Origin: Asanoa hainanensis
GTDB lineage: Bacteria > Actinomycetota > Actinomycetes > Mycobacteriales > Micromonosporaceae
Length of the DNA: 64,000 bases
Direction: 5' to 3'
NCBI RefSeq assembly: GCF_900188485.1
Contig: NZ_FZPH01000001.1
Coordinates: forward strand, 496,001-560,000
Made by a program: the position numbers and the translations under genes. Shown piece by piece: positions 1 through 64,000 of this stretch (position 1 is its first letter; every line of letters starts with the position of its first letter). The notes beneath the pieces were generated by a model. That model searched no databases. It had not been told where the DNA came from and worked only from the letters and a program-made list of their open reading frames with translations.

Positions 1-128
1 TTGGTGATCCCGTGGTTGCGGGCCAGGTAGTAGGCGGTGGCCAGGCCGTGCCCGCCGGCCCCGATCACGACGACGTCGTAGCCACGCTTGGGCGAAGGGT
101 CGGCCCAGAGGAAGTCGGGGTGCGTCAC
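1..128 (-). CDS. soxB: Sarcosine oxidase subunit beta (5' end only)
   Basis: Only the first ~42 codons are inside the window; the gene runs off the left edge. From a GTG at 126-128 the minus strand reads an N-terminus with [13 protein letters not shown] followed by the dinucleotide-binding stretch [18 protein letters not shown]. The short lead and the [12 protein letters not shown] variant are characteristic of the beta subunit of heterotetrameric sarcosine oxidase, which oxidises sarcosine to glycine and passes the methyl carbon to tetrahydrofolate. The start overlaps the stop of the dimethylglycine oxidase gene (GTGA, 125-128), so the two are probably translated together and act consecutively. 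The other subunits (delta, alpha, gamma) would be expected just beyond the edge. Confidence 0.85.
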
Positions 129-2509
129 GCGCGTAGCCGTTCCATGCGCGGGTCGAACAACGGCTCGGCGGCGACCGTAGCCGGCACACGGCGGTCGAAG
201 TAGCCTATGTGGACGGTCTGGCCGGGTGTCGCCAGGGACGCGGGCAGCCAGGCGTAGGCGATCCCGGTGCCGACGGTGTAGCCGTACGCCGCGCTCGTGA
301 CGTGCCCGACGCATTCGTCACCGGCATACACCGGCTCCTTGCCCATGACGACCTCCGCGAGGGTCAGGCAGGTCAGCCGGCGGGCGAGGTTCGTCCGCGA
401 CGCCAGCGCCGACCGGCCGAGGAAGTCACCCTTGTCCAGCTTCACCGCGAAATCCAGGCCGGCCTCGTACGGGTCGTGCTCGTAGGTCAGGTCGGTGCCG
501 AACAAGCGGTACCCCTTCTCCAGCCGCAGACTGGCGAACGCACCCCGGCCGCCGGCGACGATCCCGAGCTCCTGCCCGGCCGCCCACAGCGTGTCCCAAA
601 GCTTGAGGCCGAGGTCGGCCGTGGTGTACAGCTCGTAGCCCAGCTCGCCCACATAGGACAGTCGCAGGGCGGTGACCGGAACGGTTCCGATGTACGTCCG
701 CCGGGCTCGGAAGTAGCGGAAGGCCTCGTTGGAGAAGTCGTCGACCGTCAGCGACTGCACCAGGTCCCGCGCCCGCGGCCCCCAGACGCCGACGCAGCAG
801 GTGCCGGCGGTGGTGTCGCGGACGGCGACCGAGCCGTCGGCGGGCAGGTGCCGGGCGAACCAGTCGACGTCGAGCGGGCCGTTGATGCCGACCTGGAACT
901 CGTGCGGGCCGAGCCGGGCCACCGTGATGTCGCTGCGGACGCCGCCGTCGACGTCGAGCAGCAGGCAGTAGGTGACCGTGCCGACCGACCGGTCGACATT
1001 CCCGGTCGTGAGCCATTGCAGGTACGCGGCGGCTCCGGGGCCGGTCACCTCGACCCGTTTGAGCGTGGTCATGTCGTAGAGAGCCACCGTCTCGCGAGTC
1101 GCCAGCGCCTCGGCACCCACGATCGGCGACCAGTAGCGCGCCGCCCAGGGGTGAGGCGCCGGGACTTCGCGACCGGGCAGGAGAGCGGCGTTGTGGCCGT
1201 ACCACTGCGGCCGCTCCCAGCCCGCGAACTCGAGGAACGCGGCGTCGAGAGCGAGCTGCCGGGGATAGAACGGCGTCGTGCGCAGCGGTCGCGGTGACTC
1301 CATCGGCTGCAGCGGGTGGATGACGTCGTACACCTCGACGTAGTTCTGGCAGCCCCGGGCCAGCACGTAGTCGGGCGCGAGCTGGTGGGGCTCGAACCGG
1401 TTGAGGTCGCACTCGTGCAGGTCGAACGACGAGCAGTGCCCGCGGGCGAGCCACTCGGCGACCGCCCGGGCCACGCCGGCCGAGTGGGTGACCCAGACCG
1501 CCTCCGCGAACCACAGGCCCGCCACCGCCGCGGACGGGCCGAGCAGCGGCATGTTGTCGGTGGTGAACGAGAACAGCCCGTTCATGCCCTCCTCGACCTT
1601 GGCCTCCCGCAGCGCCGGCAGCAGGTCCTGCGCGGCGGCCCAACCGGGCTCGAAGTCGTCGGCGGTGAACGGCAGCACCGACGGCATCGGCCCGGGCACG
1701 ATGTCGTCGGCCGCGATCGGCATCGGGCGGTGCCCGTAGTAGCCGACGCCGACGCGGTCGAACCGCTCGCGCAGGTAGAGGTCGGCGTCCTGGTGCCGCA
1801 GGATCGGCCGCACCGCCTCCGCCTGCTGGCCGGCCAGCGCCGGAAGCGGATCGGTCCAGCCGAACTGGTGGGCCAGCGGCGTCAGGGGCAGGCTCTGACC
1901 CACCATCCGCGCGACACGCGGCCCCCAGATCCCGGCGCAGCAGACGACGATGTCGGCGGGCACCTCGCCACGGGACGTGACGACACCGCTGACCCGGTCG
2001 CCCACGACCCGGATGTCCAGCACCTCGTGGCCATCCAGAACCCGGACGCGCGCTCGGGCCAACTGCGCCGAGACCGCCTGGACCGAGTTCGCCACTCCGT
2101 CACCCGGCACGTGCAGTCCTCCGAGGACCGGGCCCAGCAGGTCGTGAAGGCCCGCGCACTCGGCAGGAGAGAGCACCCGCCCGGCGCCGCCCCACGCGGT
2201 CAACCAGCCCTGGCGGCGGTGCAGGTCGGCCAGCCGCGCCTCGCTCGTCGCGACCTCGAGGCTGCCCACCGGCGCGAAGCAGCCCAGGCGGGTCAGCTTG
2301 TCGATGGTGTAGCGGGCGAACCCTGTCATCACCTTCGCGGCGTTGGTCTGGAACACCAGGCCGGGCGCGTGCGAGCTCGACCCGCCCGGCCGCGGCAGGG
2401 CGCCCTGCTCGACGACGGTGACGTCGGTCCAGCCCAGCGCCGACAGCTCGTCGGCGAGCGCGGCCCCGACCACGCCGGCTCCGATGATGACGACCCGCGG
2501 CGCTGCCAT
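125..2509 (-). CDS. dmg: Dimethylglycine oxidase, FAD plus folate domains
   Basis: The 794-residue protein converts N,N-dimethylglycine to sarcosine in the cytoplasm and traps the methyl carbon on tetrahydrofolate. The N-terminal half is a DAO-type FAD domain ([16 protein letters not shown] at residues ~5-20, [15 protein letters not shown] near 43-57). The C-terminal half (about 430-790) is a GcvT-like folate domain with [34 protein letters not shown] and [16 protein letters not shown]. The whole length resembles the ~830-residue Arthrobacter-type dimethylglycine oxidase rather than the mitochondrial dehydrogenase. It lies 10 bp after the betaine-binding protein gene and overlaps soxB, fitting successive demethylation of imported betaine. 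A sarcosine dehydrogenase activity cannot be excluded from sequence alone. Confidence 0.9.
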
Positions 2510-2519
2510 GGACCCTCCT

Positions 2520-3479
2520 TCAGCTCTTGATCCAGGCCTTCCACACGTCGGAGTTGGCCTCGACCCACTTCTTCGCGGCGTCGTCGTCGGAGAGCTTGTT
2601 GACCGCGATGTCCAGCGCCACCGCGTTCTGGTGCTCGTTCGTCCACTGGAAGTTCTTGATCAACGCGGCGGCCGGGCTGCCGGAGTCGGCGAACTTCTTG
2701 CTGACGATCTTGTCGAGGTCGAAGGGGGCGTAGTCGCAGGCGACCTTCGCCGGATCGGCGTCACAACCGGCCGTGTACGGCGGGAGGTTGACGTGGACGA
2801 GCTTGACCTCGCTCAGGAACCACTGCGGCTCGTAGAAGTAGCCGATCATCCACTGTTTCTGCTGCTCGGCCGTCCGGAACGCCTGGATCAGCGCGGCTTC
2901 ACTGCCGGCGTACACCACTTTGAAGTCGAGCTTGAGGTTCTTGACCAAGGCCTCGTCGTTCGTGACGAACGACGGGTCGCCGAGCAACAGTTGGCCCTTG
3001 CCACCGGACTCGGAGGTCTTGAACCTGTCCGCGTACTTGTTTAGGTTGTTCCAGTCGGTGATGTCCGGGTACTCCTGCGCCAGCCACGGCGGCACGTACC
3101 AGCCGATGATGCCCTTGTTGCCGGTCAAGCCGTACTCGACGGCCACCTTCTGCTGTTCGATGTAGGTCTTCTTTAGGTCGGGGTGGCCCCAGTTCTCCAG
3201 GACCACGTCGACCGCGCCGGTGCCGAAGCCCTGCCACGACACCTCTTCGGTGAGGTTCTTCTTGGTGACCGTGCAACCCAGTTCCTTGGTCGCGAGGTAC
3301 GCGATGACGGCGGCGTCGGCCTGGTAGCCGACCCACGGGTTGACCGCGATGTTGACCGTGCCGCAGGCCGCCTTGCTGGGCTCCCCGGACGACCCGGAGC
3401 TCTCGATCTTCGAACCGCAGGCGGTCAGCGCGAGGGTGCCAACCGTGACGACCGCTATGAGCTTGCCTGTTTTGTTCAC
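2520..3479 (-). CDS. proX: Glycine betaine/choline-type ABC substrate-binding lipoprotein
   Basis: This 319-residue OpuAC-domain protein binds a quaternary amine outside the membrane and delivers it to the ProW-like permease. A GTG start at 3477-3479 is preceded by a strong GGGGGAGG ribosome-binding site and overlaps the permease stop (GTGA). The signal peptide ends in a lipobox (TVGTLALTACGSK), so the protein should be lipid-anchored. Mature-domain features include INIAVNPWVGY-like and LENWGHPDLKKTYI segments and several tryptophans (WQGFGTG, GWYVPPWLA, DWNN) of the kind that form aromatic boxes around trimethylammonium groups. It is the third gene of the proV-proW-proX-dmg-soxB order, so the likely ligand is glycine betaine or dimethylglycine; proline betaine is possible. 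Confidence 0.88.
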   Translation of the reverse strand: MNKTGKLIAVVTVGTLALTACGSKIESSGSSGEPSKAACGTVNIAVNPWVGYQADAAVIAYLATKELGCTVTKKNLTEEVSWQGFGTGAVDVVLENWGHPDLKKTYIEQQKVAVEYGLTGNKGIIGWYVPPWLAQEYPDITDWNNLNKYADRFKTSESGGKGQLLLGDPSFVTNDEALVKNLKLDFKVVYAGSEAALIQAFRTAEQQKQWMIGYFYEPQWFLSEVKLVHVNLPPYTAGCDADPAKVACDYAPFDLDKIVSKKFADSGSPAAALIKNFQWTNEHQNAVALDIAVNKLSDDDAAKKWVEANSDVWKAWIKS

Positions 3480-5476
3480 TGATCCCTCCCCCTTCTCGTG
3501 CCGGCGTCCATGCGCCGGGCAGCTGCCTGGGTGGTGCGGTCGAGCAGGACGCCGAGCAGCACGACCGCGACGCCGGCCGCCAGGCCCTTGCCGTAGAGGT
3601 CGGACTGGGAGAACCCGGCGACGACGAGATAGCCGAGGGCACCGGCGCCGACGAGGCCGCCGACCACCACCATCGACAGGACGTAGATCAGGCCCTGGTT
3701 GGCGGCGAGCGTCACCGACTGGCGGGCCAGCGGAAGCTGGACCTTGGTGACGACCTGCCACGCGCTGGAGCCGGAGGAGGTCGCCGCCTCGACGACGGTG
3801 GCCGGGACGCCCCGCACGCCGTCCGCGACGAGCTTGATCGCCACGGGTGCCGCGAACACGACGGCCGCGACGATGGCGGTGAACCGGCTCGCGCCGAACA
3901 GGCCGAGGAACGGCACCAGGTAGACGAACGCCGGCATCACCTGCGCCGCGTCGAGGGTCGGGCGGATCAGCGCGTCCGCCCGGTCGCTGCGCCCCATCCA
4001 GACCCCGACCGCGATGCCCAGTGCCATGACGATGACCGTGGCGACCAGGGTGGCGGCCAGCGTGACCATGGCCTCCTGCCACAGGCCGGTGGCGACCAGC
4101 AGCCCCAGGCAGACCGCGACGGTCGGCACGATCCGCGGCCCGGCGACGATCCACGCCAGGGCGAGCACGACCGCGGACACCAGATACCAGGGTGACTGCG
4201 CGATCAGGGCCTGCAGCGGGTTCAGCAGCCCGTAGCTGATCGCGTTGCGGATGGCGTCGGTGACGGCGCCCAGGTGGAGTTGTACCCAGTCGCTGGCGTC
4301 GGTCACCCCGGCGGCGACCTGACCGCCGACGACGCCGGTGCCCGCCGGGCCGGGGAAGAAGGCCGCCCAGACATAGGTGTACGACAGGTACAGCGCGACC
4401 GCCGCCGCGACTCCCAGCCCGGCCAGCACGATGCGCCGCCGGCCGCGGGCCTTCGGACCCAGGCGGTAGCGGGCTTCGACCCGGTCGCGTGCGGCGGTGG
4501 TGACCCGGTCCAGCACGATCGCCATGATCACGATGGCCAGCCCGGCGCGGAACGCGGTGCCGACGTCGAGGGTCTGCAGCGCGCGCAGGACGACCTGGCC
4601 GAGCCCCGGCGCGTCGATCAGCGCGGCGATGGTGACCATCGACAGCGCGCACATGACGGTCTGGTTGACGCCGAGCACGATCGTGCGCTTGGCCAGCGGC
4701 ACCCGGACCGTGCGCAGCAACTGCCACTTCGTCGCACCCAGCGAGGTGCCGGCCTCCACGGAGGAGAAAGCCACGGTGCGGATGCCGTGTGCCGTGATGC
4801 GGATGACCGGCGGCATCGCGTAGATCAGGGTCGCGATGACGCCCGAGGCCGGGCCGATGAGGAAGAACAGCGTCAGCGGCGCGAGGTAGACGAACGTCGG
4901 CATCGTCTGCATGAAGTCGAGGACCGGCGTGAGCACCCGATGGAGCCGGTCGGACAGGCCGGCCCAGATCCCGAGCGGGATGCCGATGACCAGGCAGATG
5001 AGCACCGCGGCCACGGTCAACGCCAGGGTGTCCATGCTCTGCTGCCAGTAGCCGAGCAGGCCGAACGAGGTGAACCCGGCCGCGGTCAGCACGGCGACGC
5101 GCAGGTTGCCGGCGGCGTACGCGGCAAGGGTGGCCACCACGACGACACCCAGCCAGCCGATCAACGGCACCGGCCGCCCGTACGCCGGTTGGCTGATCAG
5201 AGATTGGAGGAACACCGTCAGCGCGTCGACGGCCTCGCGGATCACGTCGAAGAACGCGCTGAAGACCGGGCTGCTGCCCCGGGTGTTGTTGATCGCGTCG
5301 CGCAGGTCGTTGAGCCGCTCGTGCAGGGACGTGAGCTCCGACGTGGACAGCGCGAGGGTGTCCTGGCCGTGCAGCGGGATCCACAACAGCACCCAGACCG
5401 CGACCACACCGCCGAACAGCCAGCTCCGCGGCAGCCGCGCGGCCCGGCGGACCGCCCCGGCGCTGAGCGTGGTCAT
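3476..5476 (-). CDS. proW: ProW-type ABC permease with two permease domains in one chain
   Basis: The 666-residue integral membrane protein is the channel of a betaine importer. It is about twice the usual ProW length and contains two complete binding-protein-dependent transport domains. The EAA loops read [14 protein letters not shown] in the first half and [15 protein letters not shown] in the second. A periplasmic stretch rich in [13 protein letters not shown] lies near residues 45-60. A tandem chain would replace the usual homodimer with a single asymmetric polypeptide. The start overlaps the proV stop (ATGA, 5473-5476) and the end overlaps the binding protein start. The tandem arrangement is known in some actinobacterial and other betaine transporters, so it is uncommon rather than new. 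Confidence 0.88.
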
Positions 5477-6549
5477 GGCTCTTCCGCCACGATCACGCGC
5501 AGGATCGCCTCGTCGTCCACCATGCCGACCAGCTCGCCGTCGTGGACGACCTTGACCGGCGCCGCCGACGAGAGGACCGCGCGGACGGCGTCGCGCACGA
5601 CCACGTCGGCGCCGAGCTCCGGACCGTCGAGTGGATCATCGGCGCGGACCGGGCGCATCACCCAGCGGATGGTCAGCACGTGCGACTTGGGCACGTCGGC
5701 GACGAAGTCCCGCACGTAGTCGTCGGCGGGCGCGCCGACCACCTCGTCCGGGCGTCCGATCTGGACGGCCGCGCCGTCGCGCATGATCAGGATGCGGTCA
5801 CCGAGGCGCAGGGCCTCGTGCAGGTCGTGGGTGATGAAGACCATCGTCTTGCCGACCTCGTGGTGCAGCCGCAGGACCTCGTTCTGCATGTCCCGCCGGA
5901 TCAGCGGATCGAGCGCGGAGAACGGCTCGTCGAAGAACAGGATCCGCGGGTCTACGGCGAGGGCCCGGCCGAGACCGACCCGCTGCTGCATGCCGCCGGA
6001 GAGCTGGTCCGGGAAGTGGTCCGCGTAACCGCTGAGGCCGACCAGGTCGAGCACCTCGCCGGCGCGCCGGAGCCGCTCGGCCTTGGCCACACCGCGGATC
6101 TCCAGCCCGTACGCGACGTTGTCCAGCACGCGCCGGTGCGGCAACAGCCCGAAGTGCTGGAACACCATGGCGAACCGGTGCCGGCGCAGCTCGCGCAGCC
6201 GTCGCTGGTCGGCGGCGCGGAGGTCCTCGCCCTCGATCAGCACGTCGCCGGAGGTCGGCTCGACGAGGCGGGTCAGGCAGCGCACGAGAGTCGACTTGCC
6301 GGACCCGGACAGGCCCATCACCACGAACACCTCGGTCGGCGCCACGGTGAACGAGATGTCGCGGACGGCCGCGACACATCCGGTCCGCTCCAGGAGCTCG
6401 GGGCGCGGGAGCTCGGCCAATGGGGTGCCGACGATCTTGTCCGCGCGCGGCCCGAACACCTTCCAGAGCTTCGACACGGCCAGCGCCGGCGGGCCGTCCT
6501 GGACGGTGGCGGCGGGCACCCGTTCGGCACTGATCAACGGCTCTGGCAT
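5473..6549 (-). CDS. proV: ProV-type ABC ATPase for betaine uptake
   Basis: The 358-residue cytoplasmic ATPase drives the adjacent permease. It has Walker [10 protein letters not shown] (about residue 78), the Q-loop [10 protein letters not shown] typical of ProV/OpuAA, signature LSGGMQQR and Walker [13 protein letters not shown]. An N-terminal [13 protein letters not shown] lead and a C-terminal extension after residue ~285 ([27 protein letters not shown]) look like one degenerate CBS-type repeat, the part that senses osmotic strength in OpuA proteins. Only one repeat-like segment is visible, so osmotic gating may be reduced, which suits a nutritional transporter. It is the first gene of the transport/oxidase operon and starts 102 bp after the mttB-like gene on the same strand. 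Confidence 0.9.
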
Positions 6550-6651
6550 GGGTGCCTCGATGTCTGCGCGCAGTCCGGTGTGGTCGGTCCCAGCTGATCA
6601 GTCGTGATATTTCGCGACAGTATCCGTACGGCCGTCACGGCCCGTCAAGGT

Positions 6652-8091
6652 TCAGTCGCCGAGTTCCTTTCGCCGCCGGACGACGTACTCGTCCAGCTCC
6701 GCGCGGATCGCGTCGTCGAGCGGCGGTTGCTCGTACTCGTCGAGCTGCTTGCGGGCGATCTCCCCCGCCCGGGCCGCCGCGTCCTGGCCGCCGTTGCGCA
6801 GCCAGCGCTCGTAGTTCTCCGACGACGAGAGCAGCGGGCGGTAGAAGCACGTGCGGAACCGCTCCAGCGTGTGCGCCGCCCCGAGGAAATGGCCGCCGTG
6901 CCCGACCTCGGTGTGCGCGTCGAACGCCAGCGCCGCCTCGTCGATCTCCAGCGGCGTGAACTCCACCTGGAGCATGCGCAGGATCTCGACGTCGACCACG
7001 AACTTCTCGTAGCCGGCCACCAGACCGCCCTCGAGCCAGCCGGCCGCGTGCATGACCCAGTTCGTGCCGGCCAGGAACGTCGGCAACATGGTCATCATCG
7101 CCTCGTACGCCGACTGCGCGTCGGCCGACTGGCTGGAGGTCAGGCCGCCGCCGGTGCGGAACGGGAGGCCGAACCGGCGGGCGATCTGTCCCGTGCAGAG
7201 CAGGCCGATCGCCGACTCCGGCGTGCCGAAGCACGGCGAGCCGGACTGCATGTCGATGTTGGACAGGAAGGACCCGAAGATGACCGGCGAGCCGGGCCGG
7301 ACGAGCTGCGACAGGGCGATCCCGGTCAGCGCCTCGGCCATCTGCTGCACGAGCGTCGCCGGGATCGACACCGGCGACATCGCGCCCATCAGCAGGAACG
7401 GGGTGATGACGACGGCCTGGTTGGCGGCGCTGTATTCGAGCTGCGCGTCGAGCATCCGGTCGTCCCAGCGCAGCGGTGAGTTGCAGTTGATGAGCGAGAT
7501 CGTCGCGGGCGTACGCTCGATCGACTCCCGCCCGCCGAACAGGATCTCGGTCATCGCGATGGTGTCGCGGGCGTTGCCGCCGGACACGACGTTGCCCATG
7601 TAGACCTTGTCGGTGAGCGTCTGCAACGCGTAGACCATGTCGAGGTGGCGCGAGTCGAGCGGGGCGTCGTTGGGCTCGCAGATCACCCCGCCGGCCGAGT
7701 CGAGCTGCGGGAACCGTTGAGCGAGCTTGGTGAACCGGCGGAAGTCGTCCATGGTGGCGTCGCGGCGGACCTGCCCGTCACGGACGAACGGTGGCCCGTA
7801 GACCGCGCTGAACGCCATGTGGTCACCGCCGAGGTGCACGGTGTTGGCGGGGTTGCGGGCCTGCACGTCGAACTCGCGCGGCGCCTTGGCGACCTGCTCG
7901 AGCACGAAGTCCGGGTCGAACGTGACCAGGTTGCCCTCGACCGTCTGCCCGGCCGCGCGGAACAGGTCGAGGGCCCGGTCGGACACGAACTCGACGCCGA
8001 TCTCGCTGACGATCCGCCGCCAGCCCTTGTCCAGGACGGCCATCGCGTCTTCGGAAAGGATCTCGTACCGGGGCATCGTGTTTCGGAACAT
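6652..8091 (-). CDS. MttB-family (non-pyrrolysine) methylamine:corrinoid methyltransferase, probably acting on glycine betaine
   Basis: The 479-residue protein belongs to the trimethylamine methyltransferase superfamily (COG5598). These TIM-barrel enzymes move a methyl group from a quaternary or tertiary amine to a Co(I) corrinoid protein. The reading frame is uninterrupted, so it lacks the in-frame UAG of pyrrolysine-containing MttB; the non-Pyl branch includes glycine betaine methyltransferase MtgB. Supporting segments are MPRYEILSEDAM, GSPCFGTPESAIG, FRTGGGLTSSQSADAQ and NWVMHAAGWLEGG. The start at 8091 follows AAGGAGG with short spacing. It faces the IclR/corrinoid operon and precedes the betaine importer, so betaine (product dimethylglycine) is the favoured substrate. 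Proline betaine or carnitine are alternatives. Confidence 0.85.
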   Translation of the reverse strand: MFRNTMPRYEILSEDAMAVLDKGWRRIVSEIGVEFVSDRALDLFRAAGQTVEGNLVTFDPDFVLEQVAKAPREFDVQARNPANTVHLGGDHMAFSAVYGPPFVRDGQVRRDATMDDFRRFTKLAQRFPQLDSAGGVICEPNDAPLDSRHLDMVYALQTLTDKVYMGNVVSGGNARDTIAMTEILFGGRESIERTPATISLINCNSPLRWDDRMLDAQLEYSAANQAVVITPFLLMGAMSPVSIPATLVQQMAEALTGIALSQLVRPGSPVIFGSFLSNIDMQSGSPCFGTPESAIGLLCTGQIARRFGLPFRTGGGLTSSQSADAQSAYEAMMTMLPTFLAGTNWVMHAAGWLEGGLVAGYEKFVVDVEILRMLQVEFTPLEIDEAALAFDAHTEVGHGGHFLGAAHTLERFRTCFYRPLLSSSENYERWLRNGGQDAAARAGEIARKQLDEYEQPPLDDAIRAELDEYVVRRRKELGD

Positions 8092-8120
8092 CCGGCCTCC
8101 TTGACGCGATGGTCGGCCCG

Positions 8121-8126
8121 ATTTTA
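8121..8126 (-). promoter_or_regulatory. Putative -10 box of the mttB-like gene
   Basis: Read on the minus strand this is TAAAAT, the best -10 hexamer in the 86-bp divergent spacer. It lies about 30 bp upstream of the ATG at 8091. The matching -35 position falls on the palindrome at 8144-8155, which would let a bound repressor block this promoter. Confidence 0.45.
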
Positions 8127-8143
8127 CGCTCATCAATTGAAAC

Positions 8144-8155
8144 TGTAGTTCTACA
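8144..8155. promoter_or_regulatory. Candidate IclR operator between mttB-like and iclR genes
   Basis: TGTAG-TT-CTACA is a perfect 5+5 inverted repeat with a 2-bp centre in the shared divergent promoter, 22 bp before the iclR GTG. The surrounding sequence is unusually A+T-rich for this genome (TTGAAAC on the left, AATATGGAAC on the right). The position over the -35 of the mttB-like promoter supports control of both directions by the neighbouring IclR protein. This is an inference from position and symmetry. Confidence 0.5.
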
Positions 8156-8177
8156 ATATGGAACTCCGGAGTCGCGT

Positions 8178-8948
8178 GTGGGCAACCAGCAGACCGGCAC
8201 GCAGGCGGTCGATCGGGCCGCCGAGTTGCTGACGCATGTGGTCGAGGCGGCCGGGCCCCGGTCGTTCACCTCGCTGGTCGAGGAGACCGGCCTCGCGAAG
8301 TCCACCGTGTCCCGGCTGCTCCACGCGCTCGAACGCCACCGGCTCGTGCAGCGCGACCGCAGCGGCGTGTTCCGCCCCGGCGCGGTGTTCGCCGTGTACG
8401 CGGCCCGGCAGGGCGTCGGCAGCGACCTCGTCGAGCTGAGCACGCCGACGCTGGACCGGATCGGCTCCCGCACAGGCGAGACCGTCAACCTCGCGGTGCC
8501 CCGCGGTGACGCGGTGGTCCAGGTCGCACAGGTCGACAGCGTGCACCTGCTCGGCACCACCAACTGGGTCGGGCTGAGCGTGCCCGCGCACTGCTCGGCC
8601 CTCGGCAAGGTGTTCTACGCGTTCCGCACGCTGCCGCTGCCGACCGGCACGCTCGAACGCCGCACCCCACGGACGATCACCGACCGCACCGATCTCGAAC
8701 GCGACCTCGCCACCGTGGTCCGGCGCGGCTACGCGGTCGCCCACGAGGAGCTGGAACCCGGTCTGGTGGCCGTGGCCAGCCCGGTCCGCGCGCGGGACGG
8801 CGCCGTCGTCGCCGCGATCTCCGTCTCCGGCCCCACCGCCCGGATCACCGACCGACGGGCCGAGCAGATCGGCGCGCTGCTGGTCACCGAGGCGGCGACG
8901 CTGTCATCGATTCTCGGCCACACCGCACGAACGGAGGGCGCCGCATGA
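8178..8948 (+). CDS. IclR-family transcriptional regulator
   Basis: The 256-residue protein has an N-terminal winged helix (residues ~8-70: AVDRAAELLTHV, LAKSTVSRLLHALERHRLVQRD) and an IclR effector domain with the usual C-terminal signature (RRGYAVAHEELEPGLVAVASPVR split over ~180-205, then AAISVSGPT). I chose the GTG at 8178 because CCGGAG lies six bases upstream and the homologous region begins there; an ATG at 8109 would overlap the promoter. It is divergent from the mttB-like gene and is the first gene of the corrinoid operon, so it probably senses betaine or a breakdown product. Confidence 0.87.
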   Translation: MGNQQTGTQAVDRAAELLTHVVEAAGPRSFTSLVEETGLAKSTVSRLLHALERHRLVQRDRSGVFRPGAVFAVYAARQGVGSDLVELSTPTLDRIGSRTGETVNLAVPRGDAVVQVAQVDSVHLLGTTNWVGLSVPAHCSALGKVFYAFRTLPLPTGTLERRTPRTITDRTDLERDLATVVRRGYAVAHEELEPGLVAVASPVRARDGAVVAAISVSGPTARITDRRAEQIGALLVTEAATLSSILGHTARTEGAA

Positions 8949-9019
8949 GGGAGCTTGCGACCGAATCATTTGGCTCAGTAGCCCGAGTCATGCCCGCGCG
9001 AAGCGCGGTGGGCGCATGA
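8945..9019 (+). CDS. 24-codon ORF inside an intercistronic palindromic element
   Basis: An ATG overlapping the iclR stop (ATGA, 8945-8948) opens a 24-codon frame beginning MRELATESFG whose TGA overlaps the ATG of the corrinoid protein gene (ATGA, 9016-9019). The frame therefore bridges the two genes with four-base overlaps at both ends and no untranslated bases. It may only be a way to carry ribosomes across a repeat element; the peptide has no recognisable domain. It resembles short elements placed just before gene starts in Micromonosporaceae, which I cannot confirm here. Confidence 0.4.
   Translation: MRELATESFGSVARVMPARSAVGA
8994..9008 (+). repeat. Short hairpin of the intercistronic element
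   Basis: CCGCGC-GAA-GCGCGG forms a perfect six-pair stem with a three-base loop, ending eight bases before the corrinoid protein ATG. The hairpin would sit in the ribosome-loading region, so it may tune expression of the downstream gene or be a dispersed REP-like sequence. Confidence 0.55.
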
Positions 9020-9681
9020 CTCCCGAGGAGATCCTCCAGGGCCTCTACGACCAGACGCTCGTCGGCAACGCGCCGGCGGTGCTCGACCTGACGAACGCCG
9101 GCCTCGACGCCGGGATGGCCCCGGAGACGCTGCTGTTCGACGCGCTCATCCCGTCGCTGGAGGAGGTCGGCGCCCGGTTCGAGCGGGGCGACTTCTTCGT
9201 GCCCGAGATGCTCATCGCCGGCCGGGCCATGGCGGGCGCGCTCGAACGGCTGCGCCCGTTGCTCGCCGAGACCGGGGTGGCGACGCTCGGCACGTTCGTC
9301 ATGGGCACCGTCAAGGGCGACGTGCACGACATCGGCAAGAACCTGGTCAACATCATGCTGGAGGGCGCGGGGTTCCACGTGATCGACCTCGGCGTCCAGG
9401 TCTCGCCGGAGAAGTTCATCGAGGCGATCCGCACGTACAAGCCGGACATCGTGGGCTTCTCCGCGTTCCTCACCACCACGATGCCGATGTTCAAGGCCAA
9501 CATCAACGCGCTGGTCAAGGCGGGCCTGCGCGACCAGGTGATCGTCATGGTCGGCGGCGCTCCGGTCACCCAGGAGTACGCCGACGCGGTGGGCGCCGAC
9601 GGCTATGCCGCCGACGCGTCCGCCGCCGTCAAGAAGGCCAAGGACCTCATGCAACGCCGGCGGGTCATGGCAGCGACGTAG
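9016..9681 (+). CDS. Corrinoid (B12-binding) methyl-carrier protein, MtbC/MtgC type
   Basis: The 221-residue cytoplasmic protein carries the methyl group between methyltransferases on a cobalamin cofactor. An N-terminal helical cap (residues 1-90, EEILQGLYDQTLVGN, LIPSLEEVGARFERG) is followed by a Rossmann-like B12 domain with KGDVHDIGKNLV; His104 is the expected lower cobalt ligand of the DxHxxG motif. The end (MVGGAPVTQEYADAVGADGYA) matches the nucleotide-tail pocket. Length and layout equal those of anaerobic methylamine systems. It precedes the pterin methyltransferase by 14 bp and should accept methyl from the divergent MttB-like enzyme. Confidence 0.93.
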   Translation: MTPEEILQGLYDQTLVGNAPAVLDLTNAGLDAGMAPETLLFDALIPSLEEVGARFERGDFFVPEMLIAGRAMAGALERLRPLLAETGVATLGTFVMGTVKGDVHDIGKNLVNIMLEGAGFHVIDLGVQVSPEKFIEAIRTYKPDIVGFSAFLTTTMPMFKANINALVKAGLRDQVIVMVGGAPVTQEYADAVGADGYAADASAAVKKAKDLMQRRRVMAAT

Positions 9682-9695
9682 AGGGGTGTAGCGAC

Positions 9696-10550
9696 GTGCA
9701 CACCGTTGTCCGGTCCGCCTCGCGGACCGTCGTGATCGGCCCGGACCAGCCGTTCTGCGTCATCGGCGAACGGCTCAACCCTACCGGCCGCCGCATCTTC
9801 CAGGACCAGTTGCGGGCCGGCGACCTGTCCCGCATCGAGCTCGACGTCGCCGAGCAGGTGGCCGGCGGCGCCATGATGCTCGACGTCAACATGGGCGTCC
9901 CGCTGCTCGACGAGGCCGACCTGCTCTCCCGGGTCGTCCGCCTGGTGCAGGGCATGACCGACCTGCCGCTGTGCATCGACTCGTCGGTGGTCGAGGCGCT
10001 GGACGCCGGGCTGGCCGCCTACGAGGGCAAGGCGCTGGTCAACTCCGTGACAGCGGAGGACGACCGGCTCGCGGCGATCCTGCCGCTGGTCAAGCGGTAC
10101 GGGGCCGCGGTCGTCGCCCTGCCCAACGACGAGGAGGAGATCCCGGAGGACCCGGCCCGGCGGCTGGAGCTGGCTCGCAAGATCGTGGACGTGGCGACCG
10201 GCCGCTACGGCATCCCGGCCGAGGACATCGTCATCGACCCGCTCGCCATGCCGGTCGGCGCCGACACGTCCCTCGTCACCAAGACGCTGGAGACGATCTC
10301 GATGATCCGGGACGAGCTCGGCGTCAACATGACGCTCGGTGCCTCCAACGTCTCGTTCGGCATGCCGCACCGGCACGCGCTGGGAGCGGCCTTCCTGCCC
10401 ATGGCGATGCACGCCGGCCTGACGAGCGCGATCATGGACGCCCGTACCCCGCAGATCGTCGACGCCGTCAAGGCGGCCGACCTGCTGCTCGGCAACGACG
10501 AGTGGGGCGCGAACTGGATCTCGATGTTCCGGGCCAGGCAGGCGGGATGA
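9696..10550 (+). CDS. Pterin-dependent methyltransferase, methylcorrinoid:tetrahydrofolate type (MtgA-like)
   Basis: The 284-residue protein is a dihydropteroate-synthase-fold enzyme (MtrH/AcsE/MtgA group) that passes methyl from the corrinoid protein to tetrahydrofolate. Visible features are FCVIGERLNPTGRR (pterin pocket, ~residue 15), MMLDVNMGVP, LCIDSSVVEALDAGL, LVNSVTAEDDR and TLGASNVSFGMPHR (~residue 210). The start is GTG at 9696 after GAGGGG. It lacks a B12 domain of its own, as in MetE-independent anaerobic pathways, and depends on the gene just upstream. The methyl-THF product would join the one-carbon pool also fed by the dimethylglycine and sarcosine oxidases. Confidence 0.9.
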   Translation: MHTVVRSASRTVVIGPDQPFCVIGERLNPTGRRIFQDQLRAGDLSRIELDVAEQVAGGAMMLDVNMGVPLLDEADLLSRVVRLVQGMTDLPLCIDSSVVEALDAGLAAYEGKALVNSVTAEDDRLAAILPLVKRYGAAVVALPNDEEEIPEDPARRLELARKIVDVATGRYGIPAEDIVIDPLAMPVGADTSLVTKTLETISMIRDELGVNMTLGASNVSFGMPHRHALGAAFLPMAMHAGLTSAIMDARTPQIVDAVKAADLLLGNDEWGANWISMFRARQAG

Positions 10551-12367
10551 GCGAGCTGGACGGGCACGGTCGGGTGCGGGTGCACTTCACGCCCGCCGCC
10601 CGGGACATCCGTGTGCCGCCCGGTGTGACCGTCTTCGACGCCGCGAGCTGGAACGGCATCGCCATCGACTCCACCTGTGGCGGCCACGGCACGTGCCGCA
10701 AGTGCCTGATCCGGGTGGACGACGGTCGGCTGCCGGTGTCCACGCTGGACGTCCGGGCCTTCGGCGCCGACCAGTTGCGCGAGGGCTGGCGGCTGGCCTG
10801 CCGCGCGCAGGTCACCGAGGACCTGCGGGTCGAGGTGCCGCCGCTGGTCACCCGCCCGAAGGCCGCGACGGTGGGCGTGGGCCGGCAGGTGATCCTGCGG
10901 CCGGCCATCCAGAAGCGCTACCTGGAGCTGACGGAGCCGACGCTCGCCGACCAGACGCCCGACCTCGAGCGGGTCCTCGCCGCCATCGACGACCTCGAAC
11001 CCCGGGTGGACCTCGCGGTGCTGCGCGAGCTGGGCCGGACCCTGCGGGCCGCGGACTACCGGGTGACGGCGGTGATCGTCGACGAGGTCCTGGTCGACGT
11101 CCAGGCCGGCGACACCACTGACCGGTGCTTCGGGATCGCGTTCGACCTGGGCACCACCACCGTCGTCGCGAACCTGCTCGATGTCAGCACCGGCACCCCG
11201 ATGGCCGTGCGGTCGGCGCTCAACGCGCAGCAGCCGTTCGGCGGCGACGTGATCACCCGGATCAGTGCGACGATGCTCGACCCGGCGGCGCTCGGCCGGC
11301 TGCGCTCCCTGGCCCACGAGACGCTCGACGAGCTCACCCGCGAGGTGTGCACCGCCGCCGAGGTCGAGCCGCACGAGATCTACGAGGTGGCGCTGGCCGG
11401 CAACGCCACCATGGTGCACATCGCGCTGGGCATCGACCCGGAGCCGCTGGGCGTGGCACCGTTCATCATGTCCACCCGGGCCTTCCCCGAGATCATGGCC
11501 GCCGACCTGGGCGTCCAGGTGCACCCGCGGGCGCGGGCGGCGGTGTTCCCGTCGCTGGGCGCGTACGTCGGTGGTGACATCGTCGCCGGGCTGCTCGCCT
11601 CCGGCATGGACCGCGACCGGCGCATGCGGCTGTTCGTCGACATCGGAACGAACTGCGAGATCGTGCTGGGCAACGCCGAGCGGCTCGTGGCGACCGCCGC
11701 GCCGGCCGGGCCGGCGTTCGAGGGCGCGTCCATCCGGTGCGGCATGCGCGCCGCCGACGGCGCGATCGAGGTCGTCCGCATCCGCGCCGGCGCGCTGGAG
11801 CTCGGCGTGATCGGCGACGCGAAGCCGGCCGGGCTGTGCGGCTCCGGCCTGGTCGACGCCGTCGCGGCGCTCGTCGACACCGGCCTGATCGACCCGACCG
11901 GCCGGTTCGTCCCCGAGGACGACGCCGCCCGGATCGCACCGACCCTCGCCGACCGGTTCGGCACCTGGGACGGCGAGCGCGTCTTCGTGCTGCACGAGGA
12001 GGTCGTGCTGTCCCAGCGCGACGTGCGCGCGCTGCAGTTCGCGAAGGCGGCCATCGCCACCGGCTGGAACCTGCTGCTCGCGGAGCTGGGCATCGACCGC
12101 ACGGAGATCCAACAGGTGCTGCTGGCCGGCTCGTTCGGCAGCTACCTGTCACCGGCGAGCGCCATCCGGATCGGGCTGGTGCCCAAGCTGCCCGTGCTGC
12201 GGGTCGTCAGCGCCGGGAACGTGGCCGGCGAGGGGGCCAAGATGGCGCTGCTGAGCCTGCGGGAGCGGGCCGGCGCCACGACGTTGCTGGAGGAGGTCGA
12301 ATACGTTGAGCTCTCCGACCGGACCGACTTCAACGACCGCTTCGTCGATCTGCTCGCCTTCCCCTGA
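10547..12367 (+). CDS. Corrinoid-reactivating ATPase (RACE) with [2Fe-2S] ferredoxin domain
   Basis: The 606-residue protein reduces accidentally oxidised Co(II) corrinoid back to Co(I) at the cost of ATP. The N-terminus is a plant-type ferredoxin domain with Cys44, Cys50, Cys53 (CX5CX2C) and Cys85, consistent with one [2Fe-2S] cluster instead of the two C-terminal [4Fe-4S] clusters of archaeal RamA. The C-terminal two thirds is an ASKHA ATPase (FDLGTTTVVANLLD, FVDIGTNCEIVLG, GLCGSGLVDAV). The ATG overlaps the preceding stop (ATGA, 10547-10550). Presence of a reactivator shows that the corrinoid cycle is used with Co(I) even though the rest of the locus uses O2-dependent oxidases. Confidence 0.93.
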   Translation: MSELDGHGRVRVHFTPAARDIRVPPGVTVFDAASWNGIAIDSTCGGHGTCRKCLIRVDDGRLPVSTLDVRAFGADQLREGWRLACRAQVTEDLRVEVPPLVTRPKAATVGVGRQVILRPAIQKRYLELTEPTLADQTPDLERVLAAIDDLEPRVDLAVLRELGRTLRAADYRVTAVIVDEVLVDVQAGDTTDRCFGIAFDLGTTTVVANLLDVSTGTPMAVRSALNAQQPFGGDVITRISATMLDPAALGRLRSLAHETLDELTREVCTAAEVEPHEIYEVALAGNATMVHIALGIDPEPLGVAPFIMSTRAFPEIMAADLGVQVHPRARAAVFPSLGAYVGGDIVAGLLASGMDRDRRMRLFVDIGTNCEIVLGNAERLVATAAPAGPAFEGASIRCGMRAADGAIEVVRIRAGALELGVIGDAKPAGLCGSGLVDAVAALVDTGLIDPTGRFVPEDDAARIAPTLADRFGTWDGERVFVLHEEVVLSQRDVRALQFAKAAIATGWNLLLAELGIDRTEIQQVLLAGSFGSYLSPASAIRIGLVPKLPVLRVVSAGNVAGEGAKMALLSLRERAGATTLLEEVEYVELSDRTDFNDRFVDLLAFP

Positions 12368-12953
12368 CGCCCGCACCGCGGTCATCGCCTGCGGCGCCCT
12401 TGCCACGGACGTCTCCCGCGTGGCCGCGGCCCGCGGTTGGCCGGTGGACGTGCATCCACTGGCGCCGCTGCTGCACAACCGGCCGGCGCGGATCGCCCCG
12501 GCCGTGGAGCAGCTCGCCACGGCGCTGCGCGGCCGCTACGCCACGGTGGCCGTCGCGTACGCCGACTGCGGCACGTACGGCGCCCTGGACGAGGTCTGCG
12601 GCCGGCTCGGGCTGCGCCGGCTGGGCGGCACCCACTGCTACGACGTGCTCGCCGGCGCCGACCGCATCAGCGACCTGTCCCGGCGCGAGCCGGGCACGTA
12701 CATCTTGACCGACTTTCTGGTCCGTTCGTTCGAGCGGACGGTTGTCGCGGAGCTCGGCCTCGATCGTTGGCCGGACCTGCGCGACGACTACTTCGGGCAC
12801 TACCGGCGCGTGGTCTGGCTGGCTCAACGGCCGGACGCGCGGTTGTCGGCGCTGGCCCACGCCGCCGCCGACCGGCTCGGCCTCCCGCTCACGATCTTGC
12901 ACGTCGGCGATGCCGGCCTGGAACGCGAGCTGGCGGCACTGCTCAATCGATGA
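12306..12953 (+). CDS. DUF1638 protein of corrinoid methyltransferase operons
   Basis: The 215-residue protein belongs to DUF1638, a family of unknown function repeatedly found beside methylamine methyltransferase genes. Recognisable parts are TAVIACGALATDV, VDVHPLAPLLHNRP, VAVAYADCGTYGALDEVC and GTHCYDVLAGA; Cys and His residues in these motifs could bind a metal or thiol ligand. A TTG start at 12306 is supported by AGGAGGT exactly eight bases upstream, with no later start before the conserved core. The gene overlaps the reactivator by 62 bp. A role in corrinoid handling or methyltransferase maturation is inferred from context only. Confidence 0.75.
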   Translation: MSSPTGPTSTTASSICSPSPDARTAVIACGALATDVSRVAAARGWPVDVHPLAPLLHNRPARIAPAVEQLATALRGRYATVAVAYADCGTYGALDEVCGRLGLRRLGGTHCYDVLAGADRISDLSRREPGTYILTDFLVRSFERTVVAELGLDRWPDLRDDYFGHYRRVVWLAQRPDARLSALAHAAADRLGLPLTILHVGDAGLERELAALLNR

Positions 12954-12969
12954 TGTGAAGGAGAGCTCC

Positions 12970-14100
12970 GTGCGAATCTCGATCACCCGTGGGACGGCCG
13001 TGGTGGCGTTGTCCGCCGTCGCGCTGGCCCTTTCCGCCTGTTCCCCGCCGTCGAGCAACAACGAGGCCGCGGCCAGTGACGCGGCGAAGGCCACGAGCGC
13101 CGCCGACCTGGGCGGGATGGACAAGCTCGTCGAGGCGGCCAAGAAGGAGGGTGCGCTGAACGTCATCGCGTTGCCGCCGGACTGGGCGAACTACGGCGAG
13201 ATCATCAAGGCGTTCACCGCGAAGTACGGCATCCCGGTGAACTCGGCGCAGCCGGACGCGTCCAGCCAGGACGAGATCAACGCCGCCAAGCAGCTCAAGG
13301 GGCAGGGCGGCGCGCCGGACGTCTTCGACCTGGGCACAGCCGTCGCGCTGGCGAACACGTCGATGTTCGCGCCGTACAAGGTGGCCACCTGGGAGGACAT
13401 CCCGGCCGCATTGAAGGAGGCCAACGGCACGTGGGTCAACGACTACGGCGGCTACATGTCCATCGGGTACGACTCGTCGAAGGTGCCGGCTCCCACCGGC
13501 GTCGCGGACCTGCTCGGGGCCGCGTACAAGGGGAAGGTCGCGTTGAACGGTGACCCGACGCAGGCCGGTGCGGCGTTCAACGGCGTCGTCGCGGCCGCCT
13601 TGGGCAACGGTGGCTCGGCGGACGACATCGCCAAGGGTGTGGACTTCTTCGGCTCCTTGAAGAAGGCGGGCAACTTCCTGCCCGTCGACCCGACCCCGGC
13701 GACGATCGAGTCCGGCCAGACTCCCGTCGTGTTCGACTGGGACTACCTCAACGTGGCCCAGGGCGCCAAGCTCAAGGGCAAGGTCGAGTGGAAGACCGTC
13801 GTACCCGCGAACGCCGTGGTGGGCTCCTACTACGTCCAGGCGATCAGCGCCGACGCGCCGCACCCCGCGGCCGCCCGGCTCTGGCAGGAGTTCCTCTACA
13901 GCGACGAGGGCCAGAACCTGTGGCTCAAGGGCGGGGCCCGCCCGGTGCGGGCCGACGCGATGAAGGCCGCCGGCACGCTCGACGCCGCCGCCTTCGACGC
14001 GCTGCCACCGGTCACCGGCACCCCGGTGTTCCTGACCGAGGCGCAGACCAAGGCGGCCAACGACTACCTCGCCGCCAACTGGGCCAAAGTCGTCGGCTGA
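12970..14100 (+). CDS. ABC substrate-binding lipoprotein, PotD/AfuA type
   Basis: The 376-residue lipoprotein starts at GTG 12970 behind AAGGAG. The signal peptide ends at VALALSACSPP (lipobox). The mature part is a type 2 periplasmic-binding fold of the polyamine/iron/2-aminoethylphosphonate group (ALNVIALPPDWANYGE, DVFDLGTAVALA, PVVFDWDYLN). It follows DUF1638 by 16 bp and precedes two permeases and an ATPase, so it is part of the corrinoid operon. Position suggests it brings in a substrate of the methyltransferase, for example a quaternary ammonium compound distinct from the ProX ligand. A polyamine or a general organic cation remains possible. Confidence 0.82.
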   Translation: MRISITRGTAVVALSAVALALSACSPPSSNNEAAASDAAKATSAADLGGMDKLVEAAKKEGALNVIALPPDWANYGEIIKAFTAKYGIPVNSAQPDASSQDEINAAKQLKGQGGAPDVFDLGTAVALANTSMFAPYKVATWEDIPAALKEANGTWVNDYGGYMSIGYDSSKVPAPTGVADLLGAAYKGKVALNGDPTQAGAAFNGVVAAALGNGGSADDIAKGVDFFGSLKKAGNFLPVDPTPATIESGQTPVVFDWDYLNVAQGAKLKGKVEWKTVVPANAVVGSYYVQAISADAPHPAAARLWQEFLYSDEGQNLWLKGGARPVRADAMKAAGTLDAAAFDALPPVTGTPVFLTEAQTKAANDYLAANWAKVVG

Positions 14101-14106
14101 CCATCG

Positions 14107-14958
14107 ATGAGCAGGCGTCTTCGTGACCTCCTCGGCGTGGTCCCGTTCTTCGTCTTCGTGGGCGTCTTCCTGGTCATCCCCACGCTGGTGGTGGCGATCG
14201 GCGCGTTCCTCGGCGACGACGGGCGGGCCACCCTGGACAACGTGACGGCCCTGGCCGACGGCTACATCGTCCAGGCGTTCGTCCGCAGCATCGTGCTCTC
14301 CGCGGTGACCGCGATCCTGGGGGCCGTGATCGGCGCCCTGCTCGGCTACGCCCTGGTGACCGCCGAGCCGGACAGCACCGTCCGGCGGGTGGTCACCTCG
14401 GCGTGCGGCGTGCTGGCCCAGTTCGGCGGCGTGACGCTGGCGTTCGCGTTCATGGCCACGATCGGCCTGAGCGGCTTCGTCACGCTGTTCCTGCGCGACT
14501 CGCTCGGCGTCGACATCTTCGCCGGCGGCGTGTGGCTCTACGACCTGCCGGGGCTGGTGCTGGTCTACACGTACTTCCAGATCCCGTTGATGGTCATCGT
14601 GTTCCTGCCCGCCCTGGACGGCATCCGTCCACAGTGGCGGGAGGCGACCGAGAGCCTCGGCGGGTCGACCTGGTACTACTGGCGGCGGGTGGCGGGGCCG
14701 TTGTTGGCGCCGGCGTTCATCGGCTCCACACTGCTGCTGTTCGCGAACGCATTCTCGGCGTACGCGACGGCGGCCGCTCTGGTCAGCCAGGGCAGCCCGA
14801 TCGTGCCGCTGCAGATCCGCTCGGCGCTGACCAGCGAGGTGCTGCTCGGCCGCGAGAACGTCGGCAAGGCGATGGCGCTGGGCATGGTCGTGGTCGTCGC
14901 GGTCGTCATGGCCCTGTACGCCCTGTTGCAGCGGAGGACGTCGCGATGGCTGGACTAG
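14107..14958 (+). CDS. ABC permease, PotB type
   Basis: The 283-residue inner-membrane protein has about six hydrophobic helices and an EAA loop around LDGIRPQWREATESLGGSTW, which contacts the ATPase. It starts with ATG six bases after the binding-protein stop and its last four codons overlap the next permease gene. With that permease it would form the channel for the ligand bound by the preceding lipoprotein. Specificity cannot be read from the sequence. Confidence 0.85.
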   Translation: MSRRLRDLLGVVPFFVFVGVFLVIPTLVVAIGAFLGDDGRATLDNVTALADGYIVQAFVRSIVLSAVTAILGAVIGALLGYALVTAEPDSTVRRVVTSACGVLAQFGGVTLAFAFMATIGLSGFVTLFLRDSLGVDIFAGGVWLYDLPGLVLVYTYFQIPLMVIVFLPALDGIRPQWREATESLGGSTWYYWRRVAGPLLAPAFIGSTLLLFANAFSAYATAAALVSQGSPIVPLQIRSALTSEVLLGRENVGKAMALGMVVVVAVVMALYALLQRRTSRWLD

Positions 14959-15764
14959 TGCGCCGCCGGGCCCGTCGACAGGCGGTCCTGCGCTGGGTCG
15001 TCGTCGGCGTCCTCTCGTTTGTGTTCCTACTCCCCCTGTTCGCCCTGCTCGAGTTCACGACCCGCGGACCCGGCGACACGCTGACGTGGGACACCTGGCG
15101 TCTGCTGGTCGACTGGCCCGCGCTCGAAGAGACGTACCCGGTGCTGTGGACCGGCATGAAGGCGTCCTTCTGGCTCGTGCTCCTGTCCGTGGCGCTGACC
15201 CTCGTGTTGCTCGTGCCGACCGTGGTCTGGGTGCGCCTGAGGCTGCCCCGGCTGCGCCGGCTCGTGGAGTTCCTCTGCCTGCTGCCGTTGACGATCCCGG
15301 CCATCGTGCTCGTCGTCGGCCTGGCACCGGTGTACGCCTGGGTCGTCTACTTCGTCGGCGGGTCCTCGGTGACGCTCTTCCTCGCGTACACCATTCTGGC
15401 CCTGCCCTTCGCCTATCGGGCGATCGACACCGGGCTGTCCGCGATCGACGTGCGCACGCTCGCCGAGGCCGCCCGCAGCCTCGGCGCCGGCTGGCTCACG
15501 GTCATGTGGCGGGTCGTGCTGCCGAACATCCGCTCCGCCGTGCTCTCCGCGGCGTTCCTCACCGTGGCTCTGGTGCTCGGCGAGTTCACCATCGCGTCGC
15601 TGCTCAACCGCGACAACCTGCAGGTCGCCATCAACCAGCTCGGCAAGAGCAGCGCCACCATCTCGTTCGCGGTGTCCCTCGCCGCACTGGTCCTCGCCTT
15701 CGTCCTGCTGTATCTGCTCTCCTTCGTCGGCCGCCGGCGCCGTCGGGAAAGGTCGGTCCCGTGA
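14946..15764 (+). CDS. ABC permease, PotC type
   Basis: The 272-residue membrane protein begins at ATG 14946, inside the end of the first permease gene (13-bp overlap), with GGAGGA upstream in TTGCAGCGGAGGACG. The EAA-loop segment is LAEAARSLGAGWLTVMWRVV. It has six predicted helices and a basic C-terminus (GRRRRRERS). It is the second half of the heterodimeric channel of the PotABCD-like importer. The next gene starts inside its stop codon (GTGA). Confidence 0.85.
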   Translation: MAGLVRRRARRQAVLRWVVVGVLSFVFLLPLFALLEFTTRGPGDTLTWDTWRLLVDWPALEETYPVLWTGMKASFWLVLLSVALTLVLLVPTVVWVRLRLPRLRRLVEFLCLLPLTIPAIVLVVGLAPVYAWVVYFVGGSSVTLFLAYTILALPFAYRAIDTGLSAIDVRTLAEAARSLGAGWLTVMWRVVLPNIRSAVLSAAFLTVALVLGEFTIASLLNRDNLQVAINQLGKSSATISFAVSLAALVLAFVLLYLLSFVGRRRRRERSVP

Positions 15765-16819
15765 CGACAACGGCCGTGTCCACCGGAGTGGCGGTGCGCC
15801 TGGAAGAGGTCAGCCGGCGCTTCGGCACCGTGCAGGCCCTCGACGGCCTCGACCTCGACCTGGCGCCGGGCGAGCTCGTCGCGCTGCTCGGCCCGTCCGG
15901 ATGCGGGAAGACGACCGCGTTGCGGATCCTGGCCGGGCTGGAGGACGCGGACTCGGGCCGGATCCTGGTCGGCGGCAAGGACGTCGCCGGCGTGCCGGTC
16001 AACCGCCGCGACATGGGCATGGTGTTCCAGGCGTACAGCCTGTTCCCGCACCTGACCGCCGCCGAGAACGTCGAGTTCGGGCTGCGCCTGCGCCGGCAGT
16101 CGGCGGCGGCGCGGCGCCGGCGGGCGTTGGAGATGCTCGAGCTGGTCGGGATCGGCACCCACGCCGCGCGTTTCCCGCAGCAGCTCTCGGGCGGCCAGCA
16201 GCAGCGGGTGGCGCTGGCCCGGGCGCTGGCGATCCAGCCGCAGGTGCTGCTCCTCGACGAGCCGCTGTCGGCCCTGGACGCGAAGGTGCGCCTGCAGCTC
16301 CGCGACGAGATCCGCCGCATCCAGTTGGAGGTCGGCACCACGACCCTGTTCGTCACCCACGACCAGGAGGAGGCCCTCGCGCTGGCGGACCGCGTCGGCG
16401 TGATGCAGGCCGGGCGCCTCGAACAGATCGGGTCGCCGGAGGACATCTACCGCAACCCGGCGACGCCCTTCGTGGCGTCGTTCGTGGGGCTCAGCAACCG
16501 GTTGGCGGGCGTCCTCGGGGCCGATGGCGTGTCGGTGCTCGGAACGCCGTTGCCGGTGTTGAACGCCTCCGTCGCGCCCGGGCCGGTCGAGGCGCTGGTG
16601 CGACCGGAGTCGGTCGACCTGACGGCGGACCCTTTGGCTGATGCTCGGGTGGTCGCGGTGAGCTTCCTCGGCCCGCTGGCCCGGGTGACGGTGTCCCTGC
16701 CCGACGAGACGCTCGTCGTGGCGCAGGTGTCGAGCGCACGGCTGGCGGACCTGCCGCCCGGCACAGCCGTGCGCGTGACCCTGCTGCCGATCCCGGTCGT
16801 CGTCAGCAGCCCGCGGTGA
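15761..16819 (+). CDS. ABC ATPase, PotA type
   Basis: The 352-residue ATPase powers the PotBC-like channel. It has Walker A GPSGCGKTT (~residue 45), Q-loop VFQAYSLFPH, signature LSGGQQQR, Walker B VLLLDEPLSALD and switch FVTHDQEEAL. Residues after ~250 form a TOBE-like domain (VEALVRPESVDLT, VVAVSFLGPLARVTVSL). The GTG start overlaps the permease stop (15761-15764). It ends the ~8.6-kb plus-strand operon that begins with iclR; its last 17 bp overlap the end of the convergent small secreted protein gene, so no terminator separates them. Confidence 0.9.
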   Translation: MTTTAVSTGVAVRLEEVSRRFGTVQALDGLDLDLAPGELVALLGPSGCGKTTALRILAGLEDADSGRILVGGKDVAGVPVNRRDMGMVFQAYSLFPHLTAAENVEFGLRLRRQSAAARRRRALEMLELVGIGTHAARFPQQLSGGQQQRVALARALAIQPQVLLLDEPLSALDAKVRLQLRDEIRRIQLEVGTTTLFVTHDQEEALALADRVGVMQAGRLEQIGSPEDIYRNPATPFVASFVGLSNRLAGVLGADGVSVLGTPLPVLNASVAPGPVEALVRPESVDLTADPLADARVVAVSFLGPLARVTVSLPDETLVVAQVSSARLADLPPGTAVRVTLLPIPVVVSSPR

Positions 16820-17114
16820 GGTTGGCGCAGTACATCATCCCGCGGTACACCTCGTACTCACCGGTGTAGCGGACTGAGTACCACCTGTTGCCGACCGAGT
16901 TGTAGGTGTAGGTGCTCCACTGCACCCGGACGCCGGCCGGCAGGCTGACGACGACATCGCAGGTGCTGGCGTCGCACTCGCGGATCGGCCCACCCCGCGA
17001 CGTCGTGTTCTTCCAGGTGACCGGCGGCGGCACCGCTGCCTCAGCCGGAACAGCGGTCCCACCGAGAATCAACGCGGCGGCGGGCAGGGTGGCGGCGAGC
17101 TTGGAGATGCGCAC
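16803..17114 (-). CDS. Small secreted protein, SH3-like
   Basis: The 103-residue protein has a clear Sec signal peptide (MRISKLAATLPAAALIL, cleavage near AEA-AVP at ~27). The mature ~76 residues carry four cysteines in two pairs (ECDASTCDVV and MMYCANLTAGC) and the pattern VQWSTYTYN..RWYSVRY, which looks like a bacterial SH3-type beta barrel stabilised by disulfides. Such small exported proteins are common in actinomycetes and usually uncharacterised. It lies downstream of the peptidase gene on the same strand, separated by a strong hairpin, so it probably has its own transcript. No function is assigned. Confidence 0.7.
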   Translation of the reverse strand: MRISKLAATLPAAALILGGTAVPAEAAVPPPVTWKNTTSRGGPIRECDASTCDVVVSLPAGVRVQWSTYTYNSVGNRWYSVRYTGEYEVYRGMMYCANLTAGC

Positions 17115-17133
17115 AGCAGGTCCTCCATCGTGT

Positions 17134-17163
17134 GGGGCGTGCCCCGGAAATCGGGCACGCCCC
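17134..17163 (-). terminator. Strong stem-loop after the PepX-like gene
   Basis: GGGGCGTGCCC and GGGCACGCCCC form a perfect 11-pair stem around an 8-base loop, 35 bp past the peptidase stop at 17199. There is no T-run, as is usual for actinobacterial hairpin terminators. It also sits 20 bp upstream of the small secreted protein gene, so an attenuating role is possible. Confidence 0.65.
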
Positions 17164-17198
17164 AGACGATCGATTACAGACCTTGTGAAAACCTTGCG

Positions 17199-19091
17199 TC
17201 AGAAGCCGAGGACGGCCTTGCCGCCGACGACCGGCAGGCGGATCTCACTGTCGTTCGGTGCCACCGTCAGCTCGGTGCCGCCCAGCGGGAGCAGGGTGTA
17301 GTCCTGGTCGCTGGAGAAGACCACCACGCCGATCTGGTGGCCCGTCTGGAAGATGTAGTCCTTCGGCTCCATCGTCCACTTGAAGTCGTACATCTTGCCC
17401 TGCTTGAGCTTCTCGGTCTTCGAGGCGCTCTTGCGGTTCTGCGGGTCCATCCAGCCCCGGGTCACCACGACCGGCGCGGCGGTCGAGCCGGCCACGCCGT
17501 AGTCGACCAGGTACGCCGTCAGGTTGGCGTCCGGCTTGTTCTCGATGGCCATCCGCAGGCGCATCTCCGGACGGCCGGAGATCCGGACGTTCTGGGTCAG
17601 CGCCGGCGAGACGTACGCGAGCCGGTTCGGGCTGGCCGTTTCCGGACCGGCCACCAGCGTGCGCGGCGCGATCGTGCGGCCCTCGTCGACGAAGCTCTGC
17701 TCGACCTTGCCCTTGGGCGCCTTGCCGGTCGTCAGCGTGCCGGTGCCGGTCGAGCTGGTCGCGGCGAACCGGACGGCCACCTCCTTGGCCGCGTTGTCCG
17801 GCCAGTTGGCGTACGTCGTGTAGTTGCGGTCCTCGCGCTGCACGACGGCCGTCGGCTCGTCCATGATGCCGTTGCGGACGTTCCAGAGCCAGAAGTCGAA
17901 CCAGCGGTTCTCGGTCTGCTTGTACGTCCAGGCCTGGCCGCTCGGCAGCGTCACGGTCGCGCTGTTGCCCGGGCCGCCGTGGCCGCCCTGGTGGAGCCAG
18001 ATCTTGCGCGGGACGTCCTTCTTGGCGAGCTCGTCCCACCAGCCGGCGAAGTTCTCGGTCTTGACGTTCCAGTCGTTCAGACCGTGTACGACGAACACGC
18101 TCGCCTTCACGTCGCTGGCGTCGCGGTAGTCGCGGTCCTCCCAGAACTTGGAGTAGTCACCGGTGACCCGGTCCTGCTTCTGGGTGATGTCGTCGAGCTC
18201 GTCGAGGCACTTGCCCTCGGCCCGCGCCTGACCCGCGGTGTACTGGGCCAGGATGTCGAGGTCCTCGCCCTGGTACGTGCCCGGGGCGACGACGAGGCCG
18301 TTGGCCCGGTAGTAGTCGTACCAGCTGCTGATCGCGGAGACCGGGACGATCGTCTTGAGGCCCTTGACCCCGGTCGTGGCGACCTGGTTGGGCAGCGTGC
18401 CGTTGTAGGAGACGCCGGTCATGCCGACCGCGCCGGTGGTCCAGGTGGCCTTGACCGGCGCACCCGCGGCGTCGAACGCCTTGGCCCGGCCGTTCAGCCA
18501 GTCGATGACCGCCTTGGTGCCGAGGGTCTCGGCCTGGTCACCGCTGGTCGGGCAGCCGTCCGAGTCGCCGGTGCCGACGCTCTGGCCGAGCACCACGGCG
18601 TAGCCGCGGGGCACGTAGTAGTCGTCGAGCGAGCCGGGCAGGTTGGCCTTGGCCGCGGCGTTCGGGTTCGGGGTCGGGCCCGCGGCCGCGCGCTGCAGCG
18701 CCGAGTGGCCGGACAAGCCGTTCTGCGGCAGGTCGTCCACCAGCACGCTCGGGTACGGGACGTCGTCCCAGGTGTCCTTGCGGTACGGGCTCTGCTCGAA
18801 GATCACGGGGACCTTGAAGCCCTGGGTGGCGGTCTCGGCGGGGCGCGAGATGTCGATCGCGACCCGGTCGAGCTGGCCGTCGTGGTCGGTGTCCACCGGG
18901 GTCTGGACGTAGACCCGCTCCTCGATCGCGTCGGCGAACGAGAAGACCGGCTGCGTCATGCCGTCGGCGACCACGATGTGCGGCGGCGGGGTGTCGGCCG
19001 GCGCAGCGGCGGCCGGTGAGGCGGCGACGGCCGCGAGCAGCGTGCCGGACATCGCGACGCCGAGCATTGCCAGACTGGAAGGTCTGCGCAT
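17199..19091 (-). CDS. Secreted Xaa-Pro dipeptidyl-peptidase, family S15
   Basis: The 630-residue exported serine peptidase probably releases Xaa-Pro dipeptides outside the cell. After a signal peptide (MRRPSSLAMLGVAM..ASPAAAAP, cut near 30), an alpha/beta-hydrolase domain contains the nucleophile elbow GVSYNG with Ser228; VFVVHGLNDWNV holds the acid Asp and HQGGHGGP the catalytic His. The C-terminal ~200 residues are the jelly-roll X-Pro dipeptidase C domain (SGRPEMRLRMAIENK, VFSSDQDYTLLPLGG). I chose ATG 19091, preceded by GGAG at six bases; an upstream ATG at 19163 would run through a palindrome. No partner genes are evident. Confidence 0.88.
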   Translation of the reverse strand: MRRPSSLAMLGVAMSGTLLAAVAASPAAAAPADTPPPHIVVADGMTQPVFSFADAIEERVYVQTPVDTDHDGQLDRVAIDISRPAETATQGFKVPVIFEQSPYRKDTWDDVPYPSVLVDDLPQNGLSGHSALQRAAAGPTPNPNAAAKANLPGSLDDYYVPRGYAVVLGQSVGTGDSDGCPTSGDQAETLGTKAVIDWLNGRAKAFDAAGAPVKATWTTGAVGMTGVSYNGTLPNQVATTGVKGLKTIVPVSAISSWYDYYRANGLVVAPGTYQGEDLDILAQYTAGQARAEGKCLDELDDITQKQDRVTGDYSKFWEDRDYRDASDVKASVFVVHGLNDWNVKTENFAGWWDELAKKDVPRKIWLHQGGHGGPGNSATVTLPSGQAWTYKQTENRWFDFWLWNVRNGIMDEPTAVVQREDRNYTTYANWPDNAAKEVAVRFAATSSTGTGTLTTGKAPKGKVEQSFVDEGRTIAPRTLVAGPETASPNRLAYVSPALTQNVRISGRPEMRLRMAIENKPDANLTAYLVDYGVAGSTAAPVVVTRGWMDPQNRKSASKTEKLKQGKMYDFKWTMEPKDYIFQTGHQIGVVVFSSDQDYTLLPLGGTELTVAPNDSEIRLPVVGGKAVLGF

Positions 19092-19134
19092 GAACGTCTC
19101 CGTTCGAGAGGGACTCACCGAGGGGTATCGGCGG

Positions 19135-19157
19135 GAGTGGATCATGATGATCCACTC
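19135..19157. promoter_or_regulatory. Perfect 23-bp palindrome upstream of the S15 peptidase
   Basis: GAGTGGATCAT and its exact complement flank a single central base. The site is 44 bp upstream of the peptidase ATG in a 129-bp spacer and has the size and symmetry of an operator for a dimeric regulator. It is far richer in A+T than its surroundings. It could also fold as a hairpin in the leader RNA. No regulator gene is adjacent. Confidence 0.5.
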
Positions 19158-19220
19158 GCTCATGTTAAGCCCGTCTCGCGTTCCGGCCCGGCCCCCGACC
19201 GATGATGATGATCACGAACA

Positions 19221-20156
19221 TCAGCGCAGTGTGGACTCCGGGCCCGTGTCGAGCAGGTCGAGCTCCGACCGGGTCGGCAGGCCTTCCCAGTCGCCGGGTG
19301 AGGCGACGGCGAACGCTCCCGTGGTGACCGCGCGGTCCAGGCGGCCCGTCAGGTCCAGGTCGTCCAGCAGGCCCGACAGGTAGCCGGCGACGAAGGCGTC
19401 CCCGGCTCCCACCACATCGACGACGCGGACCCGCCTGGCCGGGGTGTGGACGGTCTCCCGCGTGGTGTGGCCGGTCGCGCCGGCCGCGCCGCGTTTGACG
19501 ACCACCTCGGTCACTCCCGCGTCGAGCAGGGCGGCCACCCGGTCGGCTTCCGTCGTGGCCGTGGGCGGCGCGATCAGGTCCAGCTCGTCGTCGGACGCGA
19601 CGACCACCGACAGCGACGGGACCAGCGGGCGCAGGGCCGCCGCCGCTTGGTCGCGGTCCCAGAGGCGGCTTCGGTAGTTGACGTCGAGGCACACGCGAAC
19701 ACCCGAGCGGGCCGCTGCCGCCACAGCCGACGCGGGCGCGGGTCCGAGGGCCGGGGTGATGCCCGTGACGTGCAGCAGCCTGGGCGGTGGGTCGAGTGCG
19801 GGCAAGACGTCCCCGCTCGACAGGTACGAGGCCGCGGAGCCGGCCCGGTGATAGGTGACCCGGACGACGTCGCCGATCCGGCGCTCGAACAGCAACAGAC
19901 CCGTCGGTCCCCGCGAGTCGACCCGGGCGTGCGTGACGTCGACCCCCTCCGCGCGCAGGGTACGCAGCACGAGCTCGCCCGGCTCGTCGCGTCCGACCAG
20001 GCCGGTCCAGCGGACCCGGTGGCCCAGCCGGGCCAGGCCGATCGCGACGTTGGACTCGGCGCCCGCGACCGAGAGGCGCATCGTCCCGCCCAGGCGGATC
20101 GGGCCGTCGGCCCGCAGCGCGGCCATCGTCTCGCCGAAGGTGGCGACGTCGATCAC
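19221..20156 (-). CDS. kdgK: PfkB-family sugar kinase, 2-keto-3-deoxygalactonate/gluconate kinase
   Basis: The 311-residue ribokinase-fold enzyme phosphorylates the 2-keto-3-deoxy sugar acid made by the dehydratase encoded three genes upstream. The N-terminal signature reads GAESNVAIGLARLG (~32-45), and the C-terminal PfkB signature is VVGAGDAFVAGYL with Asp near 248 as catalytic base. The GTG start overlaps the aldolase stop (GTGA, 20153-20156). It is the last gene of the SDR-dgoD-mutarotase-aldolase-kinase operon. Because the dehydratase looks like DgoD, the substrate is more likely 2-keto-3-deoxy-D-galactonate than the gluconate epimer. Confidence 0.85.
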   Translation of the reverse strand: MIDVATFGETMAALRADGPIRLGGTMRLSVAGAESNVAIGLARLGHRVRWTGLVGRDEPGELVLRTLRAEGVDVTHARVDSRGPTGLLLFERRIGDVVRVTYHRAGSAASYLSSGDVLPALDPPPRLLHVTGITPALGPAPASAVAAAARSGVRVCLDVNYRSRLWDRDQAAAALRPLVPSLSVVVASDDELDLIAPPTATTEADRVAALLDAGVTEVVVKRGAAGATGHTTRETVHTPARRVRVVDVVGAGDAFVAGYLSGLLDDLDLTGRLDRAVTTGAFAVASPGDWEGLPTRSELDLLDTGPESTLR

Positions 20157-20767
20157 AGGGCCTCCCGGAAGGCCCGGATCCGGGTCCGCAGGTCGTCGAT
20201 GCTCCCACCGGCGGCGGCATCGCCCACCAGCGGCGAGCCCACCCCGACGGCCACCGCACCGGCCGCCAGGTAGTCGGTCGCCTCCGCCACGCCGACCCCA
20301 CCGACCGGCACGAACGGCACCTCCGGGAACGGGTCGCGCAGCGCGCGCAGGTGACGCACGCCGCCGAGCGACGCGGGAAACAGCTTGATGGCGGTGGCTC
20401 CGGCGCCGAGCGCGGCCACCACCTCGGTCGGGGTGAGCGCGCCGGCCAGCACCGGCAGGCCCAGAGCGCGCCCGGCCGACACCCCCGCGCTCACCGCCGG
20501 AGTGACGAGGAAGGAAGCGCCGGCGTCGGCCGCGGCCCGGGCGTCGTCGGCGGTGACCACCGTGCCGGCACCGAGGTGCACCTCCGGTCCGAGAGCAGCG
20601 CGTGCCTCGCGGAGCACCGTCAGCGCGTCCCGTGTCACCAGGGAGACCTCGACCAGGTCGACGCCCTCTTCGAACAAGGTCAGCACGGTACGCGTGGCCG
20701 CGCGCGCGTCCGGACCACGCACGATCGCCAGCAGACGCCGGGCCGCCAACGTGGAGAGGAAAGCCAT
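20153..20767 (-). CDS. eda: 2-keto-3-deoxy-6-phosphogalactonate/gluconate aldolase
   Basis: The 204-residue class I aldolase splits the phosphorylated 2-keto-3-deoxy acid to pyruvate and glyceraldehyde 3-phosphate. The Schiff-base lysine lies in TAIKLFPAS and the acid-base glutamate in VEVSLVTRD; HLGAGTVVTADD and VPVGGVGVAEA complete the KDPG aldolase pattern. It starts at ATG 20767 and shares one base with the preceding stop (TGATG). It is slightly shorter than E. coli Eda, like DgoA. The operon context supports use in galactonate breakdown. Confidence 0.88.
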   Translation of the reverse strand: MAFLSTLAARRLLAIVRGPDARAATRTVLTLFEEGVDLVEVSLVTRDALTVLREARAALGPEVHLGAGTVVTADDARAAADAGASFLVTPAVSAGVSAGRALGLPVLAGALTPTEVVAALGAGATAIKLFPASLGGVRHLRALRDPFPEVPFVPVGGVGVAEATDYLAAGAVAVGVGSPLVGDAAAGGSIDDLRTRIRAFREAL

Positions 20768-21588
20768 CAGTCCATCCGTTCCGCGGCCAGCACGAGCCGC
20801 CAGCTCAGTTCGCCCGACGGCGGGACCACCGCCGCGTCGCCGGGGCCCGCTTCCGCGAGGTCGAAGACGGTGCCGAGCATCGGTTCGACGCCGACGCTGC
20901 GATACGGCGCCCCCGTGGGGAAGCCGCCGAGGTTCCGCCACAGCGCGGTGGCGACCGGCACGCCCGCCGGAGCCTCCACCCGCAGGGAGAGCACGTCGGG
21001 ACCGTCCACCACCCGTGCCCCGGCGCAGCACAGCACCACGCCCACGGCGGTGCCGTCGTCGGGGCCGAGCCGGTCGAGCTCCAGCCCGTGCGGCGCAGGC
21101 CAGGAGCCGTCGAGATAGGGGGCCGCACCCGGCCAGCCGCCACGCAGCAGTGGCGCCGCCTCGGGATACAGGCGGGCGGGGGTCCCGTGCGGTGCGACGA
21201 TCCGGGCCCGCTCGCTGAGGTCGAGCAGGGCGTGCCCCGCCCACACGAACCGGAACCCCGGGTCGGCGGACAGCCGGTAGGTGGCCACGACCGCACCGGC
21301 CTCGTCGGTGACGGCGCGCGACAGCTCGAAGCCAAGACAGCTCACCGTGCCGCAGGCCGCGGAGCCGGTCCACGGACGGCTCCACGCGTCGCCGTGGTCG
21401 GGCAGCCCGCGGACCGTGGGTACGCACTCTTCGAGGCCACCGGCGTCCACGAAGGCCGACCCCGGCCCGACCGTGGACCGCGCGGGATCGTCGCGAAACC
21501 ACAACCACTCACGGCCGCCGCCGGCCAGGGAGGTCCAGCGACCGCCCTGGCCCAGGTCGAAGCGCGCGACCAAGGGGACCGTCACCAT
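20767..21588 (-). CDS. Aldose 1-epimerase-like (galactose mutarotase fold) protein
   Basis: The 273-residue cytoplasmic protein belongs to the galactose-mutarotase-like superfamily. It begins MVTVPLVARFDLGQGGRW, with GLEECVPTVRGLPDHGD (~residues 50-66) and SVGVEPMLGTVFDL near the end. The family interconverts alpha and beta anomers, which would supply the form used by the sugar dehydrogenase. It overlaps dgoD by seven bases from ATG 21588; a GTG three bases on gives the common GTGA junction. The short Glu/His motifs differ from canonical GalM, so a different sugar-binding role is possible. Confidence 0.7.
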   Translation of the reverse strand: MVTVPLVARFDLGQGGRWTSLAGGGREWLWFRDDPARSTVGPGSAFVDAGGLEECVPTVRGLPDHGDAWSRPWTGSAACGTVSCLGFELSRAVTDEAGAVVATYRLSADPGFRFVWAGHALLDLSERARIVAPHGTPARLYPEAAPLLRGGWPGAAPYLDGSWPAPHGLELDRLGPDDGTAVGVVLCCAGARVVDGPDVLSLRVEAPAGVPVATALWRNLGGFPTGAPYRSVGVEPMLGTVFDLAEAGPGDAAVVPPSGELSWRLVLAAERMD

Positions 21589-22751
21589 TCGGCGAACCCA
21601 CCGTCGTCGTGCCGCCAGACCGGGTTGCGCCACGCGTGTCCCGCCTGGGACGCCCGCCGCACCGCGGCCTCGTCGATCGCGACGCCCAGCCCGGGCCCGA
21701 TCGGCCGGGCGGCGTACCCGTCATTGAACGCGAACACGCTCGTGTCGGCCACGTAGTCGAGCAGGTCGGCGCCCTCGTTGTAGTGGATGCCGATCGAGTG
21801 CTCCTGGATCAGGAAGTTCGGCGTCGCGAAGGCGACCTGGAGGCTGGCGGCGAGGGCGATCGGGCCGAGCGGGCAGTGCGGGGCGAGCTGGGCGTCCCAC
21901 ACCTCCGCGAGGGCGGCGATCCGGCGGGTCTCCGAAATGCCGCCGGCGTGCGACAGGTCGGGCTGCACCACGGCCACCCCGGCCTCCAGCGCGGGCCGGA
22001 AGTCCCACCGCGAGTAGAGCCGCTCGCCCGTCGCGACCGGGACCGTGCTGGCGGTCACGACGTCGCGCAGCAGGTGGGGCCGGTCGGGCAGGACAGGCTC
22101 TTCCACGAACATCGGCTGGTACGGGGCGATGAGCGGCAGGATCCGCCGGGCGTCCGCCGCGCCGACGCGGCCGTGGAAGTCGACCGCGACGTCGCGGTGC
22201 GGGCCGAGCACCTCCCGGGCCAGCGCGACCCGGTCCACCACGCCGGCCACGTCGGCGACGGTCGCCAGCGCGGGCATGCGGCCGGTGGCGTTCATCTTGA
22301 CCGCGGTGAAGCCCTCGTCGAGCCGCGCCGCGATGTTCTCGGCCAACGCGCTCGGCTCGTCGCCGCCGACCCAGGCGTACATCCGGACCCGGTCGCGGAC
22401 CGGGCCACCGAGCAGCGCGTGGACCGGTACGCCGTAGGCCTTGCCCGCGATGTCCCACAACGCCTGGTCGAGGCCGGCCAGCGCGCTGGACAGCACCGGA
22501 CCGCCGCGATAGAAGCCGCCCTTGGCGAGGACCTGCCAGTGGTCCTCGATGCGCAGCGGGTCCTGGCCGACCAGGTACTCGGCCAGCACCTCGACGGTCG
22601 CGCGGACCGCCTCGGCGCGGCCCTCCACGATGGGCTCGCCCCAGCCGACGACGCCCTGGTCGGTCTCGATCCGGCAGAACAGCCAGCGCGGCGGCACGAC
22701 GAACGTCTCGACGCGGACGATCCGGCCGGCGGCGCCGTGGTCCGGCGTCAT
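21582..22751 (-). CDS. dgoD: D-galactonate dehydratase, enolase superfamily
   Basis: The 389-residue enzyme dehydrates D-galactonate to 2-keto-3-deoxygalactonate. It is a mandelate-racemase-like enolase-superfamily protein with the expected metal and catalytic residues: Asp and His in VAVDFHGRV (~residue 190), Glu in MFVEEPVL, Glu in ATGERLYSRWDF, and His in QLAPHCPLGPIA. SHAGGISETRR and the IHYNEGADLLDY end are typical of DgoD. The ATG overlaps the SDR stop (ATGA, 22748-22751). Other aldonate dehydratases share the fold, but the motif set and the alpha-galactosidases next door favour galactonate. Confidence 0.87.
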   Translation of the reverse strand: MTPDHGAAGRIVRVETFVVPPRWLFCRIETDQGVVGWGEPIVEGRAEAVRATVEVLAEYLVGQDPLRIEDHWQVLAKGGFYRGGPVLSSALAGLDQALWDIAGKAYGVPVHALLGGPVRDRVRMYAWVGGDEPSALAENIAARLDEGFTAVKMNATGRMPALATVADVAGVVDRVALAREVLGPHRDVAVDFHGRVGAADARRILPLIAPYQPMFVEEPVLPDRPHLLRDVVTASTVPVATGERLYSRWDFRPALEAGVAVVQPDLSHAGGISETRRIAALAEVWDAQLAPHCPLGPIALAASLQVAFATPNFLIQEHSIGIHYNEGADLLDYVADTSVFAFNDGYAARPIGPGLGVAIDEAAVRRASQAGHAWRNPVWRHDDGGFAEW

Positions 22752-23467
22752 GCGGAGTCCTTCATAGCGGTCCAGCCGCCGTCGACGACGAGGCAGGCGC
22801 CGGTGATGTACGAGCTCTCGTCGCTGGCCAGGAACGTGACCGCGGCGGCGACCTCGGAAGGCCGGCCGAACCGGCCGGCCGCGGTGGCGGCGACGCTGCG
22901 AACGCGGTCGGCCTCGCTGACGTCGTCCCAGGCGGAGGTGAGGATCGGTCCGGGTAGGACGGTGTTGACCCGGACGTGCGGGCCGTACTCCACCGCCAGC
23001 TGGCGGCCGAGCGCCACCAGGCCGCCCTTGGCCGCGGCATAGGCGGGGTGACCGGGCAGGCCGACCACCGCGTGCACCGAGGAGCTCAACACAACGGCGC
23101 CCCCGGCCTCGCGCAGGAGCCCGACGCACTCGTGGACGGCCAGGTAGGTCGCTTTGAGGTTGACCGCGATCTGCCGGTCCCAGTCGCGCTCGGACAGCTC
23201 GTGGGCCGGCGCCCGGACGGTGACGCTCGCGTTGCTGTGCACCACGTCCAGCCGCCCGAACTCGGCGCGCGCCGTGTCGGCGACCCGCCGCCAGATCGCG
23301 GCCTCGGCGACGTCACCGGTGATCGTCAGGACACCGGCCCGGTCGGGGAGCTGGTCGGCCACGTCCACCGCGATCACCCGCGCGCCCTCGGCCACAAACC
23401 GCTCGACCACCGCGGCGCCGATCCCGCCGGCCGCGCCGGTCACCACGGCGACCTTTCCCGACAACAT
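22748..23467 (-). CDS. Short-chain dehydrogenase, probable galactose 1-dehydrogenase
   Basis: The 239-residue NAD(P)-dependent SDR has TGAAGGIGAAV (cofactor), NASV, and catalytic Ser in LSSSVHAVV with YAAAK. The C-terminus CLVVDGGWTA is that of classical SDRs. As first gene of the galactonate operon it is well placed to oxidise D-galactose (or L-fucose/arabinose) to the lactone, the entry step of the De Ley-Doudoroff route. No lactonase gene is visible, so the lactone may open spontaneously or elsewhere. ATG 23467 was chosen; a GTG at 23476 adds three residues. The gene diverges from the AraC regulator. Confidence 0.78.
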   Translation of the reverse strand: MLSGKVAVVTGAAGGIGAAVVERFVAEGARVIAVDVADQLPDRAGVLTITGDVAEAAIWRRVADTARAEFGRLDVVHSNASVTVRAPAHELSERDWDRQIAVNLKATYLAVHECVGLLREAGGAVVLSSSVHAVVGLPGHPAYAAAKGGLVALGRQLAVEYGPHVRVNTVLPGPILTSAWDDVSEADRVRSVAATAAGRFGRPSEVAAAVTFLASDESSYITGACLVVDGGWTAMKDSA

Positions 23468-23567
23468 GTTTCCCACGCGGCCAGTCAACCGGCGACCGCC
23501 CGCGTGGGCAATGGCTGATGCTCGCCTCCACCTGGACAATCCGATGCCGTTTGCGAATACTAGGCCG

Positions 23568-24431
23568 ATGCCGATCCAGGAGGGCTTCCGCAACCAGCGA
23601 CTGACGGTCGTCCCACGCCGGGTCGTCGTCGAGACCGCTGCCCGCCCGGTGACCCGGCGCCTGCTGGTGACCGACACCGGCTACTACCCGGCCGCCGCGG
23701 ATCACCTGATGGAACGCCCTTCCGGCATCGAGGAGACCGTGCTCATCGTCTGCGCGGCGGGCACCGGCTGGGCCAACATCGCCGGCACGCAACACCGGGT
23801 CGGCGCCGGCATGGCGCTGGTGGTGCCCAGCGGCACGCCACACGCGTACGGCGCCTCGGCGACCAACCCCTGGACAATCTGGTGGTGTCACCTGCGCGGC
23901 ACCGACCTACCCGAACTGATCGAGGAGATCGGTGCCAGCGCGATCCGGCCGGTGGTGCCGATCCGGCGGCTCGACCGCGCGGTCGCCATGCTCGACGAGA
24001 TCGTGACCACCCTGGAACGGGACCACTCGCCGGCGAGCCTGACCGGCGCGGCCGGAGCCGCCTGGAAACTGCTGACGCAGATCGTGGTCGACCGCGCCAT
24101 GCCGTTGCCGGGTGATCCGCTGCAGCGCGCGATGGCCTATCTCGCCGAGCGGTTGGCGAGCACCGTCCGGGTGGCCGACCTGGCGTCGCTGGTCGGGGTC
24201 TCGCCGTCCCACCTCAGCGCGCTGTTCCGCCGCGCCACCGGGGGCGGTGTGCTCGCACACCACACCGCCCTCCGGATGGCCCAGGCCCGCAACCTCCTCG
24301 ACACGACCGACGCGACCGTCGCCACCATCGCCCGCGAGGTCGGCTATCCGGACCCGTTCTACTTCTCGCGGCACTTCAAGCGGATGCACGAGGCCAGCCC
24401 GAGCGAATACCGCAACCGCGCGAAGGGCTAG
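23568..24431 (+). CDS. AraC-family regulator with cupin sensor
   Basis: The 287-residue protein has an N-terminal cupin-like sugar sensor (GWANIAGTQHRVGAGMAL, VVPSGTPHAYGA) and a C-terminal double helix-turn-helix (RVADLASLVGVSPSHLSALF, AREVGYPDPFYFSRHFKRM). It starts MPIQEGF at 23568; an in-frame ATG at 23544 is an alternative, and an AATACT box six bases before 23568 would allow a leaderless message. It diverges from the galactonate operon across about 100 bp and converges on the alpha-galactosidase gene with zero spacing between stops. It probably activates both sets in response to galactose or a galactoside. Confidence 0.82.
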   Translation: MPIQEGFRNQRLTVVPRRVVVETAARPVTRRLLVTDTGYYPAAADHLMERPSGIEETVLIVCAAGTGWANIAGTQHRVGAGMALVVPSGTPHAYGASATNPWTIWWCHLRGTDLPELIEEIGASAIRPVVPIRRLDRAVAMLDEIVTTLERDHSPASLTGAAGAAWKLLTQIVVDRAMPLPGDPLQRAMAYLAERLASTVRVADLASLVGVSPSHLSALFRRATGGGVLAHHTALRMAQARNLLDTTDATVATIAREVGYPDPFYFSRHFKRMHEASPSEYRNRAKG

Positions 24432-26555
24432 CTAGCGGGCCACGACGTGCAACAGCACGGACCGGTCGACGTCCAGCGATGGCGCCTCGATGCCGACGAG
24501 CCGCAACACCCGCCCGGGCAGGACCACGCCGGCACGCTGCCACGGCGGCAGCACTGCGTCGGCCGCGGGCGCGGACCCCGGATGGACGGCGGAGACGGCG
24601 TACGTCCGGAGATCGTCCAATCCCGGCAGGCGAATCCGCCCCGGCGGCCAGGTCGACGGCCGCTCGACGACGCTGAAGGCGTAGAGCGCCTCCGCCCGGT
24701 CCGCCGCGACGACGCCTTCGAGGCGCAACGCCGCGTCGGGCAGGTCGGCATGGACCACGTCGCCCGAGTGCAGCAGCGCCCGGTGCCGCTTGTGGAAGGC
24801 GACCCACCGCGCGATCGCGGCCCGCGTCTCCTCGTCGGCCGTGAGCAGGTTGACCTCGACGCCCAGGTGTCCCCACAGCGCCTTCTCGGCCCGGTAGTCG
24901 AGCGGATGCGTCCGGTGCGTGGTGTGCGACTCCTCCGCACCGAGGTGGGTGCCCTGCAGCTCCGGCGGCACCAACAGCCCGGTCCACCGCTGGATCTCCA
25001 GGCGCTCGTGCGGGTCGTTGCAGTCGCTGGGCCAGACCCGGTCGGTGAACTCGAGCACGCCGAGGTCGATCCGCCCGCCACCGCTGGCGCACGACTCGAT
25101 CTCCAGCCCCGGGTGGGCCGCCTTGAGCTCCGCCATCATCCGGTACGCCTGCTCGACCTGGACCCGTACTCCCGGCCGGCCGTCGGGGGTGTGGCCGGCG
25201 TCGAGCAGATACCGGTTGTGGTCCCACTTGATGTACGCGATGCCCAGCGCACCGACCAGCTCGCTCGTCCGCTCGAACACGTGGGCGTACGCGCCAGGGT
25301 GCCCGAGGTCGAGCACGTGCTGGTGCCGCGACGGCAGGCCGGCACCGTGTCCCGCGTCGAATATCCACTCTGGATGCTCGCGCGCCAGATCGGAGTCGAG
25401 GTTGACCATCTCGGGCTCGAACCAGAGCCCGAAGTCCATGCCGAGCTCGCGCACCCGGGCGACGAGCGGCTCCAGTCCGTTGGGCCACACGGCCGGGTCG
25501 ACCGTCCAGTCGCCCAGGGACGTGGTGTCGTCGCGCCGTCCGAGGAACCAGCCGTCGTCCAGCACGAACCGCTCGGCACCGACCTCCGCGCCCCGCTCGG
25601 CCAGGGCGGCCAAGGTGTCGAGGTCGTGGTCGAAGTAGACCGCCTCCCAGGTGTTGAGCACGACGGGCCGAGGAGAGCGAGAAGTCTGCCGCAGGTGGCG
25701 GTGGAACCGCCCGGCGAGCTCGTCCAGGCCGACTCCCCACGACCCGTACTGCCACGGGCTGCGGTAGGCCTCGCCCGGCCCGAGCACCACCTCGGACGGC
25801 AGCAGCACCTCGCCCGCGGTCAGGTGCCGCGTGCCCGCCGGCATCCGCTCCGCGGCGAGCACCTGGTTGCCGCTCCACGCGAGGTGGGTCGCCCAGACGA
25901 GCCCGTGCCGGAAGCCGAAACCCGCCTCGCCTGCGGCCAGCAGCAGCGTGTGCTCCAGCCCGGGCTTGCCGCCGCGCGAGGTCCGCGCCCACTCCCCCAC
26001 GTGGAACGGCCGGCGCTGCGGCACCCGCTCGAGCGCCCAGCGGCCGGTCAGGTCGAGGATCTCGGTCGCCTCCGACGGCACGGGAAGGGCCAGTTCGAGA
26101 GCGCCGATCCGGTACGGCGCCCCAGCCGCGTTCGTGACCACGGCCCGCTGGCGCACGAGCCCGCTCGCCGCGAGCACCTGCAGCGAAAGCTCCAGCTCCA
26201 GGCCGTACTCGGGGTCGTGCGCCAAGCTGACCAGCACCGGCCCGTCGGCCGTGTCGTCGACCCGCGCGGTCGCGTCGCGGAACTTCGGCGCCCAGCGGCG
26301 CCCGTCACTGTCCCCGACCAGCCCGGGCCGGCCGAGCCAACCCTCGGCGAGCTGCGGCAGCACCGGCACCGGCTGCGGGTAGGTGACCGCGCTGTCCCCG
26401 ATGGCGGGCAGCGCCGCCACCCGCAGGTCGTCCAGCGCGGCGGACCCGACCTCGCCGAGGTCTGGCCCCCAGTGCAGGATGCGGGGCAGCCGGCCGCCGT
26501 CGACGGCGACGACCAGGCTGGTGCCGCCCGCCCGCAGATGGATCGTGTCTGTCAT
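24432..26555 (-). CDS. Alpha-galactosidase, family GH36
   Basis: The 707-residue intracellular enzyme (no signal peptide) hydrolyses alpha-galactosides such as melibiose or raffinose. After an N-terminal beta-sandwich (to ~310) comes the TIM barrel with the retaining nucleophile Asp445 in IKWDHNRY and acid/base Asp511 in WPSDCNDPHERL; SCASGGGRIDLG binds substrate. These are the clan GH-D hallmarks. ATG 26555 overlaps the upstream permease stop (ATGA). It ends the minus-strand GH97-transporter operon. The galactose it releases would feed the neighbouring oxidative pathway. Confidence 0.92.
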   Translation of the reverse strand: MTDTIHLRAGGTSLVVAVDGGRLPRILHWGPDLGEVGSAALDDLRVAALPAIGDSAVTYPQPVPVLPQLAEGWLGRPGLVGDSDGRRWAPKFRDATARVDDTADGPVLVSLAHDPEYGLELELSLQVLAASGLVRQRAVVTNAAGAPYRIGALELALPVPSEATEILDLTGRWALERVPQRRPFHVGEWARTSRGGKPGLEHTLLLAAGEAGFGFRHGLVWATHLAWSGNQVLAAERMPAGTRHLTAGEVLLPSEVVLGPGEAYRSPWQYGSWGVGLDELAGRFHRHLRQTSRSPRPVVLNTWEAVYFDHDLDTLAALAERGAEVGAERFVLDDGWFLGRRDDTTSLGDWTVDPAVWPNGLEPLVARVRELGMDFGLWFEPEMVNLDSDLAREHPEWIFDAGHGAGLPSRHQHVLDLGHPGAYAHVFERTSELVGALGIAYIKWDHNRYLLDAGHTPDGRPGVRVQVEQAYRMMAELKAAHPGLEIESCASGGGRIDLGVLEFTDRVWPSDCNDPHERLEIQRWTGLLVPPELQGTHLGAEESHTTHRTHPLDYRAEKALWGHLGVEVNLLTADEETRAAIARWVAFHKRHRALLHSGDVVHADLPDAALRLEGVVAADRAEALYAFSVVERPSTWPPGRIRLPGLDDLRTYAVSAVHPGSAPAADAVLPPWQRAGVVLPGRVLRLVGIEAPSLDVDRSVLLHVVAR

Positions 26556-27397
26556 CCCTTGATCCCACTTCCCGCGATACCCGCGAAGAACTGACGTTGC
26601 AGAACGAGGAACACGGTGATCAGCGGGATCGAGCACACGAACGCGCCCGCCATCAGCGTGGGGTAGTCGGTGCCGAACTGGCCCTGCAGTCCGGCGAGAC
26701 CCACCGACAGCGGGCGGTTCTCCCCCGACGGCGAGACGATCAGGGGCCAGAGCAGGTCGTTCCAGGAGTAGAGCCCGGTGAGCACGGCGAGGGCGGCGAC
26801 GGTCGGCCGGGCCATCGGCAGCATGATGTGCCAGAAGACCTGGAACGGGTTGGCGCCGTCGAGCCGGGCCGCCTCCTCGTAGTCGTCGGGCATGCTCAGG
26901 AACGCCTGCCGCATCAGGAACGTGCCGAACGCCGAGAACAGGCCGGGAATGGCCAGCGCCGGCAGCGTGTCGAGCAGCTCCAGATCCCGGATCAGGCCGT
27001 ACTGGCCGATCAGGAAGAGCTGGCTCGGCACCATCAGCATGGCCAGGAACAGGCCGTGCAGCAGGCCGCGGCCGCGGAACGGGATGCGCGCGAACGCGTA
27101 CCCGGCGAGCGCGGCGACGACGACCTGCCCGCCGACCCGCAGCACGAGCGCGCCGGCGGAGACCGCGAACATCGACCAGAACGGCACCGTGTCGAAGAAC
27201 GTCTCGAACGCGTGCAGGCTCCAACCGTGCGGCAGGATCGTCGGCGGGATCCTGGTCACCTCGGCGGTCGACTTGAACACGGTGAGGAGCTGCCAGGCGA
27301 ACGGCACCACCATGAAGGCGGCCGCGGCGGCGAGGATCAGGTGCAGGTGCCAGCGCCTGGCCCGCCGGGGCCCGCGCCGGAGGGTGGACTCAGTCAT
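26552..27397 (-). CDS. Sugar ABC permease, MalG type
   Basis: The 281-residue membrane protein has six predicted helices and the EAA loop DYEEAARLDGANPFQVFWHI. It belongs to the CUT1 carbohydrate importer family. Its ATG lies eight bases inside the end of the partner permease gene. Together they import the sugar caught by the lipoprotein encoded two genes upstream, probably an alpha-galactoside oligomer. No ATPase gene is in the operon; CUT1 systems of actinomycetes commonly share one MsiK-type ATPase encoded elsewhere. Confidence 0.88.
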   Translation of the reverse strand: MTESTLRRGPRRARRWHLHLILAAAAAFMVVPFAWQLLTVFKSTAEVTRIPPTILPHGWSLHAFETFFDTVPFWSMFAVSAGALVLRVGGQVVVAALAGYAFARIPFRGRGLLHGLFLAMLMVPSQLFLIGQYGLIRDLELLDTLPALAIPGLFSAFGTFLMRQAFLSMPDDYEEAARLDGANPFQVFWHIMLPMARPTVAALAVLTGLYSWNDLLWPLIVSPSGENRPLSVGLAGLQGQFGTDYPTLMAGAFVCSIPLITVFLVLQRQFFAGIAGSGIKG

Positions 27398-28319
27398 AGA
27401 AGACCCAGGATCTCTGCAGACGGAACTGGAGCGCCGTCGCGATCATGATGACGAGCAGGAGCACGACCGCGATGGCGGCGCCGTAGCCCTGGTGGAACTG
27501 GACGAACGCCTTCTCGTAGAACAGGTAGACGATGGTCTTCGAGTCGGCCAGCGCCGTGTTGTTCACCCCGCGCAGCATGATGAAGTTCAGGTCGAACATC
27601 TGCAGCGCGCCGATGACGCTGAGCACGGTGACGAAGAAGATGCTGGGGCTCAGCAGCGGCACGGTGATCCGGAAGAACTGCCGCACCCGGCCGGCACCGT
27701 CCAATGCGGACGCTTCGTACACGGCCTTCGGAATGGCCGTCAGGCCCGCGCCCAGGATGATGAGGTTGATGCCGAGGCCCATCCAGATGCCGACCACGCC
27801 GAACGCGTAGATCGTGAACCGCGGGTCGGCCACCCAGTACTGGCCGTCGACGCCGACCCAGGACAGCACGGTGTTGAGGAGCCCGAAGTCGCCGTTGTAG
27901 ATGAAGCGCCAGACCATGCCGATGGCGACGGGCAGGGTGACCACGGGCAGGAAGAACAGCACGCGGTAGATCGCGCGTCCCCGCCCGACCTGCTCGATCA
28001 GCGCGGCCAGCGCGATGGCGATCGGAACTCCGAGCAGCACGATCGCGGTGTAGAGCGCCGAGTTGCGGAACGCCTGCCAGAACTCCGGGTCGTGGAGCAG
28101 CGCCGTGTAGTTGTCGGTGCCGACCCAGGTCGCCGGCCCGAACGCCGGCACGTCCTGGAAGCTGTCGACCACGGTCCGCAGGAACGGCCACACGTAGAGC
28201 GCCAGCAGGCCGATCGTGGCCGGGGCGATGAAGGCCAGCGCCCACCACCCGTTGGGAGCGGAAACGCCCCCGCGGCGGCCGGACGGCCGCCGCGGAAGCT
28301 TCGTTGCCGAGGACGTCAT
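27390..28319 (-). CDS. Sugar ABC permease, MalF type
   Basis: The 309-residue inner-membrane protein carries the CUT1 motif VYEASALDGAGRVRQFFRI and about six helices, with a cytoplasmic N-terminus rich in Arg (KLPRRPSGRRGG). The ATG overlaps the binding-protein stop (ATGA, 28316-28319). It pairs with the MalG-like permease downstream. The substrate is inferred from the flanking GH97 and GH36 enzymes. Confidence 0.88.
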   Translation of the reverse strand: MTSSATKLPRRPSGRRGGVSAPNGWWALAFIAPATIGLLALYVWPFLRTVVDSFQDVPAFGPATWVGTDNYTALLHDPEFWQAFRNSALYTAIVLLGVPIAIALAALIEQVGRGRAIYRVLFFLPVVTLPVAIGMVWRFIYNGDFGLLNTVLSWVGVDGQYWVADPRFTIYAFGVVGIWMGLGINLIILGAGLTAIPKAVYEASALDGAGRVRQFFRITVPLLSPSIFFVTVLSVIGALQMFDLNFIMLRGVNNTALADSKTIVYLFYEKAFVQFHQGYGAAIAVVLLLVIMIATALQFRLQRSWVFYD

Positions 28320-29572
28320 TTCTTGGCGAGCACCTGGTCGACGGCGGTCTGGTACTCCTTGGCCGCGTCCGCCACGGGCTTCTTCCCGCTCCACGCGGGA
28401 CCGAGGTACTGCGTGGCGAGCCCCTGCCACTCGGACGCGTTGCCCGCGACCGGCAGCGGCACGCTGTAGTCGGTGGCGTCGATGAAGACCTGGAGCTTGT
28501 ACTCCGGCATCGAGTCGAGCCACGGCTGCTGCGTGCCCTTGTACGCGGGAAGCACCGTGCCGGTGGCCGCCTGGATCTCGGCCGCCTTCGAACCGCCGAG
28601 GAAGGCGAGGAACTTCTTGAGCTGCTCCGGGTGCTTGCTGCCGGCGTAGCCCGCGTTGCCGATGCCGCTGGTGACGGTGGCCCGCTTGACACCCTGCGGC
28701 AGCGGCGCGACGTCGACCTTGCCCTTCAACGCCGCGTTGTTGTGGAACCGCAGCGCCCAGTACGCACCCGAGAAGTACATGGCGACCTTCTGGTTCTCGA
28801 ACATGGAGACGGCCTCGGTGTCCGAGAGCTGCTCCAGCGTCGGAGACGCCTTGGCGGCCTGGAGGTCGGTCCAGAACTTCAGGCCCTCGACGCCCGCCGG
28901 GCTGCCGAAGTCGGACGCGGTGCCGTCGGCGTTGATGATCGAGCCGCCGGCCTGCAGGATCGTGTTGTAGAAGCCGCCCTGCGCGTCGATCGGCGCCGCG
29001 ATGCCGAACACGCCCTTGGCCGGGTCGGTCAGCTTCTTCGCCGCGTCCTGCGCGTCCTGCCAGGTCCAGGTGTCGTCGGGATACTTGACGCCGGCGGCGT
29101 CGAACAGCGCCTTGTTGTACCAGATGCCGTTGGTGTCGAAGTCCTTCGGCAGGGCGAAGAGCTTCCCGTCGTACGTGTACGAGTCCGAGACCGCCTTCGG
29201 GTACACGCTCAGGTCGATGTTGTTCGCCTTCACCGTGTCCGACATGTCGACCAGCTGGCCGCCCTTGGCGTACTCGCGGAAGTGGTCGGCGAGCATCCAG
29301 AACGCGTCCGGCGCGGTGCCGCCGGCGGCGCCGACCTGGAGCGTCGTCCAGTACTCGGTCCACGGCAGCGTCTGCACCTTGATGGTGATGTCGGGGTTGG
29401 CCTTCTGGAACTCGTCGGCGATCTGCTGCATCGCCGGCGTCTGGTCCTCGCTCCAGTTCGCGTACGTGAGGGTGACCTTCTCACCGGACGCCCCGTCGGA
29501 CTGTCCCGAGCAGGCGCTGAGCAGGGTGACCGCCGCGGCCAGGGCCGTGGCGGCGATCCACCTACGTTTCAT
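28316..29572 (-). CDS. Sugar ABC substrate-binding lipoprotein
   Basis: The 418-residue extracytoplasmic lipoprotein has signal sequence and lipobox TLLSACSGQ (Cys ~21). The type 1 sugar-binding fold shows LTYANWSEDQTPAMQQIADE, APDAFWMLADHFREYA and the CUT1 pattern GKLFALPKDFDTNGIWYNKAL. Several aromatic residues (WTWQDAQD, YFSGAYWALRF) would stack on sugar rings. It lies 30 bp after the GH97 gene and overlaps the first permease. A galacto-oligosaccharide ligand is likely from its neighbours. Confidence 0.87.
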   Translation of the reverse strand: MKRRWIAATALAAAVTLLSACSGQSDGASGEKVTLTYANWSEDQTPAMQQIADEFQKANPDITIKVQTLPWTEYWTTLQVGAAGGTAPDAFWMLADHFREYAKGGQLVDMSDTVKANNIDLSVYPKAVSDSYTYDGKLFALPKDFDTNGIWYNKALFDAAGVKYPDDTWTWQDAQDAAKKLTDPAKGVFGIAAPIDAQGGFYNTILQAGGSIINADGTASDFGSPAGVEGLKFWTDLQAAKASPTLEQLSDTEAVSMFENQKVAMYFSGAYWALRFHNNAALKGKVDVAPLPQGVKRATVTSGIGNAGYAGSKHPEQLKKFLAFLGGSKAAEIQAATGTVLPAYKGTQQPWLDSMPEYKLQVFIDATDYSVPLPVAGNASEWQGLATQYLGPAWSGKKPVADAAKEYQTAVDQVLAKK

Positions 29573-29602
29573 GGTGCTCCTCTGATGATGGGGTGGGGGA
29601 TT

Positions 29603-32059
29603 TCAGACGTGGACGGTGGTGTCGACCCAGTCGACGTGGACGCCGGGGTCGTCGGTCGCGCCACGCAGGCTGAGCGTCCGCATGCCGTGGACCGGGAGGC
29701 TGAACGGCGTGACGGGCTTGCCCGCCTCGACGTCGGCGGCGAAGATCTCGTGCCCGTCGGCGAGCACGCTGACCCGGGCCCGGCCGGTCGACTCGTCGTC
29801 GACGCCGACCGCGCCGGCGAACGTCTCGGCGCGGCCGCCGAGGTGGAACGTGGCCTCGGAGGCCGGGGCGGTGCCGAGGCCACGCTCGAACTCCTGGCCC
29901 GCGACGCGCATCCGCTGCCCGTCGCGGGGGTTGCCGCCGCCGTTGGACTGGTCGCGCTCGACCGGGCCGTCGGCGTTGGCGAAGGAGAGCATCGGCAGGT
30001 CCGACAGCGCGTACGCGCCCGGTGTCAGCGGGTACACGATCCGCGCGTGGGCGACCACGGGGACGACGCCGTCGCCGTCCCGCTCGACGGTGACGACACC
30101 GAGCTGCCCGGGCCGCAGGGACGAGTCGGGGCGGACGAGCCAGCCGGTCTCGCCGACCCGGTCGGCCGACCAGCCGAGGGGCAGCCGCAGCCGGGCGCCC
30201 GGGTCGGTTGTCAGGCTTGCGGTGCCGTCCGGGCCGAGCTCGGCGACCGCCGGGTGCACGACCGGCGCGGGGTGCGTCGGCCGGGGCTCGGCCCGGAACA
30301 CCTCGGTGCCGGCCGGTGCCACGATCGCGACGAAGCCGCCGTCGCGGGCCACCTCGACGGTGAAAACGTCCTCGGCGGTGACGGTCCGCTCGGCGAGCCC
30401 GGTCGCGTCGTCGCCGACGATCCACACCTGGGCGTCCGGCCCCACGCCTAGCCGCTCCAGCGGCACCTCGATCGTCCGGGCCTCGCCGGTCGCGATACAG
30501 CCCACGAACCAGCGGTCGCCGGCCCGGCGGGCGATGACCGCGTGGCTGTCGGGGTCACCGGCCAGCAGGGCCGTCTCGTCCCAGGCCGGTGCCAGTTCCG
30601 CCAGGAAGCGCGCGGCGAGCGGTCGATCCGCGTACGCGTCGACATGGTCCGCGAAATGGGTGATCCCGGCCTCGAACGCCACCGAGAGTCCGAGCTCGTG
30701 GCCGTCGCTGGTCGTGCGGTTCGGTGCGCCGAACGCGACCGGGGTGGCGTCCATGCCACCGACGATGTTGCGGGTGAACGGCTGGATCACGTTGTGCGCG
30801 GCGGTCAGCGCCTGGTCCGCGAAGAACACGTAGTACTCGGCGCCGCGGATCGCCTCGTACCCGATGACCTGCGGGAAGGTCCGGGCCCAGCCGCGCGGGA
30901 TGACCGAGCCGTGGAAGTTCACCATGAGGCCGAGCCGGGCGGTCTCCGTGAGCACCGAGTCGTACCAGCGGTAGCGGTCCTTCGACTCGGACTCCATGAA
31001 GTCGACCTTGATCCCGGCCACGCCCCAGGAGCGCCACAGCGCTAACTTGCGGAGGTCCTCGGGGGTGTTGAGGTCGCGCCAGATGGTCCAGAGGTGCACC
31101 TGGATGCCGCGGCGGCTCGCGTACGCGACGATCTCGGGAACCCAGGTCTCCTCCCATCCGCAGTCGATGAGCAGGTGCTCCCACCCGAGGTCGGCGGCGA
31201 CGTCGACGAAGTGCTTCTGCTTGTCGAGCCGCGCGCCCGAGTAGAAGTCGGACCACCACGACCAGGCGGCGCGCCCCGGCCGGACCCAGGTCGCGTCGGC
31301 CAGCTCCGGTGAGACCGGCGGCGCCAGCTCGTCGACCAGCAGCGACTCCACGAGCTCGGGCAGGGTGCCGACGAGGATGACGCGCCACGGGGTGACCTCG
31401 CCGCGGGCGACCTCGACGCTGTCGTCGGCCAGGGTGAAGCGCAGGGTCCGGCCGCCGCCCGGCTCCGGGTCGCCGGCGACGACGTGGGCGCCGGCGAACC
31501 GGCCGTCGATGCCCGACTCGGTGACCAGGATGTGCGCTGTGTTGTCCAAGCGGCTCAGGAACGGGAAGCCGTACGCACCGGGGGCCAGGTCGGTCGTGTC
31601 GACGCCGAACCGGGGTGTCTCGTACCAGGTCTGGTAGTCGAGGACCCAGTTCCGGGACCGCGCGGGAAGCGTGATCGCGGTCCGGTCGCCGGTGATCCGG
31701 GCGGTGCCGTCGAGCTTCGGCAGGACGTAGCGGAACGCCACCCCGTCCCGCGCGGTACGCACGACGACCTGCCACTCGAGCCCGTCGCCGGTGCGGAAGG
31801 TGTGCGTGCTCTCGTGGTGCTCGTACGCGTGGGATCCCACCGATTTGCCCGAGCGAAGCCGGAACCGATCACTGACCGTCCGCTCAGAAACCCGGACGAG
31901 CTCGGCATTCACCCCAACTTCGTTGCCGTTGACGGCGAAGCCGAGCGGGATCCGGTCAAGGACGATCTCGCCGTGCCAGGTCACGGTCAGCTCGACACCG
32001 GCGTCCGAGTTCCGGACGACGGCGCCCACCGGCCGGGGGCGTATCTCGTCGCTCAACAC
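29603..32059 (-). CDS. GH97 glycoside hydrolase with C-terminal NPCBM module
   Basis: The 818-residue protein has the GH97 layout: N-terminal beta-super-sandwich (to ~260), catalytic barrel (AWSWWSDFYSG, LLIDCGWEETW, VAGIKVDFMESES), and C-terminal beta domain (~520-640). A NPCBM-type carbohydrate module follows at ~680-818 (EFERGLGTAPASEATFHLGG). Asp353 in GIKVDFM occupies the site used as nucleophile by retaining GH97 alpha-galactosidases, whereas inverting alpha-glucosidases place Glu bases elsewhere, so galactosidase action is favoured. No signal peptide is seen, so the enzyme appears cytoplasmic, odd for a protein carrying a binding module. The GTG start follows GGAG closely; a TTG three bases later is possible. 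Confidence 0.86.
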   Translation of the reverse strand: MLSDEIRPRPVGAVVRNSDAGVELTVTWHGEIVLDRIPLGFAVNGNEVGVNAELVRVSERTVSDRFRLRSGKSVGSHAYEHHESTHTFRTGDGLEWQVVVRTARDGVAFRYVLPKLDGTARITGDRTAITLPARSRNWVLDYQTWYETPRFGVDTTDLAPGAYGFPFLSRLDNTAHILVTESGIDGRFAGAHVVAGDPEPGGGRTLRFTLADDSVEVARGEVTPWRVILVGTLPELVESLLVDELAPPVSPELADATWVRPGRAAWSWWSDFYSGARLDKQKHFVDVAADLGWEHLLIDCGWEETWVPEIVAYASRRGIQVHLWTIWRDLNTPEDLRKLALWRSWGVAGIKVDFMESESKDRYRWYDSVLTETARLGLMVNFHGSVIPRGWARTFPQVIGYEAIRGAEYYVFFADQALTAAHNVIQPFTRNIVGGMDATPVAFGAPNRTTSDGHELGLSVAFEAGITHFADHVDAYADRPLAARFLAELAPAWDETALLAGDPDSHAVIARRAGDRWFVGCIATGEARTIEVPLERLGVGPDAQVWIVGDDATGLAERTVTAEDVFTVEVARDGGFVAIVAPAGTEVFRAEPRPTHPAPVVHPAVAELGPDGTASLTTDPGARLRLPLGWSADRVGETGWLVRPDSSLRPGQLGVVTVERDGDGVVPVVAHARIVYPLTPGAYALSDLPMLSFANADGPVERDQSNGGGNPRDGQRMRVAGQEFERGLGTAPASEATFHLGGRAETFAGAVGVDDESTGRARVSVLADGHEIFAADVEAGKPVTPFSLPVHGMRTLSLRGATDDPGVHVDWVDTTVHV

Positions 32060-32189
32060 TTTGCTCCATGTGCTGCGGGCCGTTCATGCACCTGACGTGT
32101 TCCGGTGCGACGGTATAGGTCCCGACATGCTCGCCCACATGGGGTTTCTTACTTGTTGCATGGACGATCCGACGATCCGCCGACCGCCC

Positions 32190-32195
32190 TATCGT
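32190..32195 (+). promoter_or_regulatory. Putative -10 box for a leaderless small gene
   Basis: TATCGT lies six bases before the ATG at 32202. The spacing matches leaderless actinobacterial promoters, where transcription begins at the start codon. No ribosome-binding site precedes this ATG. Confidence 0.4.
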
Positions 32196-32201
32196 GGTGC
32201 C

Positions 32202-32333
32202 ATGAGCAAGCGGAAGAAGACCGGCCGAGGCCCTCGATGCCCCCGCGACGACGCCGCGCTGTCCCCCACCAGTCGCGACCCCGACGAGCCCTGGACCTGC
32301 CCGACCTGCGGCGGCCAGTTCCGGGTCCGCTGA
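32202..32333 (+). CDS. Small zinc-ribbon-like protein, 43 residues
   Basis: The frame encodes a 43-residue basic N-terminus (MSKRKKTGRGPR) followed by CPRDDAAL and WTCPTCGGQF. The two Cys-rich parts resemble a shortened TFIIB-type zinc ribbon, but only three cysteines are present, so metal binding would need the Asp or His or a dimer. A -10-like TATCGT sits six bases before the ATG. It converges on the GNAT gene with one base between. It may be a genuine small gene; no function can be given. Confidence 0.5.
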   Translation: MSKRKKTGRGPRCPRDDAALSPTSRDPDEPWTCPTCGGQFRVR

Positions 32334-32334
32334 C

Positions 32335-32814
32335 CTAGCGGGGACCGCGGCCCAGGTCGATGGCCATGGGTTGGTGCGGTAGGCCCGCGTAGGTTTCGAG
32401 GTCGCCGTCCCGGTGCCAGCCCAGCCGTTCGAAGAAGCGCACGTTGGCGAGTTGGATGTGGGCCACCATGACCGAGCCCCCTCGGGCGCCCGCCGTGTCG
32501 ACCGCGAAGCGGACCAGGGGTGCGCCCAGGCCGTACGCGCGGAACTCCGGAAGCACCGCGAGTCGATCGCCCTGCCAGCGGCGGCCCGCGGCGTCGAGGG
32601 GGAACAGCCGCACCGATCCGCCGATCGTGCCGTCGACGTCGCCGATCACGGGGATCGTGGAAGGGCGGGCGTCGTGGGCGTCGCGGTCCGAGCCCGCGAA
32701 GATGTGCTGTTCCGCCACGAAGACGCGGTGCCGGACGGCGTGGTGCGCGGCCAGGTCCGCGGCCGAGGTGGCCACCCGGCACCCGATGCGGAGGCGTTCG
32801 GCCTGGCGCGGCAC
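32335..32814 (-). CDS. GNAT acetyltransferase, MSMEG_0567/Sll0786 family (Nit1C)
   Basis: The 159-residue N-acetyltransferase-like protein matches the Nit1C family: HHAVRHRVFVAEQHIFAGSD, GDRLAVLPEFRAYGLGAPLV (acetyl-CoA loop) and MVAHIQLANVRFFERLGW. In mycobacteria this domain is fused to an AIR-synthase-like domain; here it is separate, and an AIRS-like gene lies 16 kb away. GTG 32814 lies just after the radical SAM stop (two bases between), consistent with coupling. The family is induced by nitrogen starvation in cyanobacteria; the reaction is unknown. It ends one base from the small zinc-ribbon gene. Confidence 0.85.
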   Translation of the reverse strand: MPRQAERLRIGCRVATSAADLAAHHAVRHRVFVAEQHIFAGSDRDAHDARPSTIPVIGDVDGTIGGSVRLFPLDAAGRRWQGDRLAVLPEFRAYGLGAPLVRFAVDTAGARGGSVMVAHIQLANVRFFERLGWHRDGDLETYAGLPHQPMAIDLGRGPR

Positions 32815-32816
32815 GG

Positions 32817-33944
32817 TCAGGAGGCGGGTCGGCGGCCGATTTGCAGCAGCGGCTCCATCGAGCTGAGCCCTGAGCAGGCCTGGCAGCGGGCGCAGCCAGC
32901 CTTCGCGGTCGCCGTGGTCATCCGGCGGTCCGACAGATAGGCGAGGACCTTCGAATAGATCGGCCGCGTGTACGCCTGCGACGGCGGTTTCCACTCGCCC
33001 ATCAGGCTCCCCGACACCGGCCGCAACGGCACGACGAACGGGTAGACGCCCAGGTCGATCGCCCGTTGGCAGCCCTCGACCGTGAGCTCCGGGTCCTCGC
33101 CCATGCCCAGGATGACGTACGTGGAGACCTGCCCCTCGCCGAACGCCGCGACCGCCCGCTCCCACGCGGTGAAGTAGCCCTCGATGCCCGTGCGGGCCTT
33201 GCCCGGCGCGACGCGGGCCAGCACGGCGGGGTCGAACGTCTCGACGTGGATGCCCACCGAGTCGATGCCCATGGCTGCCACCTGGTCGATGACGTCGAGG
33301 TCGTCGGGCGGCTCGAACTGCACCTCGACCGGCAGCCCGCTGGCCCGCTTGACCGCCTCGCCGCAACGGCCGACGTACAACGCTCCGCGGTCGACGGACC
33401 GGGTGCTGCCGGTGGTCAGCGTGGCGTCGACCGCGCCGTCCAGGTCGCGGGCCGCGACGGCGACCTCGGCGAGCTGCTCGGGGGTCTTGCGGGCGATCGT
33501 GCGGCCGGACTCCAACGACAGGCCGATGCCGCAGAACGTGCACTGGTCGGCGTTGCCCCAGTAGGCGCAGTGCTGCACGACCGTGCTCGCCACCGAGTCG
33601 AGATGCAGCAGGGCGATGTGCCAGTACGGCACCCCGTCGGCGGTGGTGAGGTCGTAGTAGCGGGGGCGGCGCTGCGTCGTGGCCGAGGCCAGCCGCGAGC
33701 CGTCTCGGTAGATGCCGTAGCCGTCGTCCTCGGGCCGCAGCACATAGGGCGACGCGGCGGCGACCGGGCCGGTGGGCGCGGTGACCGGGTAGCCCTCGAT
33801 CCACAGCATCCCGCAGTCGGTGGGGCCGGCGCCGCCGGAGCGCTGTTCGATCTGGGCTTCGACCCGCAGGCCGCGGGCCTGGACGTCGAGGATCAGCGCG
33901 CTCGCGGCCTCGGAGATCCGGGTGGGGCTCGCTGTCGACGTCAT
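32817..33944 (-). CDS. Radical SAM protein, MSMEG_0568 family (Nit1C)
   Basis: The 375-residue protein has an atypical radical SAM cysteine motif, CX8CX2C, with Cys126, Cys135 and Cys138 in HCAYWGNADQCTFCGI, instead of CX3CX2C. A second cluster ligand set near the C-terminus (AGCARCQACSG) suggests an auxiliary iron-sulfur centre. Barrel segments include TLTTGSTRSVDRGALYVG and VSTYVILGMGEDPELT. These features identify the Nit1C radical SAM family, whose reaction is not established. The ATG follows GGGAGG by eight bases. It is the second gene after an unknown protein and precedes the GNAT gene by two bases. Confidence 0.88.
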   Translation of the reverse strand: MTSTASPTRISEAASALILDVQARGLRVEAQIEQRSGGAGPTDCGMLWIEGYPVTAPTGPVAAASPYVLRPEDDGYGIYRDGSRLASATTQRRPRYYDLTTADGVPYWHIALLHLDSVASTVVQHCAYWGNADQCTFCGIGLSLESGRTIARKTPEQLAEVAVAARDLDGAVDATLTTGSTRSVDRGALYVGRCGEAVKRASGLPVEVQFEPPDDLDVIDQVAAMGIDSVGIHVETFDPAVLARVAPGKARTGIEGYFTAWERAVAAFGEGQVSTYVILGMGEDPELTVEGCQRAIDLGVYPFVVPLRPVSGSLMGEWKPPSQAYTRPIYSKVLAYLSDRRMTTATAKAGCARCQACSGLSSMEPLLQIGRRPAS

Positions 33945-34017
33945 GTCTGGAACCTCCCGGGGAGTGTCACCTCGATCTGTGATACCACGGGGAGCGTCTA
34001 CGAAGATAGTAGGCTCA

Positions 34018-34632
34018 TCAACTTTCCGATTCGACCGACCGGCGTTCATCCTCCACCGTCGACTCCCAGGTGGCCCGGTCGTCGAACTCCGCCACCCGGA
34101 AGTCACCGACGCCCGGGTACACCTCGATCCGGTACAGCGGCGCACCGCTGTCCGGGTCGGCGACCACCGACCTGACGAGGACCGTTCCGCTGTGGACGTG
34201 CGCCTCCACCCACCGCGCCGACGCACCCCGCCACGCCGCCGCGTCGGGCTGCTCCAGCACGGCCCAGGCCAACCCGGCGGCCCGCGCCCGGTCCAGGGCC
34301 CGCGCCCGCAGCGCCGCCGCCTGCTCGCCCAGCAGGGCCCGGAACCGCGCGGCCAGCGCCGCCGAGACCACCATGTCGGGATCCAGCCCAGCCACAGGTA
34401 CGCCGCCCGTGACGTCCCCGTCGTCCAGCCAGCCACGCACCGAAGCCTCCGCGGCCGCGAGCTCGTCCAGGTTGGTGCACGTCTCCGCGAGCCGGCCGGC
34501 CAGCCGCCCGACCAGCCGCACCGCACGCTCGTAGAGGTCGGTGTCGACCATCGCCAGTGGATAGAGCCGATCCTCGGCGGCGCGCAGTCTCCGCGCGAAA
34601 GCGGCGTGCTCAGCGGGCACGGGTCCGGACAT
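34018..34632 (-). CDS. Unknown 204-residue protein upstream of the radical SAM gene
   Basis: I do not recognise this protein. It is mostly helical in appearance (AEHAAFARRLRAAEDRLY, LYERAVRLVGRLAGRLAE, RALDRARAAGLAWAVLEQ) and ends in a more extended acidic part (YPGVGDFRVAEFDDRATW, VEDERRSVESES). There is no signal peptide or membrane segment. ATG 34632 was chosen; an in-frame GTG/ATG-like extension to 34665 adds eleven Arg-rich residues. It lies 73 bp upstream of the radical SAM gene on the same strand and diverges from the carbamate kinase operon, so it may belong to the Nit1C-like set. Confidence 0.6.
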   Translation of the reverse strand: MSGPVPAEHAAFARRLRAAEDRLYPLAMVDTDLYERAVRLVGRLAGRLAETCTNLDELAAAEASVRGWLDDGDVTGGVPVAGLDPDMVVSAALAARFRALLGEQAAALRARALDRARAAGLAWAVLEQPDAAAWRGASARWVEAHVHSGTVLVRSVVADPDSGAPLYRIEVYPGVGDFRVAEFDDRATWESTVEDERRSVESES

Positions 34633-34752
34633 TCGCCTCACCGACCTTCGCAGGGCTCTTGGCACAGCTAGCGGCGTTCACTATCGTCAGCTTCGCACGT
34701 CGGATCCTAGACATGCACCGGCGCCCTCGCACCGTTGCGGGAAGGAAGCCCA

Positions 34753-35706
34753 GTGCAAAGGACAGCGGTTGTCGCGCTCGGAGGAAACGCGTTCACCCGT
34801 GCCGGACAGCGTGGCACGCAGCGGGAACTGGCGTCCAACGCCACCGCGATGGCGCAGGCCGTGCACCGGCTGCGGCTCGGCGGTTGGCGGGTCGTCGTCG
34901 CACACGGCAACGGACCGCAGGTCGGCAACCTGGCGATCCAGCACGAGGCCGGGGAGCCCGCGGTGCCGGCGCTCCCCCTGCCCACCCTGGTCGCGATGAC
35001 CCAGGGCCAGTTGGGCAGCCTGTTCTGCCTGGCCCTGCGCGAGGTCTCGGGCGGCCGGCCACCCGACGCGGTCACCCTGGTCTCGCACGTCCGGGTCGAC
35101 GCCGCCGATCCGGCGTTCACCCGACCCACCAAGCCGATCGGCCCGTTCCTGTCCGCCGAGGACACCGCGCGACACCCGGGCTGGACCACGGCGGACGATG
35201 CCGGGCGAGGCCACCGGCGGGTGGTCGCGTCGCCCCCGCCACTGGAGATCGTGGAGATCGACGCGATCCGCAAGCTGCTCGACGAGGGCTTCGTCGTGGT
35301 CGCGGCCGGTGGCGGTGGCGTGCCGGTCGCCGCCGACGGCGACCACCTCGTCGCCGTCGAGGCCGTGATCGACAAGGACCTCGCGGCGGCGCTGCTCGCG
35401 ACCGCCGTCGGCGCCACGGCCCTCGTGCTCGTGACCGACGTCGACACCGTGATGCTGGACTTCGGCACTCCCCGGGAGCGGGCGATCACCACGGTCGGCG
35501 CCGACGAGATGCGCGGCCATCTGCGCGACGGCCAGTTCCCCGAGGGCAGCATGGGTCCGAAGGTCCGGGCCGCGTTGCGGTTCCTCGACGCGGGCGGCGG
35601 CTGCGCCGTCATCACCCGCCCCTGGCTGGTGCCGAGCGCCCTGTCCGGTGACCCGGGCCGCGCGACCCGGATCGTGCGGGGCATGGCGGGACGGGGTGCC
35701 GCGTGA
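34753..35706 (+). CDS. arcC: Carbamate kinase
   Basis: The 317-residue amino-acid-kinase-fold enzyme interconverts carbamoyl phosphate + ADP and carbamate + ATP. It shows VVALGGNAF (phosphate loop), VVVAHGNGPQVGNLA, VVAAGGGGVPV and VIDKDLAAALLA (nucleotide end), the carbamate kinase pattern. GTG 34753 is seven bases after GGAAGG. It is followed directly by fdrA (GTGA overlap), the same pair found in E. coli next to the oxamate carbamoyltransferase genes. Here it would harvest ATP from carbamoyl phosphate produced by FdrA/DUF1116 and release ammonia and CO2. Confidence 0.9.
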   Translation: MQRTAVVALGGNAFTRAGQRGTQRELASNATAMAQAVHRLRLGGWRVVVAHGNGPQVGNLAIQHEAGEPAVPALPLPTLVAMTQGQLGSLFCLALREVSGGRPPDAVTLVSHVRVDAADPAFTRPTKPIGPFLSAEDTARHPGWTTADDAGRGHRRVVASPPPLEIVEIDAIRKLLDEGFVVVAAGGGGVPVAADGDHLVAVEAVIDKDLAAALLATAVGATALVLVTDVDTVMLDFGTPRERAITTVGADEMRGHLRDGQFPEGSMGPKVRAALRFLDAGGGCAVITRPWLVPSALSGDPGRATRIVRGMAGRGAA

Positions 35707-37184
35707 CCAAAGCGATCAGGATCCTGCCCGACGTGTACGTCGACTCGGTCGTCCAACTCGCCGGCACCCGCTCGATGCGCGACGTCGCCGGCGTCGAGTG
35801 GGCGGCGGTGGCCATGGCGACCACCGCCACCGTCGAGAGTCTCCGGGAGCAGGGGTTCGACCCCGCCGGGGCCGGCGCCGGCGACCTGGTGCTGGCCGTT
35901 CGGGCCACCGACGACACCAGCGCGGAGACGGCGCTGGACGCGGCGCACCGCACGCTGTTCGAGAGACGCGGGGGCCCGGCACGCGACGAGACGGCCGTGC
36001 CCCGATCGCTGGACGACGCGCTGCGCGCGCAGCCCGAGTCCACAGTGGCCGTGATCTCCGTACCCGGTGACTATGCCGCCCTCGAAGCCCACAAAGCGCT
36101 CGCCCGCGGCCTGGACGTGCTGCTGTTCAGCGACAACGTCCCGGTCGAGCAGGAGATCGCGCTCAAGGACCACGCCGTCAGTCGTGGCCGCCTCCTGATG
36201 GGTCCGGGCGCCGGCACGGCAGTGCTCGGCGGCGTCGGCCTCGGCTTCTCCAACGCGGTGCGCCGCGGCCCGGTCGGAGTGATCGCCGCGGCCGGCACCG
36301 GGGCCCAGGAGGCGATGGCCCTGCTGGACCGCTGGGGTTCGGGAGTCTCCCAGGTCATCGGGTTGGGCGGGCGCGATCTCTCCGAGGCCGTCGGCGGACG
36401 GATGGCCGCACAGGCGATGAAGGTCCTGTCCGACGACCCGGACACCGAGGTGATTCTCCTGGTGTCCAAGCCGCCCGCCGAGTCGGTGGCGCGCCGGATC
36501 CTGGCTGATGCGGGCAAGCCCGTTGTCACCGCGCTCATCGGCCTGGCCGACGGCACGATCGAAGGCGGCGTCACCGCCGCCCTCAGCCGACTGGGGAAGA
36601 CGCCACCGGACCCCACCCGCCGGCACGGCCCCGACCTCGGCGACGTCATCGCCCGCCTCGCGCCGGAGCGCACCACGGTCCGCGGCCTCTACTCGGGCGG
36701 CACCCTCTGCTACGAGGCATTGGTGCTGCTCGGCCGCACGATCGGCCCGGTCTGGTCGAACACCCCGATCGACAAGGGGTACGGGCTCCCCGCCCCACCG
36801 CACGCCAGCGTCTGCCTGGACCTCGGCGAAGAGGAGTACACCCGTGGCCGGCCGCACCCGATGATCGACCCGGAGACCCGGATCGGCCTGCTGCGCGACC
36901 TGCGCGACGATCCAGACGTCGCGGTGGTGCTGCTGGACGTCGTGCTGGGCCACGGCTCCCACCCGGACCCGGCGGGCCAGCTCGCCTCCGCGTGCGCCGA
37001 CCTCCACGGGCCACAGGTCGTCGTGTACGTCCTCGGCACCGAGGCGGATCCGCAGGGCTACGACGACCAGGTGCGCACCCTCGTCGAGGCCGGCTGCATC
37101 GTGACCGAGACGGCGGCCCGGGCCGCGCTGACCGCCGCCGCGATCGTCAAGCGCGACGCCAGCATCGCGGGGGCACAGCTATGA
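35703..37184 (+). CDS. fdrA: FdrA-family protein (succinyl-CoA-synthetase-like carbamoyltransferase component)
   Basis: The 493-residue protein has a CoA-binding-like N-terminal part (LLMGPGAGTAVLGGVGLGFSN in two pieces, VGVIAAAGTGAQEAM) and a ligase-like C-terminal part (TVRGLYSGGTLCYEAL, RPHPMIDPETRIGLL, VVLLDVVLGHGSHPDPAG). In E. coli FdrA acts with a DUF1116 and a DUF2877 protein as oxamate carbamoyltransferase, moving a carbamoyl group to phosphate. DUF1116 is present here 5 kb away (42396-43772); DUF2877 was not found. It overlaps arcC and the glycosyltransferase at four bases each. The carbamoyl donor is unknown. Confidence 0.82.
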   Translation: MTKAIRILPDVYVDSVVQLAGTRSMRDVAGVEWAAVAMATTATVESLREQGFDPAGAGAGDLVLAVRATDDTSAETALDAAHRTLFERRGGPARDETAVPRSLDDALRAQPESTVAVISVPGDYAALEAHKALARGLDVLLFSDNVPVEQEIALKDHAVSRGRLLMGPGAGTAVLGGVGLGFSNAVRRGPVGVIAAAGTGAQEAMALLDRWGSGVSQVIGLGGRDLSEAVGGRMAAQAMKVLSDDPDTEVILLVSKPPAESVARRILADAGKPVVTALIGLADGTIEGGVTAALSRLGKTPPDPTRRHGPDLGDVIARLAPERTTVRGLYSGGTLCYEALVLLGRTIGPVWSNTPIDKGYGLPAPPHASVCLDLGEEEYTRGRPHPMIDPETRIGLLRDLRDDPDVAVVLLDVVLGHGSHPDPAGQLASACADLHGPQVVVYVLGTEADPQGYDDQVRTLVEAGCIVTETAARAALTAAAIVKRDASIAGAQL

Positions 37185-38302
37185 GAGTCGGCCTGCTCAC
37201 CTATTCCACCCGCCCGCGCGGCGGCGTCGTACACACCCTGGCTGTCGCCGAGGCGCTCGCGGCAGCCGGGGTCGACGTCCACGTCTTCGGCCTTGGCACC
37301 CCCGGCGAGCAGTTCTTCCGCCCGACGACCGTGCCGTTCACGCTCTTCCCGGCACCGACGGACACGACGTCGCTCGAGGAGAAGGTCTTCGCGTCCATCG
37401 ACTCGCTCACCACCGGCCTGGCCGCGGTCGCGGACCGGTTCGACGTGCTGCACTCGCAGGACTGCATCTCGGCCCGCGCCGCAGCCCGAGTGCGGGACGC
37501 CGGAGCCGCGGTGACAGTCGTGCGGACCGTCCACCACGTTGACGACTTCACCACCCAGGCCCTGATCGACTGCCAGCGCAAGGCGATCGTCGAGCCCGAC
37601 CACGTCCTCGTCGTCAGCGACTACTGGCGGCGCCAGCTGCACGAGGAGTACGGCATCACCGCGCGGATCGTCCGCAATGGAGTCGACCCGGCCCGCTTCC
37701 TCCCGATCGAGCCGCAACGTGCGGCCGCGCTGCGCGCCACCCTCGGCGCCGACGACCGCTTCGTGTTCCTGACCGTCGGTGGCGTGGAGCCGCGCAAGGG
37801 CACGAAGACGCTGTTCGAGGCGCTGGACATCCTGCGCGACCGGGGCCGGCACCCGGTGCTGGCCGTCATCGGCGGCCACTCGTTCCGCGACTACGGGCAG
37901 TACGAGCGGGAGGCGATGGGGATGGTGTCCGCACTGGGCATCGACGTCGTCCGGCTGGGCACGCTCGCGGACGAGGAGGTGGCCGCCTGGTACCGCGGCG
38001 CCGACGCGCTCGCCTTCCCCTCCCTCAACGAGGGCTTCGGCCTGGCCGTGCTCGAAGCGCTCGCGGCGGACCTGCCGGTGGTCGCCAGCCGCCTGCCGGT
38101 GTTCCGCGAGTTCCTGGTCGACGAGCGGGACGCGCTGCTGCCGACGCCCGGCGACCCGTACGCCCTCGCGGACGCCCTGGAACGGGTCATGACCGACGCC
38201 ACGCTGCGCAAGACGTTGGTGGAAGGCGGGCGGGCGGTGGTGCCGTCGTTCACCTGGGCGGCCTCCGCCGCCCGCCACGTCGCGATCTACCAGTCCCTAT
38301 GA
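37181..38302 (+). CDS. GT4 glycosyltransferase, MSMEG_0565 family (Nit1C)
   Basis: The 373-residue protein is a GT-B glycosyltransferase with family GT4 features: GVVHTLAVAEALAAAG at the acceptor side and the donor-site glutamates in PSLNEGFGLAVLEALA (EX7E). GVEPRKGTKTLFEAL marks the hinge. The sequence fits the MSMEG_0565 subfamily that accompanies Nit1C genes. ATG 37181 overlaps the fdrA stop, tying the carbamoyl genes to the Nit1C set within one operon. The sugar donor and acceptor are unknown. The gene converges on the amidohydrolase with a six-base overlap. Confidence 0.83.
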   Translation: MRVGLLTYSTRPRGGVVHTLAVAEALAAAGVDVHVFGLGTPGEQFFRPTTVPFTLFPAPTDTTSLEEKVFASIDSLTTGLAAVADRFDVLHSQDCISARAAARVRDAGAAVTVVRTVHHVDDFTTQALIDCQRKAIVEPDHVLVVSDYWRRQLHEEYGITARIVRNGVDPARFLPIEPQRAAALRATLGADDRFVFLTVGGVEPRKGTKTLFEALDILRDRGRHPVLAVIGGHSFRDYGQYEREAMGMVSALGIDVVRLGTLADEEVAAWYRGADALAFPSLNEGFGLAVLEALAADLPVVASRLPVFREFLVDERDALLPTPGDPYALADALERVMTDATLRKTLVEGGRAVVPSFTWAASAARHVAIYQSL

Positions 38303-39154
38303 GCCGTAGAGCTCCTCGTAGTTGCGGTACAGGATCCGCTGCTTGAGCTCGTCGCTGACCGGCGCGCCCTGGATCTTCCAGTACTCGCCCCAGAAGTCGC
38401 TCCAGGGCTCGTCCGAGGCGAACAGCACCCGATCCGCGCCGACACCGCGCTTCTCGATCTCGGTCATCAGCCAGCGTGCCCCGAATCCGATGGTCCAGGT
38501 GGTGTCGCAGTAGACCCGGTAGCCCTGCTCGACCCAGTCCAGGAACCGCGGCACCAGCTTGATGTGCCCGCTCACGCCGCCACCGAAGTGCACCAGGTAG
38601 ATCTTGATGCGCTTGCCATACTGCTCGACCAGCGGGATGAAGTTGTTGATGTCCGACGCGCCGCCGGCACTGGTGTGGAAGTGGAACACCAGGTCGTGCC
38701 GCTCGGCCGCGGCGAAGCACGCCTCGGCGAGTTCGCGGGTGTCGTCGTCCCACGTGTTGGGGTCGGGGTTGCCGCCGAGCAGGAACGTGGTCTTCAGCGC
38801 GACGATCCCGGGCTCGCCCGCGTGCTTGAGCGTCTCGAGGGTCCGCTCCTTGTTCTGCGGCAGGATCGACACCCACAGGCCGCCGACGAGCCGGTCGTTC
38901 GCCGCCACCGTGTCGATGACCAGCGGGTTGAGCGAGAACGCCTGGTCCTGCACGGGGATGCCGTAGTTGGGCAGCACGAGCCCGCGCTCCACGCCCACGC
39001 CGTCGAGGTGCCGCAGGTAGTCCCGGCCGTCCGCGAACTCGTACACGGTCGGCTTGACCGGCTCCTTGAGGTCGTAGAACTTCCAGGCCTGCATCGCACC
39101 GATGTGGCTGTGCGCGTCGACCACCCGCCCGCGGACCTTGTCGGGCTGGGCCAT
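38297..39154 (-). CDS. Amidohydrolase-family (COG2159-type) protein in place of the nitrilase
   Basis: The 285-residue TIM-barrel metal-dependent hydrolase shows VVDAHSHIG (metal HxH, ~residue 14), VALKTTFLL, LVFHFHTSAGG, IYLVHFGGGV and RVLFASDEPWSDF (metal Asp). This is the amidohydrolase_2 pattern of decarboxylases and hydrolases. In described Nit1C clusters the hydrolytic enzyme is a nitrilase; none is visible in this window, so this protein may act instead on a C-N or carboxyl bond of the unknown substrate. The start shares one base with the preceding stop (TGATG). It ends the four-gene minus-strand operon. Confidence 0.75.
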   Translation of the reverse strand: MAQPDKVRGRVVDAHSHIGAMQAWKFYDLKEPVKPTVYEFADGRDYLRHLDGVGVERGLVLPNYGIPVQDQAFSLNPLVIDTVAANDRLVGGLWVSILPQNKERTLETLKHAGEPGIVALKTTFLLGGNPDPNTWDDDTRELAEACFAAAERHDLVFHFHTSAGGASDINNFIPLVEQYGKRIKIYLVHFGGGVSGHIKLVPRFLDWVEQGYRVYCDTTWTIGFGARWLMTEIEKRGVGADRVLFASDEPWSDFWGEYWKIQGAPVSDELKQRILYRNYEELYGS

Positions 39155-39642
39155 CAAACGGTCCAGGTGTTCATCTGGAAGGCGCCTTCCTTCCAGGCCG
39201 TGAGCGCCGAGTCCAGCACGTCGAGCGGGTTGAACGGGGTGATGCCCGGGATCAGGTCGTCCTCGCGGAACCCGTACAGCGCGCCCATCGCGAACCGGCA
39301 CGCGTAGATCGTCGCGCCTTCCTTGAGCAGCGTCTTGATCTGGTTGTTGATCGCCAGGTGGCCCGGGAACGCCTCCTGGCCGACGCCGGGGTAGCCGCGG
39401 GTGCCGGAGGCGAGCAGCACGCCCGGTCCATACAGGACGATGTTGACGTCGAAGCCCTTGCGGACGAGGCGGGTCGAGGTGAGCAGGTTGACCAGGGCGA
39501 CGGAGCCTTCGTACGGCACGGTGTGGATGAAGATGAACGCCTTCTGCCCGGGCTCGGCCTGGATGTCGGGGAACACCTTCTCTTCCGCGTTGTACAGTCG
39601 CTCGCCCTCGGCCGGCAGTTCGGTGGTGACGGTCTTCGGCAC
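39154..39642 (-). CDS. MSMEG_0572/Sll0783-family nitrogen-starvation protein
   Basis: The 162-residue protein belongs to the small conserved Nit1C family named after MSMEG_0572 and Sll0783. It looks like a DsrE-type alpha/beta fold: [37 protein letters not shown] and [16 protein letters not shown], the last with a Cys at the place where DsrE/TusD proteins have a sulfur- or ligand-binding Cys. Sll0783 is needed for nitrogen-starvation behaviour in Synechocystis, but no reaction is established. GTG 39642 follows GAGGAGG. The next gene overlaps it by one base. Confidence 0.83.
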
Positions 39643-39682
39643 GGTGGCCTCCTCGAACTGGTTGGGGTGCTCGAACTGGGTT

Positions 39683-39934
39683 TCAGACCGCGGGACCCTC
39701 GGGTCGGGTCGGCCGCGGCCATTGCTTGCGGTGGCTGCCGGGCATGGCCGTCATCACCGTGCGGCGCAGCGACCATGGCAGGAGCCGGTAGACGGGTACG
39801 AAGATCCGGGACCAGAAGAGCGACCCGCGGATCGGCGGCGGTGCCACCCCGTGCGCCCGGGCCACCCGGGCCTGGGCGTCCCGCAGCAGGTAGTGCTGCG
39901 CGTTCGCACGTAACCACTTCGTCGGCGACGCCAT
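39683..39934 (-). CDS. Unknown basic 83-residue protein
   Basis: I do not recognise this small protein. It is Arg-rich ([36 protein letters not shown]) with one amphipathic or membrane-touching segment around [19 protein letters not shown]. The ATG starts one base after the oxidoreductase stop (TGAGATG), so it is clearly part of the operon between the NAD(P)H oxidoreductase and the MSMEG_0572-family gene. It could anchor or stabilise a partner protein. Confidence 0.6.
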
Positions 39935-39935
39935 C

Positions 39936-41279
39936 TCACACCTGCTTGGCGGCGGTGGCGACACCGTCCTGGGCGGCCACGCTGATCGGCTCGTTGAGCG
40001 CGCCGATCGGAGGCGAGTAGACGTTCTCCATCGTGGCGAGGTCGTGCAGGGTGATTCCCTTGCGTACGCACACCGCGAGGAAGTCGGCCCGTTCCTTGAT
40101 GCCCTCACCGCCGACGAGCTGCGCACCGATCAACCGCAGCGTGCCGGGCTCGGCCAGGAGCTTGACCCGGACCTGTTTGACGTCCGGGTAGTAGCGGGCG
40201 CGGGAGATGCCGGTCGCGCGCCCGACCACGTGCGGGATGCCGAGCGCGGCGGCCGCGACCTCGCCGAGGGCCACCCCGCCGATCATCCACTTGCCCGCGA
40301 CCATGCCCCAGGGCACGTAGACGGGCTGGTAGCTGCGCTCGCCGCCGGCCGCATTGGTGCCGGCCACCTTGCCCTGGGCGTACGCGTGACTGCCGGTCAG
40401 CCCCTGCAACGGCAGCCCGCCCAGCCCGTGCGGGATCTCGCAGACGTCGCCGGCCGCCCACACGTGCGATGCGGAGGTGGCCATCCGGGCGTCCACGACG
40501 AGACCGCCGGTCGAGCCGGCCTTGAGCCCGGCCGCGAGGGCGAGCGCGTTGTTGGGCACCTTGTGCGTCGCGACGACCACCAGCTCGGCCGGGATCTCCC
40601 CGTCGGAGGTCTCCACGGCGCGCACCTGCCCGCCCCCGCCGACGAAGCCGCGCAGGGTGGTGTTCCAGTGCATCGTCACGCCCATCTCGGCCCACGACTC
40701 CTGCACCGGCCCGGCGACGTCGGGGTCGCACAGCTCGCCCAGCGCCCAGGGGTGGGGGTCGACGAGGTGGGTCTCGATGCCGCGGTGGGCGAGCGCGGTC
40801 ACCATCTCCAGGCCGAGCGGGGACGCCTCCACGACGACCGCCCGCTGGACGGAGTCGAGGACCTTGTCCCACTCCATCGCCGCGCGGATGTTCTTGACGT
40901 AGTAGAGACCGCCGAGATCGCCGCCGGGTACGCCGGGATCCTGGTAGTCGAAGCCCGTCGCGACGATCAGCTCGTCGTAGCTCGTCGTGCCCTCGCCCTC
41001 GACCTCGACCGTGCGGTTGGCCGGGTCGAACGAGCGCACCGTCGTCTCATAGTGGATGTCGATCCCGACGTTCTCGTACGTCTCCTTGGTGGCCAGGAAC
41101 AGCCGCTGGAAGTCCGGGATCTCCTTGCCGTGCACGTAGGGAATGCCGCACGGGCTGTAGCCGACGTCCTCGAAGCTCGTGTAGACGACGACGTCGTTCG
41201 ACGGATCGGCGGCCTTGGCCGCCCCTGCTGCTCCGATTCCGGCGGCACCGCCGCCGATGATGACCACCTTGCGCGCCAA
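39936..41279 (-). CDS. FAD-dependent pyridine nucleotide-disulfide oxidoreductase, CoA-disulfide reductase/NADH oxidase type
   Basis: The 447-residue flavoprotein contains VVIIGGGAAGIGAAG (FAD), VGYSPCGIPY with the single redox Cys (residue 44) of CoA-disulfide reductases and NADH oxidases, and HVWAAGDVCEI (second FAD motif). The usual second glycine-rich NAD(P) motif is altered: VVVEASPLGLEMV lacks GxGxxG, so NAD(P)H use is doubtful. I chose TTG 41279 because GGGAG lies eight bases upstream; GTG 41288 is an alternative with poor spacing. It faces the XRE-cupin regulator and leads the operon of unknown, MSMEG_0572 and amidohydrolase genes. Confidence 0.8.
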   Translation of the reverse strand: MARKVVIIGGGAAGIGAAGAAKAADPSNDVVVYTSFEDVGYSPCGIPYVHGKEIPDFQRLFLATKETYENVGIDIHYETTVRSFDPANRTVEVEGEGTTSYDELIVATGFDYQDPGVPGGDLGGLYYVKNIRAAMEWDKVLDSVQRAVVVEASPLGLEMVTALAHRGIETHLVDPHPWALGELCDPDVAGPVQESWAEMGVTMHWNTTLRGFVGGGGQVRAVETSDGEIPAELVVVATHKVPNNALALAAGLKAGSTGGLVVDARMATSASHVWAAGDVCEIPHGLGGLPLQGLTGSHAYAQGKVAGTNAAGGERSYQPVYVPWGMVAGKWMIGGVALGEVAAAALGIPHVVGRATGISRARYYPDVKQVRVKLLAEPGTLRLIGAQLVGGEGIKERADFLAVCVRKGITLHDLATMENVYSPPIGALNEPISVAAQDGVATAAKQV

Positions 41280-41318
41280 TGGACTCACTCCCGTGGCAGA
41301 ATGCGCGTACATCATGGA

Positions 41319-41358
41319 ACACCGCGCGTTGACTATCCTGCACGTCAGTTCGCGGTGT
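41319..41358. promoter_or_regulatory. Spaced inverted repeat in the XRE-cupin/oxidoreductase divergent promoter
   Basis: ACACCGCG (41319-41326) and its exact complement CGCGGTGT (41351-41358) face each other across 24 bp that include a -35-like TTGACT at 41329. Half-sites about three helical turns apart, between two divergent genes, suggest binding by the adjacent XRE-cupin protein. Position and symmetry are the only evidence. Confidence 0.4.
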
Positions 41359-41388
41359 CAACAGGCACCGATGTGGAGGAGTTGCCCG

Positions 41389-42009
41389 ATGGCCGTCACC
41401 GACGCGCCCTCGCCGGCGCAGACCGACGAGTCCGGTCCTGACCAGGTCCGCGAGATCGTCAGTCTGATCGGTCCGAAGCTGCACGCCCTGCGCACGGCCC
41501 AGGGGCACTCGCTGCAGCAGTTGGCCGTGCTGAGCGACGTCTCGGCCGCGGCGATCCACAAGATCGAGCGCAACGGCATGGTTCCCACGATCACGACGCT
41601 GCTCAAGCTCGGCGTCGCGCTCGGCGTGCCGGTGAGCCACTTCGTCGAGGAGGACGAGCAGCCGAAGGAGCCCGTGCACTTCACGAAGGCCGACCGGCGC
41701 CCGACGGTCTACACGCCGCACGACGGCCTGGCCCTCGCCGGCATCACGGGGTCCTACCGGCAGTTCCAGACCGCCGCGGCGGTCGCGACCGTGACGCCCG
41801 GCGCGTCCAGCGGCGACAAGGCGATGGAGCACCCCGGCGAGGAGCTCGTCCACGTCGTCGAGGGCACGCTGACTTTCCGGGTCGGCGAGCGGTCCTACAC
41901 GCTGGACGCGGGCGACTCGTTGCACTTCAGCGGGCAGGTGCCGCACTACTGGACGAACGACACCGCCGTGCCGGCCCGGGCGATCTGGATGGCGCTACGC
42001 AACGGGTGA
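41389..42009 (+). CDS. XRE-cupin transcriptional regulator
   Basis: The 206-residue regulator has an N-terminal lambda-repressor-like helix-turn-helix (LHALRTAQGHSLQQLAVLSD, AAAIHKIERNGMVPTITTL) and a C-terminal cupin (EHPGEELVHVVEGTLTFRVG, LHFSGQVPHYWTND) that should bind a small ligand. Regulators of this type control catabolism of amino acids, polyamines and sulfonated or nitrogenous compounds. ATG 41389 follows TGGAGGA. It sits exactly between the Nit1C-like operon and the seven-gene lyase operon, its end overlapping osmC by 15 bp, so it is the best candidate regulator of both. Confidence 0.85.
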   Translation: MAVTDAPSPAQTDESGPDQVREIVSLIGPKLHALRTAQGHSLQQLAVLSDVSAAAIHKIERNGMVPTITTLLKLGVALGVPVSHFVEEDEQPKEPVHFTKADRRPTVYTPHDGLALAGITGSYRQFQTAAAVATVTPGASSGDKAMEHPGEELVHVVEGTLTFRVGERSYTLDAGDSLHFSGQVPHYWTNDTAVPARAIWMALRNG

Positions 42010-42399
42010 GCTGTGGTGGATCGTCACGCTCGGGCCCCGCCGCAGCGTGTTGGTCACGTAGCAGACCCGCTCCCCCGCCGCGATCAGCCGCTCGATCTCG
42101 GCGTCCGGCAGGTCGACGACCACCTCCAGGGCGATCTCGGCGAACGCCGGGCCGTCGTACGTGCCGGTCGCGTTGACCTCCAGCGGCGGGAGCGCGAGGC
42201 CGCGCTTGCGGGCGCTGTAGGCGATCGCCATCGCGAAGCAGGACGCGGCCGCGGTCAGCAGGTAGTCGGTCGGCTGTGGGCCGGTGCCGGTGCCGCCGGC
42301 CACGGTCTCGGGCTCGTCGACCCGCAGCGAGTAGGCACCGGCGGTCACGTCGACCTGGTAGCCGTCGACCAGCTTGGCGTGGACGCTGCGGGTGCTCAC
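41995..42399 (-). CDS. OsmC-family protein
   Basis: The 134-residue protein shows the OsmC/Ohr fold: GPQPTDYLLTAAASCFAMAIA with the conserved active-site Cys near residue 53, and a second partly conserved Cys in AAGERVCYVTNTLR near 112. OsmC and Ohr proteins reduce organic hydroperoxides using two cysteines. It is the last gene of the lyase operon (GTG overlaps the DUF1116 stop). A thiol-handling or peroxide-protective role for the pathway is inferred. Confidence 0.85.
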   Translation of the reverse strand: MSTRSVHAKLVDGYQVDVTAGAYSLRVDEPETVAGGTGTGPQPTDYLLTAAASCFAMAIAYSARKRGLALPPLEVNATGTYDGPAFAEIALEVVVDLPDAEIERLIAAGERVCYVTNTLRRGPSVTIHHSSPVA

Positions 42400-43772
42400 G
42401 AGGCCGCGCTCGCGAGCAGGGCCGCACGGAACACGGCCGGCGGCGCGGTCGCGACACCGGCACCCACCTGACCCAGCCCCGCGTGGGCGTGCAGGATGCC
42501 GGTGTTCACCTTGGGCGTCACCCCCGTCTCGACGACGCGGCGCACGTCGACGCCGAGCGGCGTACCCCGGAAGTCCATGGTGGGCAGTTTGAACCTCGTG
42601 CTCTCGGCCGCGCAGATCCGGCGCATCGACTCCGTCACCCGGGCCGCGTCGGCCATCGAGCCGCCCAGGAACGCCGCGACCGCCGGCGATCCCGCCGTCG
42701 CCGGGCCGCCCAGGCCGACCAGCTCCAGCACCGCGCTGTCGCCGATGTCCAGGCCGCCGTCCTCCGGGCCGTACCCGGGATGGAACAGGGCCTCCTCCAC
42801 CGGCGGCGCGGGGGCGACGAACCAGCGCGGCGAGCCGGGCAGCCGGATCCCGTAGGTCGTGCCGTTGCGGGCCATCGTCGTGACGATCGTGGCGCCCGCG
42901 ACCTGTTCCGCGGCCAGCGTGAGGGACTTGGCGGCGGCCATCGCCACCGTCAGGAAGAACAGATGGTTCGCCGAGAGGTACGCGCAGAACTCCTGCGTCG
43001 CGGGGTCGTCGCCCAGGGCCGGTACGGCCGGCAGCAGGGAGCGGAGCAGCAGGTTGGTCGACGCCTGGGTGCGCATGTGGACGTCGTCGCCCATCTGCAC
43101 GCCCTGCGCGGCCAGCCCGAGCACGTCGACCGGGCCGATGCTCGCCAGGATCCTGGCCAACCGCGGCCCGGCCACCTCGCGCAGGAAGACCAGGCGCTCG
43201 ACGGCCGCCGGCGTCTCGCGGCCCATCCAGGCGACGTCTCCGGCGCCCTGGCCGACCGGCGCGAACGCCCGCACCCCGCCGGCCGCGTTGTCGACCACCC
43301 AGACCGGCATGCTCGGGCCGAGCGCGGTGGCCATCGGCACCACGGTGGCATGGTCGTTGGCGGCGGCCAGGGTTATCCGGCCTGTCGCCAGCAACGCCTC
43401 CGCCTCGTCCACCTGCCGCGCCCACCCTTCGGCGACCGCCGCCGCCCGCATCGACCGCCGCAGTGGGTCGCACACGTCGTCCCAGGCGATCGGTGGGCCG
43501 GGATGCAGCAGGGTCCGGTCTGTCATGCCCGGCACGACGTCCCCGGCCCTACGCACGTCGACGACCACGGGTACGCCGGTGTCGAGCCGGCGCAGCACTT
43601 CGGCGTTCGCCGGGTCGATGTCGAGCGAGCGCAGCCCGTAGAGGTCGGTGAGGGCGCGCACGGCGACCGCATCACCGCCGGCCGGGGGCCGCCAGTCGAC
43701 GTGCACCACGGGGGCGCCCTGTGCCGCGACGGCCTCCGCGAGCCCGGACAGGCCGAGGTTCACCACGCTCAT
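42396..43772 (-). CDS. DUF1116 protein, AllG/YlbE-like carbamoyltransferase component
   Basis: The 458-residue protein is a DUF1116 member: SMPVWVVDNAAGGVRAFAP, GLAAQGVQMGDDVHMRTQAS, FFLTVAMAAAKSLTLAAEQV and GNTGILHAHAGLGQVGAG-like end (VNTGILHAHAGLGQVGAG). In E. coli the homologue forms the oxamate carbamoyltransferase with FdrA. Its partner FdrA is encoded 5 kb away on the other strand together with carbamate kinase, so the two operons probably act in one pathway that ends in carbamoyl phosphate. It overlaps the lyase gene upstream (ATGA) and osmC downstream (GTGA). Confidence 0.82.
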   Translation of the reverse strand: MSVVNLGLSGLAEAVAAQGAPVVHVDWRPPAGGDAVAVRALTDLYGLRSLDIDPANAEVLRRLDTGVPVVVDVRRAGDVVPGMTDRTLLHPGPPIAWDDVCDPLRRSMRAAAVAEGWARQVDEAEALLATGRITLAAANDHATVVPMATALGPSMPVWVVDNAAGGVRAFAPVGQGAGDVAWMGRETPAAVERLVFLREVAGPRLARILASIGPVDVLGLAAQGVQMGDDVHMRTQASTNLLLRSLLPAVPALGDDPATQEFCAYLSANHLFFLTVAMAAAKSLTLAAEQVAGATIVTTMARNGTTYGIRLPGSPRWFVAPAPPVEEALFHPGYGPEDGGLDIGDSAVLELVGLGGPATAGSPAVAAFLGGSMADAARVTESMRRICAAESTRFKLPTMDFRGTPLGVDVRRVVETGVTPKVNTGILHAHAGLGQVGAGVATAPPAVFRAALLASAAS

Positions 43773-45193
43773 CCGATCCTCCCGAGTTCGTGGGCGCGTT
43801 CCCGGACCGCGGTCTCGGCCGCCGCTATCCGGCGGCGGCTCCGCTCGACGCGCCGCTCCAGCTCTTCGGCGGCGGCGCGCACGCCGGCCACCATCGGCCC
43901 CATGGCGCTCGGCGCGGCGCCGCCGAGGGCCGTCCGCGACCGCACCAGGGTCGCCGGGTCGAGCGCCACCGCGAGCTCGGTCGCGTCGATCCGCCAGTCC
44001 TGACCCGTCACGTCGGACGCCGCCTTGGCCAGGCTGTCGGCGTCGAGCCCGGCCCGCACCGCGCGGGCGACGACCCGGTGCGCGGTGCGGTAGTCCACCG
44101 CGAAGCGCCGCATGAGCAGGTCCGCGAGGTCGGCCGCCGCGGTGACGCCGGAGTCCAGCGCCGCGCGCATCCGCTCGGGGCGGGCGGCCAGCGTGCGCAC
44201 CACCGCCGCGCTCAACCGGGTGACCCGGGCGGCCAGGTCGATCGCGCGCGGGAGCTCGCCGTACACGTAGATCAGGTTGTCGCTGCGGGCCGACGGGGTC
44301 TTCGCCACCGCAGCCTGCCCGGCCAGCCGTCCGAGCAGGACCCCCGCCGAGCCACGGACCACGGTCAACGCGTACGGGTTGCGCTTCTGCGGCATGAGAA
44401 TGCTGGGCCGGGTGTACGCGTCGGCGAGGTCGACGAAGTCGAACTCCGCGCTGGTGAAGATCTCCAGGTCCTCGGCGAGCTTGTCCTGGGTGAGCACGAG
44501 GCTGGTGGCCGTCGTGAGCAGGTGCAGGAACGGGTCGGTCTGCCACATCGCATCGCGGGTGTGCGTGATGGCCCGGTCGAAGCCCAGCGCGCGGGCGGAG
44601 CCCTCCCGGTCGGCCAGGATCGGCGACCCGTTGGCCGCCCCCGAGCCGGCCGGGCTCCCGTTGACGTGGCCGAGCTCGGCGAGCAGGCGGTCGGCGTCGC
44701 GCAGCACCGGGTCGGCGAACGACAGCAGGTAGTGGCCGAACGTCGTGGGCTGCGCCTGCTGGAGGTACGTGTAGTCGGGCATCAGCGTGTCGACGTGCCG
44801 CTCGGCCTGGTCGGCCAGGGCGGTGGCGAGCCCGGCGGCGCCGGCGACGAGGTCGAGCAGCTGCGCCCGCAGCGTGATCCGGAGCGCGATCCGGACGGCC
44901 TCGCGCCGGGTCCGGCCGGCCCGCAGCCAGCCGGCGTCGGCCCCGATGCGGGCCGTGAGGTGCCGTTCGCGGGAGTCGTAGAGCTCGCCGTGCCGGGGGT
45001 CGTAGTCGACGGCCGACATGTCGAGCAGGGCACCGATCAGCTTCCGGGCCGACTCGGCCGGCACGACGCCCCGGTCGGCGAGCTCGACGGCGTGGGCCAG
45101 GTCGGCCAGGTTCAGTGCGTCGTGCAGGACGGACGCGTCGGCGGTCTCCCACGCGTATCCCGCCGCGATCAACTCCTCGCCCGGGCCGGTCAT
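43769..45193 (-). CDS. Argininosuccinate-lyase-like enzyme, aspartase/fumarase superfamily
   Basis: The 474-residue protein has the superfamily signature with catalytic-loop Ser264 in SILMPQKRNP, plus DYTYLQQAQPTTFGHYLL and GSPAGSGAANGSPI, which are typical of argininosuccinate lyase-like proteins. Such enzymes cleave C-N bonds with release of fumarate or another unsaturated acid. The organism's housekeeping argH is expected in an arginine operon, so this copy probably acts on a different N-substituted amino acid, as EDDS lyase does. It overlaps the PLP gene and the DUF1116 gene by four bases each. Confidence 0.82.
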   Translation of the reverse strand: MTGPGEELIAAGYAWETADASVLHDALNLADLAHAVELADRGVVPAESARKLIGALLDMSAVDYDPRHGELYDSRERHLTARIGADAGWLRAGRTRREAVRIALRITLRAQLLDLVAGAAGLATALADQAERHVDTLMPDYTYLQQAQPTTFGHYLLSFADPVLRDADRLLAELGHVNGSPAGSGAANGSPILADREGSARALGFDRAITHTRDAMWQTDPFLHLLTTATSLVLTQDKLAEDLEIFTSAEFDFVDLADAYTRPSILMPQKRNPYALTVVRGSAGVLLGRLAGQAAVAKTPSARSDNLIYVYGELPRAIDLAARVTRLSAAVVRTLAARPERMRAALDSGVTAAADLADLLMRRFAVDYRTAHRVVARAVRAGLDADSLAKAASDVTGQDWRIDATELAVALDPATLVRSRTALGGAAPSAMGPMVAGVRAAAEELERRVERSRRRIAAAETAVRERAHELGRIG

Positions 45194-46086
45194 GGCTTCA
45201 ACGCCCAGGGCAGGCCGCCGGTGTGCCACAGGACGGCGGGGGCCTCGGTCGGCAGCGCGGCGAACATCTTCGCGCCGTAGGTGGGGTCGACCAGGATGCC
45301 CTCGGTGTCCAGCACCGTCCGCATCGCCCGCCGGTCGGCGTCGCTGACCTGGCCGAAGCCGGTCCCGGTCGCGTCGATCAGGTGCAGGTCGCGGGGATCG
45401 GGGGCGGGCGTGCCGGCGAGCGCCGCGCAGCGGGTGGCGAGGTCCAGGACCTCGGCGCGCATCCGGTCGGCCGGGCGGCTCACGGAGACGCCGTACGTCC
45501 GCCAGGACGCGCCGATCGCCGCCTGCCCGGCCAGGAAGCCGGCCAGGGAGGCGCCCGATCCGGTCGGGATCAGCACGGTGGCGTCGCCGGCGAGCTGGTC
45601 GGCGAGCTCCTCCGCCGCCGCCGCGAAGCCCAGCGCGCCGACGGGCGTCGCTCCGCCGCGCGGCACCGGATACGGGTCGCGGCCCTCGGCGCGGAGCTTG
45701 GCCGCGTGCTCGTCTACGAGCCGGTCGAGGTCGTCCCGGTCGGCGCCGGTGAAGAGCAGCCGGGCTCCGCTGCGACTGGCCAGCTCCACCGGGGTCGGCG
45801 CGCCCGCCACGAGGATGTCGCAGCGCAGCCCGCACACGCGGGCGGCCAGGGCGGCTGCGGCGATGAAGTTGGAGCTGGGCGCGCCGGCGGTGACCAGCGT
45901 GTCGGCGCCTCGGGCGAGCGCGTCGCCGAGCAGGAACTCCAGCGGCCTGGCCTTGTTGCCCGCGACGCCGAAGCCGGTGAGGTCGTCCCGCTTGAGGTGG
46001 AGCGGGCCGGTGCCGAGCTTTCTTTCCAGTGCGGGCAGCCGGTGTAGGGGCGTGGGCAGGACCGCGAGGCGACGGCGGGCTTTCAT
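45190..46086 (-). CDS. PLP enzyme of the D-cysteine desulfhydrase/ACC deaminase/cysteate sulfo-lyase group
   Basis: The 298-residue fold-type II PLP enzyme binds cofactor at Lys45 (GVAGNKARPLEFLL); APSSNFIAAAALAARV, LIPTGSGASLAGFL (phosphate loop) and VDPTYGAKMF match the family. Members deaminate D-cysteine, 1-aminocyclopropane carboxylate or L-cysteate (CuyA, releasing sulfite). It lies between the two lyase genes with ATGA overlaps at both ends. With a sulfite-using ComA-like enzyme in the same operon, a cysteate-type sulfo-lyase reaction deserves testing; 2,3-diaminopropionate cleavage is another option. Confidence 0.83.
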   Translation of the reverse strand: MKARRRLAVLPTPLHRLPALERKLGTGPLHLKRDDLTGFGVAGNKARPLEFLLGDALARGADTLVTAGAPSSNFIAAAALAARVCGLRCDILVAGAPTPVELASRSGARLLFTGADRDDLDRLVDEHAAKLRAEGRDPYPVPRGGATPVGALGFAAAAEELADQLAGDATVLIPTGSGASLAGFLAGQAAIGASWRTYGVSVSRPADRMRAEVLDLATRCAALAGTPAPDPRDLHLIDATGTGFGQVSDADRRAMRTVLDTEGILVDPTYGAKMFAALPTEAPAVLWHTGGLPWALKP

Positions 46087-47390
46087 TCCGGCGTCCCGCG
46101 GGCGACGATCGCGTCCACCATGGCGCCGGCGGTGGCGACGGCCGGCTCCCGGGTCCATTTCTCGTCCAGGTCGTGCTCCTTCAGCGCCTCGGCCAGGTCG
46201 CCGTCGGGGTTCGCGGACAGCGCGTCCTGGAGAAGTTGCTGGGCCCGGTGCTTGCCGTGCCGGCGGGACAGCTCGGCGAGGACGCGCTCGGAGGCCCAGC
46301 GTGGGCCGAGGTTGGCCCGCATCCGGTCGGGGTGGACGACCAGCCCGTCGACGAGGTCGGCAGCCAACGACGCCGCCGTGCCGGCCGCCAGCGCGACGTC
46401 CGGCAGCGCTGCCCATTCGGCCTTCCACGCCCGACCGTCGCGTTCGTGGCCGCTGACCATGCCCTCGGCCAGGATGCCGGCGTTGGCCCGGGCGAGCCGG
46501 GCGAGGGTGTCGAGGTGCTCGCTGAGCTCGGGGTTCCGCTTGTGCGGCATCGTGATGCTGCCGACCGTGTGTTGCGACGGGGCTTCGGACAGCTCGCCGA
46601 TCTCGGGGCGTTGCAGCTCGTACACCTCGTTGCCGATCCGGGCCAGGGTCCCGGCGACCAGGCTCAGGACGCTGCCGAACTCGGCGACGCGGTCCCGGGT
46701 GGACGTCCACGAGAGCCCGGGGTCTGCGAGCTTCAGCCGTTCGCAGAACAGCCGGCGCAGGGCGATGCCGTCCGGCTCGAAGAAGCCCAGCACGCCGACG
46801 GCGCCGGCGAGTTGACCGACCGACCAGCGGGCCGATCCCTCGGCGAGCCTGGCTAGGTGCCGGCCCAGCTCGTCGGCCCAGGTGGCGACCTTGAAGCCGA
46901 AGGTGATCGGGGCGCCGGGCTGGCCGTGGGTGCGGCCGGCCATGACGGTGTCGCGATGGGTCGCGGCGAGGCGCAGCAGCGTCGCGTGCGCGCGGCGCAG
47001 GTCGGCCCGCACGAGCGCGCCGACGTCGCGCATCACCAGGCCGAACCAGGTGTCCGTGAGGTCCTGGACGGTCGCGCCGTAGTACACGTACTCGCTGGCC
47101 GGCTCCGGAAGCCTGGTCTGGAGGGCCCGGATCAGGCCGAGCGTGGAGTGTCCCGTGCGCCGCGTCTCGGCCGCCACCAACTCGACGTCGAGTTGGTCCG
47201 CGCGGGCGTGCCGCGCGATCTGCTCCGCCGCCCGCCCAGGGATCAGTCCGACCTCCGCCTGGGCGGCGGCGAGCGCGACGAGGATGTCCAGCCAGGACTG
47301 GAGGCGGCGCGGCTCCTCGAAGATGTCGGCCAGCGCGGGCGTCCGCCAGAGGCGGGCGTACGCGCCGGACTCCGTCAGACGGGTCGCCAC
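46083..47390 (-). CDS. Adenylosuccinate-lyase/carboxymuconate-cycloisomerase-like enzyme
   Basis: The 435-residue protein is a second, different member of the aspartase/fumarase superfamily in this operon. Signature loop Ser278 in SITMPHKRNPELSEHL, with YVYYGATVQDLTDTW and RTHGQPGAPITFGFK, places it near PurB and 3-carboxymuconate cycloisomerase. GTG 47390 follows GGGAG at five bases and overlaps the unknown gene by 16 bp. Two lyases of this fold side by side suggest two successive eliminations, for example from a doubly N-substituted compound. The housekeeping purB is expected elsewhere. Confidence 0.82.
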   Translation of the reverse strand: MATRLTESGAYARLWRTPALADIFEEPRRLQSWLDILVALAAAQAEVGLIPGRAAEQIARHARADQLDVELVAAETRRTGHSTLGLIRALQTRLPEPASEYVYYGATVQDLTDTWFGLVMRDVGALVRADLRRAHATLLRLAATHRDTVMAGRTHGQPGAPITFGFKVATWADELGRHLARLAEGSARWSVGQLAGAVGVLGFFEPDGIALRRLFCERLKLADPGLSWTSTRDRVAEFGSVLSLVAGTLARIGNEVYELQRPEIGELSEAPSQHTVGSITMPHKRNPELSEHLDTLARLARANAGILAEGMVSGHERDGRAWKAEWAALPDVALAAGTAASLAADLVDGLVVHPDRMRANLGPRWASERVLAELSRRHGKHRAQQLLQDALSANPDGDLAEALKEHDLDEKWTREPAVATAGAMVDAIVARGTPE

Positions 47391-48277
47391 TGCGGCTCCC
47401 AGCGGCCGGCCACCTCGCGCAGGGCCTCGCCGACCTGGCCGAGCGAGGCGCCCCACGGCACGACGACGCGGTCGCCGTCGCGTTCGATCTTCTCCTCCAG
47501 CAGGCAGCACTTGGTCAGCACGGCGGTGCCGCGCTCGTGGGGCCGCTGCCGTGGGCACATGTCCACAGTGGGCGGCTGATCCCCGTAGAACCACTCGTGG
47601 ATGTCGCGCGAGCGGGCGCAGCCGAGTAGGGTCCAGTCCTGCCGGGGTGGGCGCTGGTCGAGGTAGGCGGTCTCGCTGAGGCCCACCGCGACGCCCGACC
47701 CGGCGCAGGGCAACAAATAGCGCTCCGTTTTCGCGCCGGCTGCGAGGTCGGCGAAGGACACCGTGTCGGCCGCCGGCAGGATCGGCGGCAGGTCCTCGGC
47801 CACGGCCAGCAGCCGGCGCACCTGGTCGAGCAGCTTCGCCGGCTCCGGCGGCAGCACCTCCTGGACGACCAGCCGCAGCGGTGCGGGGTTGACGATGAAG
47901 CTGACGTGCGCGTAGCGGCCCTGCACCACGACGGCGCGGGGCGTGCCCGGCACGGTCGCGGCGACCCGGGCCAGTTCGGACGGCACGGCGGTGTCGGCCT
48001 CGTCATCGACGACGTAGGCGCAGTCGGTCGCGAGCACGTCGACCTCGACGATCGGCGAGAAGAGCGGCTCGGTCGACGCCTTGTCGACGCGTAGCAGGAC
48101 GGTTTTGCCGGCCGGGTCGCGAGCCACGACGAAGCGGGTGCGCCGGTACGCCTCCCGGCCGAGGAAGTGGGCTCGGAGCTTCTCGTCGCCCAGGGCGAAC
48201 GGCAGGTGCGTGACCGCCACGCCGCGGTAGGCGCTGGGCACGACGTTGGTCCGCGACCGGAGGTCCGGACCGTTCAC
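47375..48277 (-). CDS. Unknown 300-residue cysteine-containing protein of the lyase operon
   Basis: I do not recognise this protein. It is soluble, with a beta-rich first half (VAVTHLPFALGDEKLRAHFL, RFVVARDPAGKTVLLRVDKA) and a C-terminal third holding cysteines and histidines (LLGCARSRDIHEWFYGD, DMCPRQRPHERG, LTKCCLLEEKIE) that could bind a metal. It is fixed between the ComA-like gene (GTGA overlap) and the adenylosuccinate-lyase-like gene (16-bp overlap), so it must act in the same pathway. It does not show the pattern expected of DUF2877, the missing third carbamoyltransferase subunit, although a distant replacement is possible. Confidence 0.65.
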   Translation of the reverse strand: MNGPDLRSRTNVVPSAYRGVAVTHLPFALGDEKLRAHFLGREAYRRTRFVVARDPAGKTVLLRVDKASTEPLFSPIVEVDVLATDCAYVVDDEADTAVPSELARVAATVPGTPRAVVVQGRYAHVSFIVNPAPLRLVVQEVLPPEPAKLLDQVRRLLAVAEDLPPILPAADTVSFADLAAGAKTERYLLPCAGSGVAVGLSETAYLDQRPPRQDWTLLGCARSRDIHEWFYGDQPPTVDMCPRQRPHERGTAVLTKCCLLEEKIERDGDRVVVPWGASLGQVGEALREVAGRWEPQWRPV

Positions 48278-49041
48278 AGAGGCCGGCCGAGCGAGAGCGG
48301 GGCGGTGTCGGCCCGCAGCCCGAGCCGCAGCGTGGTCAGCGGCAGCACCTCGGCGGGCGCGATGTTGCCGAGGTTGACGTCGGGGCCGAACCGGCTGATC
48401 AGCCACGCCTGCTGGTCCTTACGGGGCGCCTCGAAGAGCACCCGGTCGAGCCCGGCCGCGTCGACCGCGGCGTCGATGATGTCGGGCTTCGGGACGCCGG
48501 CGCTGTCGTAGATGCCGACGGTGCCGCTCTCCCGGCCCTCGGCGATGATCCAGGTCGCGCCGGCGGCCAGGTCTTCGGCGATCTCGTCGCGCCACTGCCT
48601 GCTCGACAGCACCACCGCCGCGTCCTTGACGCCCGTCTCGGCCAGCACGACGAACGTCTCCGCCGCGCTCTTGACCAGCTCGCGCTTGGCGTCGAGGGGC
48701 ATGTCGGCGACCCCGCGGGAGACCTCGACGGCGTCGAAGCCGCTGCGCCGTGCCCACTCCAGACACTGCTCGGCCCGGCCCTGCGACCAGGCGATCTCCA
48801 GCAGCGTGCCGCCCAGGCAGGACGCCACCTCGTGGTCCTTCAACACGGCGAGCTTGCGGTCCAACCCGCGGTCGACGTACGCGGTGCCCCAGCCGAACTT
48901 CCAGACGTCGACGTGCTCACCGACCGACTCGAGGATCTCGGTGGTGGCGGAAACCGGCAGGCCACGGTCGAGAACGTGGGTCAGCCCGGCGCGGCGCGGC
49001 TTCGTTGACCGCGGTGGCAGCGACAGGAACGACGGACCCAC
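48274..49041 (-). CDS. Phosphosulfolactate synthase-like (ComA family) protein
   Basis: The 255-residue protein fits the ComA TIM-barrel family, which adds sulfite to phosphoenolpyruvate to give phosphosulfolactate. Visible family features are KPRRAGLTHVLDRGLP, VWKFGWGTAYVDRGL, CLGGTLLEIAWSQGR, GFDAVEVSRGVADMP, IIAEGRESGTVGIYD and FGPDVNLGNIAPAEVLPL, all at the expected positions. GTG 49041 was chosen because a TAGCAT box lies seven bases upstream and no ribosome-binding site is present. It heads the seven-gene operon. ComB and ComC partners are absent, so the product may be used differently from coenzyme M synthesis, or a related carbon acid may replace sulfite. Confidence 0.82.
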   Translation of the reverse strand: MGPSFLSLPPRSTKPRRAGLTHVLDRGLPVSATTEILESVGEHVDVWKFGWGTAYVDRGLDRKLAVLKDHEVASCLGGTLLEIAWSQGRAEQCLEWARRSGFDAVEVSRGVADMPLDAKRELVKSAAETFVVLAETGVKDAAVVLSSRQWRDEIAEDLAAGATWIIAEGRESGTVGIYDSAGVPKPDIIDAAVDAAGLDRVLFEAPRKDQQAWLISRFGPDVNLGNIAPAEVLPLTTLRLGLRADTAPLSLGRPL

Positions 49042-49048
49042 GTCGTCT

Positions 49049-49054
49049 ATGCTA
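49049..49054 (-). promoter_or_regulatory. Putative -10 box of the lyase operon, leaderless
   Basis: On the minus strand this is TAGCAT, seven bases before the GTG at 49041. The TANNNT-N7-start layout is that of leaderless actinobacterial transcripts. It lies in the 70-bp divergent spacer shared with the AIRS-like gene. Confidence 0.45.
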
Positions 49055-49111
49055 TGACGAACGTTTACTTTGCGACAGCCTCGGCGGCTGCCATCTCGTG
49101 ACGAGGTGTCC

Positions 49112-50185
49112 ATGAACGATTCGTTGGACGAGGTCGTCGCCGCCGTGCGGAACAATCCGGCGGCCCAGGCCAAGCAGGCGATCCGGCTGGTCTCGGAGGT
49201 CCTCGGCGACCACAGCTGGGTCGCGGGTCCGGGTGACGACGGCGCCGCCCTGGACGCCGACGGCGGCACCGTCATCGCCTGCGGCGAGGCGCTGTTCCCG
49301 CCGTTCGTCCGGGCCGACCCCTACGGCGCGGGCATCGCCGCCGTGCTCGCCAACGTCAACGACGTGGCCGCCATGGGCGGCCTCCCCCTCGGCATCGTCG
49401 ACACGGTCGTCGGCGACGAGGCCACCGCCCGCCGCGCGCTCGAAGGCATGCGGTACGCCGCGGATCTCTACCGGGTGCCGATCGTCGGCGGCCACCTCAC
49501 GATCTCCGACGGTCCACCGGCGATCTCGGCGTTCGCGGTCGGCTCCGCGCGTGCCGTGCTGTCGACGACGCGGGTCCGGGCCGGTCAGGATCTCGTCGTC
49601 GCGGCCTGCCTGCAGGGGGTCATGCGCGCCGACTTCCCGTTCTTCCCGTCCTTCGAGGAACGCGGCAAGGACCTCGCCGACGACGTCCGGCTGCTGCACA
49701 CGATCGCCAACGCCGGCCACGCGGCGGCGGCCAAGGACATCAGCATGGCCGGGTTGGTCGGGTCGCTGGCGATGCTGCTGGAGTGGGGCGGCTTCGGCGC
49801 GACCGTCGACCTCGACGCCGTCCCGGCGCCGCCCGGCGTGGCGCTGTCGCGCTGGTGCACCTGCTTCCCGTGCTACGGCTTCCTGCTCACCTGCGAGCCC
49901 GCGACCACCGACGACTGCGTGCGGTCGTTCACCGCACGCGGGTTGGCGGCGGCCCGGGTGGGCGCCATCGACGCGACCGGCGTAATCGCGTTGCGGTCCG
50001 GCGACCGGGTGGTCGACGTGGCATCAGCGCCGGCCACGGGGCTGCGGCGGCCGTCGTCGACCGGCGCCAAACGGGCCCGCGCGAACCGGACGGTCTCGAC
50101 CACCACGGTCAACGACATGGCCACGCCGAGGCCGAGCAGCAGCCCGCGCAGTGGGTCACCCTCGAACGTCGTGCCGCCGAAGTAG
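49112..50185 (+). CDS. AIR-synthase-like protein, Sll0787 family (Nit1C), with abnormal C-terminus
   Basis: The 357-codon frame encodes a PurM/HypE-fold protein: WVAGPGDDGAAL (ATP/metal), VLANVNDVAAMGGLPLG, RVPIVGGHLTISDG and AAAKDISMAGLVGSLAML. It matches the AIRS-related member of Nit1C clusters, fused to the GNAT in mycobacteria but separate here. Homology appears to end near residue 305 (IALRSGDRVVDV); the last ~50 residues (ATGLRRPSSTGAKRARANR onward) are antisense to a DedA remnant, so the native stop has probably been lost. The ATG follows GAGG at six bases. It diverges from the lyase operon. Confidence 0.8.
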   Translation: MNDSLDEVVAAVRNNPAAQAKQAIRLVSEVLGDHSWVAGPGDDGAALDADGGTVIACGEALFPPFVRADPYGAGIAAVLANVNDVAAMGGLPLGIVDTVVGDEATARRALEGMRYAADLYRVPIVGGHLTISDGPPAISAFAVGSARAVLSTTRVRAGQDLVVAACLQGVMRADFPFFPSFEERGKDLADDVRLLHTIANAGHAAAAKDISMAGLVGSLAMLLEWGGFGATVDLDAVPAPPGVALSRWCTCFPCYGFLLTCEPATTDDCVRSFTARGLAAARVGAIDATGVIALRSGDRVVDVASAPATGLRRPSSTGAKRARANRTVSTTTVNDMATPRPSSSPRSGSPSNVVPPK

Positions 50186-50483
50186 CCGACCAGCGCGGAG
50201 TAGAGCGCCCAGGTCACCGCGGCGAGGGCATCGAAGGCGGCGAACCGCCGCCGTGGGTAGCCGAGCGCGCCCATCGACAGCGTCACCGCCGTCCGACCGC
50301 CGGGGATGTACCGGGCCACCACGAGGATGAGCCCGCCGCGCTCCGCGACCGCCGACCGGGCCCAGGTCAACACCCGCGACCCGCGACCGCGGCCGCGACC
50401 GGCAGCCCGACCCAGCGCGTACGAGACGTGGTCTCCGACGAACGCACCGGCGGCCGCGACCGCGATCAGAGGACGACATCCAT
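50020..50483 (-). pseudogene. DedA-family membrane protein remnant
   Basis: The minus frame encodes the middle and end of a DedA protein: LIAVAAAGAFVGDHVSYALG, GLILVVARYIPGGRTAVTLS (the conserved ARYIPGGRT motif) and YPRRRFAAFDALAAVTWALY. About 45 N-terminal residues are missing. A possible original start, ATG at 50483, reads MDVVL and then meets TGA directly before the homologous part in another frame, as if an internal segment were deleted. At the other end the frame runs without its own stop into antisense of the AIRS-like gene. The upstream extension to 50577 is not DedA-like. Confidence 0.65.
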
Positions 50484-50674
50484 GCGTCCACCCTTCGCGG
50501 CGCGGCCGCCGCCGGGCACCGGGAGAGTCCCTGTCGATCCCCGGACCTGGCGGTCGGGGTAGACCCGGAGTCTTCATGTCGGCGTTGCCGACAGCTCACG
50601 TGGATGGCGTTGCGCTGTCGGTCTGGCCGCGTTGGCTCGGGTTGTCTCTCCTCCGGATCAAGGAGCAACAACAC

Positions 50675-52123
50675 GTGTCTACCTCTCGTCGCGCCCTGCT
50701 CGCCGGCGGTGCCGCCGGTGTCGGCCTCGCTGTGGCCGGTGCCGTGCCCTCGCTGGCCCAGGCGCACCCCAACCAGCCCCGCCCGTCCGACGACCACAAG
50801 CCGTTCGGGCCGCTGGTGAAGGACCCGGCCGGCATCCTCGCCCTGCCCGCCGGCTTCACGTACACGATCGTGACCCGCACCGGGGTCAGCAAGCTCGACC
50901 ACGGCCAGGGCCGCACTCCCGGCTCGCACGACGGCATGGCCGTCTTCGACGCCGGGCGTGACCGCTACACGATCATCCAGAACCACGAGATCGACCCGGG
51001 CGACGAGCACGGCGTGCCGCACGTCAAGGGCACGGTCTACGACCCCGGTGCGATCGACGCCGGCGGCTGCACGGTGATCACGACCGACCGCGCGGGCCGC
51101 AACTACGGCGAGTTCGTCGGCATCTCGGGCACCGTCTCCAACTGCGCCGGCGGGCCGACCCCGTGGCACACCTGGCTGACCTGCGAAGAGACCGACGACC
51201 AGGCCGGCGACGCGTGGGAGGCCGACAGCGGTCGCACGGGCGTCTTCCAGAAGGACCACGGCTACGTCTTCGAGGTCTCCTCCGACGGCAAGTCGGACCC
51301 GCGCCCGATCAAGTGCCTGGGCCGGTACGCCCACGAGGCGCTGGCGATCGGCACGGACAAGGCGAGCATCTACCTCTCCGAGGACGCCAGCGAGCCGAAC
51401 GGCCTGTTCTACCGCTGGACCGCGCCGCGCGGGGTCAAGCTCGGCCCGGGCGTGCTCACCCGCCTCGCCCCGAACGCCGGCACCCTCGCCGCGATGCAGA
51501 TCATCATGGACGACGGCTCGGTGCTGCCGGACGTCGCCTACCTGACCTCCGCGCAGCTCGGCCGCCCGTTCCCCGTGCGGTGGATCGAGGTGCCCGAGCG
51601 CGACGCGCAGACCAAGCCGGTGCGCGAGCAGTTCGCCGACGGCCAGGTGACCCGCGGCAAGAAGTTCGAGGGCGTCTGGGCCACCGACGAGGGCGTGTAC
51701 GTCGTCAACTCGTACGCCTGGGAAGAGGGCGACCTGCCGGCGGACGCGGCCCCGCACGACGGCATGGTGTGGTTCTACAACTTCCGGAACCAGACCATCC
51801 AGCTCGTCACGTACTTCCCGCACCAGGCGTCGACCGAGGCGGGCTCGGCACCGAAGTACACCGACCTGACCTTCGACGGCCCGGACAACGTCACCGTGAC
51901 GCCGTGGGGCAGCCTGGTGCTGGCCGAGGACGGCGAGGGCGCGTCGCACGTGCTGAGCTCGTTCCCCGGCGGCCCGACGTACGCGATCGCCCGCAACGAG
52001 CTCAACGACTCGGAGTTCTGCGGCCCGACGTTCACCGCCGACGGCAAGGTGCTCTTCGTCAACATGCAGGACCCGGGCCTGACCCTGGCCATCACCGGCC
52101 CGTGGGAGAAGTACCTCGGCTGA
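50675..52123 (+). CDS. PhoX-type (DUF839) phosphatase, Tat-exported
   Basis: The 482-residue protein starts at GTG 50675, nine bases after AAGGAG. The N-terminus has a twin-arginine signal (STSRRALLAGGAAGVGLAV) with cleavage near AQA, indicating export in folded form. Mature segments YTIIQNHEIDPGD, TPWHTWLTCEETDD, GRYAHEALAIG, LSEDASEPNGLFYRW and TVTPWGSLVLAEDGEG fit the calcium/iron PhoX beta-propeller family, the conserved acidic residues binding metals. It would release phosphate from organic esters. It ends at a strong hairpin shared with a convergent gene. No Pho box was identified. Confidence 0.87.
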   Translation: MSTSRRALLAGGAAGVGLAVAGAVPSLAQAHPNQPRPSDDHKPFGPLVKDPAGILALPAGFTYTIVTRTGVSKLDHGQGRTPGSHDGMAVFDAGRDRYTIIQNHEIDPGDEHGVPHVKGTVYDPGAIDAGGCTVITTDRAGRNYGEFVGISGTVSNCAGGPTPWHTWLTCEETDDQAGDAWEADSGRTGVFQKDHGYVFEVSSDGKSDPRPIKCLGRYAHEALAIGTDKASIYLSEDASEPNGLFYRWTAPRGVKLGPGVLTRLAPNAGTLAAMQIIMDDGSVLPDVAYLTSAQLGRPFPVRWIEVPERDAQTKPVREQFADGQVTRGKKFEGVWATDEGVYVVNSYAWEEGDLPADAAPHDGMVWFYNFRNQTIQLVTYFPHQASTEAGSAPKYTDLTFDGPDNVTVTPWGSLVLAEDGEGASHVLSSFPGGPTYAIARNELNDSEFCGPTFTADGKVLFVNMQDPGLTLAITGPWEKYLG

Positions 52124-52136
52124 CCGGAACGCCGAC

Positions 52137-52163
52137 GGAGGCCGGGCAGGCAGCCCGGCCTCC
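52137..52163. terminator. Bidirectional hairpin between phoX-like and SnoaL-like genes
   Basis: GGAGGCCGGGC and GCCCGGCCTCC form a perfect 11-pair stem with a five-base loop, 13 bp after the phosphatase stop and 10 bp before the convergent stop at 52174. It should end transcription in both directions. Confidence 0.8.
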
Positions 52164-52173
52164 GCGGCTCCGA

Positions 52174-52635
52174 TCAGGCCTCCCGGACCCAGTTGTCCAT
52201 GGGATCCATCCGGAAGCGGGTCAGCTCCAGCGAGTCGATGAGCCAGATCCCCTCGATCCTGCGGTACGTCTCCCGGTACATGCCGTACCCGCGGTGTCCC
52301 GGAGGCGCGTTCTCGCCGGCCTTGAAGGGCACCAGGTCCTCCAGCATCCAGACCCCGGAGGCCACGTCCTCCCCGAGGATCTCGATCTCGGGCATGTGCC
52401 CGTGGTGAACCGTCGGGGCGCCACCGGTGTACTCGCGCGTCGCGTCGACCAACTCCCGCGCCGACGGCCACTCGGTGCCGTGGATGACGATCTTCGCTCC
52501 GGGTGCGAACAGCGCGACCAGGTCGTCGTACTTCTTCTCGTCGACGAAGCGCCAGTAGCGAGCCTTCATCCGCTTGATGCTCTCGGCCGCCTCCAACGCG
52601 TCCAGCCGCCGGACGATCTCGGCGAGCTCACTCAT
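52174..52635 (-). CDS. SnoaL-like (NTF2-fold) protein
   Basis: The 153-residue protein has the SnoaL_4 layout: EAAESIKRMKARYWRFVDEK, YDDLVALFAPGAKI, GAPTVHHGHMPEIEI and GYGMYRETYRRIEGIWL. Members include isomerases, hydratases and dehydratases acting on aromatic or terpenoid substrates, and many of unknown role. The ATG follows GAGG by seven bases. Two operator copies lie 25-41 and 62-78 bp upstream, so it is probably controlled by the neighbouring TetR protein together with the SDR/MFS genes. Confidence 0.8.
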   Translation of the reverse strand: MSELAEIVRRLDALEAAESIKRMKARYWRFVDEKKYDDLVALFAPGAKIVIHGTEWPSARELVDATREYTGGAPTVHHGHMPEIEILGEDVASGVWMLEDLVPFKAGENAPPGHRGYGMYRETYRRIEGIWLIDSLELTRFRMDPMDNWVREA

Positions 52636-52659
52636 GGTCGTACCTCATCTCGGTTCAGG

Positions 52660-52676
52660 CGGACGGAGGTCGTCCG
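52660..52676. promoter_or_regulatory. TetR operator copy 1
   Basis: CGGACGG-AGG-TCGTCCG matches the consensus CGGACGAnnnTCGTCCG with one mismatch. It lies 25 bp upstream of the SnoaL-like gene start. Confidence 0.7.
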
Positions 52677-52696
52677 CTTTCCGGACCACAGCTCGC

Positions 52697-52713
52697 CGGA
52701 CGACTATCGTCCG
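52697..52713. promoter_or_regulatory. TetR operator copy 2 (perfect)
   Basis: CGGACGA-CTA-TCGTCCG is a perfect 7+7 inverted repeat with a 3-bp centre in the divergent SnoaL/tetR spacer. Confidence 0.75.
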
Positions 52714-52742
52714 TTTATCGTGACGCCGTTCACGCCGCGAAA

Positions 52743-52759
52743 CGGACGATCGCCGTCCC
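52743..52759. promoter_or_regulatory. TetR operator copy 3
   Basis: CGGACGA-TCG-CCGTCCC differs from the consensus at two positions in the right half. It covers the -35 region of the tetR promoter, supporting autoregulation. Confidence 0.65.
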
Positions 52760-52765
52760 AAGTGT

Positions 52766-52771
52766 TAGGTT
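52766..52771 (+). promoter_or_regulatory. Putative -10 box of tetR, leaderless
   Basis: TAGGTT is seven bases before the GTG at 52779 and no ribosome-binding site is present, so transcription probably starts at the codon. Operator copy 3 lies seven bases upstream. Confidence 0.45.
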
Positions 52772-52778
52772 TCAGCGG

Positions 52779-53369
52779 GTGGACCCCTCCTCCGGCATCC
52801 GCGCGGACGCGCGGCACAACCGGCTCCAGCTGATCGATGCGACCCGGGCGGCGATCGCCACCCGCGGGCTCGAGGTGTCCGCGCTGGACATCGCGAAAGC
52901 GGCCGGCGTCGGCGTCGGCACCCTCTACCGGCGGTTCGGCACCAAGGAAGCCCTGCTCGACGCCGTCGTGATCGGCCTGTACGACGAGATGGTGGAGGTC
53001 GCGAAGGCCTGCCTCGACCGACCGGACGCGTGGGACGGGCTCACCGAGTTCATGACCGAGCTCGTCACGGCCCACCGCGACAGCCGCGGGCTGGCGGAGT
53101 TCACCGCCCACGACGAGCAGCCGTCGCCCGAGCTCGCCCAGCGGACCGTCGCGCTGCAGGACGCCGTCCGACTCCTGGCCGACCGCGCGCACGAGGCCGG
53201 TGACCTGCGGGCGGACGTGACCTGGCAGGACCTCCTGCTCGCCTCGCGCGCCCCGCTCGACACCGACCATTGCCTCGGCGTCGACGCCGGGCCGGACGGC
53301 TGGCGCCGCATGCTGACCCTGCTGCTGGACGGCATGCGCGCCCCCGGGCGGACCCCGCTCGCACCGTAG
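52779..53369 (+). CDS. TetR-family repressor
   Basis: The 196-residue protein has an N-terminal TetR helix-turn-helix (LIDATRAAIATRGLEVSALD, AAGVGVGTLYRRFGTKEALL) and a helical ligand domain (DGLTEFMTELVTAHRDSRG). Five copies of a CGGACGAnnnTCGTCCG operator surround it, before its own start, the SnoaL-like gene and the SDR gene, so it is almost certainly a local repressor and autoregulator. The GTG start at 52779 appears leaderless. The ligand is unknown; the MFS exporter in the regulon suggests a toxic small molecule. Confidence 0.88.
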   Translation: MDPSSGIRADARHNRLQLIDATRAAIATRGLEVSALDIAKAAGVGVGTLYRRFGTKEALLDAVVIGLYDEMVEVAKACLDRPDAWDGLTEFMTELVTAHRDSRGLAEFTAHDEQPSPELAQRTVALQDAVRLLADRAHEAGDLRADVTWQDLLLASRAPLDTDHCLGVDAGPDGWRRMLTLLLDGMRAPGRTPLAP

Positions 53370-53382
53370 GAACCACCGGCAC

Positions 53383-53419
53383 GCCCAGCCACGCCGGCAC
53401 CGACCGAGGGTGGCTGGGC
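53383..53419 (+). terminator. Hairpin after tetR
   Basis: GCCCAGCCAC and GTGGCTGGGC pair perfectly (10 bp) around a 17-base loop, 13 bp after the tetR stop. It separates tetR transcription from the SDR/MFS operon. Confidence 0.65.
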
Positions 53420-53444
53420 TCACTGCGCCTCGGGTCACAAGAAG

Positions 53445-53461
53445 CGGACGACCGCCGTCCT
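53445..53461. promoter_or_regulatory. TetR operator copy 4
   Basis: CGGACGA-CCG-CCGTCCT has a perfect left half and two mismatches on the right, the same positions as copy 3. It lies 69 bp upstream of the SDR gene. Confidence 0.65.
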
Positions 53462-53481
53462 CTTGGGGTAGCTTCTCGAAC

Positions 53482-53498
53482 CGGACGATGATCGTCCG
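53482..53498. promoter_or_regulatory. TetR operator copy 5 (perfect)
   Basis: CGGACGA-TGA-TCGTCCG is a perfect inverted repeat 31 bp upstream of the SDR start, well placed to block the SDR/MFS promoter. Confidence 0.75.
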
Positions 53499-53529
53499 CT
53501 CAATTCTCCCCATTTGGAAGAGGCCGAAC

Positions 53530-54288
53530 ATGCGTTTCACCGACAAGGTCATCCTGGTCACCGGCGCCACCTCCGGCATGGGACGCGCCGTTGTCGAGCG
53601 CGTCTCCGCCGAGGGCGCCCGGGTCGTGCTGGCCGCCCGCAGCAAGGACGCGGGCGAGGCGTTCGCCGCCGAGCTGCGCGCGGCCGGGCGCGACGTGCTC
53701 TTCGTGCCGACCGACGTCACCGTCGGGGCCGAGGTCGAGCTGCTGGTGCGGCGCACCCTCGACCACTACGGGCGGCTCGACGGCGCCTTCAACAACGTCG
53801 GCGCGGCCACCGCGCTCGGCCCGATCACCGAAGTCGACCACGACGCCTGGGGCGCGGAGCTCGCGCTGAACCTCGACAGCGTCTTCTTCGGACTCAAGTA
53901 CCAGATCCCGGCGCTCCAGGCGTCCGGCGGCGGCGCCATCGTCAACAACGCCTCGACCACCGGCGTCACCGGCGTGGCCGGCCTCGCCGCCTACGGCGCC
54001 GCCAAGCACGGCGTCATCGGGCTCACCCGGTCCGCGGCGCTCGACGTCGCGACCACCGGCGTGCGGATCAACGCGCTGGTCACCGGCGGCGTCGACACCC
54101 CACTGCTGCGGCGCAACATGGGCGCGAACCCCGAAGAGGCCCTCCAGCTCGCCAACGCGATGCATCCCATGGGCCGGATCGGCCAGCCCGCCGAGCTCGC
54201 GGCGTTCGCGGCCTTCCTGCTCAGCGACGAGGCCCCGTTCATCACGGGTGCCGCGCTCGCGATCGACGGCGGGCTGACGGCAGCATGA
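53530..54288 (+). CDS. Short-chain dehydrogenase/reductase under TetR control
   Basis: The 252-residue SDR has TGATSGMGRAVVE (cofactor), NNVG, NNASTTGVTG with catalytic Ser, YGAAK and the end ALAIDGGLTAA. Arg in LAARSKDAG after strand 2 suggests NADP(H) preference. ATG 53530 follows GGAAGAGG. Two TetR operators precede it, and the MFS exporter gene overlaps its stop, so it may modify a compound before export or detoxify the TetR ligand. The substrate cannot be told from sequence. Confidence 0.87.
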   Translation: MRFTDKVILVTGATSGMGRAVVERVSAEGARVVLAARSKDAGEAFAAELRAAGRDVLFVPTDVTVGAEVELLVRRTLDHYGRLDGAFNNVGAATALGPITEVDHDAWGAELALNLDSVFFGLKYQIPALQASGGGAIVNNASTTGVTGVAGLAAYGAAKHGVIGLTRSAALDVATTGVRINALVTGGVDTPLLRRNMGANPEEALQLANAMHPMGRIGQPAELAAFAAFLLSDEAPFITGAALAIDGGLTAA

Positions 54289-55733
54289 CCTCCGACTCCC
54301 AGCGGTGGAGAGCCCTGTTCTTCATCTCCATCGCCCAGCTGATGGTCGTGCTCGACTCGGCCGTCATGAACATCGCGCTCCCCTCGGCCCAGCAGGCGCT
54401 GCACTTCTCCGACGGCAGCCGGCAATGGGTGGTCACCGCGTACGGCCTGGCGTTCGGCGCCCTGCTGCTCGTCGGGGGCCGGATCGGTGACATGGTCGGC
54501 CGCAAGCGGGTATTCCTCTGGGCCCTCGCCGGGTTCGCGATCGTCTCGGCGATCGGCGGACTCGCGGTCAACGCACCGATGCTGCTGATCGCACGAGCGT
54601 TCCAAGGTGTGTTCGCGGCCCTGCTGGCGCCGGCGGCCCTGTCGCTCATCTCGCTGTCGTTCACCCGGCCACGCGAGCGGGCCAAGGCCTTCGGCGTGTT
54701 CAGCGCGGTCTCCGTGGCCGGCGGCGCGGTCGGCCTGATCGCGGGCGGCCTGCTCACCGAGTACCTGAGCTGGCGCTTCTCGATGTTCGTGCTCGTGCCG
54801 ATCGCCGTCGTCGGGATCCTCGGTGCCATACCGACGGTCCACGACACGGGCGAGCGGCACCGCGCCCGGCTCGACGTCCCCGGCGTCCTGCTCGCCACCG
54901 TCGGCCTCGTCGCCGTGGTGCACGGCTTCAGCAGCGCCGAGAGCGACGGCTGGACAGGCGCCCTGACCATCGCGTCGTTCGTCGCGGGCGTCCTGCTCCT
55001 GGCCGCGTTCATCGCGGCGCAGGCGCGGGTGCGGTCGCCGTTGCTTCCACTGCGCGTGCTGACGGAACGCAACCGGGCCGCCGCGTACCTGTCGGTCACC
55101 CTGGCCGCGGTCGGGTTGTTCGGGATGTTCCTGCTGCTGAGCTACTACTTCCAGCAGGTCAAGGGCTGGTCACCGGTGCAGGCGGGCCTCGCCTTCATGC
55201 CGTTGGCGGTGGCACAGATCGTCGGGGCGACGCAGGTCGGGGCGCGGCTCGCACATCGCCTGTCGCCGCGGCCGATCATGGTCGGCGGGTATCTGGTGAC
55301 GGCGGTCGGGCTCGTGCTGCTCACCCGCCTGGACGGCGGCAGCGGCTTCCTCGAGATCGCCGTCGCGGAGACCGTCGTCGGCCTCGGCGTCGGGGCCGCG
55401 TTCATGCCAGCGATGAGCGTCGCGACCCACGGCGTCGCGCCGCAGGACGCCGGTGTGGCGTCGGCCCTGATCAGCTCGTCCCAGCAGGTCGGCGGGTCGA
55501 TCGGCACGGCGCTGTTGAACACCGTCGCGACCAGCTCGGCCGCCGCGTACCTGGTGTCGCACGGCGGTGCCACCGTCGCCGGGTCACAGGTGCACGGCTT
55601 CTCCCTGGCCTACTGGCTGGCCACCGGGGTGGTCCTCGCCGCGGCCCTGGCCACGGCCGTCATGGTGAACGCCCGGTCGCCGCGGCACACGCCGGCCGCG
55701 GACGACGCTCCGGAGCTCGTGGCCGCCCACTGA
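54285..55733 (+). CDS. MFS multidrug exporter, DHA2 (EmrB/QacA) family
   Basis: The 482-residue inner-membrane protein has about 14 predicted helices. Motif A-like GGRIGDMVGRKRVFL lies between helices 2 and 3, and motif C-like GGAVGLIAGGLLTEYLSWR in helix 5 marks a drug:H+ antiporter. The first helix carries LMVVLDSAVMNIALPS, typical of DHA2. The ATG overlaps the SDR stop (ATGA). It is the output gene of the TetR regulon. Confidence 0.9.
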   Translation: MTSDSQRWRALFFISIAQLMVVLDSAVMNIALPSAQQALHFSDGSRQWVVTAYGLAFGALLLVGGRIGDMVGRKRVFLWALAGFAIVSAIGGLAVNAPMLLIARAFQGVFAALLAPAALSLISLSFTRPRERAKAFGVFSAVSVAGGAVGLIAGGLLTEYLSWRFSMFVLVPIAVVGILGAIPTVHDTGERHRARLDVPGVLLATVGLVAVVHGFSSAESDGWTGALTIASFVAGVLLLAAFIAAQARVRSPLLPLRVLTERNRAAAYLSVTLAAVGLFGMFLLLSYYFQQVKGWSPVQAGLAFMPLAVAQIVGATQVGARLAHRLSPRPIMVGGYLVTAVGLVLLTRLDGGSGFLEIAVAETVVGLGVGAAFMPAMSVATHGVAPQDAGVASALISSSQQVGGSIGTALLNTVATSSAAAYLVSHGGATVAGSQVHGFSLAYWLATGVVLAAALATAVMVNARSPRHTPAADDAPELVAAH

Positions 55734-55739
55734 GGGGTA

Positions 55740-55766
55740 CCGCCCATATCATCATGAAATGGGCGG
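55740..55766. promoter_or_regulatory. Inverted repeat around the -10 and start of the DUF3533-like gene
   Basis: CCGCCCAT (55740-55747) and ATGGGCGG (55759-55766) are exact complements flanking 11 bp that hold TATCAT, a -10-like box six bases before the ATG at 55759. The right arm contains the start codon. It could be an operator, or a hairpin ending the MFS transcript and hiding the start. Confidence 0.45.
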
Positions 55767-56832
55767 GACTCAGCCGGGCCGGTGGTGGCGGATCACCGGG
55801 CAGGAGATCGTCGGCGCGTTCCGGCCGCGGCGCGAACCACCGCCGTTGCTGCCTCTGCGCCGCGGGATCGTGGCCGGTGCCGGGCCGTTGCTGCTCGCGT
55901 TGCTCGTCGGCGTCGGGTTCATCGCCGCGTTCGTCGGCGCCCTGCACAACCCCAAACCGCACCACGTGCCGGTCGGGGTGGTGCGGGGCGACCAGACCGC
56001 GCAGGCCCTGCTGGCCGCCACGGCTCCGCAGCTTCGGGCCGTCGACTACGACAGCCCGGCGGACGCGGACGACGCGGTGCGCCGCGGTCACGTCTACTCG
56101 GCGCTCACCAGCGCGGCCGACGGGCTGACGCTGACCGTGGCCACCGCCGCCGGGCCGACCGCCACGACCGCGACGGCCGCGATCCTGGCCGTGGCCGCCC
56201 GTGGCGCGGGTGTGCCGCTTTCGGTGACCGACGCCGTGCCGGTCAACCCGGACGACCCGCGCGGCGTGGTGCCCTTCTACCTGGCGATCGGCCTGGTGAT
56301 CGGTGGCTACTTCGGTGGCATCGCGCTGAGCCTGGCGCTCGGCACCGTGCCGCGCACCCTGGGTCGGGCCGGCGTGCGCATCGCCGGGCTGGCGGTGCAC
56401 GCCCTGCTGCTCGCGCTCGCCGGCACCCTCATCGTGGGTCCGGGGTTGGGCATCTGGCACCAGAACCTGTTCGGCCTGTTCGGGGCCGGCATGCTGCTCG
56501 CGTTCGCCGCCGCTCTGTTCGCGGCCGCCGTGCAGAGCTGGCTCGCCCGGGTCGGCACCACGCTGATCATCCTGTTGGTGGTGGTGCTGGGCAACCCCGG
56601 GTCCGGCGGCATCTACCCGCCGGAGTTCCTGCCGGGCTTCTTCCGGGGCATTCACGAGTGGGACCTGCCGGGCCTCGGCGCCGACCTCGTCCGGTCGGTG
56701 ATCTACTTCCCCGCCGGCTCGGCCGCCTGGACGGCCGGAAAGCTCGCCATCTGGTGCGTCGCCAGCGTGGCCGTGTTGGCCGCCGCCACGCTCGTGCTGG
56801 GCCGGCCGGTCAGCCCCAAACCCAAACCTTGA
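55759..56832 (+). CDS. ABC-2-type/DUF3533 membrane protein
   Basis: The 357-residue membrane protein resembles the YhgE/Pip and DUF3533 group: one N-terminal helix (GAGPLLLALLVGVGFIAAFV), an outside domain (~60-165: HHVPVGVVRGDQTAQALLAA, RRGHVYSALTSAADG) and about five C-terminal helices starting at FYLAIGLVIGGYFGG. Such proteins are thought to act in export or cell-envelope processes; some are phage receptors. There is no ribosome-binding site and the gene appears leaderless. It follows the MFS gene by 25 bp and may have its own promoter within the inverted repeat. Confidence 0.75.
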   Translation: MGGTQPGRWWRITGQEIVGAFRPRREPPPLLPLRRGIVAGAGPLLLALLVGVGFIAAFVGALHNPKPHHVPVGVVRGDQTAQALLAATAPQLRAVDYDSPADADDAVRRGHVYSALTSAADGLTLTVATAAGPTATTATAAILAVAARGAGVPLSVTDAVPVNPDDPRGVVPFYLAIGLVIGGYFGGIALSLALGTVPRTLGRAGVRIAGLAVHALLLALAGTLIVGPGLGIWHQNLFGLFGAGMLLAFAAALFAAAVQSWLARVGTTLIILLVVVLGNPGSGGIYPPEFLPGFFRGIHEWDLPGLGADLVRSVIYFPAGSAAWTAGKLAIWCVASVAVLAAATLVLGRPVSPKPKP

Positions 56833-56840
56833 CCGCGGCG

Positions 56841-57863
56841 CTACGCCTCCGCCGCCAGGCGGGTCAGGATCGTGGCCACCGGGTCGTCGGTGGCGTGGCG
56901 GAAGCCGGTGCCCGCCCACAGGTGCAGGCGTTCCGGGTCACCGGTGGCGGCGGCCGCGCGGCGGATCGGGCGGGTCAGGGTGTGCAGGGCCGGATAGCCC
57001 GCCGGCGCCAGGGGGCTGTAGCGGTCCGTGAACTCGTTGCGCAGCCCGCGGGCCGGGCGGCCCGTGAACGCCCGCGTCACCACCGTGGTGGTCCGGGCCG
57101 GGTCGGCCAGGGCGGCGCGGTGGGTGTCCGAAGTGCCGGCCTCGGTCGCGCGCAGCAACGACGTGCCGACCGCGACCAGCGCGGCGCCGGCGCCCAGCGC
57201 GGCGGCCACGTCGGCGGCGGTGCCGACGCCGCCGGCCGCGATCACCGGCAGCGACACGGCCGCGCGGATCTCCGCGACCAGGGACGGCAGGGGCACCACC
57301 GGCACCGGCCGGTCGGGCGTGAACGTGCCCGAGTGCCCACCACCGGCGGCGGCCTGCACCACCAGCACGTCCAGGCCGGCGTCGGCGGCCGCCCGGGCCT
57401 CGACAACCGACGTCACCGTCTGGGCCAGCACCGCCCCGGTCGCCCGGAGCAAAGCCAGGTCAGCCGGCGGTGGCAGGCCGAAGGTGAAGCTGACCAGCGG
57501 GACCGGCCACTGCCGGAGCACGTCGAGCTTGTCCCGCCAGGCGTCGTCGTCCTCCACCGGGTCGGGCGGCAGGGCCACCCCGAACCGCGCGGCCTCGGGT
57601 GCGAGCAGCGCGGCGTAGCCCCGGTAGGCCGCCGGGTCGACCGGCACCGTGTTGGGCGCGAACAGGTTGACCCCGAACGGGACCCCGGCGGCAGTGACCG
57701 TGGCGAGCTCGGCCGCGAACGCCTCCGGTGGCTGGTAGCCGCCCGCGACGAAGCCCATCCCGCCTGCCCGGCCGGCGGCGACCACGAACGCCGGGGTTCC
57801 CGGGCCGCCGGCCATCGGTGCGGCGATGACCGGCAGCGCCAGGTCGGGCAGCGGTGAGGTCAC
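56841..57863 (-). CDS. Nitronate monooxygenase-like FMN enzyme
   Basis: The 340-residue TIM-barrel flavoenzyme has the nitronate monooxygenase pattern: VIAAPMAGGPGTP, GGMGFVAGGYQPPEAF, VVQAAAGGGHSGTF with the catalytic His, and IAAGGVGTAADVAAAL for FMN phosphate binding. It oxidises alkyl nitronates such as propionate 3-nitronate using O2, a defence against natural nitro toxins. The GTG overlaps the peptidase stop (GTGA, 57860-57863), although no functional link is obvious. It converges with the preceding membrane protein with eight bases between. Confidence 0.85.
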   Translation of the reverse strand: MTSPLPDLALPVIAAPMAGGPGTPAFVVAAGRAGGMGFVAGGYQPPEAFAAELATVTAAGVPFGVNLFAPNTVPVDPAAYRGYAALLAPEAARFGVALPPDPVEDDDAWRDKLDVLRQWPVPLVSFTFGLPPPADLALLRATGAVLAQTVTSVVEARAAADAGLDVLVVQAAAGGGHSGTFTPDRPVPVVPLPSLVAEIRAAVSLPVIAAGGVGTAADVAAALGAGAALVAVGTSLLRATEAGTSDTHRAALADPARTTTVVTRAFTGRPARGLRNEFTDRYSPLAPAGYPALHTLTRPIRRAAAATGDPERLHLWAGTGFRHATDDPVATILTRLAAEA

Positions 57864-59272
57864 CAGGTGGTCGGCTTCGCCGGCTCGTACAGCCAGGTCT
57901 GGAAGAACGCGTCGAGCTGCTGGTGGCCGCGCTTCTCGGCCAGCCGGACGAAGTCGGCCGTGGTGACGTTGCCGTCGCGGTTGTGGGCGTACCAGTCGCG
58001 GAGCAGGGCGAAGAACGCCTTGTCACCGATCTTCACGCGGAGTGCCTGCAGTGTCATCGCGCCTCGATCGTAGACCGGGGAGCTGAACATGACCGCCGGT
58101 CCGCCGACGTTGGCCGGTGGGCGTGTCCAGAACGAGCTCGTCGGCGGGCGGGCGAAGGACGCGTCGAACGACTGCTGCGCGGTGTCGCCGCCGTGCCGCT
58201 CGTCGTAGTACCACTCCGACCAGGCCGCGAAGCCCTCGTTGAGCCAGATGTCCTGCCACACCGTCAGGCTCACGCTGTTGCCGAACCACTGGTGGGCGAT
58301 CTCGTGCACGACCGTGCCCGCGCCCGGCGTCTCGTCGTACTGCGACTTGGTCTGCGACTCGAGCGCGTAGCCGACCTCGGGCGCGTGGTCGACGATGCCG
58401 CCGCCACTGCTGAACGGGTACTCCCCGTACACCTTCGAGAAGAACGTGATGATCTCGGCCTCGGCGGCGAGCCGGTCGAACGCGCCCTTGGGCACCTCGA
58501 CGGGGTCGACCGCGTGGTAGAGCGGGATCCGGCCGACCTTGCTGACCCGCAGCTCGAACACGCCGTTGGTGACGGTCGCGAGGTAGGGCGCCATCGGCGA
58601 GTCCTCGCGCCAGCGCCACGTCGTCTTGCCCTTGTGGTCGTGCTTGCCGACGAGCCGGCCGTTGCCGATCGCGGTGATCCCCTTCGGGACGGTGATCGAG
58701 AAGTCGTACGTCGCCTTGTCCCGCGGGTTGTCGTTGGCCGGGTACCAGCCCGGCGATCCCTGCGGCTCGTTGACGACGAACGCGCCGTCGGCCGTGGTCA
58801 CCCAGCCCTCGCTGCTGCCGTCGGGGTCGATCACTTCGGTCGGCTCGCCCGCGTAGTCGACGCGCACGGTGAACGTGCGCCCGGCCCGCAGCATCCGCTT
58901 CGGCGTGATGACCAGCTCCTGGCCGTCCCGGGTGAACCGCGCCCGGTCGCCGTCGACCCGCAGCGAGCTGATGCTGAAGCCACGCAGGTCGAGGTCGAAC
59001 CGGGTGAGGTTCTGGGTGGCCCGCGCGGTGATCACCGCGGTGGCGTCGAGCTGGTTGCCGGTGCGGTTGTAGTCGAGGTCGAGGGAGTAGTGCCGCACGT
59101 CGTAGCCGCCGTTGCCGGCAAGCGGGAAGTAGGAGTCGCCGAGGCCCGGCGAGCCGATGGTCGAGCCACCCCCGGCGAGGGCGGGTGTGGCGACGGCGAG
59201 CGCGGTCAGCGCGGCGACGGCACCGGCGGCGGCACGTCGCAACAGGACAGACGGCAAGGCGGTCCTCCTCAT
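57860..59272 (-). CDS. Secreted M1-family metallopeptidase
   Basis: The 470-residue exported zinc aminopeptidase-like protein has a signal peptide (MRRTALPSVLLRRAAAG.., cut near ALA at ~33). The zinc motif HEIAH spans residues 323-327 with the third ligand Glu in NEGFAAWSEW 18 residues on. A GGGIVDHAPEVGYALESQT segment replaces the usual GAMEN, as in secreted actinobacterial M1 proteins. It is shorter than full aminopeptidase N and lacks the C-terminal helical domain. ATG 59272 was chosen over 59329 because the signal peptide starts there. Confidence 0.88.
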   Translation of the reverse strand: MRRTALPSVLLRRAAAGAVAALTALAVATPALAGGGSTIGSPGLGDSYFPLAGNGGYDVRHYSLDLDYNRTGNQLDATAVITARATQNLTRFDLDLRGFSISSLRVDGDRARFTRDGQELVITPKRMLRAGRTFTVRVDYAGEPTEVIDPDGSSEGWVTTADGAFVVNEPQGSPGWYPANDNPRDKATYDFSITVPKGITAIGNGRLVGKHDHKGKTTWRWREDSPMAPYLATVTNGVFELRVSKVGRIPLYHAVDPVEVPKGAFDRLAAEAEIITFFSKVYGEYPFSSGGGIVDHAPEVGYALESQTKSQYDETPGAGTVVHEIAHQWFGNSVSLTVWQDIWLNEGFAAWSEWYYDERHGGDTAQQSFDASFARPPTSSFWTRPPANVGGPAVMFSSPVYDRGAMTLQALRVKIGDKAFFALLRDWYAHNRDGNVTTADFVRLAEKRGHQQLDAFFQTWLYEPAKPTTW

Positions 59273-59325
59273 CGAGAGCTGCAAGCCGATCCTCGCACCG
59301 GTCCACAGGAGACGTCCAGCGACGA

Positions 59326-61728
59326 TCATCCCGTCGGATCGGCCGGCCAGGCATGTTTCGGGTAGCGCCCGCGCAGCTCAGCGCGGACCTGCGGGTAGCC
59401 GGTGCGCCAGAACGACGCGAGGTCGCGGGTCACCGCCACCGGCCGGCCGGCGGGCGAGAGCAGGTGCAGCAGCACGGGTACGCGGCCCTCGGCGACGGTC
59501 GGCGTGTCCCGCCAACCGAACGCCTCCTGCACCTTGAGCGCGACCACCGGCGCCTCCGCGTCCGCGTAGTCGACCCGCAGCCGCCGCTCCCCCGGCCCGG
59601 CGACCCGCTCGGGCGCGACCGCGTCCAGCCGGCCGGCGATCTGCCAGGGCAGCAACCGGCGCAGCGCGGCGGCGACGTCGATCCTGGTCAGGTCGGCGCG
59701 CCGCCGGGCGCGGGCCAGCTCGGGCCCGAGCCAGTTGGGGGCGGTTTCGAGCAGGGCGGCGTCGCTCACGTCGGGCCACGGCTCGCCGAGCGCGTGGCGG
59801 GCGAAGGCCAACCGTTGCCGCAGCGCGACCGCCCCTGGGGACCAGCGCAGCAGCCCGAGCCCTTCCTTCGCGAGCCCCTCGCGGAGCGCCGCGGCGACGA
59901 GCTCGGCCGGGGGCGTCGACAATGGACGCTCGACGAGCGGGACGGCGCCGAGCCGCTCCACCCGGCGGGCCACCACGTCGCCGCCGGACCAGGCGACCTC
60001 CTCCTCCGTGGCGAGGAGTGACGCGCCGGCCTCCCGCGCGGTCGCCTCGTCGATGACCACCGCCGAACGGATCCGCGCGGAGGCGCGGCCCGGCGGGCGG
60101 TCCGCGGCGGCGACGGCCAGCCAGTCGGAGCCGGCCAGCGGCGAGCCCGGCGTCAGGTCCGCCGCGGTCCCGCCACTCATCAGGTACGCGGACGCGCCGG
60201 CGCCGCGGGCCCTGGCCAGCCGTTCCGGGTACGCGAGCCCGACCAGCAGCCCGGCGGCCAGGTCGTCGGGCAACCGCGCGGCGCCGCGCACCGCGCCGAG
60301 GTCGGAGCGCAGGCGGCGTACCTCCCGCTGATAGGCCGGGTCAGCGCGAACCCGGCGCCAGCCCGCGACCAGATCCTCGGTGGCGCTCTCGCGGTCGAGC
60401 AGGGCGACCACCTCGGCGGCCCGGTCGGCGCCGACCACGGGCGCGCCGTCGAGCAACGCCCGGGCCAGCCGGGGATGCGTGCCGACCCCGGCGATCCGCC
60501 GGCCGCGGTCGGTGACCCGCCCGGCGTCGTCGAGCGCCCCGAGCGCCCGGAGCGTCTCGACCGCGACCGTCATCGGCCCGGCCGGAGGCGCTTCGGGCAG
60601 CGCCAGCCCCTGCCCGCCCGGAGCACCCCAGAGCGCCAAGTCGAGCGCGAAGCCGGTGAGGTCGGCGGCCGCGATCTCGGGCTCGGGGAAGGCCGGCAGC
60701 CGGTCGTGCGCGGCCTGGGACCAGCAGCGGTAGACGGTGCCTTCCAGCTCCCGTCCCGCCCGGCCCGCGCGCTGCTCGGCGACGGCCTTGGAGACGGGCA
60801 CGGTGACCAGAGCGCCGAGGCCGCGGGCATGGTCGGTGCGCGGCACCCGGGCCAGTCCGGCGTCGACCACGACGCGGACACCTGGGACGGTCAGGCTGCT
60901 CTCGGCGACCGCCGTCGCGAGCACGACCCGACGCTGTGCGGACGGGCGCAGCACGGCGTCCTGCTCGGCGGCGTCCTGGCGACCGAGCAGCATCCACACG
61001 GGTAGGTCTCTCAGCCGCTCGGCGACCGAGGCGATCTCGCCCGCGCCCGGCAGGAACACGAGGATGTCGCCAGCGCGCTCGTGGAACGCCCGGCGCGTGG
61101 TGGCGGCGACGTGGTCGAGCAGCTTCGGGTCGACCCGCAGGCCACGCGGTGGATCCACCTTGGATGGTGGCGCCCAGACCACGTCGACAGGGTGCAGCGC
61201 GTCGTCGGCGGTGACGGTCGGCCCGAGCAGGTCGGCCAGTCGGGCCGTGTCGGCGGTCGCCGAGGTGGCCAGCAGACGCAGGTCGGGACGCAGGTTGGCC
61301 CGCACGTCGACACAGAACGCCAGCGCGAGGTCCGAGTCGAGGTGGCGCTCGTGGCACTCGTCGAGGATCACGGTGTCGAAGCCGTCGAGGCCCGGGTCGT
61401 GCTGGAGCCGCCGCACCAGCAGGCCGGTGGTGACCACCTCGACGCGCGTGTCGGGGCCGGTCCGTCGCTCACCGCGCACGGCGTACCCGACGCGCCCGCC
61501 GACCCGTTCCCCGAGGAGCGCGGCCATCCGCCGGGCAGCGGCCCGGGTGGCCAGCCGCCGCGGCTCGGCGATCAGCACCCGCCCGTGACCGGCGAGGTCG
61601 AGCGGCACCAGGGTCGTCTTACCGGTGCCGGGCGGCGCGACGAGCACGGCACTGCCGTGCCCGTCCAACGCCTCCCGCACCCGCGGCAGCACACGGCGGA
61701 TCGGCAGGTCAGGCTCGAGGGGAAGCAA
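59326..61728 (-). CDS. hrpB: ATP-dependent helicase HrpB
   Basis: The 800-residue DEAH/RHA-type helicase carries motif I APPGTGKTT (~residue 32), motif II LDECHERH, motif III ATSAT and motif VI QRAGRAGRELEG. The C-terminal ~120 residues (LLPWQIAGRLDAVAPERV, VPVLLHLLSPAGRPVAVT) are the HrpB-specific domain. Cellular role is uncertain; HrpB is widespread in bacteria. A TTG at 61728 is the only reasonable start near the homology, without a clear ribosome-binding site and eight bases after the preceding small gene, so coupling is likely. Confidence 0.9.
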   Translation of the reverse strand: MLPLEPDLPIRRVLPRVREALDGHGSAVLVAPPGTGKTTLVPLDLAGHGRVLIAEPRRLATRAAARRMAALLGERVGGRVGYAVRGERRTGPDTRVEVVTTGLLVRRLQHDPGLDGFDTVILDECHERHLDSDLALAFCVDVRANLRPDLRLLATSATADTARLADLLGPTVTADDALHPVDVVWAPPSKVDPPRGLRVDPKLLDHVAATTRRAFHERAGDILVFLPGAGEIASVAERLRDLPVWMLLGRQDAAEQDAVLRPSAQRRVVLATAVAESSLTVPGVRVVVDAGLARVPRTDHARGLGALVTVPVSKAVAEQRAGRAGRELEGTVYRCWSQAAHDRLPAFPEPEIAAADLTGFALDLALWGAPGGQGLALPEAPPAGPMTVAVETLRALGALDDAGRVTDRGRRIAGVGTHPRLARALLDGAPVVGADRAAEVVALLDRESATEDLVAGWRRVRADPAYQREVRRLRSDLGAVRGAARLPDDLAAGLLVGLAYPERLARARGAGASAYLMSGGTAADLTPGSPLAGSDWLAVAAADRPPGRASARIRSAVVIDEATAREAGASLLATEEEVAWSGGDVVARRVERLGAVPLVERPLSTPPAELVAAALREGLAKEGLGLLRWSPGAVALRQRLAFARHALGEPWPDVSDAALLETAPNWLGPELARARRRADLTRIDVAAALRRLLPWQIAGRLDAVAPERVAGPGERRLRVDYADAEAPVVALKVQEAFGWRDTPTVAEGRVPVLLHLLSPAGRPVAVTRDLASFWRTGYPQVRAELRGRYPKHAWPADPTG

Positions 61729-61736
61729 AGAAGCGG

Positions 61737-61913
61737 TCAGTTCGAGGTGGCGGAGTCCTCGGCCGTCGGCGCGGGCTGCACGGCGAACGGGTCGAGGAGC
61801 TGGCGCATCGCCTCGGCTCCGCCGTCAGGTGCTGGTCCCGGTTCGCCGGCGGCGTCGCCCGCCGCACCGTCCGCGGCCAGGAACAGGCTCGCGTGGTCGT
61901 GGTTCGCTGTCAT
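61737..61913 (-). CDS. Unknown acidic 58-residue protein
   Basis: The short frame encodes an Ala/Gly/Pro-rich acidic protein (MTANHDHASLFLAADGAAGD, EAMRQLLDPFAVQPAPTAED) without a recognisable domain. The ATG at 61913 is preceded by GAAGG at six bases, which supports translation. It ends eight bases before hrpB and is likely cotranscribed with it. Confidence 0.5.
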   Translation of the reverse strand: MTANHDHASLFLAADGAAGDAAGEPGPAPDGGAEAMRQLLDPFAVQPAPTAEDSATSN

Positions 61914-61985
61914 CAACATCCTTCTCAACTGGTGCGGCCCACGTGGTGCGAACCGCACTCAGTGTGACAGACGGGGCCGCCGCGC

Positions 61986-61991
61986 TACGCT
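61986..61991 (+). promoter_or_regulatory. Putative -10 box of the MpaB-like gene, leaderless
   Basis: TACGCT lies seven bases before the GTG at 61999, with no ribosome-binding site between. This fits a leaderless transcript. Confidence 0.45.
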
Positions 61992-61998
61992 CGGCGCG

Positions 61999-62862
61999 GT
62001 GAAGAACCGGTACCGGAACCTCGATCGCATCCGCAGCCTCGATCCGGTGCGGGACTACGTCGAGATCTACCGGACGATGGTTCGGTTCGAGTTTCCGTGG
62101 GATCTCAAGCTCGCGCTCAACCTGGCCTTCAACCGTACGTTCTCGACACCGACCGTCGCCGCGATCCTGGCCTCCACCGGTGAGCTGACCAAGCGCACCC
62201 AGCGCCGGGTCGACGACACCGGGCTGTTGATGTTCGAGATCGTGCTGCACGGGTTCGACCATCCGCGCGGCCGGGCCGCGATCCGCCGGATGAACCAGCT
62301 CCACCGGCCGCACCGTGGCGTCCCGGCCGACGAGTTCGTATATGTCCTGGCGTGCCTCGTCGTCGTTCCGTTGCGGTGGCTCGACCGCTACGGCTGGCGT
62401 CGGCCCTGCTGCCACGAGCGGGAGGCCACCTACCGGTTCTACCGTGAGCTCGGGGAGCACCTCGGCGTCAACGGCCTCCCCGACTCGTTGGCGGAGCTCG
62501 AGCGCTGGTTCGACGACTACGACCGTGCGCACCTGGTGCCGAACGAGCCCGCGGCCACCATCGAGCGGGCCACCCGCTCGCTGCTGCTCACCCGGCTCCC
62601 TCGCGCACTGTCGCCGTTGGGCAATGCCCTGGTCAGCGCCCTCTACGACGAGCGGCTGCGAGCCGCCACCGGCGTGCCACCGCCGGCATGGCCGGTGCGC
62701 GCCGGCCTGCACGCGGCGCTCAAGGCCCGGGCGGCGATCCAACGCCACCTCGGCCGGCCGCGCGCCGTCGGGATGTTCGAGGACGGCATCAACACGAAGT
62801 CCTATCCGGACGGGTACGAGATCAGCGAGCTCGGACCGGGACCCGCAGCACGGTCGCGGTGA
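61999..62862 (+). CDS. Oxygenase MpaB-family (DUF2236) protein
   Basis: The 287-residue helical protein resembles the DUF2236/MpaB oxygenase family, related to latex-clearing protein Lcp, in which a His binds heme b. Segments include YRTMVRFEFPWDLKLALNLA, STGELTKRTQRRVDDTGLL and GFDHPRGRAAIRRMNQLHRP (heme-side His candidates), and LERWFDDYDRAHLVPNEPAA. The conserved RMNQLHR motif is the strongest indicator. Substrate is unknown. The GTG start appears leaderless. Its 3' end overlaps the convergent kelch gene by 41 bp. Confidence 0.78.
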   Translation: MKNRYRNLDRIRSLDPVRDYVEIYRTMVRFEFPWDLKLALNLAFNRTFSTPTVAAILASTGELTKRTQRRVDDTGLLMFEIVLHGFDHPRGRAAIRRMNQLHRPHRGVPADEFVYVLACLVVVPLRWLDRYGWRRPCCHEREATYRFYRELGEHLGVNGLPDSLAELERWFDDYDRAHLVPNEPAATIERATRSLLLTRLPRALSPLGNALVSALYDERLRAATGVPPPAWPVRAGLHAALKARAAIQRHLGRPRAVGMFEDGINTKSYPDGYEISELGPGPAARSR

Positions 62863-63904
62863 CCCGGGTGCGGTCGTCGTAGCCGCCGGTGACCAGGACC
62901 GAGCCGTCCGGCAGCGGGGCCACCGCCGGGTACTGCCGTTCCACCGTGCCCCGCGCCGCCACCTCGAACCGGCCGTCGGCGTACACCTCGACGCCGTAGC
63001 CACCCGCCACCGCGAGCCGGCCGTCCGGCAGGGCGACCACCGCGTCGGAGATCTTGTAGCGGGGCTCGGCCATCGACGCCGCGGGCGTGAAACGACCGGC
63101 GCGCGGGTCGAAGAGCAGCGTCGTGGCCAGCCGGGCAGCGGCGTCGTCGGCCGTCTGCCCGCCGACGACCAGCGCCCGCCCGTCCGGCAACGGCGCCGCC
63201 GCCAGCTTGTAGGACGGCATCGGCAGGCGGCCCGGCACCTCCTGCCACGCGTCCCGCGCCGGGTCGTACAGCAACGCCGTGTCGAGCAGCCCCACCCCGT
63301 GTGCCGTCGCGGACTGCCCACCGACGACCAGAACCCGGCCGTCGGCCAGCAGCGCGGCGCCATGCCGGGAGCGCGGGCCCGGCAGCGGGGCGACCGCACG
63401 GAAACCGGTGCCGTCGAAGACCTCGGCCGTCGCCAGCGCCGCCCGCCCGGACACGCCGCCGACCAGCAGGACCCGGCCGTCGGGCAGCCGGGTCGCCGTG
63501 TGGTTGGCCCGTCGGGCGGTCATGGTGCCGGCCGGCACGAAGGTCGTACCCGTGAAGATCTCGGCCGTGCCGCTCGGTGCCGACGTCTCGCCGGGAAAAC
63601 CGCCCGCGACCAGCACCCGGCCGTCGGGCAGCGCGGTCGCGGTGTGGTTGAACCGCGCCTCGGCCAGCGCAGGGCCGGCCACGAACCGGCCGTCGACGTA
63701 GAGCTCGGAGGTCGACTGCGTCTCACCGCAGCCGTCGGTCGCACAACCGCCGGCGATCAGCACCCGGCCGTCCGGCAGGGGCGTCGCGGTGTGCGCGGCC
63801 CGGGCCACCCGCATGGCCGCCTCCGGCGGGCCGACCGGCACGGGTGGATCATCGACACAGCCGGCCAGCACGACGGCCACGAGCAGGAGCGGGACACGCC
63901 TCAT
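62822..63904 (-). CDS. Kelch-repeat lipoprotein
   Basis: The 360-residue exported protein has a lipoprotein signal (MRRVPLLLVAVVLAGCVDD, Cys16). The rest is a beta-propeller of about seven or eight kelch repeats, each with a DGRVLxxGG core (PLPDGRVLIAGG, ALPDGRVLVAGG, RLPDGRVLLVGG, PLPDGSVLVTGG). Kelch propellers bind proteins or sugars; some are galactose-oxidase-like, but the copper ligands are not seen. ATG 63904 was chosen because the signal peptide begins there. No neighbours suggest a role. Confidence 0.82.
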   Translation of the reverse strand: MRRVPLLLVAVVLAGCVDDPPVPVGPPEAAMRVARAAHTATPLPDGRVLIAGGCATDGCGETQSTSELYVDGRFVAGPALAEARFNHTATALPDGRVLVAGGFPGETSAPSGTAEIFTGTTFVPAGTMTARRANHTATRLPDGRVLLVGGVSGRAALATAEVFDGTGFRAVAPLPGPRSRHGAALLADGRVLVVGGQSATAHGVGLLDTALLYDPARDAWQEVPGRLPMPSYKLAAAPLPDGRALVVGGQTADDAAARLATTLLFDPRAGRFTPAASMAEPRYKISDAVVALPDGRLAVAGGYGVEVYADGRFEVAARGTVERQYPAVAPLPDGSVLVTGGYDDRTRVTATVLRVPVRAR

Positions 63905-63977
63905 GCGGCTGACGAGTCCCCAGGATGTCGTCAGGTTCACACCGGCCCGCTTTCAGCAGATTCTCACCGACCCGCGC

Positions 63978-63983
63978 TACCTT
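63978..63983 (+). promoter_or_regulatory. Putative -10 box of the gene starting at 63991
   Basis: TACCTT lies seven bases before an ATG at 63991, the same leaderless layout as at 61999 and 52779. Confidence 0.35.
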
Positions 63984-63990
63984 GCAAGGC

Positions 63991-64000
63991 ATGGACGAGA
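63991..64000 (+). CDS. Start of an unidentified gene (three codons)
   Basis: ATG GAC GAG runs off the right edge. It is called only because of the -10-like TACCTT at the right distance; nothing can be said about its product. Confidence 0.25.

What the first reader, a model, noticed from the sequence alone, without database searches (positions are those of the whole stretch)
41995..49041. Seven-gene overlapping operon of unknown purpose, candidate new pathway
ComA-like, unknown Cys protein, adenylosuccinate-lyase-like, PLP desulfhydrase-like, argininosuccinate-lyase-like, DUF1116 and OsmC genes overlap at every junction, so they form one functional unit. I know no described pathway with this composition. 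Two C-N lyases and a beta-eliminating PLP enzyme point to stepwise dismantling of an N-substituted amino acid, with the carbamoyl module recovering energy.
Basis: partly seen in the sequence, partly recalled or inferred. Interest (0 to 1): 0.85.

Follow-up and report, generated by a model that had tools for sequence, protein, structure and literature searches.

The report
Coenzyme M operon without epoxide pathway
An actinobacterium carries genes like those that bacteria use to make coenzyme M, but instead of the usual alkene-and-epoxide genes they sit among genes for scavenging organic nitrogen, which suggests an unrecognised job for this cofactor.

Summary
The seven overlapping genes are real (five 4-nt overlaps, one of 16 nt). 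Five are not an unknown pathway: they are homologues, in the order found on the Nocardioides JS614 epoxide plasmid, of the bacterial coenzyme M (CoM) set ComA-XcbA-XcbD-XcbE-XcbC. The others are AllG and OsmC. The two 'C-N lyases' group with XcbC and XcbD, so dismantling of an N-substituted amino acid is not supported.

What is new is the setting. The genome has no match to epoxyalkane:CoM transferase. The operon lies in an ~18-kb conserved locus with AllF and carbamate kinase, Nit1C-type nitrogen-starvation genes, a CoA-disulfide-reductase-like flavoprotein and, in relatives, AllH and nitrile hydratase. Of 80 XcbA loci (the best of 125, ranked by likeness to the window) 55, plus 6 on cut contigs, have this setting, 15 the epoxide setting, 4 neither, none both. 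In XcbA and XcbD trees the two settings form sister clades, plus a mixed deep group.

Best reading: CoM or a close analogue serves an organic-nitrogen (nitrile/ureide) pathway whose carbamoyl group yields ATP. Substrate and product are unproven; XcbE is divergent here and absent from five relatives' genomes; AllH is missing here.

The parts
48274..49041 (-). ComA/XcbB, phosphosulfolactate synthase homologue (start uncertain)
   Evidence: Pfam PF02679 268.8 bits; nearest solved 1u83 and 1qwg; 52% to JS614, 38% to Xanthobacter; TIGR03849 236.3 bits, below its archaeal cut-off of 280
47375..48277 (-). XcbA family (DUF7714), Cys-rich, role unproven
   Evidence: NF052538 338.5 bits vs cut-off 150; 42-45% to Xanthobacter and JS614; C191, C220, C241, C257, C258 invariant in 12 sequences; in 40 sequences C191, C241, C257 invariant, C220 and C258 nearly so; AF2 pLDDT 94.9, no Foldseek PDB match at E<=0.001
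46083..47390 (-). XcbD homologue (aspartase/fumarase superfamily)
   Evidence: NF052536 595 bits vs cut-off 600; inside a 100* XcbD clade apart from four other lyases
45190..46086 (-). XcbE homologue (PLP enzyme), divergent
   Evidence: best family NF052537 222 bits vs cut-off 450, next CuyA 185.7; the lysine of the GNK motif is kept
43769..45193 (-). XcbC homologue (phosphosulfolactate phospho-lyase type)
   Evidence: NF052535 444.6 bits vs cut-off 575; loop RPSILMPQKRNPY, close to that of JS614
42396..43772 (-). AllG, oxamate carbamoyltransferase-type subunit (old DUF1116)
   Evidence: PF06545 214.8 bits; residues 2-43 match the C-terminal end of the FdrA profile
41995..42399 (-). OsmC-like protein
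   Evidence: PF02566 68.9 bits; below the cut-offs of the five NCBIfam OsmC/Ohr-type families it hits
41383..42009 (+). XRE-cupin regulator, convergent with OsmC (start uncertain)
   Evidence: HTH_3 and Cupin_2; found in 27 of 61 nitrogen-class loci
39936..41315 (-). CoA-disulfide-reductase-like flavoprotein with SPCGIPY
   Evidence: TIGR03385 231 bits, below cut-off 578.8; 53-83% identity in nitrogen-class loci except L101, 48%
39683..39970 (-). small conserved ORF without family hit (called 'M0570' in my scripts from place and size only, recalled; start uncertain)
   Evidence: conserved in the window and 4 loci, 38 of 61 nitrogen-class loci; no hit (longer frame)
39154..39642 (-). MSMEG_0572/Sll0783 family nitrogen starvation protein (DsrE-like)
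   Evidence: TIGR04044 208 bits vs cut-off 109.85
38297..39154 (-). amidohydrolase (Amidohydro_2); nitrile hydratase stands here in the nearest relative
37181..38302 (+). MSMEG_0565 family glycosyltransferase
   Evidence: TIGR04047 371.4 bits vs cut-off 259.85
35703..37184 (+). FdrA/AllF-like
   Evidence: NF004760 379.7 bits vs cut-off 433
34849..35706 (+). carbamate kinase-like (AA_kinase; start uncertain, ORF from 34735)
   Evidence: PF00696 95.1 bits; TIGR00746 291.8 bits vs cut-off 358
32817..33944 (-). MSMEG_0568 family radical SAM protein
   Evidence: TIGR04043 373.5 bits vs cut-off 303.7
32335..32817 (-). MSMEG_0567/Sll0786 family N-acetyltransferase (start uncertain)
   Evidence: TIGR04045 100.1 bits vs cut-off 68.45
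49112..50185 (+). Sll0787-type AIR-synthase-like protein, divergent from ComA (start uncertain)
   Evidence: TIGR04049 259.2 bits vs cut-off 321.3 (scanned from 49127)

Best explanation
The operon makes coenzyme M (2-mercaptoethanesulfonate) or a very close analogue, for a nitrogen-scavenging pathway and not for epoxides. Inferred from homology: ComA adds sulfite to PEP, XcbC eliminates phosphate to give sulfoacrylate, and XcbD, XcbE and XcbA turn this into the thiol (the order and chemistry of these last steps are second-hand or recalled and were not tested). Inferred from gene context: the nitrogen-starvation (Nit1C-type) genes together with an amidohydrolase or nitrile hydratase process a nitrile- or ureide-type compound with the thiol's help. 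AllF/AllG(/AllH) phosphorolyse the resulting carbamoyl group to carbamoyl phosphate, and carbamate kinase makes ATP, NH3 and CO2. The CoA-disulfide-reductase-like flavoprotein and OsmC keep the thiol reduced. Shown here: the genes, their order, their conservation as a locus, and the lack of a match to the epoxide enzyme. Not shown: any product, substrate or activity.
For: Five homologues of the CoM set in the order of JS614, 38-52% identical to the Xanthobacter and JS614 proteins. XcbD rows form a 100* clade apart from four other lyases; within it the mostly actinobacterial epoxide and nitrogen classes are sister clades (99* each) and a group with Xanthobacter lies outside both, so epoxide users bracket the nitrogen class; the XcbA tree, midpoint-rooted, agrees (100*, 96*). 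XcbC loop kept in 61 of 61 nitrogen-class sequences. No EtnE match in the own genome. In 80 loci: no EtnE or XecA hit at all in 61 nitrogen-class loci; AllG, OsmC and the flavoprotein 0 of 15 epoxide-class. AllG at 55-64% identity in 12 of 14 nitrogen-class genomes whose locus did not show it (10 more such loci not asked), against 1 of 15 control genomes. Nitrile hydratase genes inside the locus of relatives.
Against: XcbE scores 222 against a cut-off of 450, XcbC 445 against 575, XcbD 595 against 600. Five nitrogen-class genomes have no real XcbE. AllH, one of the three genes of the E. coli enzyme (abstract of PMC11326118), is absent from this genome and was seen in only 27 of 61 nitrogen-class loci, many of them cut. 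Neither nitrile hydratase nor the amidohydrolase was seen in 41 of 61 loci (20 have one). No CoM-using enzyme was identified. The 80 loci are ranked by likeness to the window protein, which favours its class. Gene context alone cannot fix the substrate.
Confidence: 0.6

Rival explanations
1. The operon makes a sulfonated thiol or thioether other than CoM, for example a compound one step before or beside it, because the late enzymes have diverged.
For: XcbE of the window is far below its family cut-off and most nitrogen-class XcbE differ from epoxide-class XcbE in the alignment (20 sequences); XcbE is missing in G388, G323, G291, G366 and G451.
Against: ComA, XcbA, XcbD, XcbC and the order are kept; the lysine of the PLP motif is kept in 56 of 56 nitrogen-class XcbE (52 with NK, 4 with AK or SK); XcbE of the deep-branching L101 and L104 resembles that of Xanthobacter. 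In G613 a nitrogen-class locus lost XcbD and most of XcbA and XcbE while the genome holds an epoxide-class ComA, XcbA, D, E set and a second XcbC, which would fit a shared product but is a single MAG.
Confidence: 0.2
2. CoM serves as a general low-molecular-weight thiol buffer, like mycothiol, with OsmC and the flavoprotein as its redox partners, and the nitrogen genes are only neighbours.
For: OsmC in 30 of 32 and the flavoprotein in 27 of 32 nitrogen-class loci of at least 20 kb; a 2025 paper reports that more CoM protects a methanogen from oxidative stress (PMC12713407, search listing only).
Against: Nitrogen genes stay with the Xcb genes also in the deep-branching L101, titled Marinimicrobia; XcbA is rare (3 of 200 and 10 of 396 genomes, own included), unlike a general thiol.
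Confidence: 0.12
3. CoM is made for a natural product or modified small molecule.
For: In G070 an Xcb set lies beside AMP-binding/PCP, glycosyltransferase, methyltransferase and sugar aminotransferase genes; the window locus also has a glycosyltransferase and an N-acetyltransferase.
Against: AllF/G and a carbamate kinase-like gene point to catabolism; no NRPS or PKS domain turned up in the window frames scanned (not the whole window).
Confidence: 0.07
4. Stepwise dismantling of an N-substituted amino acid.
For: Two aspartase/fumarase-fold enzymes and a PLP enzyme.
Against: All three have Xcb families as best hits and lie beside ComA and XcbA homologues in the order of a CoM operon.
Confidence: 0.03

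Closest known systems
Bacterial CoM biosynthesis set (Xanthobacter Py2 xcb genes; Nocardioides JS614, Mycolicibacterium NBB4 plasmids)
   Same: ComA, XcbA, XcbD, XcbE, XcbC homologues; gene order identical to JS614
   Different: No epoxide enzyme in the locus, and no EtnE match in the genome; separate sister clade; AllG and OsmC overlap the operon; XcbC, XcbD and XcbE below the curated cut-offs
Nit1C nitrogen-starvation cluster (cyanide assimilation in Pseudomonas, PMC11049912, passages)
   Same: Radical SAM, N-acetyltransferase and AIR-synthase-like members as listed in that paper; MSMEG_0572 and MSMEG_0565 families also stand together in clusters without Xcb (L139, L140). That MSMEG_0572 is NitB is recalled
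   Different: No Nit6803-type nitrilase over cut-off in the genome; AllF/G, carbamate kinase-like and CoM genes added
AllFGHK oxamate carbamoyltransferase and carbamate kinase of E. coli (PMC11326118, abstract); also reported beside biuret genes in nitrifiers (PMC12625717, passages)
   Same: AllF-like, AllG and carbamate kinase-like proteins present
   Different: AllH absent here though present in relatives; AllF and kinase below NCBIfam cut-offs; allantoin genes were not searched for
Alkene/epoxide CoM pathway (EtnE/XecA, 2-KPCC)
   Same: Homologous CoM genes; in JS614 an FAD-dependent oxidoreductase about 30% identical to the window's also stands beside the Xcb genes
   Different: EtnE/XecA not hit in 61 of 61 nitrogen-class loci; 2-KPCC and CoA-transferase not hit at the thresholds used, though 2-KPCC gives weak 24-25% hits in three

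Membership tests
Bacterial CoM biosynthesis operon (Xcb) | ComA-family phosphosulfolactate synthase | tested here: met
   PF02679 268.8 bits, 52% to JS614; below the archaeal equivalog cut-off
Bacterial CoM biosynthesis operon (Xcb) | XcbA family protein | tested here: met
   NF052538 338.5 vs 150
Bacterial CoM biosynthesis operon (Xcb) | XcbC, XcbD, XcbE at NCBI's naming cut-offs | tested here: not met
   444.6/575, 595/600, 222/450; each is the best hit. I therefore file it as a sister variant, not as a proven member
Bacterial CoM biosynthesis operon (Xcb) | XcbD inside the clade of known CoM operons, apart from other lyases | tested here: met
   100* against four outgroup lyases; 51 hand-picked rows
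Bacterial CoM biosynthesis operon (Xcb) | gene order and contiguity | tested here: met
   same order as JS614; Xanthobacter has another order
Bacterial CoM biosynthesis operon (Xcb) | CoM is produced | not testable with these tools
   needs thiol LC-MS
Epoxide/alkene CoM pathway | epoxyalkane:CoM transferase in the genome | tested here: not met
   0 matches in G000 with JS614 EtnE at E<=0.001
Nit1C cluster | radical SAM, N-acetyltransferase, MSMEG_0572 and MSMEG_0565 families | tested here: met
   all over cut-off
Nit1C cluster | Nit6803-type nitrilase | tested here: not met
   best 50.8 vs cut-off 502.6
Nit1C cluster | MSMEG_0569 flavoprotein | not tested
   family not searched in the own genome; not among the 25 of 51 hits listed for the window flavoprotein
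Oxamate carbamoyltransferase AllFGH | AllG and AllF subunits | tested here: inconclusive
   AllG PF06545 over cut-off; FdrA/AllF 379.7 vs 433, below cut-off
Oxamate carbamoyltransferase AllFGH | AllH subunit | tested here: not met
   PF11392 0 matches in the genome
Argininosuccinate / adenylosuccinate lyase | ArgH or PurB equivalog cut-off | tested here: not met
   261.5 vs 279.5; 252 vs 326.2

The most novel reading that the evidence does not exclude
Coenzyme M is a dedicated carrier thiol in a widespread, undescribed pathway of organic-nitrogen assimilation. One concrete form: a cyano group is taken up on the thiol (CoM-S-CN), hydrated by nitrile hydratase or amidohydrolase to S-carbamoyl-CoM, and passed by AllF/G(/H) to phosphate, so that cyanide or nitrile nitrogen yields ammonia plus ATP. 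Among bacteria this use would be commoner than the epoxide use that defined bacterial CoM. The general statement carries the probability below; the S-cyano form alone I would put at about 0.07.
Probability: 0.4. Interest if true: 0.9.

Novelty: new variant of a known kind. Interest (0 to 1): 0.73.

Why it matters
Bacterial CoM is described as a cofactor of alkene and epoxide metabolism (PMC11507031, passages, says that CoM biosynthesis genes were found to date only in methanogens and aerobic alkene users). If the nitrogen-class loci make CoM, that view covers a minority of the loci sampled here. The locus also offers a natural setting, with neighbours, for cobalt-type nitrile hydratases, for an AllF/AllG pair in a new company, and for Nit1C-type genes of unclear chemistry. 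One deletion strain plus thiol LC-MS would test the core claim.

Tried and rejected
Ordinary epoxide-CoM system acting in trans: rejected for the own genome. For 30 nitrogen-class loci asked, 29 genomes were searched with EtnE (L030 not held) and 18 gave some match: one at 50% (Methylocystis, G605), three full-length at 34-35% (G637, G604, G597), the other 14 in pieces or weaker, at 23-48%. I read all but G605 as other methionine-synthase-like proteins; this was not tested. Nit6803 nitrilase route: not found. Viral relatives of XcbA: none. XcbA fold: confident model but no PDB match at E<=0.001, so no mechanism from structure. Idea that the locus holds the P. thermophila nitrile hydratase of the PDB: rejected, that protein is a different one. 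Idea that G613 has a single XcbC for both classes: rejected, it has two. Rows dropped or chosen: L063, L067 and L014 left out of the XcbA tree and motif counts as duplicates; 51 of the available XcbD rows were hand-picked. A Fisher test used 12 of 12 and left out G606-G608; I do not rely on it and give 12 of 14. Class labels come from the same neighbour genes that are then counted; a locus could have received both labels, and none did. Several motif patterns (OsmC, two of the XcbA ones) were badly chosen and are not used; the flavoprotein pattern SPCGIPY was found in 32 of 44, a looser one in 39 of 44.
Full report
OBSERVATION. The seven ORFs are where the finding puts them, all on the - strand, with overlaps of 4, 16, 4, 4, 4 and 4 nt. 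Pfam gives ComA, DUF7714, Lyase_1, PALP, Lyase_1 + ASL_C2, AllG (old DUF1116) and OsmC.

WHAT THE FIVE ARE. NCBIfam puts the Cys-rich protein in the XcbA family well over its cut-off (338.5 vs 150 bits). Three others have CoM-pathway families as best hits, and ComA the archaeal ComA model, all below the strict cut-offs: XcbD 595/600, XcbC 444.6/575, XcbE 222/450, ComA 236.3/280. A protein search of 72,556 plasmid records with the XcbA homologue matched 6 at E<=1e-5: Xanthobacter Py2, Nocardioides JS614, two of Mycolicibacterium chubuense NBB4 and two of Methylocystis iwaonis. In JS614 the order phosphosulfolactate synthase - hypothetical - adenylosuccinate-lyase-like - PLP enzyme - argininosuccinate-lyase-like is that of the window; Xanthobacter has another order. 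Identities to JS614 and Xanthobacter are 38-52%.

KNOWN BIOCHEMISTRY. PMC8727900 (passages) describes XcbB1 and XcbC1 as making phosphosulfolactate and sulfoacrylate, and notes a conserved 308-aa protein between xcbB1 and xcbE1 which it names xcbF1; by size and place this looks like the family NCBIfam calls XcbA. PMC11507031 (passages) uses XcbA for a sulfoacetaldehyde dehydrogenase function. I could not read the 2018 and 2022 primary papers, so the late steps are from recall and the names may not match. PMC12068725 (passages) says that the bacterial pathway is completely determined in Xanthobacter.

SAME ENZYMES? The XcbC loop R-x-S-[IV]-x-[MI]-P-x-K-[RK]-N-P-Y is in 61 of 61 nitrogen-class sequences examined and, with small changes, in JS614, NBB4 and Xanthobacter. 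The XcbD loop SI[TS]MPHKxNPE is in 64 of 67; L035 and L033 are cut or broken before or within the gene and the L072 match ends before the protein's end. ComA aligns with the solved enzymes 1u83 and 1qwg over nearly its whole length. XcbA has five cysteines invariant in 12 sequences of both classes; in 40, three are invariant and two nearly so. XcbE keeps the PLP-motif lysine in 56 of 56 nitrogen-class sequences but differs elsewhere.

NO EPOXIDE ENZYME. JS614 EtnE has no match at E<=0.001 in the window's genome. Among 29 nitrogen-class genomes searched 18 gave some match, but only Methylocystis G605 a clear one (50%); three others have full-length 34-35% matches.

THE LARGER LOCUS. Around the operon lie MSMEG_0568 radical SAM and MSMEG_0567 N-acetyltransferase families, a carbamate kinase-like gene, FdrA/AllF, an MSMEG_0565 glycosyltransferase, an amidohydrolase, MSMEG_0572, a small conserved ORF, a CoA-disulfide-reductase-like flavoprotein, an XRE-cupin regulator and an AIR-synthase-like gene. 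Radical SAM, N-acetyltransferase and AIR-synthase-like genes are listed for the nit1C cluster that Pseudomonas needs for cyanide assimilation (PMC11049912, passages); MSMEG_0572, MSMEG_0565 and these also stand together in clusters without Xcb in two other genomes of the family (L139, L140).

TWO CLASSES OF XCB LOCI. A pattern scan of 84,980 species genomes with an XcbA alignment found 125 relatives; the best 80, ranked by likeness to the window protein, were kept, which favours the window's class. By neighbours 55 are nitrogen-class, 6 more show one such gene on cut contigs, 15 are epoxide-class and 4 neither. EtnE or XecA at 44% or more: 10 of 15 epoxide-class; no hit at all in 61 nitrogen-class. 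AllG, OsmC, flavoprotein, MSMEG_0572, radical SAM, AIR-like: 0 of 15 epoxide-class; in the 32 nitrogen-class loci of at least 20 kb, OsmC 30, small ORF 28, flavoprotein 27, MSMEG_0572 26, AllG 23, AIR-like 23, radical SAM 14, AllF 14, carbamate kinase-like 13. No locus has both settings. A less biased sample: of 396 genomes of the phylum, 10 have XcbA, own included; of the other 9, 8 show nitrogen-class neighbours and G269 has a 73% EtnE elsewhere (its contig is too short to see neighbours). In the own family 3 of 200 have an XcbA match: own, Planosporangium, and G070 with neither setting; a fourth, G027, has the nitrogen-class locus cut by a contig end inside XcbC.

GENOME-WIDE CHECK OF ALLG. 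24 of 61 nitrogen-class loci did not show AllG; 14 of them were followed up in the whole genome: 12 have AllG at 55-64%, 2 deep-branch MAGs none; the deep-branch L101 genome has it at 39%, and G070 none. In 15 control genomes (13 of the 15 epoxide-class loci, G269, G070) 1 has it at 64% (G613), 4 have 40-48% homologues, 10 none. G613 carries a nitrogen-class locus in which XcbD and most of XcbA and XcbE are deleted, beside an epoxide-class ComA, XcbA, XcbD, XcbE set (L087) and a second XcbC. This would fit a shared product, but it is one MAG.

TREES. XcbA (91 rows, midpoint root): 16 epoxide-class rows with three unlabelled ones form one clade (100*), 65 nitrogen-class rows another (96*), and a deeper group mixes Xanthobacter and L098 (epoxide), L101, L104, L106 (nitrogen) and two unlabelled. 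XcbD (51 chosen rows, four outgroup lyases): all Xcb rows together 100*, the two main classes 99* each, the Xanthobacter group (with L098, L100, L101, L104) outside. Epoxide users thus lie on both sides of the nitrogen class, which argues that its ancestor made CoM; but nitrogen-class loci also lie on both sides. Support is SH-aLRT from short searches.

NITRILE HYDRATASE. Within fetched flanks alpha is in 9 and beta in 12 of 61 nitrogen-class loci and 0 of 15 epoxide-class. In 14 follow-up stretches alpha is present in 10. The motif is CTLCSC, which I recall as cobalt type; the best PDB relatives of the alpha chain include several labelled cobalt type. The window's genome was not searched for nitrile hydratase.

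MECHANISM. The simplest unit that fits is a thiol-assisted breakdown of a nitrile or ureide in which the carbamoyl group ends as carbamoyl phosphate and then ATP. The clusters without Xcb (L139, L140) carry nitrilase-superfamily hydrolases whose best or second-best model is N-carbamoylputrescine amidase, far below its cut-off (94-121 vs 410 bits), so AllF/G with carbamate kinase may be an energy-saving replacement. This is inference. Against it stand the missing AllH in this genome, the missing XcbE in five genomes and the lack of any identified CoM-using enzyme.

NOVELTY. The biosynthesis is known; the setting is, to my search, not described. Paper searches: (0 papers with three of six terms); some searches gave lists, most of them cut, in which no title or abstract start joins CoM to these nitrogen genes. 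PMC12625717 (passages) reports AllFGHK beside biuret genes in nitrifiers, and its CoM content was not checked. The library holds open-licence papers only, so absence there is weak. Because three enzymes miss NCBI's naming cut-offs, I file this as a new variant beside the CoM operon, not as a proven member.

Noticed in passing
L015 (G070) 48-16928: ComA-XcbA-XcbD-XcbE-XcbC (XcbA in two pieces) lies beside AMP-binding/PCP, glycosyltransferase, methyltransferase, amine oxidase and sugar aminotransferase genes: possibly CoM in a natural product cluster.
   Followed up: partly
L016, L019, L020, L021, L023 (G388, G323, G291, G366, G451): XcbD and XcbC are neighbours with no XcbE hit between them, and the genomes have no match to XcbE or only weak 29-32% ones.
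   Followed up: partly
L150 (G613) 7219-9730: Nitrogen-class locus with an internal deletion that removed XcbD and most of XcbA and XcbE, in a genome that also has epoxide-class Xcb genes.
   Followed up: partly
L042, L044-L047, L052, L054, L055, L059, L061, L070, L071, L073, L076, L089: Genes with Asn_synthase, AIRC and Ni_insertion domains (which I recall as LarE, LarB and LarC of nickel-pincer cofactor synthesis) stand beside OsmC and ComA in Pseudonocardiaceae loci.
   Followed up: no
L033, L034, L036, L037, L039, L040, L084: A NicO-type transporter gene sits inside the locus after AllH.
   Followed up: no
window 42396-43772 and 35703-37184: The first 43 residues of AllG match the C-terminal end of the FdrA profile, while the window FdrA matches it only to position 498 of 555: the end piece seems to have moved from AllF to AllG.
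   Followed up: no
L031, L032, L037, L084: Records titled Bifidobacterium breve MAG carry this locus; XcbA of L037 is nearly identical to that of an unnamed actinobacterial MAG, L036. The titles look wrong.
   Followed up: no
The XcbA profile rings weakly, under its cut-off, in Methanosarcina acetivorans among 14 control genomes.
   Followed up: no
window 26552-32059: ABC transporter genes with a sugar-type binding protein family and a GH97 glycosidase adjoin the locus and look unrelated.
   Followed up: no
window 25403-25494: ARAGORN reports a 92-nt tRNA-Ala with anticodon CGC, the only tRNA in the window.
   Followed up: no
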